DNA of 64,000 nucleotides, taken from NCBI GenBank assembly GCA_963920765.1, contig OY987249.1:17084483-17148482 (forward strand). The letters run 5' to 3'. This document shows, piece by piece, positions 1-64,000 of the stretch (its first letter is position 1; each line of letters opens with the position of its first letter). The notes beneath the pieces were generated by a model. The model ran no database searches, was not told where the DNA came from, and saw only the letters and a list, made by a program, of their open reading frames with translations. The stretch comes from Ulota crispa (Eukaryota > Streptophyta > Bryopsida > Orthotrichales > Orthotrichaceae). The position numbers and the translations under genes were made by a program.

Positions 1-82
1 CCATTAAAATTTACCATATGGCCAGAGAAGCTGTTGGTCCAAAACCAAAAAAGAACCCAGGAGTGAACCCTATGGGCAAGTA

Positions 83-464
83 AGGTAGCAGCATGCATAA
101 GCGTTGTGTCCCCATGCCCGTCACCTGACAGTGGTAGGGCTAATCAATAAAAAAACAAATGATTGTGGGTGGCTGAGTGATGGTTATGGGTGATGAAGTG
201 ATGATTGTGGGTGACTAGCATGAGGTTTTGAGTACCCATCTCACTATTTAAGAACCAACAACCCTTGTGATTAGCATCTCTTACACATGGTTCTTACAAT
301 TTCAGTGATTTTGGACTTTGAAAAATCTTTGTGAACAAATGCTTACAATTGGAACCTTGAAATTGATGCCAATATGTTTGGTTTCCAATTCCTAACTTAC
401 AAGTTACGCAATTGTTTTACCTACTCCAAAATCCTAATTTCCACGCTTACGGGTGCACCTACCT
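83..464. mobile_element. AGGTAG-family MITE with TA target duplication
   Basis: The ends are inverted: AGGTAGCAGCATGCATAAGCG at the left matches the reverse complement of the right end (443-464) at most positions. TA flanks both sides (81-82, 465-466). There is no coding capacity. The interior contains repeats of the type GATGGTTATGGGTGATG, related in reverse complement to the 21-bp array in the element at 11925-12417. The TA duplication suggests a Tc1/mariner-like relative, which is an inference. Confidence 0.7.
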
Positions 465-1439
465 TACATCGTAATCAACAAAAACAAGCCCGGGATGAAA
501 AAGAGAAAAAGAAGAAAAAGATTCCTTCTCCGCAAACACCGATGCTGTGTTTGCTGTCCCCTTCCTTCCCCGAAACCCTAATTTGCTTTCGAAACCCTAA
601 TTTGCTCCCCGCTGCTGCTAGAGCATGAGTGTTACGCAGCAGCTCTCCTCCCCATCGCTCTTCCCTCTTCGTCTTTTTTTTCTCAGAGTTTACATTTCCC
701 AGCTGTTCCTCCGCCTTACAACGGGCGCTGTTGGCCAAATTGCTTTCAACTCGGTATGCTTTCTCCCGCAGCCGTTCCTGCATTTGTCCAGGTGCTCCAT
801 CCGCGCTCTTCTTAGGGTTTGCTAATGTCTTAGTTCGAACGCATTGGAACTACTTGGCTTTTGGCATTGAGCGTTGGCATCTTGCATTGTAATCTTTTTT
901 ATTTAACAATGGAATTCCTATTGTCCTTAAGAATATCGCTTCGCTGGCGCTGTGCCTGCAGTTGTTCACGCGAGAGCTTCATTTGCTTGCAGTTGGCGTG
1001 TGTTTTGGATTCTTACAATTCTGATTATTGACATTCGAATAGTCCTGGCGGCTACTTCAGGAGTGTGATCGGTATATGATACGATTTGAAGAAGGTCTTG
1101 AACTTTGACGGCAGGAATTGGAGGCGGTATGTGATATTACAAAGGTACAGACGTGATATAACAGAGGTCCTTTTTGATTTTTAGTAATATGATGATTGGG
1201 AGCTTCACCACATTAATGAGGCACGCACATTGTGAAAATGATTGTTCAACTCAACCCTAAATATAATGTGCTTCAAAACTTGCATACGGTACCTTTCAAG
1301 TCAATATTTCAACTCAATATAAGTAATATTGGTTAAAGCAGTATCAAGAAATCAAAATAAGATAAATTGAACAATGCTATGAAAGTAAGTGAGATTAGTT
1401 TATCAAGAAATCTGCAATGACAAACTGCTTTTGAATAAA

Positions 1440-2167
1440 GGGAAAATTTCATGGATACCCCTGAAGTTTGCAAAATTTTCATAGATACCCCTGCTTTTTC
1501 AGAAATACCCTTGGATCAAAATTTTCAGGCAATTATTTGTTGTGCTTGTACTTTCTTTGTGACTGATGTTGAAGAAGGGAATGTAATGAAACAAAAAAGA
1601 AGCAACATGTGCACAAAGGAAGAAGGGAAGTGACATGCACAACAAAACAAAAGCCTGAAAATTTTGGTCCAAGGGTATTTCTGAAATTTCTGAAAAGGCA
1701 GGGGTATCTATGAAATATTAGGGGTAGTCACGGTTGAGTTCTTGCATATTCTCAATCTTCACGGAAAATTGTCTTGCCACGATGTCCGCAAATGGCGCGA
1801 GGCCAGTTCCGTGAAGATTTAGAAAAAACATTCTCCTCCCCCAAGCGTGTAGAAATGGCGCGTGAGAACTCTTACCATGGTTTGCCTATTTACTAGCTCG
1901 TGAATTTCTTTTCACTGTTGCTTTTGCTGCTTTTGCTGCTCCTCGAATTGGTGGCCGTGTTGCCTTCCTTCTAAGTAAAACATTCTCCAATCTTCATTCT
2001 TCATTCTCCATCACCCACAAGGGGTGTCACATCTCCTTCCATGAAGAAGTGCTTCCATTGGCTCTTACATTCACTCAACCATTTCTCAATCTTCACGGAA
2101 ATCTCAATCTCAGACCAACCGTGACTACCCCTATTGCAAACTTGAAGGGTATCCATGAAATTTTTCC
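1440..2167. mobile_element. Mutator-like fold-back MITE, interrupted copy
   Basis: Termini GGGAAAATTTCATGG and its inverted partner are flanked by a perfect 9-bp direct repeat TTGAATAAA (1431-1439 and 2168-2176). A 9-bp duplication is typical of Mutator-like elements. The arms are almost fully palindromic. Two uninterrupted relatives lie at 8451-8765 and 14184-14495. Another element (1721-2131) is inserted near the right end of this copy. It lies in the inferred 5' UTR intron of DHS. Confidence 0.8.
1721..2131. mobile_element. MITE nested in the Mutator-like MITE
   Basis: Inverted ends GGGGTAGTCACGG / CCGTGACTACCCC are flanked by TA (1719-1720 and 2132-2133). The uninterrupted copy at 14184-14495 reads GAAATTATTGCAAAC where this insertion sits, which supports a TA target duplication. 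No coding capacity was seen. Confidence 0.7.
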
Positions 2168-2262
2168 TTGAATAAAATAGATGAGCGTAAGCTTCTTTGA
2201 AGCAATATAATTAATTAGATGAATGTCTAGACTATACAGGAAGCTTGTGGAGGTTTACAGCG

Positions 2263-5501
<3,239 letters not shown>

Positions 5502-6730
5502 TGTTCCTGTTGGAGACCGCAATTTGACTCATTGAGAGTTCTTCTAAACAGGTTGGAAAGCTCCCACCTAAACCCTAAACCCTAAATCTTAAATCCTAAA
5601 ACGCTTCTTTGGCCTATTTGTAAGATACTAACGGGTGGAGCCTCTTGTAATATAGAAATTAGAAAACCGCTTGTCCTTTTGAGAATTTTTGTTGTTTTAG
5701 ATGCATGTTAAGATACTGTTTAAAATACTCCATATATTTATGTTTTTGTGCTTGTTGTATCATATGAAGCAATTGTTTAGGTTCTTTTTATTGCTATGCT
5801 TGTGCAGGTCTGAGTCTGGGGAATTTGAATAGCAGATGAGAAGGTGCATAGTTTCGCGCGCACACCTGAAGGTTTCTATTTTTCTGGGGTTCGCTGATTC
5901 ATTAGAAATGCATTTTAAACGGAGACCACTATGCACTGCATTTTTTGAGCATGGAAAGTGAAGTGCATATTACATTTTTGGAGTTAATATCAGTAGGGAA
6001 CTAATCCCTTTACCACATGTACAAACATCTTGCTCATAATTCAACACATTTTTTGATTGCTCTCCGAGCATTTTATATATTGTTGTTAAACCACAGTAAG
6101 GGGTGTAAAAACATTTCCCTCGCGGGCTGTGGGTACTTTGTGTTGGCAGAAATAGTAGATGCGAATTTTCATGAAAAAATAAGGAGCATATAATGATCGA
6201 TGCACTTTGAGGTAAACAATTCGGATACAATAAAAATCTCAACAATATGGTAGATCTAGAGGCATTAGAGAGGGACTAGAAGCCAACAAAAAACGTGGAC
6301 TAAATATTTGCCCTTTACAGAACAAAACTTTTAGCCTCTAAAGATGCATGAAATGTCACCACTTTTATCATGTAACGAAAACCAGGTCTTTATAATGTAA
6401 CCGGGCAAAACTGAGAGGGTATTTTTGCATAATTCAAGATAAAAAGTCAAGAGCGCAATAGCCATTTTGGTTCGCATGTAAATTTCAAGCATTTATGCAT
6501 GCACTTCGTCGTCTATTTTACATATGCTTGTGCAATTCACCCATTGAACTTCCCATGCACAACAATAATGTTGTACCTTCATGAAACGAATACAGATCGA
6601 CAGAGCCTCGAATGTTTTTCATCCCTTACCTGATGACTCGAGGTTCAGTTCTGAGGGACACGAGCGATGAACCCTAAAATCTGACTGCCATGTATGAAAC
6701 ATCAGATGCACTGCAGAAGCGCTACTATTA
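5502..6730. other. DHS 3' flank, no gene recognised
   Basis: Contains the DHS 3' UTR and downstream sequence. A run of telomere-like CCTAAA repeats lies at about 5570-5602, just past the stop. I see no exon with convincing splice sites and coding character. Confidence 0.5.
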
Positions 6731-7054
6731 AGGTAGGACGCTCATAAACCAACCATCTAAGTGCTGAAACTGAATTTTGTGGAGGTGAATCTTCTTGAAA
6801 TATGTTTCAGTAAATTTTCTTGAAAGCCAAGAGAAATTGGCATCTCACCCAAGTTTGATTCATATTTTTTGGAGGTTTGTGAAATTAGTTATGAAATTTT
6901 GAAGTTTTAATGGCATAGGGCTCTAAAACTACCCACCTTTTTGAATGTACATTGCTTGTACATTATTGAAGCCCCATGAAAAACATGTATAAACAAAGTA
7001 CATTTGAGAAGGTGAGCAATTTTTGAGCCTGGGCGGTTTATGAGCCTTCTACCT
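6731..7054. mobile_element. AGGTAG-family MITE (GCTCATAAACC subgroup)
   Basis: The ends AGGTAG and GCTCATAAACC (6731-6750) are repeated inverted at 7034-7054, and TA flanks both sides. A diverged relative lies at 45922-46253 in an IF3 intron; the two share blocks such as CATAGGGCTCTAAAAC and the terminal motifs. Non-coding. Confidence 0.75.
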
Positions 7055-7504
7055 TAATATAGTACCTAGCTAAGATGAACCTGTGTAAGAAAAATGCTTG
7101 TATAAGATCACTATCCCTGACATGAAAGTAGCCCAACATGTTCAGTATTGGGGAGCTACAAGGGGTATTTGGATGAATGCTCTCTTAAGATGAAATGAAT
7201 ATTCTGTCCAGATAGCCAGGCACTACTGTACCGAAATTTTGCAGAGTGTACAATCCATTCAAACTGGAAGAAAAGACGTTCAAATCCTCAGAATCCAGCT
7301 TTCACGTAAAAGTTTACTGCTAACGACAACAGCACACGCTGAAAAAGTCTCTGAATTACAAGCAAATTTTGAATTGGTTACGCAATAAGCATGTAGCACG
7401 AGGAAGTATTCAGCTTTAAAGGACTACTACTGCTACAGAGTATTTCCAAAAAAAATCCACAAAAATCCTTCTAAATGTTAAATACAAAAGTTTTGTTACA
7501 AGAC

Positions 7505-7669
7505 CGAGTCAAGAACTTGTTGTATCTTTCGTTGAAATAGGAAGCAGTGATGCCAATCCAACGCCCTCACTGGACTCTGCAGGTTCAAATCGACTGACAA
7601 CGGTCTCTGACGGCAAGCAATCGTACGACTTCGGAACTCGCCTTACGAAATCAAGGGGCCTGCATCAGA
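7505..7669 (-). CDS. Possible orphan terminal exon, unassigned
   Basis: On the minus strand an acceptor (ATCTGATGCAG) is followed by an open frame beginning about PLDFVRRVPKSYDCLPS and ending LPISTKDTTSS then a stop. Its GC content is higher than the flanks. It could be the last exon of a minus-strand gene whose other exons I cannot find, or a captured fragment. I do not recognise the protein. The nearest minus-strand gene, bL36 at 9149-9304, already has its own stop. Confidence 0.25.
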
Positions 7670-7805
7670 TATTCACACACAAAACATAACATGAGCTATT
7701 CAGGAGTATCTCAATTCCAAGTCTTCACATCTCCATAGGTATAGGACAGAAAAACTTCAAAATTATACTCCTAAAATGCCGCATTAATAATGGTTTAGGG
7801 AAATA

Positions 7806-8212
7806 CTCCCTCTGTACCTCTAAAAACGTCCAAAAAGCTTTCTTGCAAAGGATTAAGTTAAGTGTGTTTTAGTCTTTGTGCCAGTGACATGCATTCTAGA
7901 ATCAATATACCATCTATCAAATGTATGCAAAAGCTCCAGCTTGGGTGTCGCTGTTTGGGCACCCAAATTCCATGCAAAAAGTACCATATTTGTGCATGCT
8001 GCTAGCTCCTCATTATTGATGATTTAAAGATTAATAGCAACAACAATACCTCATATGGGCAAGGCCAAGCTTGTTAAGAGAGGAATGCTCTGTAATCGCT
8101 TTACCCCATGAGATCATTAAACATCGCAAACGCTTTGTAAGCGTTTGAAATCAGCTTTTTAGTGGTACAAGAAATGTGTCTGATTTGGAGCTTTTTAGAG
8201 GTACATAGGGAG
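7806..8212. mobile_element. Stowaway-like MITE
   Basis: Begins CTCCCTCTG and ends with the inverted CATAGGGAG, flanked by TA (7804-7805 and 8213-8214). The CTCCCTC terminus and TA duplication are diagnostic of plant Stowaway (mariner) MITEs. An opposite-orientation copy lies at 19143-19535 and shares most of its interior, for example the block around GGGTGCCCA / TGGGCACCC. Confidence 0.88.
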
Positions 8213-8450
8213 TAGTAATCTAGTGGCTGCAAAGTAACCTAGAAACTAATAGCATCAAGAGGCATTCCTTGCTAGATTATACACTCAAAAAACTCAATTA
8301 AAGTAGGTCAAAATCATCATCGGTTCGATCAAAGAGACTCTCAATAGCAGCAAACTCAAAAAAACCGTCTGTTTCAGTTTTTACCAAAAACAGCATAATC
8401 CAAAATCACCCATAAGCATCAAATCTCCAGTATTGTCCTTGTAAACATAA

Positions 8451-8765
8451 GGGAAAATTTCATGGATACCCCTGAAGTTTGCAATACTTTCATAGATACC
8501 CCTGCTTTTTCAGAAATATCAAAAAATACCCTTTGGACCAAAAAATTTAGGCGTCTGATTTGTTGTGCATATCACTTCCCTTCTTCTTTTGTGCGCACTT
8601 ATAATAAGAAAGAAATAGTGTGTGCACAAAGGGAGAAGGGAAGTGACATGCACAACAAAACAAACGCCTAAATTTTTTGGTCCAACGGTATTTGTGATAT
8701 TTCTGAAAAAATAGAGGTATCTATGAAAATACTGCAAACTTCATGGGTATCCATGAAATTTTCCC
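8451..8765. mobile_element. Mutator-like fold-back MITE, uninterrupted copy
   Basis: Same family as 1440-2167. The ends are GGGAAAATTTCATGGATACC and its inverted partner. The 9-bp flanks TAAACATAA and TTAATATAA match at 7 of 9 positions, an aged target duplication. The arms pair almost end to end. It encodes nothing convincing. Confidence 0.8.
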
Positions 8766-8832
8766 TTAATATAAACCCTAAACCCTAATATAGACCCTAA
8801 ATCCTAATATAGACCTTAAACCCTAATATAGG
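8766..8832. repeat. Telomere-like short tandem repeat
   Basis: About four units resembling TAAACCCTAATATAGAC run directly from the end of the MITE at 8451-8765. Confidence 0.65.
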
Positions 8833-8929
8833 GACGAAAGGCAAAGCAACATATGGGTTTTGTATACAGAATCCACGCAACGACGAGGTACAAATCTATG
8901 GTATTCTCACAAATGCCCGTCATGGATGA

Positions 8930-9146
8930 AGAGATCCATAAAGGATTTCTACGACGTTTACAATTTAGTTTTAGTTCGTTGATGATCAAAATGAGGAAAT
9001 GAAAAAAAGGAAAGGACAAACATGATAGCAGAGAGAGAGATCCGTAAAAGGATTGCTACAACGTTTACCAATTTAGGCTTAGTTCGTTGATGATCAAAAT
9101 GAGGAAATGCAAAATAAGAAAGAAAAGACAAGCATGATAGCAGAGA
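8930..9146. repeat. Two-copy tandem duplication, period about 108 bp
   Basis: The stretch with TTCGTTGATGATCAAAATG occurs twice, offset by 108 bp, and both units end near CATGATAGCAGAGAG. It lies just past the stop codon of the minus-strand bL36 gene, so it probably forms its 3' UTR. Confidence 0.8.
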
Positions 9147-9148
9147 GA

Positions 9149-9304
9149 TTACATGGAAGGCAGATCAGTTTCGTAAGCGACATCGCAGAATCCTTGACGT
9201 TGCTTGTGCTTGGGGTTGGCAGTACACAAGATGAACACTTTGTTGCGACGCTTGACCACCTTGCAGTACTCGCACAGACGGCGAACCGCCGCTCGCACCT
9301 TCAT
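9149..9304 (-). CDS. bL36m: Mitochondrial-type ribosomal protein bL36 (51 aa)
   Basis: A small zinc-binding protein of the large ribosomal subunit. It starts [14 protein letters not shown] at 9304 and contains [14 protein letters not shown] and NPKHKQRQG, the bL36 signature. The zinc ligands are C11, C14, C27 and H32. The start is the ATG that aligns with the universal bL36 N-terminus; the upstream in-frame extension to 9340 lacks a conserved match and is probably leader. The MKVR start and the aromatic tail after KHKQRQG resemble nuclear genes for plant mitochondrial bL36 rather than the 37-residue plastid rpl36. The product is shorter than the roughly 100-residue Arabidopsis protein. Single coding exon. 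A telo-box (AAACCCTAA, minus strand, 9432-9440) sits in the leader, common for plant ribosomal protein genes. How it enters mitochondria is not evident. Confidence 0.88.
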
Positions 9305-9530
9305 TGTTCGATTTCTCTCTCTCGCACTTCGATTATGCAACTTTGGATATTATAGCGACGGAGGAAGAAGCTCTCAAGTTGTTGGCAATGGCGACAAACT
9401 TGGTTAGGAGGGTCGAAGCTCGGGACGAGAATTAGGGTTTCGGAAAGATGTGCAAGAGTGAGAGGGGACGAAGTTCCCAACTTACAAGTTCCCAACCAAT
9501 GTTTGGGGAGAACGCTGTTAACCCTTAAAC

Positions 9531-9810
9531 GTTGGGCGACCAGCCCGGCTACAATGATTTCTACAGTTGTTTCCAGGATTTTAGTGGTATAATTGGTGTA
9601 TTAAGTGCCTAGTTATTATAATATTGTTTCAAAAAATTACAAACGTGCATAGTACATGCTAACCTCCCAAAAATTCTAGAAAGGGTAGTATGAATCTTCT
9701 CACAATCTAGGTTATTTGAAAATATGAATGTATGAAAATCAACTGTTTTTTGTCATACAATATAATTTTTTGGAGGCAAAAGACAAAAAACGTCCTTGAC
9801 GTTTAGGGGT
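9531..9810. mobile_element. ACCCTTAAACG-family MITE
   Basis: Begins ACCCTTAAACGTTGG and ends CCTTGACGTTTAGGGGT, with TA on each side (9529-9530 and 9811-9812). Related copies lie at 22198-22551, 23037-40804 (split by CACTA) and 50224-50864. Non-coding. Confidence 0.65.
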
Positions 9811-11423
9811 TAACCTCTAAGTGCCCATGCCGTTTTCACTAAAATCAGGGTTTTGGGAGCCCTACAACTTTGATGCAACGTATCTCAGTCAGTTGGATGA
9901 TTCACAAAAAGTGACCTTTGAAAATAGTAGAACACCTATTGAGAAAACAGCTTGCAGATTTTGGGAACAATTGACCATGGGAGATTATAACATTTGATCA
10001 AACAACATGCGATGGCATAATCTCAAATTTTTGGTAGGTAGTTGTTGTTTGATGATTTTTACAAAATTTTATGAACCCATTAATCATCTTAAATTTTGTG
10101 AGTTGCAAGATTAGATGTGAGTGCACACACTTGTAAATTATTGAAGATTGCACTTCTTTCTATGTCAAGTTTTAGGTCTTCAATTTGCTATTGCACAGAA
10201 AACAATGACTAGCGTAGTTGGTGAGGGTTTTCATAATAAGGGTCTAGAACATATTGAACCCTTGCCGGAAAATTTCCCGCTACCACAAAGCACACTCAAG
10301 GAAGCTTGCAAGGGGTATTGACCAGTTGCAACCTATAAGACATTGCTTGCCACCATGCCCTGTGTGGTGTTGCACCCAACCAAAGCTCTTGAGGCACTTG
10401 TACAACATTTGGCTTGCCTTGTCATTACTCCACTTGCATGGACCACTTGAATGCCTTCATACTTGCAGTTTGTAGCAAGATAAAAAAACTAGATCCAATG
10501 CCTCAAACAAGCCTTTGAAATCATGCAAGGACACTTTCAGTCCTTTAGGGCGTTAGGGGCATCGTTTTTGAATTTTCAGCACTTTCTTTTATCAATTTCT
10601 GTTTTCAGATTTGGGATTCAAAAGTTCAAACAACTTTTCAAAGACTTTAATATTTGATATTCCAAGAAAGGGAATAGTTTCACAAGGAAACTTCATCAAC
10701 CATAAGATAAGATACACTACCTTAGTTGGGACCCCCAAGACTAATATGCAGCCTTGGCCTTATGTATAGAGCTTGACATACGGAAGGCTTCTACCAAAAT
10801 TCTCAAAGATATAACAAATGTTCTATAGAGGATGTTATGTGTCGTTCATTTTACTACTGTTATGTAGAGGTTTTCCAATGGTCTCTTTGTGTTTACTCAG
10901 GCAAGTAGCGTTTTTGTATTTTGCTATGTTTAACACAATTTCCTTGCCAATCACAAAATATTCAAATTCGCAGATACATTGAATTTGAACAAGACATACT
11001 CAACAACAATAAACACATTCATGGTTATACCGTACACTCCTCCATCTCAGTGAATGGAGGACACGGCCTCCTCAGAAGTCCCTCAAAGTCCTCCACATAA
11101 CATCTATCAATGATCCAATCCTCAGAGCAGAAAAGAACAGAGACAACAAAGCCTGCAAGGAGAATGTACTAAAGCATGCCGTCTAAATCCTTCATCTCTA
11201 TGCTAAGAGAGAGGATTGAAATTGAGAATTCAATGAGTTTGTTTAAATATACTGTGCTTCTCGCTACTGTCAACCCCACGTGCATATTGCTGCTGGGTGA
11301 GGGTACAAGTCCACAAAGATCTGTGGACCACCTACAAAAGAGTCTCACTCCACTGACAATAAAGGAAGATATAAGAGAAGCAAAAAAGAGGAGACAAAAA
11401 TTGTTGTTTACATTTTTACTACT
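9811..11423. other. Intergenic, probable decayed transposon remains
   Basis: A second ACCTCTAAG-type terminus begins at 9813, and an AGGGCGTTAGGGGCAT-like end lies near 10545-10560, so this may be a larger member of the ACCCTTAAACG family. Inside it, 10205-10470 (+) has a mostly open frame with one stop, reading for example HIEPLPENFPLPQSTLKEAC. It could be a transposase remnant, but I cannot assign a family. The rest, up to the PGAP1 stop codon, holds nothing recognisable apart from the PGAP1 3' UTR. Confidence 0.3.
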
Positions 11424-14400
11424 TCAATGTCTATGAAAGTGGCGTTTAACTCGACCTCTAACTTGAGTATCTCGTATTCTAATGCCGGCAGTAGCAATTC
11501 CAGTTAACGCAAGGGCGTAGAATGCCCTGTAAGGTGAAAGGGCCAATCCAGCCCAGTAGCAAAACAATCCTGCGAGCAGGTAAACAAAGCTGAGCCCAGC
11601 ATCTGGTACAGGAGGGCCATACAAGCGAGGGACATGGATCAACGAAATATTGACATCCACAGAAGTGTAGAAGAGTCCATGCAACACGACTCCCAATGTG
11701 AGGCTTGAATCCAGAAAAGCAGGTGTTGTCCACTTCATTCGTAATCTCTGCAAGTCCAAAAACAAAATCTATGAAAAAACAACAAAAAAAAAGCATTCTA
11801 CATTTCTATGTCAACAGATAAAAGTAGGAAGAAGTAAGATGGTTACGGTAGCAGCAGCACCCATAACCGTCAAATTAAGGGTTTTGAACATGATGATTCT
11901 TAATAAACATCTAGGATCCTATTAAGGTGGCAACACCCATAAGCGTGAGTTTAAGCTTTATAGGATATGTACCCAGATTGAACAAGCTTGAAAATAATAT
12001 TGCTAGATTAGCAAGAAGGAATGAAAAATATTGGCATCAATTTCAAAGTTACAATTGCAAGCATTTGTTCACAAATATTTTTCAAAGTCCAATTTTTTTG
12101 AAAAGGCATAGTTGTGAGTAGGAGATGCTCAAAACAACTAGATGAGGCACTCAAAACTGTCATGCAAGTCACCTACAATCATCACTTTGTCACCCATAAC
12201 TATCACCTTTTCACCCATAACTATCACCTTTTCACCCATAACTATCACCTTTTCACCCATAACTATCACCTTTTCACCCATAACTATCACCTTTTCACCC
12301 AAAACCTTCACTTAAGTACCCATAACTAGGTTTTTTAATAATTTTAAATTGCTGACAACCTATGTCAGGCGTAGGTCACGCTTATGAATACAGTTACGGT
12401 TAGGGGTGCTGTTACCTTAGCAAGAGAAAGATGATGAGTTTGCACTTCTAAATGTATTATTTGGATACTGCGAGAATAAATTGTGAGTTTTCAAAGAGCC
12501 GACTACAAATTGCACCTAATACCAACACTAAGGAGGTTTCATGTTCACATGTTGTGCATCCTTGTAATTATATCTGTTCACTTCCACAAATTTTCCAAGA
12601 TTTTAGAGGTGATGGTTATGGGTGTTGCTACCTTATAGAGACAGAACCCAAGCTCGTGCAAACAGAATTTGACCAAAAGGAAACAGGAGCTTGAAAAAGG
12701 TTGGAAGTGCTCACCTGAATCCAAGCAACTAAGGATGGAACGAGCATTATCATGACGATGAGATGGAGCATGAGCAGGCCTTGTTGATGGTTCAAAATCT
12801 CTGCATGTGATTCTCCGTCACTGAATGCTAACGAACTCGTGTCGCTTGGAAGAAGCGGTCGATCTTCTTTTTTGGTACTTGAAATTGGACGCACTTGCTG
12901 CTTCGCACTGTTGTCATGTACCATAATATTCAAGTCAGTCAACACCGTTCAAAAACAAACTACACCAAATAGTGCATTTAGGTTGCCCCATACTAATTTC
13001 TCAACATTTTAAACTATTTGAATATTTACCAACACTACAGTAACTTTTGTCAATAATTATTGTGATAAACAATGGAGGAAGTAGTTGGGCACAACAACAA
13101 ACACCAAAGTCAAGGAGTAGGGAAGCTAGAGCTTTATACAAATCTGGAAATTACTGTAGCATAAAGAGAATTGCATGCCCCTCCAGGTGGCCAAGGGTGA
13201 GTCATGAGGTAACTATGCCAAGGTAAGGCAACCTAATTGTTAAGGCAACCTAAATGCACTATTTGGTGTACAGATTTTTGTTCTGCAAGCAAGACACTAA
13301 TGCAGGAGTAACAACAGCAAAAATGTAAGCGAGTAGAGGGAACAGTACCTGACAAGAGCCGAGAAACATCTCCAGGCATGCACCGACAGTAGCACCACAA
13401 GGCCTAAGCTAGAATGGCCGAAAAGCACCGAAATGGCAATAACGAGGCCTAGAGCCATTGTTGGCCAAGCTCTCAGTTTCCTGATTATCTGCAATGGTGC
13501 CAAAAAAAAATAAGTTTTTCCTCTACCTTAGAACACATCTTTTTAATGAACCCAGATTTCTACAGATTTCCACATTCCCTGTTCTCTCACCAAACCCAAG
13601 GGAAAGGACTTTCTCCAGCTCATAACTCTCGGCACTCTCACTATCATACTCCTGTTTAGCCTCCAAAAAGTTGCATCCAATTGAAACAATAAGGAGTTTG
13701 ACAAGTGTGAAAGAGGCTCTAATATCACCTTTCCAACAACAGTGACCCATAGTACTTCTTTAGTATTAATTTTATATGCAACACTAGTGATGGCCGCGAT
13801 GTTACAAGAATCCGTATTATCACATGCATTTGAGAATCTAAGTCCAGCCATTAAGAGGGGTAGATGTACATGATATTTCCCGAAACAAATCAACATGAAA
13901 ACTGTAGGGGCAATCAAAGCTTTAGGTGTAGAAGGAGACCGGTATGCTTAAGAAACTTGCGCCACACGACTTTAGTACTCGCTTAGTCCAGTGATCTTGT
14001 CGAGATGGCCACCTGCATAACAATCAAAACAATTTAGTACTCTAGCGAAATCGAGCAGAATGTACTTTTAATTGCAGACTAGAACGAGTGGATGAATTTT
14101 CACAGATTAAAATTTTGAAATAATCACATTGAACTATCTCAAGAAGGCAACGTCCATATGACCACCTGACATAATTATATTAAGGGAAAATTTCATGGAT
14201 ACCCCTGAAGTTTGCAATAATTTCATAGATACCCCTGCTTTTTCAGGAATTTCATAGATACCCTTGGACCAAAATTTTCAAGCGTTTTTTTTGTTGTTCA
14301 TGCCACTTCCCTTCTCCCTTTGTGCGCACACTACTTCTTTTTTGTTATGCGTGCACACAAGGAAGAAGGAAAGTGGCTGCACAACAAAAAAAAACGCTTA

Positions 14401-17400
14401 CAATTTTTGGTCCAAGGGTATCTCTGAAATTTCTGAAAAAGCAGGGGTATCTATGAAATTATTGCAAACTTCAGGGGTATCCACGAAATTTTCCCTCATA
14501 TTAAACATGAAAATTTGTTTCTTCTAGAATAATAGACTTCAACATAAAGATACTGCTTTTAACACGTGTCCCTCTTTGAACAACATAGGTTACTATATTT
14601 TCAAATCCTTGAATACTCTCTCCCCTTAAGGTAGAGACAATAAACTGACACGTCAAGTTCCTTGAAAATTTGAGTACCTGGAAATATACGCTGCTTGAAG
14701 AGAGCATGCAAAACTGAATACTAGACTGCAGAGATAAACGAGGAGAGCCACTGCCCCGTTCGCAAATAGATAACAAGTGAGTGAAACTCCCAAAAAACTG
14801 CTCAATGCCGGCTTCCTTTCTGTTCCGAAAACAGCAATGGAAAAGTACACCAATAGCGGCCCCACCGTTACAGCAAAGAATGAGACAGGAAGTCTAAAGT
14901 TAGCCTCCATGCAGGAAATGAAGGACGGGACAGTGTTGTCCACTTCCCATGCTCGTGCTTGCCTCATCAGAGCAAACAAGACCACTGCAATAGAGAGCCC
15001 AGCTACCTGCACAATAGAAAAAAAACAAACACATTCTCATATCTGATAGATGCCATTTCTTTGCTCTTGACAGTACATAAGGTACGAGCACCCATAAACG
15101 TCAAACTAAGGGTTTTGAACAGGATGACTACTAATAAACAACTAGCAAATTATAGGATCCTATTAGGAACAGAAAAAAATGAGTTTGCACTTTCGAATGT
15201 ATTATTTGGATATTGTGAGAATAAGTTGTGACTTTTTAAAGAGCAAACTGCCATTGCACCCATAACCACTTTTAAGATTTCATGTTCACATGTTGTACAT
15301 CCTTGTCATTATATCTATTCACTTCCACAGATTTTCCAAGATTTCAGACGTGACGGTTATGGGGACACTAACGCTTATGGGTGTTCCTACCTTAGACATT
15401 TCAAGAGCTGCATGTATCTCCATATCAACAAGGCGTTAAAGAATAGATTGCCTCGGAAAAGAACAACGAAAAGAATTGCTTGTGTAGTCCGAATAAAGCA
15501 CCTGTAATCCGTGAACAAGAAGAAGGCGGCTTGCTGAAGTAAACAATGACACAGTCACAGTAATATCATAAACACAATGAGGGTCTACCTGAAAAAGACA
15601 CAGTTGACATCAATTAAAAATATATCTCCAGGAGTTCCAAGTCACTCAAAAGGAGAACAAGAAGCAATGCACGTCATTGAAAATCTGCCAAACGCATCTG
15701 AAAGTAATAAGCATCAGTCTACATGCGCAGAGGACAAGCGTACCAAGAGAAGAATAGTGGTATGCTCGGATCCATAACCGGAGCCCCACGTGGCAGGAGA
15801 GGAGTCAACCGCAATAACTTGGGACGTGAGATTAGGGTAGACTTCCAGACCGTATGGAGGATCCCAAACCACAGCAACTGGTGGAAAACAGCGCGATTTA
15901 CAGAGTTCTGGTTTCGTAATAAAAACTATTAGCATTGACCCTTAAAGGCTTCTAAAAGTGCAATGAAAACTGCAAGAAGGATCATGGCAAAATAAAAATA
16001 AACAACTTTAAGTGGACTTTGTGGTAAGCGACAGCTTACTCAATATATCCCCAGGCTCTGGATGCTCTTTTGCAAGGCCTTCAGGCTTCACTCCACAGCT
16101 CACTGTCTTCACGTCCAGGTGAATTGGCAGAGTACTTAAAGAGACCGCAATTGGGACTTGCCACACCATTGGATGGTATTCCCACAGCCAAATCCCCTGC
16201 AAAAATGAAGACATTATAGACCCCATCTAAATGGTACTCAAAAGCAACCTATCCTCAAATTTCCCATTATAAAAACTATAGATGTAGTGTCTAGGCAAAG
16301 TGGAAAAGATGCTTTCTCATCTTTAAACAAAACAGACAAAATAACAACAGGAAAGTACAATGACAGTAACTTAGGATTTGGCACAGAAGGACATACCTGT
16401 CGTTTGTAAAACGAGGTTAAAAGCCATGACGTAGATAGAGGTGTCTTCCCTTGATTGGGGTTGTAGAAATGAGCCACTACCATGGTCACGACAGCAGGGG
16501 CGCTTCCAACGACAGCCTGCAAGTAATAAGTCAGCACAAGCCTGAAATCGGACAACTTGTCAATGAAGGACACGTTAGAGGAAACTAATGTCAGACCATG
16601 AATAATAGAGCAGCAGAACACACACATACCGGCAAAGGAGCAATCGAGATTGTTAAGTATCTGAATCCTTTCATCTCGCTGGGGCTCAACTGCAGCAATC
16701 CCGTAGGTGAGACCTGCTCTGGCGTTCCTCCTGGTTCTGGCTGCACATCCATGTCAAGCTTTCAGCATTTCCTAAACCCTAACCCCTAACCCTCAAACAT
16801 ATAGCAAAAAAGATTGCAATCAAGAAAACACAAACCTGAGGTGGAGTAGGACCAGAAGGAATCTGCACCATCTTCATTGTCACCTCTACTACCCTAAACA
16901 CTAAACCCTAAACCCTCAAACACATAGCAAAAAAATTGCAAGCAAGAAAACACAAACCTGAGGTGGAGTAGGACCAGAAGGAATCTGCACCATCTTCATT
17001 GTCACTTCTACAACACGCTCAGAGGCTGGTACCTCAGCAGACCGGCTATCATCAGGCCACAGGTGCACCCGCAACCCTACACATGGGGACAAGTTTGTTA
17101 CGAGAACAAACCATCCATGGTTGTCCTGGCGTGCCTGTCCGAAAATAACTCAAAAATCAGCAACTCCAAGTCCTCAATTGATATCAGAACAGAAAAATCA
17201 AAAAAAAGGAAGAAGAAAAAAAAATGCGAAAACAGATTCTTTCGGTCATGCAACAAAAGCACAAACACAAAAAGGATCTATGAAATCTTATCACTATGAT
17301 TTAAGAAGCTGTAGACATCGAACATGTGAGAGCATACCAGTTTCTCAATATCCATCCACCGTCGTTTTCCATCCATGGACAAAACATTCATAATGGGTGA

Positions 17401-20400
17401 TTGAACATGGATGTCATCGGCCACATCATTCTCCCAATGGGTGCTGGAAGGACAATTAAGTGGAGCTCCATTTATAGCTTGAATTCCTAGTTTACTTGAA
17501 ATTTGACCCTGAGCCTTCAAGTCTTCTGAATGCTTCTTGTTGTAAGGTAGTAGGTTTAATGCTTGAGGAAGTGCACTGCGCAAGTTGGACACAAAAACTC
17601 CTAGCTTCGTGTGTGGATTTGAGTACTGTTGGCCGGTGCTCTTGTCTATCAATTGAAGCAATGTTTGGGCCACCTGTGAGTCCAAAAATCATATAAGGTA
17701 GCAACACCCATAACCATCACTGTATCCATAACCATCACCTCTAAAATCTTGGAAAATCTGTGGAAGTGAATGGATGTAATTACAAGGATGCACAACATGT
17801 GAACCTGAAACCTTAGTGTTGGTATTAGGTGCAATTGCAGTCGGCTCTTTAAAAACTCACAACTTATTCTCACAGTATCCAAATAATACATTTGAAAGTG
17901 CAATCTCATCATTTTTCTCTTGCTAATAGGACCCTATAATTTGCTAGATGTTTATTAATAATCATCATGTTCAAAACCCTTAATTTGACGGTTGTGGGTG
18001 TTGCAATCTTATATAAAAATGGGCAGCTATTAGAGACTCCACAATCAGAGTTTTGTGTTGATTAAGACAACTAACGGAGAAGGAAAACTTGAAATACCTG
18101 AACCATCATCTGGTTGCACCAGAGAATGTTCTGATGATCCATGGACATCCAGATTTTCATCATTCCTGCTGTATCAACTGTCAGCCCGTGTGTCGGAGGC
18201 ACAATGCCATCCAGCGATGCCATTCGAGACCGAACCTGAGGCCAGCACAAGAAAAGATTCAGCATCCAAAACCCTCCTGGTCCCAAAAAGACAACAACAA
18301 CTACTGTAGGGAAAAATAATGCAGTACCTGATAATCACGAGCCCCTCCAGTTATAGAAACCACCACCACTTTTGACAATGCAGGCTCTTCACCTTTGACA
18401 GATTTGTATCCACGGATCCAAGCATTGTTCACACGAGTGAAAAAATGTCCAAACGATGGTTGCACGGCCAGTGGTGGCGATCTGATAGCATCAGCAATAA
18501 GAAAATGTAGAAAATATAAAGTTTGAGCATAAAAAATATATCCCTTTTCGCTGTCCTGAAAATATGATTCCATGGACATGACAGAAGCAGATCCATTAGC
18601 TTAAGCATGGACAGAAAAGACACTGACCTGTGTGGGCTAGAAAGGGTAAGCACAGTCTCCACTGCACCTTTTCTTAAACCTGGATGGACGACAGCTGCTC
18701 GTGCTACAAATCCTCCCATGGAATGTCCCACCAAAATGACACTAGTAGGCAAAACCTTGCCTTTGTTTTCATTATGCTGTGCCCGCTTCTCGAATGAATC
18801 CTTGAACCTATCTAAGATCTGCAAACCAGCAACAACAACCGACATATCAAAACCCGAGAAAGTAAAAAAAATCCTAACTTCATACCTCTACTAAGACTCA
18901 CTAACTCTCACTAACTAACTTGCAACGATATTACGTTCATTTCCACCAATTCACTTCTCCCCAAACTAATTGTGCTAATAAGAATGGTTTGAAGTACTAA
19001 ATCCACGAGCACCAACCATAGAGTAACAGTGTCCTAACTAACTTAACAGTCTCACTCTCCATATCTACCTTGCAAATGCAGGCACACATTGAAACAACTT
19101 CTGAGTAGCTAATCGACCGGTAGTCAAAGTTGCTAGAAAGTACTCCCTCTGCCCCTCTAAACAGCTCCAAATCAAGCACATTTCTTGTATCACTAAAAAG
19201 CTCCACTTTGCTGATTTCAAGTTCAAAGATCTCATGAGGGCAAGTTAAGCAATTAGAGAGCATTCTTCTCTTAGCAAGCTTGGTTTTGCCCATATGAGGT
19301 ATCATTGTTGCTACTAATTGTTGAATCATCAATAATAAGGAGCTGACAGCATGCACAAATAAAATATGGTGCTTTTTGCATGGAATTTGGGTGCCCATCA
19401 AAACTGGAGATTTTGCATACATTTGGTAGATGGTATATTGATTCTAAAATGCATGTGTCACTAGCACAAAGACTAAAAACAGAGCTAATCCTTCACAAGG
19501 AAGCTTTTTGGACGTTTTTAGACGGACAGAGGGAGTAAGAATCATGAGCAAGAAATAAGGCAAACCAATACACAAGGGATTGCATTTTTTTTACCCTATG
19601 AACTGCTCCGACAACATAGTCGGCGTGTTGCTCCAGAATCCAGCCATCCATTGCCGAATGCTCGCCTTCTAAATCTACGGTGAACCAATCCAAATGGTTT
19701 GAATATTTCCCTTCTTTGACACCAGCTGGTAATTCCCCAGTGTCGAATCCCTCGGGACCGGATTCAAGCGGAGTAAACGAGGACAGCTGGTAGTAATACC
19801 CCTCCACAGGTCCTTCATTGAAAGCTCGGTCCGAGACTGCAGCCACTGATCGCACCTGGCAGATCAAACAGTTTTACACTCGGAATCATCACTCAACACA
19901 TAAGGTAGAAGCACCCAACCAAAAGTGACACTCATTTCAGATGTGGTAATTTGGAGGGTCTATCGAGAATCTAATGACATGGGGGTTGTTAGGAAATGGG
20001 TACAGATGCCAGCAAAATTGTTTTTGCAAATTTCTGAGATCGTATGAATAAATTACAAATTGTTGGAGGTAACTCCTTAGATAGATTGACCTATTGTGGA
20101 CACTAGACCCCTGAAAAGCAACAACAAAAAGATCATGTCACATCCAATCATAACCCGCCGCCACCTACACAATTTCTGTTCCCTTATGTTAACTAGCCTG
20201 TCTGGTTTGAGTACTTGCGTGTCTTGTTTGTTTAAATGCAGGAGCGCTTGGATTTAGGTTTATTTCTAGATGCCACTACACGGCTAGTGTCACTTTTGGG
20301 TGCTTCTACCTTAATCCTCCATTGCACAGATCCTTTTACACGAAGCCCTACCTCCCACCTAATTTCAAATTCAAATATACTAAACCCCGCCAATTCTCAA

Positions 20401-21362
20401 TTTCCCCCCGCCTAAATAGTGGCTGCCAAATCCATAGCAGTGACCTGTGCAAATTCGATGCAGGTTATCAAAGGCTCAATATGCGCAGCTCAAATCTTCG
20501 TTGCTGAAAAATTTCGGCCCATAATATCCAGCTCAGGAATTCATTCTTTTAACCCTAAAACAGGATGTTAGGTATTAGATATGGAGTTATGCAACTATTT
20601 GTGGAGTGTTCACTATCATGTTTTGAAACTGATGTAATGTGCCATCGAACTTTTTTTCTCCATAATACTACAATACACTCTTGTCATATTTGACTTCTCA
20701 TGATTTTGCTGCAATAAACTTCTAATTTTTTTCCGAAGTTGATTTTAAATAAGACTCCATAAATAAATAAGCGCATACTCCGTATCCACCTAATATGGGG
20801 TTCTAAGTTCATATGCACAGTTGCAACTGAAATAAATGAATGAGTTGTTTTCCTTTTTTTCCCCATAATACTACAATACCACTCTTGTCATATTAAGCTT
20901 CTCATCAGTTTACTGCAATAACTTCTAATCTTTTTCCCTTGATTTCAAATAAAGACTCCATAAATAAGCGCATACTCCGTATCTACCTAATATGGGGTTC
21001 TAAGTTCATATGCATAGTTGCAACTGAAATGAATGAATGAATGAGTTGTTGTGATACTGCAAATTGCTTACTTGCTTATAAGAGCCACCATTGCCGGGGA
21101 TGAAGAGCACAGGCACACCCGAGAGATGCAGAAGCTCCATCTCATGGTCGATCCGTTTCCAACCCTCCCGGTACAGATACAACCCATACTTGCTCTCTTT
21201 CGTACCACCAACAACAGTAGCTGGAACAGGGACATAACTCGGGTACATGTAGGTCATAATGCAGCCATCGATTAAAGGCTTGAAAAAAAGCCCTAACAGT
21301 CCTGCGATTGCCACAGTCGCTGCAAACACCACACATAGAAACACGCGCCAATTGCACCCCAT
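11424..21362 (-). CDS. PGAP1: PGAP1-like GPI inositol-deacylase (17 exons, intact)
   Basis: An ER-membrane lipase/esterase that removes the inositol acyl chain from GPI anchors before protein export. Exons in transcript order: 21362-21072, 19855-19595, 18818-18628, 18481-18328, 18235-18098, 17673-17338, 17134-16958, 16740-16630, 16516-16397, 16196-16040, 15925-15744, 15588-15502, 15006-14678, 14012-13940, 13488-13349, 12907-12715, 11747-11424. Phases join cleanly into 1087 residues, close to plant PGAP1-like proteins of about 1100. An N-terminal membrane anchor spans about residues 7-27. VPVLFIPGNGGSYKQ ends exon 1. The lipase elbow GHSMGG puts the catalytic serine near residue 217, followed by the SSPH and GGARDYQVRS blocks. 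After a lumenal domain come several hydrophobic segments in the last 380 residues (exons 13-17). Matches to plant PGAP1 include VDPHCVYDITVTVS and ALMRQARAWE. Exons 14 and 15 are the least certain joins. Its introns hold seven MITE insertions. Confidence 0.94.
11925..12417. mobile_element. AGGTAG-family MITE nested in a relative
   Basis: Begins AGGTGGCAACACCCATAAGCG and ends with GGGTGCTGTTACCT. TA flanks it at 11923-11924 and 12418-12419. Removing it restores TATTAGCAAGAG, the reading in the uninterrupted relative at 17696-18009, which proves the insertion and its TA target. It contains a 21-bp tandem array. Confidence 0.9.
12191..12316 (+). repeat. 21-bp tandem array inside the nested MITE
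   Basis: Five near-perfect copies of CACCCATAACTATCACCTTT plus T (12191-12295), followed by one degenerate copy. The open frame through it (HNYHLFT repeated) is a by-product of a period divisible by three. Confidence 0.92.
14184..14495. mobile_element. Mutator-like fold-back MITE in PGAP1 intron
   Basis: Third copy of the GGGAAAATTTC family. The 9-bp flanks TTATATTAA (14175-14183) and TCATATTAA (14496-14504) match at 8 of 9 positions. Arms are near-complete inverted repeats. It serves as the empty-site reference for the insertion at 1721-2131. Confidence 0.85.
15080..15392. mobile_element. AGGTAG-family MITE in PGAP1 intron
   Basis: An uninterrupted 313-bp member, TA flanked, ending GGGTGTTCCTACCT. 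It aligns along its length with 11846-12633, 17696-18009 (reverse) and 43201-44314. Confidence 0.85.
16765..17005 (-). repeat. Tandem duplication covering the 3' end of PGAP1 exon 7
   Basis: About 120 bp is present twice. The unit holds the last roughly 50 coding bases of exon 7 (VTMKMVQIPSGPTPPQ), its donor and following intron sequence. The intact exon is 16958-17134. The extra partial copy (about 16836-16885) lies in the following intron, keeps the donor and is preceded by a possible acceptor (GGTAGTAG). A CCCTAAA tract lies at the junction. Confidence 0.85.
17696..18009. mobile_element. AGGTAG-family MITE, opposite orientation, in PGAP1 intron
   Basis: Starts AGGTAGCAACACCCATAACC. Its right end is slightly decayed (CAATCT instead of CTACCT). 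TA flanks at 17694-17695 and 18010-18011. It provides the empty site for the nested insertion at 11925-12417. Confidence 0.85.
19143..19535. mobile_element. Stowaway-like MITE in PGAP1 intron
   Basis: Begins CTCCCTCTGCCCC and ends GACAGAGGGAG, flanked by TA (19141-19142 and 19536-19537). Same family as 7806-8212, opposite orientation. Confidence 0.9.
19903..20311. mobile_element. AGGTAG-type MITE with long terminal inverted repeats, in PGAP1 intron 1
   Basis: The left end AGGTAGAAGCACCCAACC and onward matches the inverted right end (20284-20311) almost perfectly over about 28 bp. TA flanks both sides. The interior is unlike the 15080-15392 type, so it is a separate subfamily. Confidence 0.85.
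20650..21052. repeat. Two-copy tandem duplication, period about 203 bp
   Basis: The block from CCATAATACTACAATA to GAATGAGTTGTT is repeated once with small indels, within PGAP1 intron 1. The first unit ends near 20852. Confidence 0.85.
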
Positions 21363-22164
21363 CCCTCCCCGTCTCTCTCAATCGTTTCAAATCCGATTGC
21401 ACTCGACGAGTCTCTGAGCTGACATCAGCCAGGTCTATGATTATTCAATCCCCCTCAATGATTCACAGAGACCCTCATCAAAACCTGTCAAAAACTCTTA
21501 AAAAAAGCCTAACCCTTCCAAAACTTCGGTGCTAGACACGATGAAATGAAACCACTGGAATCTGCTGCAAGTCGAGTTTCTGAATGAACGCCATGGAAGT
21601 GAAAGGAGTGAAAGAATGTCGAGATGGCGATGGATCCCAAACGCACGCTGGGGCACTCAAGTCACGATCTTGACCATCGGAGGAGGCCCATCCAGACGTC
21701 AAGGTATCGCCTTTCTGTGTTCGGCCATAGCCGTCATGGTCGACGTCACATCATCATCGCTCGTGCTCGTGAGTCGGCTCATCTCGACTCGGCTAAAAGA
21801 GTAAAAGTTGACGTTTTTTTCCTCTTCCGGTGGCCTCTTCCGGTGGTGGATCGGATGATCGGATCCACCCGAGACAATTCCACCAGGACGCTCACAGAGT
21901 GACAGCAGGTTCGGCGGATGGGAGGCCTCGGAAAACAGACCGGACCCGGCCTCCTTTCAGTCGAACTGGTTTTAAGTTAAAGAGAGAAAATTGTAATGAG
22001 TTGAGGCGCGATGCAGTCGACTAGGTCCACCTGGGCCGTCTGAGAGCGACAGCTGGCGCCGGTGTTCGCAGGTCGAGAAATTCAAACTTGAACAAGTCTA
22101 TCCACGTGAACCTGTATTCTGCCTTGACCGGGGGGGTTCACACTTCACACTTAACAGTAAGGTA
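21363..22164. other. PGAP1 promoter side and upstream flank
   Basis: The 5' leader and promoter of the minus-strand PGAP1 gene. The stretch 21600-22080 is CpG-rich compared with the neighbourhood. Short open frames on the plus strand here show no family resemblance. No clear TATA box was identified. Confidence 0.4.
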
Positions 22165-22929
22165 AGGTAGCCGCACCCATACCTGAGCGTTTGTTTAATC
22201 CCTAAACGTCCACAAGGACGTTTTTTTGTCCTTTGCCTCTGGAAAAAAATTCTGAATGGTAAAAGAAAGCAGATTTTCATCTGATGTTTTTCCAAAAGTG
22301 ATCATAAACACATTCTCCATCATAGAAGGCAAAAAATAACTTCATCAAATACACTCATATTTTTAAACAATCCAAATTGTGAGAAGATCTATACTGTCCT
22401 TCCTACAATTTTTGTGAGGTCAATCTATATTATTCACTTTTGCAACTAGCTGGGCACTTGGTACACCAATCATAGTTCTGAAATCCTTGAAAAACACTGT
22501 AGAAGTCACTATAGCGGGCTGGCCACAGGGATGAGCCCGACGTTTAAAAGTTAAGGGTGTAGGGTACTTCAGAGTCTTGGAAAATTCAAGATTTTTTTTT
22601 GTAGGGTTAGCCTTTCAACAAGCTATCAAGGAACGTAATTTTTGTGGAAAAAAGTATTGTAGATTATTTTATATTAAAGGGCAAAGTTGCAGCTCATAGG
22701 TCCCTATTAGCAACTCTAGACTACCCTTGAAACTACTTTGATGTGTTCCTATACATGTGCTTGACAGTCTCAATCCCAACCATCTCACATCAACTTAGCA
22801 ATTGACATGTGACAAGATTTTCTTGTGCAAGTGACATTCACTGCTCCACTTTGGGTTCACTGTGAGTGGTGAACACCTCAAAAGTAGGGCTCCACTTTGG
22901 GGACTACTCATGTATGGGTGATGTTACCT
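22165..22929. mobile_element. AGGTAG-family MITE carrying a nested ACCCTTAAACG-family MITE
   Basis: Left end AGGTAGCCGCACCCATACC and the inverted right end (22908-22929) are TA flanked. The interior contains a complete second element at 22198-22551. Confidence 0.75.
22198..22551. mobile_element. ACCCTTAAACG-family MITE, uninterrupted
   Basis: Begins ATCCCTAAACGTCC and ends CGACGTTTAAAAGT, TA flanked. Its middle (AAAAGTGATCATAAACACAT and onward) matches 40531-40720, the right half of the copy split by the CACTA element. Confidence 0.75.
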
Positions 22930-24187
22930 TAGTACGCTCTAGAACCGTCACTTGAAGGGCTAGTCTGCTTTTTCATGGGCTTTTCAATGGAGAGAGATTT
23001 TTTGTCTGACTTTTAAACAAAGAAAAATGGATTTTAACCCTTAAATGCCATGGCTGATGTTTTTCGTCCACCAGCTTCAAAAAAACCATATGCAGCATAG
23101 ATGGTAAGTTGTTTTCATTTGATTCTCACTACAAGGAAAAGGCCTTTTTATGACTAGGGCACTATGACTGTGTAGTCATATTTGGGTGAAATGAGCAATC
23201 CACCAGTCATGTGGTTTTGAGCTCCTAGTCGTAGTCATGCTCTAGTCATAACATTGTCAATGTGACTAAGATTTTTTGTGGACCTCAAGGGGAACGTCAT
23301 TGGGAACAAGTTCTTAGGATTTAGTGAGTGGTTATGACTAGGTTTCTTGACTACATGACTACCTCTAGTCATATAATTTTTTGGGTGAGGGAGGGCCCAA
23401 GCCACATTGGGTTTAGGGACCTTGTAATTTAGGGCTTTTCATTTATTTATTGGGTTTAGAGTGGGCGGTTTAGGGAGTGGAGGTGGGGTTAGGGGTCGTC
23501 TGGTTTAGGGACAACATTATGTGCATGTTTGGTTTATGCGTTACGGTATTGTACACATTGAAAATCTATGAGGTTTTGGGGTGTTCAAGGTTTAGGGGTT
23601 TAGTGTCTTTAGATTTCATCAAGTTTAGGGTTCAGGGGTCTTATCTTCTCAGGGTTCAAGAATATAGGGTTTAGGGAGTATTTTGTATGGTTATTCACAT
23701 GAGTTTATACTTAAAGCTTGCTTGTCATCTATGGGTTGCATCCTATGGAATATTGACATTTGATTGATTTCCATTTACAACCTTTTACTTTCTCCCTCTA
23801 CTTGTCATAAATTTATTTCTTGCTACTCACAATGCTGGTTTGCTATGTAATATCTATAAGCTCAAGGGCCCATTACATACATCTTGTAGAGCTCATCTCA
23901 ACGCTATGTTCTTGCTGCAAAAGAGGGTTTGGGTTTAGCAAACCAGGTGCGGCCCAAGTTGTTGGGTTTAGTAATGGGAAATGATACAACGTACACATGT
24001 GTGAAAAATCCTTTCTTGGGGGAAAAATCCGGAAAAACCCGGTGGGGGAAGAAAATTGGATGTACCTAACAGGAACTGAGTACGTGTACGTTCCTAATTT
24101 CATGTGAAGTGTTACATGGGGTTGTAACCATGTTCTTGCTATGGCAATATGATTGCAAGCCCATGTAAATCATCTTGAAGTGCCTTG

Positions 24188-27100
24188 TCATTGGTGAATG
24201 GCTTGTTCATAGACGCTGTCAACGTCCTCTTTTTGCGCTTTGTTGCCTCCTTCATCAAAATTGCTTGCATCCCCCCTTCCTTTTTCAGCTCCCACTTCTT
24301 CATCCTCTTCTTCAATATCTATTGTAGCTGCCATCTTTGCTCTCACTTCCTTGTTTGTTAAAACCCTGCCTCCCGCCAAAGGGTTTGCACTAGTGCATGG
24401 CTGATGCATCTGTTCCTCTTGCGTTGTCCTTCCAAGGGCACCGCCATCACCAATGTTCAAGTGTTGAACTTCCTGGCTGTCATTCCCTACGGCCCCTATT
24501 CTCATGCCTCTAGGCTCTGTATGCAAAACCACCTTCCACCTTGCATTGCCCAAATCATTTAAAAAAAACCTGACGTGCATGCAAGGGAAATGCAAATGTA
24601 TATGCAGAGCGGAGAATGAGACTCTCAAACCTCACTATGGTAAACCCATACGCGTCCTTCTTCATTGTTGCATTAGAGCCTTGCGTGCTCGATTCCACCC
24701 ACAAGCAATCCAACACATTGATCTGAAAATAGCTGTAGTTGATGCCAAAAATTTGGTCTACCTACCAGATGTACTCCAAATTTGCAGTTCTCATATTCTG
24801 GTCTCTGCTGCTTGATCTGCACAACTAAAAAAAAGTGGCTGCTATGCCGCTGTCACATGTACTTAGATCTGCTTCTACAGATTGCGTTCAGATGTGGTTC
24901 CCATATGCGTACATGGCACAATATGACTTTGCATATGTGGACGGTGGCTTTGTTAACGCTCGGATGTCCACATGCACTTCTTTTTGTGCTTGTATTTTCA
25001 ACTCCACTGCGTGAGCCAACCATGATCTAAACATGCCTTCCTCCATGCCTACAGGATGTGGGGTGGCCCTCCGCCAATTTTCTCGCCGATGTTGCGCTCT
25101 TGCTATTCCTTGTGCTGCCATGTTCTGCACGTACTCACTAATATTCCACGCACTAAATTCAGTTAGTATGTTTGTTTTGCATTGACATTTTGAAAAGGGT
25201 TACTCCTAGTATTAGCAATGACAATTACATTCAAACTTGACTTCAAAGGAGCTATTTCCTTTGAAGCGGAAAGCAAATGAAGAGGGGGTCACAGGGCATA
25301 TGACTGCGTACAGTCATATAGGGGTAGTCATGAGTACAAAAATTGGACCCTCTGACTAGGGTGATGACTACAGGCAGTAGTATGACAATCACTAGTCATA
25401 GTCTAGGTTTATCCTTCACTACATGTAGTGAATGCCCTACTACAAGTCCTCAAATACAAAAATTCATGATTTAGGTATATAAGTGTTTCATCATTTTACA
25501 AAACTTTGAAGGTGCAATATAGACTTGGATATAATTGTAGGTGTTTGTAAACACATGCAAGCATGAAATCACTTACTTCCTAAACAATTGGAGAGGCTTT
25601 GCGTTCTCCAGCACAAACTTGTGGATCCAATCCCGCATTGATGGGCTCAAGATTATGCGCCATCTGTTTCCTTCCAGCCTCTTGCTATTCATTGCAAGCT
25701 CTTCTTTGTCATCCCAAACTCTTCGTTTTGTGGCGCTGCTGTTCTACATGTACTCCGTGCAAAATCCCAATGCCTCCTCCGTACTATACTCACGCGCCAT
25801 GGAACCTTCAAGTTGGGCTCGTTGTTTCACATAGCCCTTCAAGACTTTCAAATACCGTTCCACATGATACATCCACCTCGTGTGAACCAGTCCGCATATA
25901 TCCAATTCCTGTACCAAGTGGATCGGTAAGTGCATCATGATGTCAAAGAGCGCCGATGGAAATACTTTCTCTAGTATGCACATCGCTTCACCGGTCTCCT
26001 CCAACAACGCTAGCATCAACAAAGGGTCTACAAATTTTGCGCATAGCTGCACAAATATGCGACTCACTTTCATAATGGCCAATCTGACATCTCCATTCAG
26101 CAACGTCCTCACGCATAATGGCAATATTTGTTGCAGTAGAATGTGATGGTCATGAGATTTCAAGCCCCTTAACTCTCCATTCATGGTGACTCTTTTTGCC
26201 AACTACCTAATGTAATTTGTTGGCGTCTTCAAGATTTGCAAGATACCTAGGAATGTATTCTTCTCAACCTTAGTCAGTACGTACGGTGCAGTTGGTAACA
26301 CCATCGATCCAGGTGCCCTCCCCGGCACTGGGTGAAGATGAGGCCTAATCCTAGCTTTTTGCATCTCCAAACAAACCTTCAAAGTGTCCTTGGATCCCCA
26401 TATGGTCTTCAATATATTCTCACACAACTTCTTCTTGTAGTGCATAGGGTCCAGCATGTGTCATATCAAAAGACCCTGTTGAGGCAACTATGTCTCATTA
26501 GTACCACCATGTGGTACAATCGCAAAGACATTATGTAGTAAGGTTCAAGCAACGTATCCAACATGACACTTTTTTTAGATTCAAACCTTAGACAATTGTC
26601 ATATGCATAAACATCGTTTAGTCATCCACGTAACTTACAATTCTCAAATAAATTATCCTTTACAATGAGCACTATCATTGCTTATGGGTTTAGGGTTTAT
26701 GGTCATTTGGATGGAGTACATGTATTTAGGTAGTCATATCATCCATACAATTGACTCTTTGTAGTCATGCTATCCAAAACTATGACTCTTAGTAGTCATT
26801 ATCTTTAGGGATATGACTACAGCAAGTCACTAAGTGATTTTCCAGTCATTTCCACAACAATGCTACGCGGTCTAGTCACTTGCATATATTGTTAGCACTT
26901 GAGGCAGTCATAATCTATAATTTTATGATTGTCACTAGTCAGCCAAGTTTTGTACTTCCTCATTGATGGTGACACTCTTGTAGATGCATAAGTTGCTGTT
27001 CCTCTCCATATGCCACAAGTGAACTATTAACATGATGACATGTTAAAGCAAAAGGTGTATTGTGCACTTATTATACATCATCATCTTCAACAATGTGGTC

Positions 27101-29340
27101 AAGAATTAGCTCCCAATATGGAAGACGGTAGAAGGCTATCAACTGTTTCACATCGGTGGTATGAACCGGGTCACCTGGTGCATTTGGTTTGTTTAGGGTT
27201 GATGCCCTAAACCAATCACTCCTTTGCAGTGCATACTTCTTAATGTTAGCGCTTGTCATGGCCTTCGAGAGTAACTCTGCCTCCACAGTTCCATTGAAAT
27301 CCCATCTCATACCCCGGTACGGATGCCTTCTTCTAAGGTACCTGCTTTGGGAGATCAATCATTCTAAACTCAAAGTGTACAGCTTAGTGAATAAGAAATT
27401 CCATCTGAGGTTGCAGATTTGACATACTACATTTGATGTCACTGTATTCTAATACAAGCGGCTATGCAAAGCATTTTTTCTTTACCATACGTTTTTTTGT
27501 AACTTCACTCTTTTTGTCTCTAAGCAGAGTTATATTATAGATGAGATACATTCTACCAATGTATTCCTATTCAATTCATTCTTCAAAAACAAATCCTCAT
27601 TCTATGGTTTATAGATGTACATGCTAAGATCCATGACACTCATTAATAACCATACAAAATATATGACCATTGTCCTAGTAGCAATTGTTATGGACCAATT
27701 TCAAATACCTCCCCATTATTGGTCATGTATTTAAATCAATTTAAATAAAAGAGCAACAAGCAAGACTTTGAATCTCCACAACTCTTATTTTTCTAGGCTA
27801 TTTAATTAGGGTAAATTAACTCATACTAACCAATGCTTTTAGATGCTTTGAGTTGAATATACTATAATATATGTTATTCTATGAATCTTACAGTAATTAT
27901 ACATATTACATAAACAATTTCCTCCTTCACTTCAATGGTCTTTTAGTTCATAAACATTGTATTCCATAAGACATGGGCTAGTAATCTCTCCACTAGTACC
28001 TCCGATGCCCTAGGTATACATTTTTTGCAAGGGCGGTAGATCTTCAACTCCTCATGCTAGGTTCGCACTCTGGGCAACCTGTACCCCTTTGTGACTTACC
28101 CTGATGCTAGCCCATAAGCTGGGAAATAGTGGATGCACCACATGAGTATAGCTCAAACTGAAAAGTCCTTGTTTGAACCAACAATGTATGTGTCTTTCGC
28201 CTCAACGCCCTTCCATTGATCCGCTAGTTCCTCCAGCAACGGCGCCAAATAGACATCAATGTTGCTAGATGCAACACTTTCCTTCCCCAAGATTATGAGT
28301 GACAACATCAAGAAGAACCTCTTCATCACTAACTATGGGGGCAAGTTATAGTTCAATAATATGACCGGCTAGGTTGAGTGACTAAGCGACATGTTCAAGA
28401 ATGGATTCACACCATCCAATGCTAATCCAAGCCTAATGTTTCTTGGCTCCACTGCAAACTCTGGGTACATGGTGTCTATGTGCCTCTAGGCTTTTGAATC
28501 TGGCACGCACTCCACATTGCTCCCCTCCTTTGTATGAGTGGCATGCCATGTACACAATTCAGCCAATTTCTTGCACCGATACATGCGTCGCAATTGAGGG
28601 ATGAGTGGAAAATGACGAAGAACCTTCCTGAGACGTCCAGGCTTGCCTATGACATATCTAGGTTCTCCACACGCCAGGTACTCCACTGCATCTTTCAACC
28701 CCAGTCAAAACAAACAACAACCATTTTTGCAAGAATGGATGGAGACATAGGAGAGTCCTAGTTTGGACAAATACCGCATTGCTTCATAAAGCAATTTAGG
28801 TAAGGTGTTGTTCTCAAGAAGTAGCTCTTTCAACAGTTTCAAGAGTTTGTTTGCACATGCATGGGAAACTCCAAAGACTGAGAAATAGTTCAAGAGCAAG
28901 AGGGTGGTCACCAGATGATTTGACTTTGAACTTGCGTATAAGGGAATCCTGGATTGTTCAAATAGATCCTCCGCGTCTTTGGCCTCCTCACTTGTACCCA
29001 TGCTCTCTTGCATTGCCTCATCTTCTAGCTCCATTGCACATTCTGGATCATTGCAGTTGATATCATCCTTGTGATGTGGAAGATTATCAAAGTGTTGAAA
29101 ACACTTTGCAATCATTCACATTGCGTCCACTTCATCTAAGCCATTCGCATCTGAATTGCCAAGCAACTCAATTCCCTCACTGGTGACACCATTAACAACG
29201 TCATCCCCAACCTCTAGAGTGGCATGTTCATCCAAAATTATATTGGTGAAGATTGTTCCACATATCAAAATTGTGAACATTGACAATAGGGTGTACTTGC
29301 ATATTTGTTTAGTACATATACATTTATATACTACCCACAA
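24188..29340 (-). pseudogene. Decayed TNP2-type CACTA transposase
   Basis: Homologous pieces appear in family order along the minus strand. 29115-28705 is the TNP2 N-terminal part (IPLYASSKSNHLVTTLLLL, LGLSYVSIHSCKNGC). 28698-28486 contains CGEPRY and FPLIPQLRRMY. About 28470-27960 contains NIRLGLALDGVNPF and YNLPP. 27358-27071 contains RRRHPYRGMRWDFNGTVEAE and FYRLPYWELILDH. 26457-26203 contains KLCENILKTIWGSKDT. 26202-25744 contains LRGLKSHDHHILLQQILP and RWMYHVERYLKVLKGYVKQ. 24628-24188 contains the C-terminal NARWKVVLHTEPR. Several in-frame stops interrupt it, for example just before 29115, after the GCCLF block near 28705, and two or more near 28330-28380. It is not functional. Introns contain TGACTA/TAGTCA clusters. 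Confidence 0.9.
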
Positions 29341-29777
29341 GTCATAGGCATTTTCCTAACCAATAGGGCTATGCAAATTTGCAATGAAACCACAATCATT
29401 GAGAAATTCTAGATCTATTATTGCTTAATCCAATAGTCAATGCAAGTCTAATAAACTACATAGAGAACAAAAAAAATCATTCTTTCTCCTCAACTCCCCC
29501 ACAATGTTACCATTTTAAAGAACTCTGTGAAAATATGCTCATAGTTATGACTAGAGTCAGTCATGTCATTTGGCAAATATGACTAGTACATGAGTCTATT
29601 ATCCACTTAATATGACTGAGTGTAGTCACATAAATTTCAAAATTTGACTACGGTGAGTCACTTCTTAGTTGAAGCAATGATTGTTTGCAGTCATGTTCTA
29701 CAAAGGCTTTTGCAAATTATCATGCAAAGAGGGAAAAACTCCAAACACAAATAATTTCCTAAACCCTCCACATCTAA

Positions 29778-30380
29778 TCAATTTATAGCGTAGTGCGCAA
29801 ATAGCTCCTCCCCACTAGCAATGTCCTGGGATGCTATGGTCATTGTGTATTCCCATTCGGACGTGTTCCAAGGCCTTGGCAATTCTGCATACTCCCAAAT
29901 GACATTGCTAATGTCCCCACGTCCCATGGAACTATTGATGAATCCAGCTACATTGCCATGTTCTACATCCCCATCTTGGTACACACTAGCTATAGGTTGC
30001 ATGGCATAGCATACAAATTGTGGATCCAAAGCTTGCATGATCCTAAACTTGGACCGGGTCAACAATTGCCCCACAAACAGTAACAACTCCTCCCCTGCCT
30101 TTGCAGCACCCACGGTATAGAGACTCCATCCCATGAATGGAAATGTAGATACTTTCACTATCCACTCCCAGTTCCAATACGTGAAAGGTGTTAGTCTTGG
30201 AATGCGAGAGGGGCCCCATTCCTTGTCAAGATAGCTAGGTTTCCAATTCACCAATTGTAACTCTTGACTTGTTAAGTTGCTGCGGGTGATGGAACATTGT
30301 CCAACAGTACAAATTTTAAGCAAATCATCCAATGCTGCCTTAGTTGCTACCTGTACACGAATGTCTTTGAGAACGTACAA
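29778..30380 (-). CDS. SET-domain (lysine methyltransferase-like) open frame inside the CACTA element
   Basis: A 200-codon uninterrupted frame. Residues about 80-198 form a SET domain: MGWSLYTVGAAKAGEELLLF with VGQLL (SET-N, compare G-x-G-L-F and E-Y-x-G-E), GNVAGFINSS at 142-151 (the R-F-I-N-H-S-C position), and DIASGEELFAHYA at 186-198 (the G-E-E-L-x-x-D-Y position, with the catalytic tyrosine position kept as Y197). Deviations are GWS for GxG and NSSM for NHSC, so activity is doubtful. No ATG precedes the SET core; a good acceptor (GTGTACAG, before 30352) suggests splicing to an upstream exon, plausibly 30417-30689. The frame ends in a stop 660 bp before the TNP2 homology. It is the longest open frame in the transposon. 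Methylation target unknown; histone or protein lysine is an inference from the family. Confidence 0.75.
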   Translation of the reverse strand: MYVLKDIRVQVATKAALDDLLKICTVGQCSITRSNLTSQELQLVNWKPSYLDKEWGPSRIPRLTPFTYWNWEWIVKVSTFPFMGWSLYTVGAAKAGEELLLFVGQLLTRSKFRIMQALDPQFVCYAMQPIASVYQDGDVEHGNVAGFINSSMGRGDISNVIWEYAELPRPWNTSEWEYTMTIASQDIASGEELFAHYAIN

Positions 30381-30416
30381 AATCTAAACTACAATACTCA
30401 AAGTTGGCATAAAGAC

Positions 30417-30689
30417 TTAGGTAACAAATGCTAATGGAGAAGCAATGAATGCAACGCATGGAAGTGGCATGTACCAAGATGGATTTTCAAAGAATGGGTC
30501 ACGTTGATAGTCATGAAGGTGCTTGCGTATAGTATTTCGCCCTTGGATTGTCCCATCCATGCACCCTTTGCAAGGACAAGGGTATCTTGGGAGGTTTCTG
30601 CAGTCCGCTTGTTCCTCTTCAGTTCTCCATAACTCCAAGTCCTCTTCTAGTACATGATCCATTGATGATGCCCAGACTTTCTCATACAA
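30417..30689 (-). CDS. Transposase-associated N-terminal domain exon
   Basis: Contains CPCKGC, NTIRKHL and FFENPSWY, matching the zinc-finger-like domain that starts many plant CACTA transposases (CPC-x2-C, IR-x-HL, x-Y-x-x-W). It normally lies directly upstream of TNP2. Here the SET frame sits between the two. The exact exon limits and the splice to the next exon are unresolved. Confidence 0.6.
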   Translation of the reverse strand: MYEKVWASSMDHVLEEDLELWRTEEEQADCRNLPRYPCPCKGCMDGTIQGRNTIRKHLHDYQRDPFFENPSWYMPLPCVAFIASPLAFVT

Positions 30690-30999
30690 TTATAAAAAAA
30701 GGAACTATTAGTAAGGCACATACTATAGCAAGTAAATTCTAATATGAAGGGACTGTATGTCACTTTGTAGTGTGTACAACAAGACACAGTGGACAGTGGC
30801 AATAATAGTTTGTGACTACACACAATCAATCTTGACCATGTGCAATCATCTATTATTTTATTTTCATCCATTTGACTATACATAGTCACAAATTAACTAT
30901 TTACAATTTTGCATGACTAGCTAAAGTCATATTGCATTATCTTCACACTCTTTGGGGTTATCACAAACATAGGTCTCAATACATATTTGAGGCATACTG

Positions 31000-33400
31000 T
31001 TGGGCTCATTTCTTTGTTATTTGTATTGAAAGCTTTAGTGTTTCCTTAAAATTTATCCTGAACTCTTACAAATAATACATAAATATTGGTTTGATACCCC
31101 TCCCTTTGTAAGACGATTTCAATTCATTGCGTTGTTTCAAGGGAACAGTCACTCCATGCTAATAAGGTTCATTAGGTTGGACCCCTCTCCTATAACTTTG
31201 GTTAAACTCTTAAATGCCTAAAGCCTTCTTTAGCGGTTTTAGGGATTTTCATGAAACCAATCATACAACCAAGTGTTTCATAAAAAATATCATGTTTTTT
31301 CAAATTTTGTTCATGTTATTAAATTTAAGTTTAACATGTTCTAGGTTCCATGGAAAAGAAAAGCACACCAATATGGCTTGCTGTTCAAACATGATACTCC
31401 CTTCACACGAAATTCTTAGAATTGCTAAGGTTACTTTGCCTATTCCAATCCTCAGTTCACATGTCAAATCTAGGAAGTCTGTCATTGACAAAATCATAGG
31501 TTCTAGCTCATGACATGTCTAACTTTAATCAATTCATGGTTTTCAAAAGGTACCATTATAAAAAAATTTCCCAATTTCTAACATGGATTTCTCTCCAAGG
31601 TCTACTGCATTTAAGACTCAATTTCAATTTCATTTAGTATTAGGAAACTTAAGGTTGCCATGCAAACCATGGTCTAAATTTTTTAATAAAAGAATATTTA
31701 AGGTTCATTTTCAAACTCGGATTCTAGGCTTTCAAGATACCGTTCAGTGCAAACTTCTATTTGAAAATTGACATTGAAAATTATGCTTTTGTGAGGTTCA
31801 CTAAACTTCAATTTTTGGAAAACACCCACTTTGGGTGACTTTCAGTAGTTACGTGTTCAAACTTGTAATTCAAAGGATTTAGGGTCACATCTTTACACAT
31901 GTACATGAAGCACTTAGAATTGTAGGCATGGAATGTATAACATACAATACAATCAGTCTGAATTTAGGTTGTACCTAGGGTGGGCCGCATGCACAAGAAG
32001 ACAGAGGCGAGGAACATCACTCACATCAACTAAGCTCCCCAACATGCCTCCATACAGCCTATAGCAGCCAAATCTCAAAAGTTTGTCACTATCAACAATA
32101 CAAATATGCAGTCATGGCAAACCTCACTTTAATGATTTTAGGGCTTCTAGAAGCCAATAGTATATATATTTCAAATATTTAACAATGTCGGTTTCTATCC
32201 AAGATCTATTGCCTTTAATGCTCAATTTCAAAATCTTCCAACATCAAGAAACTGAAATTTCTTTTATAGACTGTTCTACAAAAATTTTAATAGGCAATTA
32301 TAATCCATATTTGCTTTAATAGAACCTGTAATTTTTGATTCTCAAAATAACCTTTAATGCTAACTTTTATTAGAAAATAAGAGCTACATGTTATGATTTG
32401 ATGAGGTTTAATTCAACTTCAAAATTTTGTACACATGCACCTTTGGTACCTTTGGGCATTTGGGGGTTAATAAGGCCTGTAATTCAGAGACTTTGGGGTT
32501 AGCTTTTCTTGTGTGGACAAGACACCTTCAAACTAGATGAAGGCATTGAATGATAGCTTCTCCCGTGTAGACAAGACTCACTCAAACTAGATGAAGGCAT
32601 TGAATGACATGGAACGCAACCAACGGGAAAAGAGGGAGCACCTAGAAAGGCGGGCCACGCCGGCAAGTAGCGACTGAGTCTCTAGAATGCCACCCGCACC
32701 AATTGAGCTCCCAAGTGTGTTTGACGCCACTTGCTCCAGTCAAATCTCAGAAGTTTGTATTTAGCAACAATATATGACTAAAGTCATGACATGTCTAACT
32801 TTAATGAATTTAGGGCTTCTAATTAATTAGAATAGCATGGCCGTTTTATGACTGCAAGTTATGATTATTGAGAGTCATGTATACCTCAAAATGACTCATG
32901 CTAGTCATAACCCAAAGTCATAAAATGCCCATTCTGTTGTTCTTATAAGAACTTTTACAATATGTTGCTTCAGATAATTTCCAATGTAGATTTCTATGAA
33001 AGATGTAGTGCTATTAGGGCTCAATTTCAATATCATCCATCATCTAGAAAGTCAAGATTGAAGTGGAGACCATTCTACAAAATGCTGAACAGACAATAAT
33101 CCATATTCATTTTCAACTCAAATTAGTGAATCTCTAATAAACCTTCCTTCCAAAATTGGATTAAAACCTACAAACTAGTTATTGTTATGATTTGATGATA
33201 TTTAATCCACTTCAAAATTTTGTATAAATTCACCTTTTGCACCTTAGGGCATTTGCAGGTTAATAAGGCCCGTAATTGAAAGACTTTGGGGTTGGTTTTT
33301 CCCGTACGTACAAGACGCACTCATACTAGATGAAGGCATGGAATGACATAGAATGCAATGGGAAAAGAAGAGGCACTTGTGGGGTGGGCCACACAGGCAA
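31000..33400. repeat. CACTA interior: AT-rich repeats, no gene
   Basis: Holds at least three diverged, roughly parallel copies of a sequence related to the 50224-50864 element (around 31560-31900, 32150-32480 and 33000-33270). Each contains a stretch like TGATTTGATGAGG-TTTAA and a GGGCATTTG-like end. TGACTA motifs cluster at 32770-32930. No coding exon recognised. Confidence 0.45.
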
Positions 33401-33466
33401 GGAGCAACTGAGTCCTTGGAATGCCACTCTCAAGAGCCGAGTTCCTGATCTCAACCGTGTTGCACC

Positions 33467-34440
33467 ATGTTGCGCCATCACACGCTACAGAAACTTGCGC
33501 ACTTGAAGGAAGCTGGACTTCTGCAACCAAGCACGGAGAGGGTTGTGAAAGAGGTGAGGCAATTGAGAGTCATTGCAAAGATTTCTAGGTTTAGGGGTGA
33601 TTTTACCCTAATTTTTGCTACCCGTTGGGATTGGCCTTTATTTCTTCCTTGATTTGGATGGCGTTTTGCATTGGGCTCAGTGCCGAGATTCTGTGTTTGT
33701 GTGCAGGGTGGATTGCAATTGGATGCATGTGGACTTTGAGGCTGAGGGACGCAGGGCTGCCAAGCCGTAGAGCCAAGGAGCCGAGAAGCTGGATCCTGGG
33801 TCTCTTAGTTGGTACTAGTACGAGATCTAGTTGGAATCTAGCTCAAGCAGATTAGTGGAGTGAGGCATAGTCTTGAAGCTTGGTGTAGCGGCGTACAATT
33901 TTCAAGCTGGCTAATCTTGCTGAGCTCGGGGAGACCTCCATCTATGAACAACTTCGCAACGCCAACATTCAATGTAACTAGGAGAAGTTGAGAGAATTAG
34001 GGTTGCCCAGATTAGGGGAGCAAATAGGAAGCGGTGGACGTCAACGCCCAAAACGTCCTGGCCCTCTCAATTGCACACTATAGGTCCAATTTCTCTCAAT
34101 CAATGACTTCTCCGTTAGAATCATTGTTTACAGCTATAGCAAACCTAGAGGACAGTGATATAGTACAAATCTTCCAAAGAATTGCTCTCCTTCCACCTAT
34201 TACTGCAATCATTTTGCACAAGATTGGAGTGACTTTAGCTAATGACGTAGTTGAAGCTTCTAAGATTGAAGGAGGACTGCCACCACGAAGGAGTTCCAGA
34301 ATCCAGCTCCAAGTAGAACACAACGCTCTAGAAAATAAGCCTCTTGCACTAGGAAGCAAGGTATGCATATGTCTATCACTCGATTCCATTGGATTTCTTT
34401 GTGAAGCCTTGAAATGTAGTCCTCACTGTCGTTTGTGAGA
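33467..34440 (+). pseudogene. Decayed coding segment in CACTA, unassigned plant motif
   Basis: A possible first exon reads MLRHHTLQKLAHLKEAGLL, followed by a GTGAGG donor. At 33904-34071 the frame reads LAELGETSIYEQLRNANIQ, then after a stop EKLRELGLPRLGEQIG. Further on (about 34265) is LPPRRSSRIQLQV. The pattern Y-E-x-L-R-x-x-x-I-x-x-N-x-x-x-L-x-x-L-G-L followed by R-R-S-S-R is one I associate with uncharacterised plant proteins, some transposon-linked. It may be a captured host fragment or the 5' part of the TNPA gene. In-frame stops show decay. Confidence 0.4.
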
Positions 34441-34502
34441 AGCTTGGAGGTGGAGTCTGGTTTTTTTATTTTATTTGGAAGTGTTGTGAGGCAAGGCCAT
34501 TG

Positions 34503-36310
34503 AGGCTCTCATTTTCTGTGTTTTTGGAGTGCTGGTCAATCAATTGGCTCACAAAGGGGCAGATGGTGCTTTTTTTAAAATTTTGAAGTTACTATGAGGG
34601 CAAGGCCCATTGAGGCTCTCATTTTCTATGTTTTCAGAGTGTTGGTCAATCAAGGGGCTCACAAGGGGCAAATGTTGCTTTTTTGTTTAAAATTTGGAAG
34701 TTGCTCTGAGGTTTGGCCCATCGAGACTCTCATTTTTCTTTGTTTTCAGAATCTAGTTGATCAAGGGGCTCACAAGGGGCAGATTGTTGCTTTTCTGTTT
34801 AAAATTTGGAAGTTGCAGTGAGATTTGGGTCATTGAGGCTTTCATTTTTCTTTGTTTTTGAAGTCTAGTCGATCAAGGTGCTCACAATGGGGCAGATGTT
34901 GCTTTTAAAAAAAAATTGGATGTGCTCTGAGGTTTGACCATCAAGGCTTTAATTTTCTATGTTTTGAGAGTCTAATCCATAAATTGGCTCACAAGGGGCA
35001 GATTGTTGCTTTTTTGTTTTAAATTTGGAAGTTGCAATGAGACAAGGCCATCAAGGCTCTCATTTTCTGTGCTCTCCGAGTGCTGGTTGATTAAGGGGCT
35101 CACAAAGAGGCAGATGTTGCTTTTTTGTTTAATATTTGGAAGTGCTGTGAGGCATGGCCCTTTGTGGCTCTCATTTCTGTGTTTTTCGGGTGCTGGTCCA
35201 TCAATTGGCTCATAAGAGGGCAAATGGTGCTTTTTTTTAAAAAAAATTGCAAGTTGCTGTGAGGCATGACCCTTCATGGCTCTCATTTTCTGTGTTTTTG
35301 AAGTGCTGGTCTATCAAGGGGCTCACAAGGGGGCAGCAGGTGTTTTAAAAAAAAAAACTAGAAGTGTTGTGGCCCATCGAGGCTCTCATTTTTGTGTTCT
35401 CATAGTCTAGTCCATGAATTGGCTCACAAGGGGGTAGCAAGTGTGTTTTAAAAAAAAAAATTGGAAGTGCTGTGAGGCAAGGCCATCGAGGCTCTCATTT
35501 TCTGTGCTCTCCAAGAGCTTGTTGATTAAGGGGCTCACAAAGGGGCAGATGTTGCTTTTTTGTTTAATATTTGGAAGTGCTGTGAGGCATGGCCCTTCGT
35601 GGCTCTCATTTCTGTGTTTTTGGAGTGTTGGTCCATCAATTGGCTTACAAGGGGGCAAATGGTGCTTTTTTAAAAAAAATTTGCAAGTTGCTGTGAGGCA
35701 TGGCCCTTTGTGGCTCTCATTTTGTGTTTTCAGAGTCTAATCAATGAAGGGTTCACAAGGGGCAGCGGTTGTTTTTTTTTTAAATTTGGAAGTGCTGTGA
35801 GGCAAGGCCCATTGAGGCTTTCATTTTCTGTGTTTTTGGAGTGCTATTCTATCAAGGGGCTCACAAACGGGCAGCGAGTGTTTTCAAAAAAAAAATTGAA
35901 AGTGCTGTGAGGTAAGGCCCATGGAGGCTCTCATTTTCTGTGTTCTCATATTCTAGTTGATCAAGGGGCTCACAAAGGGGCAGCGAGTGTGTTTTTTAAA
36001 AAAAAATTGGAAGTGCTGTAAGGCAAGGCCCATCAAGGCTCTCATTTTCTGTGTTTTTGGAGTGCTAGTCCATCAATTGGCTCATAAGGGGATAGATGGT
36101 GTTTTTTTTTTTAGAATTTGGAAGTGTTGTGAGGACAAGGCCATCGATGCTCTCATTTTTTGTGTTTTCAGAGTGCTGGTCAATCAAGGGGCTCACAAGG
36201 GATAGCGAGTGTTTTTTTTTTAAAATTTGGAAATTGCTGTGGAGGGCAAGGCTCATGGATGCCCTTTTTTCAGTTTTTGTAGTTGCTAGTCCATCCTAGG
36301 GGCTTAGGGG
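34503..36310 (+). repeat. Minisatellite of about 17 units, period about 110 bp
   Basis: Units start near GGCTCTCATTTTCTGTG, continue through AAGGGGCTCACAAGGGGCAG, then a T-run or A-run and TTGGAAGTGCTGTGAGGCAA. Unit starts were seen about every 103-113 bp. The internal homopolymer switches between T-rich and A-rich versions among units. Confidence 0.9.
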
Positions 36311-36439
36311 TGGGATGGATTCTTTGTTCTTCAAGTTGGCATTGAAGTCATAGAGAATTGACTATTGCGGGGCCATGTTCATTATTGACAATGGGATTTC
36401 CGTGAATGGTATTACTTGGTGCAAGAGCGCTGCTGTCTT

Positions 36440-36660
36440 GAGTAGGTGTAGTCATTGATTCATTTTGGCTAGTCTTTTGACTAAGTGTAGTCTTTGATTC
36501 ATTTAGGCTAGTCATTGATTCATTTAGGCTAGTCATATGATTGGCCGTAGTCATTAATTCACTTCAAAGGGCAGTCATATGACTTGTTGTAGTCATTCCT
36601 TCATTTTGGCCACCAACTTTTGGACTATGGTTAGTCACATATGTAGGTTGCTTAAACATT
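36440..36660. repeat. Internal cluster of TGACTA/TAGTCA motifs
   Basis: About ten TAGTCA or TGACTA hexamers lie in 220 bp, upstream of the TNPA-like gene. Similar internal clusters are at 26700-26960, 29540-29700, 30800-30930, 32770-32930 and 38300-38600. Confidence 0.8.
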
Positions 36661-36834
36661 TGCTGACCTCCTACAGTCAATATTTAGGCATGCTGCACTG
36701 ATTTTGTTGGATTGCTTTGTCTAAAGCCTAAACCATTTGATATCTTGTCACATTAAGGGAATTGTATTTAAAAAGCTTGTGTGTAGAGGTCATCTAAGTT
36801 TCTAAGTAGGACGTTGCAGGGGACGCCGAAGAAG

Positions 36835-39447
36835 ATGGGTGACAATGAGGTGGACGAGGAGTTCAACTACGTTCAGGAGGGCATGGGGTAAGCTCAGCCG
36901 GCAATTGCTCACTAGGTGTTTCAAGACAAGCCCTTCCCGAAAGAGGAGCCTGTGGAGGTGGAGCTGCAGGACCCGGATTCCCTGGACCTTGACATGCAAT
37001 TGTTGCAAAAGCAATTAGAGATTTTGCAAAAGTAAAATTTGCTATAGCAATGTAGAGCGCAGCAGAGGGCTCTATTGATTGGGGGAGGAAGCATGCAGCT
37101 TCTTGGAGGAGATCAACGAAGAAAGAGGCCTAAGGCCTTGAAGGCCCAAATGGACCAAGCCGCGCAGCAAGAGACTGCCATTGACCTTTGCAACATTAGT
37201 AGAGGTTGACGCAAATGGGGTACCCAAAGGTGACAATTGTTCTAGGTGGCTTCAATGCCTTAAGGGTCATACCCAGGATATTGATTTCAGTGTGAATAAG
37301 TATGACCATCATAGTAAGGGCATGTTGTTGGCGGTGAAAGACCGCGTGGGTAGCACCCTTGACTACATGGGTGGATTAGGCCGCGTCTTAGACGAAACTT
37401 TTAACTTTGAGCTGAAGGAGCAGCTCAAGACCAAAAGGTACCAAATAAAGAGGCACATGCTAGCGGGTTACAAGATGCCTGAGTTGGTGCAAGCAGACCA
37501 TTGGGCCAACCTTTGCAACCTTGTTGAGAGCAAGAGGAAGATTCAGGAAGCCAACAGGCTAAAAGCTTCCTGCTCTATGGTACAGACTCCTTTGACTAGA
37601 GGGCGCACAAAGGACCTTGATAAGCACCTTGTTCACTTCATTGTCTTGGTCTTGAAAATGTTTGTGGAACTTGCCTAGTATGGCTTGTATGTCTGAAAAT
37701 TGTATGAATATTGTGCATGAACTCTTTCTACCAAGTTCTTTAACTCATTACATGGTTTTTATCATTGTAGGCCAAAATTTGGAGAGGCATTCCACGCCCC
37801 TTGAAGTGGAATTTCAAATGGCACAATAGAAGGGGAAGGGCAAGGGTAAGGCAAGGCGTATGGCTAGCTTGAAGCTTTCTGAGGTGTTGTCTGGCGCTAG
37901 CATGCAGGCCAAAATGTCACCGCCGAGCTTCATGTCTAGTTACCCACCTAACAAAGACGTGGATGCGCGATTGACTAGGGTGGAGACTTCCGTGAATGAT
38001 ATCAAGGATATCTTGAAGGAGATGAACTCATCTCGTCGAAAGGACCCCAAACCCGCAAAGTCTACAGTAGGGAGTTCAAGCAGGAGCGGCAAAGAGGAGG
38101 AGCCAGAGAAACCACCTTCTATCGTGAACCTTGACTCTAGTGACGTCCCTATCTCCAAGGTGAGATTGGGTTTTGGGAGAACCGGTTTTATTTTTGTTTG
38201 CATTCAACATTGAATTGCTTTAAAGTTTAGGGGTTTGCACCTATTGCATTTCACGTAGATGCCAATAGCAATAAGGTTCTATGTGCATATGTTCCATTTC
38301 AGTCACGTTGGAGTGCGTATAACTAAGAATAGTCATCTGATTGATGTATATGACGATTGATAGTCCACAAAAGATGACTACAAGTAGTGATTGCAATTGT
38401 AGTCACATTTGTAACTACTATGTTTATTTTTAGTCATAGGTTTAGGTACATGACTAGAGGTAGTCAAAGGCAGGAGTCATGGTTGAGTACATATAGTCAT
38501 TTTTATGTTTCTGTAACATGACTATTGGTCTTTAGGTGGAACTAGATGATGACTCAACACAGTCATATCTTATTATTGTGTGACTAAGTCAAGTCATTTC
38601 AACAAAACAAATGTGAATTCCAACCATGTGCACACTTGTTTGGTATGTACTCTTGATCTTTGCTTCATGTAACCTTCCATTGAATGGTTTCAAACAAACA
38701 GCTGAAGCTATAATCAAACCACTAAGGTTGTCGCTTTGGAGGCAATAGAGGAATAGAGGTACGTGCAGAAGACCCATCTCAGCGGAGAAGGTGACAAGGG
38801 TGGTTCCCCAAGGAGGAAGCAAGTGGATACAATTAGTAGCAACAGTGGGGTACCATTGCAAAAGAAGCTCCACATCACAGAGATTGAGAAACTTTGCTAG
38901 GACAACGGTGGCGCGCCGTAGGTTATAGTGCAGAAGACCGGCGCGGCAAAGGGTGCAGGCTAGAAGGATGCAGGCCAGAAGGGCAAACGGGACAGCGCTG
39001 CTAGCTAGAAGAAAGGGAAAGAGTCTTTGCCTGTCTAGACTGTAGCCAAGAAAGTGGTGCCAAAGTACACACCTAGTGGCCATGAGATTTAAGATATCCC
39101 ACCAAATTCACTAGTTGTTCCAGGAAAGGCTAAGATCTTCCACATAGTTGTTCCCATAGTGGGATTTGTGTATGAGATCTTCAGTTACAAAAGTGGGCAA
39201 AGAGGGCAAGATAGTTGCTATGAGAACAATGCACAAAGACGAAGGCAAGCTCTTGCACGGTAAAAATGTACCCCTTCAGCACGTAGCATTGGCTATAACT
39301 CAAAGCTTTGACAATAGCTTTAAGTTGTATGAGCATGTCACCTTAAATGACCCCCCGGTGGAAACCATAGGTGCTGCCATTAGGCAATTTGTGATTTGGC
39401 ATGTTTGCTTCATATACCTTGCGCTCACGCCCAAGGAGGTAGCTTAG
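36835..39447 (+). pseudogene. Decayed TNPA-like (Transposase_24-type) gene of the CACTA element
   Basis: The possible start is the ATG at 36835 (MGDNEVDEEFNYVQEG). The best part is 37181-37678, with KMPELVQADHWANLCNLVES followed by KRKIQEANRLK and a TRGRTK block; this resembles the W-x-x-L...K-x-Q-x-x-x-N-R-x-K...G-R-T-S pattern of plant TNPA-type proteins. 37860-38160 is a charged, coiled-coil-like segment (TRVETSVNDIKDILKEM). 39160-39447 ends with VPLQHVALAITQSFDNSFKL and PVETIGAAIRQFVIWH, similar to the C-terminal region often seen with this family. Stops occur in the 5' part (36890-37080) and around 38880-39060. In the family, such proteins bind the subterminal repeats. Confidence 0.7.
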
Positions 39448-39539
39448 AGTTTAGGCTTTACTTGTATGTGAAAGCCTCTCACTTTGTGTTACTTCATTAT
39501 TATAATGAATTAACCACCCTTTCCCCTTGAATATGAATT

Positions 39540-40527
39540 TATAACTAGTGTTAGTCACTTCAATGCATACAAGTAGTGTCATATGTTCGGCAATAGTCAC
39601 TACAATGTAAAGATATGGCTACATGTAGTCAATACTGCAAACCTGTCTTGCCATGTTTCTCATATGTGACTACCTAGAGTAATACCCATGCAATTGTCTA
39701 AACCCTTTTAAAGAGTCCCTACGACTGCACATAATCATCTATGGATCTAAACTTCACTATCTTTAGTCATAACCTAAACCCCAAAATCAACAAAATGCAC
39801 TTCTAAACATTGCCAAAAAATGTTTAAATGACTGTCGGTAGTCATAACATGACTCAACTATGACTATATGTAGTCATAGTTGTTGAGACTAAACCCCCTC
39901 AACCCATGCATAATTTGGCCGAGAATGACTAAGCTTAGTTTTTACTAGAACCCCATAATGACTATCCATAGTTATATGGCCCTAAACCACATCTCTACCC
40001 AATTATAGTCATAAATTTTGCCCTCATGACTAGTATTAGTCACAATCAATACAAATCTGACTAGTGTAAGTCACCCTAAACCATACATTTAATTAAACCC
40101 CTAAACTCTCCTAAACTTGACTAGAACAAGTCATCATGTAATCCAAAATGACTTACTACAATCATTGATCCACCCTTAAAAACATTAAAATTGATGACTA
40201 AAGAGAGTGAAACTATCACCTAAACCATTAGATATGACTCCGTGTAGTCGTAGGTTATGACCGTAGATAGTCATATCAGTCAGAGAACATGACTACGCAG
40301 AGTCACAAGATTGAGAACCCCATGCCAAGTCTCCATTGAGGTCCCTAAACTCCATTGGGAACATCACATTGGGAACAACTGATCCACCCAAATGACTGCC
40401 AGTCATTTGTACATATGACTTGACCGGGATGACTACAACATGACTGTAGAGAGTCTAGTCAACTCCTGGTTTTTATGACTTCTTGGAGTCAAAAACCTAG
40501 TCATAAAAAGGCCTTTTCTTTGTAGTG
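39540..40527. repeat. Right subterminal repeat region of the CACTA element
   Basis: Dozens of TGACTA and TAGTCA hexamers, often as inverted pairs a few bases apart (TGACTAnnnTAGTCA-like), fill nearly 1 kb. The left counterpart is about 23145-23370 with fewer copies. In En/Spm-type elements such motifs bind TNPA. Confidence 0.9.
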
Positions 40528-40804
40528 TCTCTTTCAAAAGTGACCATAAACACATGGTCCATCACATATGGTAAAAAATAACCTTGCCAAATATATTCAT
40601 ATTTTTTAGGTAACCAAAATTGTGAGAAGATTCAGAGACACAATGTTAGATCCCATGTTGCCCTTCTTGCAATTTTCATGACAGGACCATGCACTGTTGA
40701 CTTTTGCAATTTTAAGGAGCAATTCTATAGGGTGGGCACTATCACAGTATTGTAGCAGCATTGGAGCCGGGCTAGTCACGGTGACCAATCCAGCATTTAA
40801 GGGT

Positions 40805-43200
40805 TAAATGTAACACAAATTTTTTCATATTTTTTGAAGCATTATTGACTTGTTGATGAATTTTCAAAGTTTTGTGTAGTAGGCACTTATTTGTGACTCT
40901 AGGTCTCCCATAAATCGTCTCCTTCAACTTGTAGTGAGATGAGGAGGAACCGAGGAGTACAATTGGCTCTTGCAATAGAATACACTCTTTTTTAATTTGT
41001 GACTTAAAGAGGTCCATTCAAAAACCACTTCATATCCATTCTTGAGCTACCATGAGAAGGTTGCAATTAGAGCACACTACCTTAGGTATCAATGTCCGGG
41101 GAGCTCATTTTTATGAAACTTGGTGGACTTCCACTTCCACTTCTATTTGAGTTTGCTCAATTTTTATTTCTTTAATTGGATTTGTCTTAAATTTTTCTTT
41201 TTTTGGTCTATCAATGACTTCTTAATTATTCACACTCAATAAAATTTCAAATTTTCAAAAAAAATTTGGTGAGTAAACATGCATTCGTGATTTATATTGG
41301 AAATTCTTTTTTTATACCTTTAACCTCTAAGTGCCTAAAGCATCAAAATTTGTTGTTTCGGATTTTTTGAGACCTTATTGAAGGTAGAGATTTTTTATGT
41401 TAATGATTTTTTTGAGAAGTTGCAATCTAAAGCTAATTCCTAAATGTCCATGACTATGCTTTACCAAAAACACTTAAAATGGGTTCTTTTGATAGCAAAG
41501 GCAAATAAATATGGAAAAGCAAATGTTGGTGCACTTGACCATGGAATCTTGTATTGGATTACTTCATTACAATATAGTAAAAATTTGAAAGATATTTATT
41601 GCATAGAATGTGAGATTATTAGTTTTGAATTGAGAAATAGATTTTTTTTGGGCATTCAAACCTTGGGCAACTCTAATTTGAGAAGGTTATTGCATCAATT
41701 GATTTCACTTCTTTGATTGTAATTTTTCAGATTGACTTTGTAATAGAGCTAGTCATAAACATAAGAATTTTCATAAGATTTTGAATTGGGGAACACATAC
41801 TTAGAATTTAGAATAGGAAACTAGCTTCAATAAAATTCTTACACAAAGCCATTTTTTTCAACAATTTTTGGCTTCCACATAAGAAAATAGATTCAAAATG
41901 TGAATGGTGGAGCTTTAAACTTCAACAAACTTCTAAAGTGGAAGAAAAAAAATTGGCCAAACTGTGGCTTTGGCAAGCTTAATCAACATAAGGATACTTT
42001 CAAAAAAGGTCAAGTAAAGGACAATAAGGAAAAACAACTGCTTTCATGAAATGAGGTTAGGTTATATTTGACAAAGAAATGTCTTTGTCACTTTACCTTT
42101 GGGCAAGATCCCAAAATTTCAGCTTCAATGTAATTTATTTTGTTCATGCTGCCCCTTGAGCAAACAAATCTACATATTGCATCATAACTCTTATTCTACA
42201 AATTGAAATGATTCAAAAATTGTTGCATTGAAAAGCTTCTCCTCAAGCACACATCCTTTAAAATGAAGTGAGGACAATGTGTTTGAAAATTACAACTCCA
42301 AGTACCCATACATTGCAAATCCCTAAAAAAATTCAAATCATTTTGTGGTAGCTAGCTTGTAGCTTAAAGCCAATTTTGTTTTGCTAAACAACAAGGATTA
42401 ATATAAAAGGAAGATAGGTTTTAATTTGAACTTTATCTTTTGCCCATAATTAGCAACTAATTGATTTATTTACAAAAATCTGAACTTTCTAAGCCCACTT
42501 GCTTATGTGCCGTGTTAGAAGGTGTTAATTTATTTGAATGGGGTCATTGGTTGGCGAGGCTTATTCAAGAAAGTAAGGTTGTGGCAACACCATTATGGAT
42601 GACATGTTTGTACTGTAATCCCCTCGGCCAAGGGTTTTTCTCCTCAAATTTTCATAGTATTGCTGATTTTTATTAGAAGAGTAGAAAAATCTCCTTACCA
42701 CAAAACAAGTTTATAGGTTAACTTTTAACATCTTTAACTCTATTCAACGCAATTCTTCATCTCTAGGTACAAGTTTGATTAAACGTTCACAAGATTAGGT
42801 CCAGAAATTGTTAAGTTTTCCATAACATGGTTTTACAATTGAAATTACATTTTTTATCTTTCATTTTATCTCGGAATTTTTCAAAAACTTAGCTAGTATG
42901 TAACTAAAAGCTGGTTCTTTCCGTACATTGATAATGATAGGCGTCTACTAGCCAATCATATTCTTGCTAAATATTGCTTGATTTTGACAATTTTTTTGAG
43001 CCAAGCTTAGAGAGTTCATGGACTAAACTGTAGCCGGATTTCCAACTATGAGAATTGATAAAATCTAAATATAGCAAGCGACACGTCACAAAAGAAAACC
43101 ATACAAAATTTGCTAAAAATGATCATTTAACCTAATTCTTTAGGACACTCTTGCTTCAATCGAAGCTTGAAAAAGATGGGCTAACTTAGTATCTATGTTA
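40805..43200. other. AT-rich intergenic, no gene recognised
   Basis: Contains a terminus-like AACCTCTAAGTGCC near 41330 and a mostly open stretch at 41444-41716 (+) without family resemblance. I see no exon, RNA gene or clear element boundaries. Confidence 0.4.
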
Positions 43201-43391
43201 GGAGCACCCATAAGCGTCATTTTAAGGGTTTTAAACATGATGAGTATTAACAAACATCTAGTAAGTTATAAAATCTTATTAGGAACAGAAAAATAATGAG
43301 TTTGCACTTTCAAATGTATTATTTGGATACTGTGAGAATAAGTTGTGAATTTTTAAAGAGCAAAATGCCATTGCACCCATAACCAACACTA

Positions 43392-44199
43392 CACTAATAA
43401 TGGTAATTAGTGTTGGCAACACTAATTATAAACCCCAACACAAAATGTCAACAATTCCCTTAATGTTACCAACACTAAATGTCAACCTATACACTATTTG
43501 TCAACTATTGTAATTTCTAGGAGTAAATTTTTTTTACAAGTTTACATTTAGTGTTAAAAATTGGTTCATTTCTACTACAACAAAAAAATGTAAATTCAAT
43601 TCATGAGTTAATATCTAGACAACTATTTGGCCTAAACTACAAACTTGGACTAGATTGAGTTTGTCCATTAGATTAAAATCATAGTCACCATTCATTAATG
43701 AAAATTGATAAAAATAATCCAAAATAATCCAAAAACATCCGAAAGCATCCAAAAGCATCCAAAAATATCCAAAATACCCAAAAATACCCAAAAATCTGAA
43801 AATTTGAAAACAAAAATAAAATATGATAAAAGAAAAAATTGTTATAATTTCTTAAAAATGTCATAACTTTTTTCCTTTGAAAAAAGTTAATATTTTTATT
43901 TAATGTTATAATTTGATGTTCCCAAAGTTCCCAATGAAGTTCCCAAAGTTCCCATATGACATCCCAAAGTCTCAATGATGTTCCCAAGGTGCCCACATGA
44001 CATTCCCAAAGTTCCCAATGAAGTTCCCAAAGTTCCCAAATAATGTTCCCAAAGTTCCCATAGTTTGGAGGAGATTATAGAGAGTGGTGTGCACAAAAAG
44101 AAAGCAATTCTAAATGCAAACTAGTTGAGATTTAGAGTGAGTGCAGTTAAAGTGCAGGTAACGCTATTGATGCTGTAACATCAAATACCATTATCACTG
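43392..44199. mobile_element. 0.8 kb element nested in a MITE, ends CACTAATAATGGTA
   Basis: The left end CACTAATAATGGTA is matched by the inverted right end TACCATTATCACTG with two mismatches. Comparison with uninterrupted relatives (ACCAACACTAAGG in 12510-12540) suggests TA on both sides. An alternative reading, starting at CACTACACTA (43387), would look CACTA-like but shows no clear 3-bp duplication. The interior includes an array of CAAAGTTCCCAATGAAGTTC-type units (about 43917-44060). Confidence 0.6.
43917..44060 (+). repeat. Short tandem array of GTTCCCAAAGTTCCCA-type units
   Basis: Irregular 18-26-bp units built on TTCCCAAAGTTCCCA repeat about seven times inside the nested element. The reverse strand reads as a GTLGTSLGTLG-like peptide, a repeat artefact. 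Confidence 0.75.
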
Positions 44200-44753
44200 T
44201 AATGTTTCATGTTCACATGCTATGCATTCTTATAATTACATCTATTCACTTCCACATATGTTCCTTCAAAAATGACAGTTATAGGGACACTAACGCTTAT
44301 GGGTGTTCCTACCTTATATTCTATACGTAACATCGTATGAAAAATCATTTGAGCATGGTTGGGAATTTAGACAGACGTCTTACCCGGACTCCCGGAGTTC
44401 CTCTTTGGGGTACATGTCTAGGGCAAGGTACAGGTATCGTACAGGTCGGCGTACTTAAGCGTGAAATTGATGCCCTGCAACCCTGATACCCTGTGACCCC
44501 GATATCAAGCGACCGCGATACCCTGTGCCCACTCCAGCCCGGGCCGGGCCGGGCCGGTCAGGGTATCGAAACAACAGAAGGCAAACCTTATCCCGCTCTT
44601 CGGCGAGCACTCTCTCTCTCCGAAGTGTCTCGTGGTTGACACAATTCTCCGTCTCCGACGTCGACACACCAATTTTGCTTTGAAATCTCGTCCAATTCAC
44701 AATTCCTCACGACGCTGCTGCTGCTGCTGCTTCAACGACGGGCTGGTCTAGCC

Positions 44754-49337
<4,584 letters not shown>

Positions 49338-50223
49338 ATTCTTACGACCAGCTGATATACCAGACATCAATCATCTAAGAGAGAATCAGTGGGCATTTGT
49401 TTGATAGCTGCACATACAGTTAGGTTGGATTTTTTGTGACTTGTACCCCATTTTTGCAGTCCTTATGTTATTAGTGATTGTAGTATTCTGCGGTTCAAAA
49501 TGCTGCCCCTTGTACTTGCGTATACTTGATTAGTGGAAGAGTGCTTTGAATATTGTGGGGCCATTGATAGGGACTACCCTTGTCACACATGAGTTATTTC
49601 TGGTATATGATTACTCACGAAGTTTGGTCCCCGTATTTCAGCTTGGTACCTTAAAAGAATAACTGTCTTTCTCAAATTTTCTCTGAGTCATAAGATTACA
49701 CTGTTTTCATCTAAAACTTTAGACCAAAAACACGGACCATGCTCAAAGATTTCATTTGTGGAGGTTAGTTTTGTTGTAGTCCTTTCGTGTTCTTGTTTCT
49801 ACCTACGTGTGTATGGTTTTATTCGAGCTTAACCCCTGAACGGCCCTTGGGAGCTGAGCTACATGATTGTATTTTTTGAAAATACCCTCGCAATCGAATC
49901 GTTGAACAATGCATTTTGCCATATCCGTATATGGTGGATATACGACCACAAAGGGCGTTCGGGATGTGGTTAAAGGAGCAAAATATACCTATTGGATTAA
50001 AAGAAGGTACCATGGCAACTAAAAATTCTATATCCAGCTCAAGCCAGTTTCTGTCATCTCTTTCATTGCGCACAGAAGTTATATATATTTATGTTGATCT
50101 AACTATTCTCAACTCTCCATTCTCAAACCTTTCTAGATCACTTGTGCAAAGAGCGTTGTTTTGTTTTAAATACGGTTGCAATTTGATTAGTGTATATTGT
50201 GTAATGTAAATGCTTATTACTTA
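49338..50223. other. IF3 3' flank
   Basis: IF3 3' UTR, then unassigned sequence. A lone ACCCCTGAACGGCCC terminus-like motif is at about 49831. No gene seen. Confidence 0.4.
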
Positions 50224-50864
50224 ACCCCTCAAGGCCCATGCACTTTCCCGAGTATCTCAGAATATGTTCTTGGATGAACAAAATGCCAACATTTTGATAA
50301 GTTGCATCAAATTTTTTAAAATTGTAACTACACAAACTCAAATTAGATATGTTAGAGATCACATACAAAAAGAAAACACAACAATATCACTCCTGGATTG
50401 AAAGATTATAACATTTAATCAAGAGGGTGTTAAAATTGTGAAAGTGATTTGAAGTTTTTCAATCCTTTGTTCACATCTCAAATTTAAAATCAAGGATACC
50501 AAAAAAATTTGAGTATGTAAAGTATATGTGTAACCCTAATCAATTTATGGCTTCCTAAAATCTACTCTACAACTTTTTAAATTAAGTTTCTAATGTGATT
50601 GTTTTTCCAAGTTCTAGTGTACTTTAGGCTCATTTCAAGAGCTCTCAACACTAGAAAGTGAAAATTTGCAATGGACACCCTTGCACAAAATCTTAAATAG
50701 ACAAATCATAATTAGTCATTTTCAAAATCAGACTTTTGATACTAAAACAAAACTTCAACACAAACTTTAAAAAAAAATCATTGTAAATAATCATGAAGAA
50801 AATTTAGGCATCTCAAATTACAAACAAGGAGGGACAATTTTGGTCCCCTTGGGCATTGAGGGGT
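50224..50864. mobile_element. ACCCYTMAA-family element, 0.64 kb
   Basis: The left end ACCCCTCAAGGCCCA and the right end GGGCATTGAGGGGT are inverted, with TA on both sides. A reversed, partly rearranged relative occupies about 56160-57117: it shares TTATAACATTTAATCA-like and CTCAACACTAGAA-like blocks. Confidence 0.65.
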
Positions 50865-53825
50865 TAAAGGCAAAATTGAGTGTTGAGTGAAAATAGGTAT
50901 GATCATCTTATTGTGTACATTCTCTTATGAAGAATGAAGGATGCATGAATAATACACTAATCTACATTTCCAAATTGTATCAAATCAACCTAACCTTCAT
51001 CTATGTTTTGAATTGTGATTTTGAATTTTAAATGAATTTCAACATATCCCTTGTGTAGGAGCTGATCATTTCATTTCTTTGAAACTTTAAGCTTCTTTTG
51101 TTACATTTTGTTATAACAAATATAATTTGTAGATTTCCAAAACTAACTTTTTTGCAAACATTCTAAGGAGCACTAAACCTATGTATTCATTTCAAAATTT
51201 GACCTCTGTAGTTCAAAGAGTGAACATACAATATTAATATTGAATCAGTATATATTATGAGAATCTCCAAAAACTACCTTTTAAATATAATTTGGATACT
51301 TGAACTCATAGCACAAAACTTGTAAAATCCAATGATATTCAATTCACAATCAACAATATAAGAAATCATGAATTGTTGATTTTAAGGGGCGCTCCACGCT
51401 AGATTTTATGATTCTTTGCAAATCCCACCGCAACGCCGTTTTCCAATTGGATTATTAAGGGTAAAAAGAAAGTTAATACTAGAGAAAGTCATTAACATTA
51501 TTTTGCAAAAACATTAGTGGGATATGGGTTAAAGTTGGGTTGAGCAAAACAATTGACTTAAACTTTAAAAAAATATTGCCATGTAGGTAAATTGCAATCC
51601 ATTAGGACATGAGACTTGAAACATAGTGTGAAGTGTCAAGTCCCAACTTTAGGTTTTGCCAATAAGATTTCTAAGATTTTAAGGAAATACAAGTTGTAGT
51701 GGAAATTGCCCCTAATTTTTATTGGACTATTTGTATTATTACAAAGATATATCCATTTGTGTAAATATGATTTTGGATCATTATCCATAGTTGAAATTCA
51801 AAAGGCATCACTAAATCGTTCTCTTTTAAATAGCACTTTTGTTTATATAATTAATAGTTTGAACTTCAAGGACTTTCAGAGATTAGTGATGTGAAGTTAT
51901 TTGCGCACACATTCATTATTGATAGTAGTGTTTCTTTAGTATTTGTTGAACAATACCAAAAATCTCCTTTGTCACATGAGATTTGAACAAAAAATTTGAT
52001 GCAATCTATCCAAATTCTACAAGATATTATCTAAGTTGAGAAATATTCACTTTTGAGTTAACAAATAAATCTTTAAACTAAGTGATTTTTATTAGAGGAA
52101 GATATATCATACACTTGAGAAGCAATGTATGAAGAACACATCTATAAAAAATCTTACAATTAGTTTGAGATACAAGGACAAAAAAATCAATAAAGAAAGC
52201 TTTAAGCCTTTAATTTATAGGACCATTGAAGATGATATATTTAACTACTTAATATCTATTCTTGTAATTATGAATTGGCTTACGTGTGTGACTTTGAAGT
52301 TTTAACATGGAAAGCACACATAACTTTGAATGGACAACATGTGTCACTTATTCATGATGAGGTTGCAACCATTGGTGTAGATATTAAAAAAAACTGCACA
52401 AAAAATGATCATTTGTATCATTTTGACTTTTTTTTGTATTGTAGAATGATGATTTTTTAATGTTGTCAATATTTTGACATGTGTAATTTTGATTATGTAA
52501 TCAAGTTGCCAACACACATTTGACATTGCAAATGCAATTGAACCTATTACAAAGAATGTATTTGCCCAACTCCTTGCATCAATAGTGCTGAATACTTTGG
52601 AAGTGATATATCTCCAATTTCGCTTTGCTATTTGAGAGTCATTTCTCTATAATGAAAACTCATTATTGTGTTGAGTGGCATGTAAAAAGTGGACCTGCCC
52701 TTCCATTCTTTCTCTTCAGTACTTAAATCACAAATGTAGCCAAATCCAAGGGGAGTAATTGGAGATATATCACTTCCAAAGTATTCATCAGTGTTACGAA
52801 TAAAGAATCAATCAATGCAAATCTTTTAATCAAATTTGGCACTGTAATTTGCATACATCTCTCATACTAGGACACAATAGTAAGAGGTTCACAGATACAA
52901 AGGTTGTTATTGTTTGTGTCATTGGCACATAGACAATAAACATATTTTTCAACAATAAGCTTTACATTATTCAAAGTACACAATTGATTGACAAAGCACT
53001 TGGCAAAAAATGAGGGATTATTTAAACAACAACCTTCCAGTGACTAGGTTTACAACAAATGGCATGCTAACAAGAAAAATCAACTAAATACTTGAGCTTA
53101 AATTGCACTCTTTAAGAAATTTGTGTTTTGAATGAGACTTGGTTGTTTCATTTAGAATCTCTACTAAGCAAAGACTATTAAATATTGGTCTTATACCAAA
53201 ATTTCATCCTCAATAGTTACAATCTTTATTGAATGATGTTAGGTCTCTACAAACATGTATCTCTATGGTCCAAGATCTCTCTTCTATATTGTTAGCATGC
53301 TTTTTTCTAGTCTTACTTTATTTTTTGGTATTGTTTACATCAATGTAACAAGATAGTATGACTTTTATGATAAACATGCTAACGATAGTGAAAGTGGTTT
53401 GAGATTGCATGTTAAAATTTTAAGGCTTTGAATACAAGATTCATGGATAAGTTATGCCACATTTGAGCCAAAATTTAAACTATTTGTGGAAGTTGGGACC
53501 AAACAAAACATTGCAAGATATCCTAAAATTTAAACAAACATTGTGCATACCCCATGTTTATGAAAAACATCAAAAAATCTTTTGATGTTCATGCAAATTA
53601 TAAGAAGTTCTTTCAACTTTTCAAATATGTGTCTAAATTTTCTATCTCTATATTTTTACTCATGGACTTTAGACAATCCATACACCCTAAACCCTCGCCT
53701 AAACCCTAAACCTAAGGTTGAATTTGCAGTTGAAGATTCTTCAATTATTTGATATGACATGGATTACCACATAATTTCAAGAAGTGATTACTTGCGTCAT
53801 AGCGGTCACGCCACATTGTTACACA
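50865..53825. other. AT-rich intergenic with decayed repeats
   Basis: No coding exon recognised. One fold-back MITE (52590-52786) is listed separately. A short CCTAAA telomere-like run is at 53683-53715. Confidence 0.4.
52590..52786. mobile_element. Fold-back MITE with perfect 30-bp inverted ends
   Basis: GAATACTTTGGAAGTGATAT and the following 10 bases are perfectly inverted at 52757-52786. The 197-bp element has no coding capacity. No clear target duplication could be read. Confidence 0.75.
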
Positions 53826-54002
53826 CACTATAAGAAAAAATGTCCGCACGTCTAAATTGACTAAAATGTCCAAATTGACAAAAATATGTTCAAATTGAAA
53901 AATAATTGTTTCAATTAGGGTGACCTAAACTGAAAAAAAAGTTAAATTAGGGTGACCCAAATTGACAAAAAATGTCCAAATTCACACTACTCCCTTGTAG
54001 TG
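53826..54002. mobile_element. Miniature CACTA-type element
   Basis: Begins CACTATAAGAAAAAATGTCC and ends CTCCCTTGTAGTG, with the 3-bp duplication ACA on both sides (53823-53825 and 54003-54005). The inside consists of variants of CAAATTGACAAAAATGTC and GGGTGACC. It differs from the large CACTA element at 23127-40527, so it belongs to another family. Confidence 0.7.
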
Positions 54003-57000
54003 ACATGAAAGTGCGTTTTTGCAAATACTGCACCAAGGACTATATTTGAGAGATTCTCAAATCTTGAATAGTTGCTGTGTACCTCATTATTTGAAATGCA
54101 TGTACTAATAGATTCACTTTGTTTTTACAACATGCTCAAAAGGTGCTAATGCTTCATTTTTTAAATAACCACTCGAGAATAACCATACCCACTTTATTTT
54201 CTCTTTGCCAATGCATTTTATCTTGGTTTTGAGCTTTTGCCATGTACTTCAATTTTTTTGAAGTTTCTTTTTTGCTAAATCTGAAGTTTGTTTTGTGCCA
54301 ACTAGAGAAATTATGAGCCCTCCAAAAGGCCCCTACAAATGGCGGCATGGTACATTACAGAGGTAATTTTTTTGTTTTTGTTTTGTTTTTTTTTAATACT
54401 AAAACCGTCGTGGCACATGATCTAACAACTTGTAGAAGTTAGAATATTTGTCAATAATGGCAACTTTTTTCTCTATATGCACATCTCTCATGTAATGGTA
54501 GGGGTCTTCTAGAGGGCTCAATTTTTTTCTAATGGTGAACACCAATTGTTCTTTTGTGCAATTCTTGTGCAATTCTAGGGCAATTCTAGTGCAATCCTAA
54601 AGTAAAAGAATAAGGGCACCCTTAGTTGAGCCATGAAATAAGCTCATGCAACAAATATCCTTGGGGTGACCTACAAGTTTGCAAGAAAAACAAGCTCCAA
54701 CCTCTTACCTCCTTTAGAAGTTGACAGCGTCTCTATTCACTTGGCCATGCTTAGTAGTTGAGCACATTTTGCAAAGTCCATAGCAATAGTCCATATTGCA
54801 AGATTCTCTTCACTATGGCATAAACTCCAATTTTTAAAACCTTTTCAAATGTTTTGCCACTCCATGATTGGCTCCAAGGCTTCTAGAATGAAAAGTATAA
54901 CCAATTTGGGGTTACAATAACCAACTTTTGGTTGAGGAGCTACAACAAAGATTAAACTTGGAAGAAAATAGACTTGCAATGTGTTCCATGCATTCTTAGT
55001 AGCAACCATGTAAGATAACTCCCAACTAAAGGTGTCCTATTTCAAGTATTAGCTAGTGTAAGGACAAGTATATGTACACTATAGCTGGTTGCGTAGCTCC
55101 CACTAAAAGAAATGCTCAAATAATCATGCCTCTATTGGCTCCCACCTAAGAGCACTGCAAATGCAATATGCTACATGCTTTGTCATAATACAATTTCATC
55201 CAATTTTCATTTCCATTGGATTCAATCATCCACACTATATGTACTAGGCAAACATGCAAAGGCCAATCAAAACTCATCTTATTTTGAATGTTAGACGAGA
55301 TTCAATCAAGACACATTGTTAAGTAGCAAATTCATGTAAACTAAGTTCTAGATGATGGTTTGAAAGGCTAATTATATTTGCAAAATATGACAACTTGACT
55401 TGAGTAACTCTTGCAAAGTGGTGCTTTGCATTCATTCTAATGTATTTCAAAGTGTTTAACAAGTTGCATTGGAGATATTAAAGATGTTTAAAAATGCTCT
55501 TATGTAAGTTACACAAAAATTCAATACAACCATACTTGAAAAGTGACCCTTATCATAGTGTGATTGTTTGTTTGTTGGCTCTAAACCACTAGGAAAGAGG
55601 TTTGGCACCAAGAGAAGCCGCCCTAAATTAACGTTCCTTGAGAGTTAGAAACTTTTTTATAAATGTGTTTTAAAGGGAGAAATGGACACATTTAGCATTT
55701 CACCCTCACCCTATATTCACATGTTTCCCATTAAGCCACCCAACTATGGTAGGTCCAGGAAGACCTACCTTGAGTTTTGCCTTTCAAGGACTTTTTAAAA
55801 CAAGCTACCCAAAGAAGAGCGCTTGATTAGAGCATCTCATGTAACCCTCCAAATGTTCAAGCCCCTTTGACATCTAGATGAGAAGCAACCAATTCTACCA
55901 TGTGTTAGCCTCTACGTTTACCTTCCCCCTTCAAATAAGCCATATTTGAAAGGGTCTCTAAACCCTCAACAAGTTATATTTTTTGGTTGTCGTAACTTAC
56001 TTTATTGCTTTTGGAAGTTTCTTTGACTTGTGATTGTTTTCACTATACTTAGCAAGTTATATTGTTGGAATATAAGTGGTCACCTCACTTAACCCTAAAA
56101 CAACCTTGAGAATAGAATGAGGCCTCAACTAATTTTTGAAGTTAAATAAAACCTTACCAAATTACTATTTTTAGTAGTTAGTTTTTTAAAAAATTAGTTT
56201 TGAAGTTTAGTATTAGCTTCAACAATCTGATTTTGCAAATGATTGATTATGAATTTTTCTATTCATGATTTTAAGCAACAAGTGTCCATTGCAATGTTGA
56301 CTTTATGTAGTGTTGAGGGCTCTTGGAATAAGCCTCAAATACACTAGAACTTTGATAAAAAAATCACATTAAAAATTCATTTAAAACTTTTGTAGAGCAG
56401 ACTTTGAGAAGTCATAAGAGCTTCTCCACCTCAGCCGCCAGGCCAAGGTGAGCAACCCGGCAAGCAAGCGAGCTATTTGTCAGGCGGTCTAGCAGTCTAG
56501 CGGGAAGGTCCCCACCGTGCCCGTACCCTGGGTTGGGTTCATGAGCATGCATTTGGTAGGCCCTACAAAAATTTATGAGCGCACGCCCCATGGCAATTTT
56601 TTACAAAGCCTATAGCCCTTGAATTTTCCCTCTTGCCTGCCATCGAGAGGGAAAATGCCGAGGTTGCAATGCCCCGGACATTGCCCCGCTCCCCCAGCCC
56701 CGTGTTGCAAGCGCAGGGTGGGGATTACTTTTTTGCCCCTGACCCGCCAAGTTGGTGTCACGAGCTAGGCCAGCGAGCAAGGTGAAGATGTTTGAAATTG
56801 ATTGGGATTATGCATGTTGGGCCCTTTAACCTCATGTTTTTTTGGTGACCAAGTTCTTAATTTTGACATGTGAAAAGAAGCTTGAAAGACTTCAAATCAC
56901 TTTCACAATTTTACCACCCTCATGATCAAACATTATAATCTTTCAATCCATAAGAGATATTGTTGTGTTTTCTTTTCTAATGTGATAACATGCTCAATTT

Positions 57001-57616
57001 TATTTTGATACAATTACAATTCAAAAATAATTGTACAACTTATCAAAATGTTAGCTTTTTGTTCAAATTAGAGCAAATTCCTAGAAGCTCAAGAATTTCT
57101 AAGATTGTTTTGGGGTTAAACAAACAAAAAGGGATTTAAGGGACAACAATAATTGCAAGGTTGCAAGAAATTCTCTTCTGTACCATACTCAAAAAATGAG
57201 AAAGTGCTACAAAGAAATAGAATCCCAAAACCACTAGCAGAGCTACTTGTTTGCATTTGTATTTATTGCTAAAGGATGGCTTTCTTAAACAAATCCAAAA
57301 GTAGCTTCAAAAGATATTTACGTGTAGATATCTAATTTTGAAAGCCTTGCTTTTGGAACCAAACTAATTGGGGGAATAACTCTACCCATATGATTCAAAA
57401 CTGCACAAACTAGAAATTTCTTACATTTGCCACATCTCACATATTGCTTACCTCTTTGATCGTGTAAAGTAATAAAGTGCTCAAAAGGCAATTACATAGG
57501 GACAATGAATGTCCAAACTAGCTAAGAAAATTCAAAAATAGCTCTAACTAAACCTTAAAATATCTTTGAGACCTATTTTGAAACCTATTTAGAAGAACCA
57601 CTACAAACTAATGGTA
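54003..57616. other. AT-rich transposon-derived stretch with a GC-rich insert
   Basis: No gene recognised. 56160-57117 is a reversed relative of the 50224-50864 element, interrupted by a GC-rich block at about 56424-56795. The rest looks like old repeats without coding character. Confidence 0.4.
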
Positions 57617-57843
57617 AGACAGGATTGTAAAAGCATCCATTACCAACATTGTATCTAATGGCACCACTCTCTACACATAATAGTCATTCTAGAACTTGAA
57701 TCTAGGTGCACCATATATAACTTATCATTTTGATCAACAACAATAAATTATCTATAATGTGCCTAGATTACACTTGTAAAATGACTACCCTCTAGAAAGA
57801 GTGACACCATTAGGTACAATGTTGGTAGTAGGCGCTCCTACCT
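57617..57843. mobile_element. Fold-back MITE, AGGTAG-like right end
   Basis: The two halves pair over about 75 bp, with ACCAACATTGTATCTAATGG near the left inverted at about 57811-57826. The right end GGCGCTCCTACCT is followed by TA. The left end is decayed (TAAGACAGGA). Confidence 0.55.
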
Positions 57844-57859
57844 TAAACCTCCTTTCTAA

Positions 57860-58000
57860 GGGCCTCCTTCCATGTAGAGCCGGTATCGGTGGAGCTCACT
57901 AATAATCAAAGAGATGTGAGGTCCAATTTTGCTGGAGCACCCATCTCACCAGTTATCAGTGAGCTCCACCAATACCAGCTCCACATGAAAGGAGGCCCTA
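57860..58000. mobile_element. Tourist-like (PIF/Harbinger) MITE, 141 bp
   Basis: Ends GGGCCTCCTT / AAGGAGGCCC lie within about 45-bp arms, with TAA on each side (57857-57859 and 58001-58003). The 3-bp TAA duplication fits PIF/Harbinger. Confidence 0.8.
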
Positions 58001-58003
58001 AGA

Positions 58004-59385
58004 TTCAACCCTAAACCAACCAAACTAGAAAACCTAAATGTACAAGCTTTCAGCGCCGCTCGTCTCTGCCACCCTCACTAGATTCTATCATTACCTGTTC
58101 ACTGAGGTTGAGGAGTGCTTCAGCCTGCTTTCCTGGTTCAAACATTTACTGAGTAATGACAAAACGCAGCAGAGAGCAAAATCGAATATTCGAGCAATTG
58201 TTTGTGGTTTTCATTGAGGTCGGATACCATAGCAATTTAGAAGGATCTCAATCCTAGAATGCGACAATGTTCTACATTGGAAAAATCAATATGAACCTCT
58301 TTCTGAAAATTAGTCTTCGAATCACCAGCAGAAATGATGGCTCGTAGCGTTTTAAACAGCTTTCACCTTAAGTTGTGGACTTGCTGTACATTAAAATGCT
58401 TACTTATCCGGCCTTCGGTTAGATTATGGACGTTACATAGAAAACAAATTATCAGTGCATTTTGCCTTCAGAAAAATCCTCATGGTACCCAAGAAGGGTT
58501 TTCACCTTACAGTATGTAAATGGTGTACTGCACATCGGGAAGTCAGCATAATGACTTTTATATAAAGAACTCAACAGCAACCTTTATGTCAAATTTTTAG
58601 CTTGCTTGACAGTGATTAAGCATGCTACTTCATAAACTTACCAACATAGAGTGTTTGAACCCTTAAGTAACAGGGTTTATTGTTGCAAATACACTGGTTC
58701 AATGTATTTGCCAAGGACAATTTTAGTCCCCGTCAACGTTTAAGGGTTAAGAAGTTCCTCACACTAAATTGAGCAACTAGTGTACATTGAAAATTGCACT
58801 GAAAAGGAAAATTCAAGTATTTACTTCAACGTCAAAGTTAAGAGCCTTGAAGATGCATTTATAACAAGACAACCTTAGGGCTTATTTCCATTTGCTCTTA
58901 TGATCAATGTTAAGTGAGTAATAGATGGTCAACTCTAATTGGCATTCCCACTTCAATTAGTAATTAGTAATTAAGAACCAAACCTAGTTGGCAAGGTTGT
59001 TGGTAGTAGATAGCATTGATTTTAGTATTTAGATATTGTAAAAAACTAAAATTACATAAATGATTCTTTCCTAAATATCTTAAAGTCCAAAATCAAGAAA
59101 AACAAAGATTTGATAGTACGAACCAAAATATTACATAAAATTGGTGAAGATATTGACTTAACTAACACTAGTGATATTAACTCTGCCACTACTGTGAACA
59201 ACAAGTACCAAAAGTACTATTCATCCTTGCTAAAAGCAAAGTGAAAACAGGCCTTTAGAAGGGGTTAGGGTTACGCGTCCAATAGAAAGGGGGATTTCAA
59301 TACCATATCCTGAGTTAGAATATTAGCCTTCGGGGATACTTCTTAGAGCATCCTACCTGAGGAACTCATCAGTAGAAATGAAAAC
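58004..59385. other. Region left of the orphan exon
   Basis: A short exon-like piece on the minus strand at about 58101-58130 (AEALLNLSEQ between an AAAGCAG acceptor and a GTAATG donor) could belong with the exon at 59391-59610. A small ACCCTTAAG/AAGGGTTAA-ended repeat lies near 58660-58750. Nothing else recognised. Confidence 0.3.
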
Positions 59386-59390
59386 TCAAC

Positions 59391-59610
59391 TTACCAAGGA
59401 GCAAGAACCATCTCCTCCAGAAAAGTCGACTTGAAGAGGTCTTGCGAAATCTGCATTGGATATCTCTGGCGTTTGCACTGAAAGGTAGGCTTTGAAGTCA
59501 TGCACGCAGACACTGCCCCGAACAACATCACCATTCGCATTAACCAGAAAAAAAAACACATTCTCTCTCTGGCAATTCGAGCTACTGTTGGAACTGTTCG
59601 AGAGAAGCTT
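59391..59610 (-). CDS. Orphan coding exon, protein unassigned
   Basis: On the minus strand, between an acceptor (TACCTCCCCAG) and a donor (GTAAGTTG), the frame reads NCQRENVFFFLVNANGDVV, then RGSVCVHDFKAYLSVQTP and DFARPLQVDFSGGDGSCSL. It has strong coding character and good splice sites. The SVCVHDFKAYLSV stretch faintly resembles the N-terminal exon of B-family DNA polymerases (S-V-x-C-x-V-x-G-F-x-P-Y), but this is too weak for an assignment. No start exon or following exons were found nearby, so it may be a gene fragment or part of a gene with unrecognised exons. Confidence 0.45.
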
Positions 59611-59619
59611 CACAACTGG

Positions 59620-60704
59620 GGAGGTAGCCCTTACGGAATGTGAACACTGTCTGATTAAAATAAATATTTCTGCACTGTTTTACTATAGAAAGGAAACGAC
59701 ACATGCCTGTCCAAACTGATAGATAGAGGAGCAACAATCAGAAGCGAAGGTCTACATTAGAAAAGGATTAAGATTCAGCAATTAGGACTACCTGCTCTGT
59801 TAGGGTTTAAGACACTAAAGGAGAGTCATCAAAACCTAGATTAGTGCAAAAAATAGTGAAACTTCATAGTACAATGATCGTGGTTTAGCATAAATGCTAG
59901 AAAGGTAAAAGGTATCAAGCAAAAGCGTGAAACCTGTGGCATTATTCATAAAACAGGAACTTTGCAGGAATTCCCACTCTTAGATAGGAACTGGCATGTT
60001 TCAACTTTTCAAAAATAATCATGTTTTATAGCGACTTCCAACTCGGTTTACAAGAGTTTACCAAAATTTAACACCGGCTTGCGGAAAACAAACTTTCATA
60101 ATGAAATTTAGACCCTTACATTAAATTCTGCACCTCACTAGTAGTAGTATTATAACTATAAAAAAATAGCAACAAGGGTTTGGTGGCCAAGACTCTTTTA
60201 GACCACGTCAAGGGGATAGATATCCTTTGAACACATCATGAACCTACCAATCCAATTTTGCATCAGCAACGCATTTTATCCAGTGTGGTGGATAGCTTTA
60301 CTCTGATCCTCCTACTCTTTTTTTTTGGTCTAAAACAAAACTATTTCTGCAACAACAACAACAACAACAACAACACAGCCCTACATGTTCCATTCCTGAA
60401 ACTCCTTAGTGAAAAGCACCAATTTTCTTCAATCTCCTTCTCATTGTGATCAGTGGGGTGGCAGTTCTTTTCCGAAATGATTTCCATCTTGTAGAGGTGA
60501 GTTCTTTTAACTCCGTTCCTTTGCTTCATTTTCCAACGTTGGTTAACAATAAAAGTATAAAGCAACCTGCAATAAAAACCAACCCCAATACTCCCCTCCC
60601 CCCCTCCCCTCCCCTCCCCTCCCCTCCCCTCCCCCTCTCTCCCATTTTCCATTACCTGGCCGGTGGTGGACAGCAGGAGCATCATCATCACCCTAAACCC
60701 TTCT
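59620..60704. other. KHZ 3' flank with simple repeats
   Basis: Includes the 3' UTR of the minus-strand CCCH-KH gene. An AAC trinucleotide run (about 60350-60375) and a CCCCT pentamer run (about 60594-60645) are present. No other gene recognised. Confidence 0.5.
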
Positions 60705-62681
60705 TCAGCTCCTATACGGATCCCTCATGTCCTCCGGCCCATGAGCAAAGTGACAGCGATCTCCAAACGTACACGTGCCCTTGGTGAAATTCTCACACAG
60801 CTTTGTCTTGAAATTGTGAGACACAGATCCAGCCGAGGGACGAGCAGGCACATTGTCCCGGTGCATGAGCACATGACGAACCATTTGACTCGCTTGCTTG
60901 ATTTGCTCAAAGGAGCCCTCCATTTCAACGTTGCGCAAACCAGGGTCAGTCTCATGTTCCTTGATAGAAAGCTTGGCACCGGTAAGACGGCAGATCTGCT
61001 TCGCATTGATACCGCCCTTGCCAATGATAGCACCAGCCAAAGACGCCTCAATACTAATCTTGGCTGTGGACGAAGCACCAAACGAGTTTGCAGCAGCCAT
61101 GCCTGGTGGAGTTGGCTCCCGGTAAGAGCCAAACCTGGCCCCCTCTCTCTCTCGACCACCAGGTCCTCCACTACCAAATCTGCCTCCATTGTTAGTGTTT
61201 CCATATGCTGCTCCGCCACGGTAGGACGCCGAAGGAGGTCCCTGGTCCCTGGAGTAGTCCTGACGTGGATAAGTATCACGCTCTGGTGCAGCAGGTGTGG
61301 TGAATGTCGCGCTTGCCTTTCGAAGCTCTTTTTCTCCGTGAGCAAAGTGGCACTTGTCAGAAAATCGGCATCCCTCTGGTGTGTCAAAACGGTTACAGAG
61401 CCTGGTCTTAAAACCACCGAGGTTTGCTCCCTGGTCATCCGGTCCTACGCCTCCCACCACCTTGCGTGCACCTGCACCCCCCATGCTGCTTATGTTGGCC
61501 AGCGGAGCCAACCCGCCAATGCTTTGCATACCTCCGGGCACGAAGTGCAAAAAATGGCAGCCTTCTCCATATGGACAGCCGGATGTACTGCAACAACAAA
61601 TACAGCGGTGCATTAGAAGGGATAAACATGAAATATCAAGGCTTACAATACAACTACAGTACACCACAAAACGGGACTAAAGATTCAAAGTAGCGTTAAA
61701 GACTATTCGACACAATAAGAAGACTACGTTTCGACTTGTAACAATCCACCTGATTTGTTCATAAAACGAAGGCACCAGAAAAGAGGTCAAGCAAAAAAAG
61801 GGAAAAAAGCTTAAGAGAAAGACGTTGAATTGTACGCTCTTAGTGGATGAATATAGATCCAGTCATTAAATACCGTAACGCAGAATCACAACCATGTTTA
61901 CCTGAAAAACTTAGTGCAAGGCTTAGTCCTGTTGCCTGAGCTTCCATCCTTGTTGTCTACATTATCAAATCCACTGGTGTTATTAGTACTTTCTGGATGA
62001 TTATCAAGAGCATTGTGATATGTTTCGTGAAAAGTGTTTCTTCAAAGCAGTCAGAGAGAGTCCAGATAAGAAGTTGGATTACCACTTGGAACCATGGCAC
62101 TCTCACCGTTACACAAACTTATCCATGTTCAGAAACCATGCAATTACAATACTAGTTCAGACAGCATACAAAATAGAAACAATACAACGTACTCGTCTCA
62201 TGCATTTATACGGACAACTTTTGTTCTGTTCTGAACATAGCGCTAGTTTTCGGAAGAAGCTCGTTATGGTAGACTATTATCTAGATAAGCTTACATAAAC
62301 TCAAACTTCTTACTTTCCATACAAGCACACTGAAATAGAAAGAGTATCAAACTTCTGACAGATCCTTAACAGCGACAAAGTACTGAACTTCCAAATAGCT
62401 AAAGTAGAAACCAACCATAGAAAACCCGTACTTCTACCGCAACAACTCATGCAACTAATTTAAAAACCAAAAAAAGAGGCTACTTGTTTAAATATTTAAT
62501 GGTAAACAAGCACAGATCTCAAACAAGAAGATACCATTAAAAGCCGACCACAAGAAAAAAAAGTGTATATAAACAACTTACAATCGTCCATACCACCGTG
62601 CCCGCCGTTGGCTCCATTAGTGCCGTTCAACAGACCGGAGTCTGGTCTAGGCCTCTTCCGCGGAGGTCCATACGGATCCAT
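60705..62681 (-). CDS. KHZ: CCCH zinc-finger and KH-domain RNA-binding protein (KHZ1/KHZ2-like, 3 exons)
   Basis: Probable RNA-binding regulator. Exons: 62681-62582, 61956-61902, 61587-60705, giving 345 residues. The order is CCCH finger 1 (C47-x8-C-x5-C-x3-H66, CPYGEGCHFLH), finger 2 (C116-H135, CRFSDKCHFAH), a Gly/Arg/Ser-rich linker, a KH domain (about 228-292, with the GxxG loop as IIGKGG), then finger 3 (C316-x7-C-x5-C-x3-H334, CTFGDRCHFAH). The start is MDPYGPPRKRPRPDSG, with a basic stretch that could be a nuclear signal. Finger 1 is split over exons 2 and 3. The set CCCH-CCCH-KH-CCCH matches Arabidopsis KHZ1/KHZ2 and rice homologues, which are linked to flowering and senescence. The exon 2 acceptor (AATGTAG) was chosen because nearby alternatives bring in stops. 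Confidence 0.93.
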
Positions 62682-63520
62682 ACTCAGACTCGTAGCTAAA
62701 AACTCTGTTAAAACGAACCACACGCTATGTCAGCAAACAAGAGAAACTCTCACACACAACACAATATAGTATGAAAAAAACGTCATCCACATCAACAAAC
62801 ACTACAAACCTACTCATTTACAGCTCAGAAAAACAAAACAAAACAAAAACCAGAAGAATCTACACAACTAAGAAAACTAACACGTCATATCCACACTCAA
62901 ACAAACAAAAAACACTCTAATCCTAGCATTGTAGCATCAAAACACCAGGAAACCTCGGAAAGGGGGAAAGGAACAAACACTACAAACCTACTCATTTACA
63001 GCTCAGAAAAACAAAACAAAACAAAAACCGGAAGAATCTAAACAACTAAGAAAACGAACACGTCATATCCACACTCAAACAAAAAAAAAACACTCTAATC
63101 CTAACATTGTAGCATCCAAACACCAGGAAACCTCGGAAAGGGGGAAAGGAACATTACGGGGATGATCCGCTCGAAGCAAGCGCCAACAACGCTCTAGTAC
63201 TAATAAAGCTCGAGCTCGGCAATGCAAGACTGGTTTTGAAATAATTGAATGCTAACCACAAATAGCGGAGCTAGGCCTGCAGAGGGAGTGGCAGGCAAAG
63301 GAGAGAGAGGAGAAAAGAGTAAAGGCAACAAAAAAGAAACGGTTTAGGAAAGATGCTAAACGAGAACCTGGAAACACTAACAAAGGAGGAACTTAAGTTG
63401 GGCTTCGCAGTGCAGATGACCCACCGGCGCTGCTGCTGCTACGTACAAGAGTTCGGGAGTGGAGCAAGGGGCTGTGGCTATGGCGGAGAGTTAGGGTTAA
63501 TAGGCGAGCAAGCACAAAAG
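62682..63520 (-). promoter_or_regulatory. KHZ leader and promoter region
   Basis: On the minus strand, a TAACCCTAA telo-box-like motif (about 63490-63499) and a GC-rich CAG-repeat stretch (63425-63445) suggest that the transcript starts near 63480-63520, with 5' UTR intron(s) before the ATG at 62681. Exact exon limits were not determined. It contains the 178-bp tandem duplication. Confidence 0.4.
62794..63153. repeat. Two-copy tandem duplication, period 178 bp
   Basis: The block from AACAAACACTACAAACCTAC to GGAAAGGGGGAAAGGAAC is repeated with only a few changes, so it is young. It lies in the inferred KHZ leader intron or promoter. Confidence 0.92.
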
Positions 63521-64000
63521 CAGATCCCGACTGAAATTCTGAGGATGATGAGATGGGTCTTCTTCCAAAGGCGGAGGGCGGAGGGCGGAGGTGGGTCTGT
63601 CGAGGAAATGGACAAAAGGTTGTGACTTGCTTGGTTTTTCAGGGTTTGGTTTGGGAGCAATTTGGGTTGCGTTGTGTTGCGACGGTGGCTGGCGTGCATG
63701 GCGGCCCACCCCACAAAGCGGCCCGTCTCGTTTGGGGGGAAGGGGCGCACCTCGATGCCTCTGGAGCTACGGACGAGGTTGGATGAATAACGTATAATGG
63801 ATGAGAAAGTTCGAATGAATGAAATTCGTGTTTTGCTGGATGGATTATCTCAACGGATGGATGGGCTTCAACGGGTGGATGAACGTGGAAAACCCCTCGT
63901 CATTGATTGCGGTTTCCGGGGGCATTTCTGGGGGCACTTCACGACGTTTTTTTTCCTGGTGAAATTTCGCCAGATCTGACAGAAATTAGCCACTGTCGTT
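63521..64000. other. Right edge, no gene recognised
   Basis: Upstream flank of KHZ. Loose GGATGA-type repeats are seen at 63780-63890. Short open frames show no family resemblance. Confidence 0.4.

Follow-up and report, generated by a model that had tools for sequence, protein, structure and literature searches.

How does a SET domain come to lie in the transposase gene region of a CACTA transposon, and what could it do there? Plants silence transposons via histone and DNA methylation. In a 64,000-nucleotide stretch of the Ulota crispa genome (contig OY987249.1; hereafter the window), a sequence-only reading had pointed out a frame of about 200 codons with a SET-like domain between a transposase-associated (TA) domain and TNP2 homology. 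It had proposed capture of a host SET exon or a domesticated fragment still under constraint, in a layout that it did not know from described plant CACTA families. Here, the frame, the element around it and their relatives across the genome were compared.

A SET domain within a complete but decayed CACTA element

ORF inspection of the window bore out the frame, which comprises 201 codons on the minus strand (29778-30383) with no ATG ahead of the SET core. A search against SET profiles gave a significant match to Pfam SET (PF00856), scoring 23.4 bits against a curated cut-off of 22.4 (E=8.1e-5) and covering profile positions 1-104 of 105. The same profile was matched by 12 of 15 aligned copies (E up to 0.01; best 4.6e-10). 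Profiles built on PDB structures that matched were those of SET methyltransferases, namely MLL1 (5.3e-5), ASH1L (5.8e-5) and Set1 (6.5e-5), followed by SETD2 (0.003), NSD2 (0.012), EZH2 (0.046) and ATXR5 (0.084). A single-sequence search of the PDB gave no match, structure prediction from the window sequence alone was uninformative (mean pLDDT 32), and in NCBIfam two of three proteins matched one SET-bearing model, both below its cut-off. Judged by profile similarity, the SET domain in the window is real. The coding segment proved somewhat shorter than the frame as first delimited: with bounds set against relatives, the SET exon spans 29778-30350 on the minus strand, 190 codons plus stop, behind a CAG/GTA acceptor.

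Scans for CACTA-type ends identified an element of 17,401 bp (23127-40527), with its transposase gene on the minus strand and terminal inverted repeats (TIRs; 23127-23158, plus strand, and 40496-40527, minus strand) matching at 31 of 32 nt. The terminal sequence begins CACTACAA, and the TSD TCT flanks both ends. The pair 23127/40527 was the sole one to pass the CACTA-type end scan; a scan of the whole window returned four pairs, among which it ranked first and alone had a TSD. Raw counts of the subterminal motifs TAGTCA/TGACTA peaked near both element ends, with some inside as well. Because the TIRs and the TSD TCT at 23127/40527 enclose SET, the CACTA setting first proposed for it stands, and by its ends the window element is a complete but decayed 17.4-kb CACTA holding SET.

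Downstream of the SET stop, a spacer with TAGTCA/TGACTA motifs (29224-29777, minus strand) leads to the TNP2 transposase exon or exons and DUF4218 (25744-29223, minus strand), which were recognized with Pfam and contain many stops. Within this stretch, a Transposase_21 fragment at 27071-27358(-) scored 17 bits (E=0.0036), below the cut-off, and DUF4218 was clear at 25744-26202(-) (E=7.2e-28). Broken open frames on the opposite strand to the transposase gene (36806-39447, plus strand) are a possible second gene; the frames tried gave no Pfam match, and part of this region is matched in copy L015, in which window 36547-37892 has an 83.5% match. A tandem array of 16.8 copies of a 111-bp unit also lies inside the element (34462-36304). 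Elsewhere in the window, two inverted pairs whose ends resemble CACT (matching at 19 and 18 of 20 bases; ca. 5.2 and 5.5 kb; no matching TSDs) were found in 12443-17900 and are perhaps another transposon, and a perfect GA run of 112 units occupies 46758-46981.

SET-bearing relatives in the genome

The genome searched comprised 275 Mb in 157 contigs. The window SET frame had 71 matches, itself included, which merged into 58 loci. In 15 of 20 loci fetched, tblastn with pieces of the window found TA, SET, TNP2 and DUF4218 on one strand and in the same order, which is kept even in L026 and L027, where SET is 46 and 43% identical to that of the window, respectively. TNP2 and DUF4218 were absent within the fetched 10 kb of L014, L015, L024 and L025, and L028 gave no TA match by tblastn, yet its TA end was visible in the donor comparison described below. 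A genome search for Transposase_21, in which 150 of 596 candidates were scored, placed a TNP2 match above the cut-off within 6 kb of 23 of the 58 SET loci, in all 23 on the same strand and with SET 0.7-2.3 kb upstream. L014 (C11:3919642, minus strand) and L015 (C11:3950980, plus strand) have equal SET match scores and are oppositely oriented, with 31 kb between them, and sequence like window 30833 onward repeats inverted in both beside the equivalent of 29190. TNP2 matches C11:4792734 and C11:4803556, 11 kb apart, are likewise in opposite orientation; both pairs are maybe large inverted duplications.

A second search, its query being TNP2 taken from a SET-bearing element, scored 150 of 481 candidates, of which 56 (the 51 best and five lower down) were checked for SET. 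SET was found upstream within 5 kb in 42 of these, and at 20-25 kb in two more; the other 12, some at 49-52% identity, had no match in the list obtained with the window SET. Each of the best 37, the query included, was preceded on its own strand by SET, in 35 cases within 5 kb, and from rank 38 downward SET-bearing and SET-less rows were mixed. One SET-less TNP2, C7:12868749 (52% identity), may reflect loss of SET. The layout is therefore carried by related CACTA copies, as the 58 SET loci and these 37 closest TNP2 relatives attest.

The reading that an unrelated SET-bearing element had inserted secondarily into the window CACTA was rejected on this shared position and is scarcely credible: nothing but the mosaic look of the window speaks for it, and copies scattered over many contigs have SET at the equivalent place and in the same orientation. 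The sequence-only reading had named related copies that lack SET at clean boundaries as the sign of such an insertion. This sign was not seen: the three SET-less elements that were read (L057, L058 and L059) are more distant and of another build, TA continuing into the acidic linker of TNP2 with no intron. Its frame is open in L057, interrupted by a single stop in L058 and shifted once in L059. The span from TA to TNP2 is 0.73-0.85 kb in six SET-less elements (out of ten TA matches), as against ca. 1.9-2.4 kb in SET-bearing L012, L021 and L026.

Pairwise distances of SET and TNP2 were strongly correlated (Mantel r=0.93, 17 copies; none of 9999 permutations reached r), and the SET and TNP2 trees, which carry no support values, both recover the deep and middle groups. 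At the level of the copies compared, SET has diverged together with TNP2. Since the distances correlate and the trees share groups, one SET acquisition followed by shared descent is the simplest reading of these alignments.

Exon layout and splice signals

The TA exon (transposase-associated, CPCKGC...KHL) lies at 30475-30662 on the minus strand; it opens with an ATG (30662), and its donor, TTG/GTACAT, is at 30475/30474. The frame in which a TA domain had been seen, 30417-30689(-), gave a weak match to Transpos_assoc (PF13963; 18.9 bits, cut-off 27.7, E=0.0017) but recurs at the equivalent place in relatives, and its bounds were redrawn to those of the exon. The window copy is without one base that relatives have near the donor; its TA frame is thereby shifted close to its end, and for this reason the splice site is hidden there. 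The intron between TA and SET (30351-30474, minus strand; GT...CAG) is 124 nt long, which is not a multiple of three, so that reading on from TA without splicing would enter SET out of frame. In-frame stops within this intron occur only in the shifted frame of the window.

Of the 37 copies, 26 have a TA frame that closes with DPxxxxSIL or the like and is followed by an in-frame GT at phase 0, in a donor search that favoured GT where several ends suited its pattern. AT replaces the donor GT in three copies (L013, L022 and L044). Among the remaining eight, the donor was mislocated in L016, none was found in L017 and L054, and the window, L021, L023, L027 and L052 have a GGTA site that is ambiguous or lies out of frame. 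At the SET exon, a [CT]AG acceptor at phase 0 was present in 6 of the 11 close rows with an aligned exon start; the AG is lost in close copies L013-L017, and L019 is misaligned. The acceptor is kept at phase 0 in five of six middle copies and lost in L025. Deep copies offered candidates read by eye as phase 0, CAG/ACGGTAACC in L026 and GTAG/GTAACTAAG in L028, and their acceptors were less clear than the TA donors. Wherever both signals survive, donor and acceptor phases agree. Past its last Tyr region, SET terminates at a stop in all but three (L011, L018 and L023) of the 37 copies; of these 34 stops, 33 were scored by script and that of L013 by eye. The TNP2 exon starts near 29223, where the window has AT at the position of the acceptor AG; this AG is intact, by eye, in 7 of 10 close copies, and the acceptor is at phase 0 in L021 and L026.

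The comparison of copies thus establishes an exon order, a pattern of splice signals and phases, and a recurrent stop. With a phase-0 TA donor and in-frame acceptors at both SET and TNP2, TA can join either in frame, and as SET occupies a terminal exon of its own that ends in a recurrent stop, it would belong to a second product sharing the TA exon and not to the transposase. Splicing of SET to the upstream TA, judged probable at the outset, fits these signals, and we infer that both forms, TA-SET and TA-TNP2, are used. Alternatively, the element could carry SET as a gene in its own right, with a promoter and start distinct from those of TA and beside TA by position only. A later ATG could serve as such a start; however, the window frame opens into the SET core without one, and a gene independent of TA would leave the phase agreement between TA donors and SET acceptors unaccounted for. 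We hold this alternative to be improbable.

Origin of SET and selection acting on it

When a SET from a deep copy was used as query, all 68 of its genome matches coincided with matches of the window SET, and neither query matched any of 51 other loci in the genome that match the SET profile. A profile of the family, run against eight of these 51, gave no match under default filtering and, once filters were disabled, no score above 10.4 bits. Nor did any of the 51 have one of the 150 scored TNP2 matches within 6 kb. In viral contigs, 15 pattern matches were obtained and none was confirmed. As both queries led to the same loci and to none of the 51 others, no host donor was seen. The source of SET is probably old. 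Capture of a host exon by the window element itself, as first suggested, finds no support in these results: SET is a trait of this CACTA group that has diverged with TNP2. A second repeated SET set (L032, L035 and L036) was considered as further members of the family and set aside as SUVR/SUVH-like by eye. Loci of this type read GNVARFINHR, and many match only about the first 68 to 79 profile positions and frequently contain a stop; they may derive by duplication and decay from a host methyltransferase of the H3K9 type, or have an intron past that point.

Selection was assessed on pairs of SET cores, skipping codons with stops and omitting L015 and L018 from the close group and L044, L045, L050, L051, L054, L055 and L056 from the deep one. 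Between close and middle copies, differences at codon positions 1, 2 and 3 were 0.207, 0.167 and 0.454, and the median omega was 0.148 (60 pairs); for TNP2, the corresponding differences were 0.219, 0.177 and 0.497 (40 pairs). Omega was 0.152 among deep copies (66 pairs, 31 with saturated dS), 0.197 between close and deep (120 pairs, 32 saturated) and 0.190 between middle and deep (72 pairs, 28 saturated). Given non-independent pairs and saturation of deep dS, the contrast between codon positions is the more reliable guide. Across these comparisons SET has been under purifying selection between clades (median omega 0.15-0.20), much like TNP2.

Within the close clade the picture differed from that between clades. 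There omega was 0.50 (45 pairs), the codon positions differed by 0.109, 0.087 and 0.124, and the non-coding spacer of ca. 500 nt differed by 9.6% (0.096; 28 pairs, 8 copies). Given this omega and a SET difference close to that of the spacer, the close copies appear to decay almost neutrally, and SET is no outlier among them. The stretches compared were free of stops in only four of the 37 copies (the window, L011, L041 and L042), and the open SET frame of the window copy alone is no evidence for present constraint. The suggestion of a domesticated fragment still under constraint was therefore not borne out for the window copy, which decays like its close relatives; conservation holds between clades and not within the close one.

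The same data bear on the possibility that SET is a functionless passenger, a host-gene fragment of the Pack-CACTA type. Arabidopsis Pack-CACTA elements do take up host DNA, according to the available text of PMC8616336. Purifying selection between clades and co-divergence with TNP2 led us to reject this origin for SET, which also shows a recurrent stop and splice signals and for which the genome SET searches found no host donor; we regard it as very improbable.

Residues of the SET domain and its possible activity

An active SET lysine methyltransferase has N-H-S at motif III, catalytic Tyr residues, and a post-SET region or a substitute for it. Among 37 rows, the Tyr of YxMQ is present in 35, the Asn of FINSS in 33 and the final Tyr in 34, and the His of NHS in none, being replaced by Ser in 32 and by Asn in 5. 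The Tyr residues are the presumed catalytic ones. A post-SET region is absent, as the frame stops right after the final Tyr region. With the motif III His replaced in 37 of 37 copies and no post-SET, the activity of SET may be lost, and a dead SET is possible on these alignments. The match to MLL/ASH1-type SET domains would suit an activating mark, and is too weak to decide.

Two readings of the TA-SET product follow. We put at about 0.6 the probability that this clade makes a TA-SET protein besides TA-TNP2 and that TA-SET acts on the chromatin of the element. More specifically, and tentatively, at somewhat less than even odds, the element would encode a self-targeted chromatin enzyme, TA being spliced to one of two partners, a SET methyltransferase or TNP2, with the former product rewriting the chromatin of copies and the latter moving them. 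The phase-0 donor of the TA exon would join the SET acceptor to give a short TA-SET protein ending right after SET, or the TNP2 acceptor, skipping SET, to yield the ordinary TA-TNP2 transposase. Through TA, TA-SET would reach element DNA, at the terminal repeats or the TAGTCA subterminal repeats, where SET would act as a lysine methyltransferase on histones or some other protein, setting the element's own chromatin. The most plausible effect would be to keep the element transcribed or cuttable despite host silencing. DNA binding by TA, catalysis by SET, its substrate and the direction of the effect are all presumed in this scheme.

The second reading, which we consider rather unlikely, is that a catalytically dead SET fold has been kept for binding and that the short TA-SET protein is a regulator (a repressor, an activator or a transposition accessory) that would compete for TA binding sites or recruit host factors. 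It would account for the missing NHS His and for a stop that leaves no room for a post-SET, and has a precedent in SET-24 of C. elegans, as given in the available text of PMC12886896. Retention of both Tyr and of the Asn in most copies argues against it, as does selection between clades about as strong as on TNP2. SET has been carried beside the transposase, apparently as an alternative last exon, long enough for the two to diverge jointly. A SET kept under selection and able to be spliced to TA suggests that certain transposons are themselves writers of chromatin marks. Since the layout supplies a defined protein (TA-SET) and a likely target (the element ends), and SET-less relatives within this genome can serve as controls, editing of an element's own chromatin becomes directly testable.

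Comparison with known systems

The family shares CACTA TIRs, a 3-bp TSD, subterminal repeats and TNP2 with CACTA/EnSpm elements such as maize En/Spm and soybean Tgmt. In the portion available of PMC2613891, the single En/Spm locus is spliced into the DNA-binding TnpA and the TNP2-type TnpD, so that there, as here, one locus can encode both a long transposase and, by splicing, a short product presumed to bind DNA; unlike in En/Spm, the short product here would be TA-SET. The terms 'SET domain', 'methyltransferase' and 'histone' are absent from the accessible text of PMC2613891 and of PMC4158355, on CACTA transposase structure. TnpA activates Spm in correlation with demethylation (PMC10398659, in the text at hand), and by analogy TA-SET may act on the chromatin of its own element.

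The SET domains of MLL1, ASH1L, Set1, SETD2 and ATXR5/6 resemble that of the CACTA elements by profile (E 5e-5 to ca. 0.1), and the latter differs in its replaced NHS His and absent post-SET. VANDAL VANC and Spm TnpA are not known to be SET proteins. They are a functional parallel only, as element-coded proteins acting on their own silencing in what is available of PMC10398659. In SETMAR/Metnase of primates, a SET domain is likewise joined to a DNA-binding protein derived from a transposon, Hsmar1 (PMC9062482, available portion). SETMAR is a single host gene, in which a mariner transposase copy was fused to SET, whereas the present case is a mobile, many-copy TNP2 family that keeps its SET.

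In a brown alga, giant EnSpm elements and a Sola-1 transposon gene with a DNA methyltransferase domain are described in PMC12477816, whose accessible text mentions no SET domain for these elements, and that of PMC8616336 names SET only for host-transposase fusions and SUVH2/9. A CACTA TA-SET-TNP2 layout was not found described in the literature searched; Repbase Reports and most subscription journals, which lay outside it, may contain one. In the literature examined, as far as its text was available, SET genes on DNA transposons were reported only in PMC12730594, which cites Kojima and Jurka (2014) for SET genes in HarbingerS and MuDR families of Phytophthora. These are close counterparts, each by its description a DNA transposon with a SET methyltransferase gene. 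They belong to other transposase superfamilies and other hosts, the window transposase being of the TNP2/DUF4218 and not of the Harbinger type, and the present family extends the carriage of SET from oomycete Harbinger and MuDR transposons to CACTA elements.
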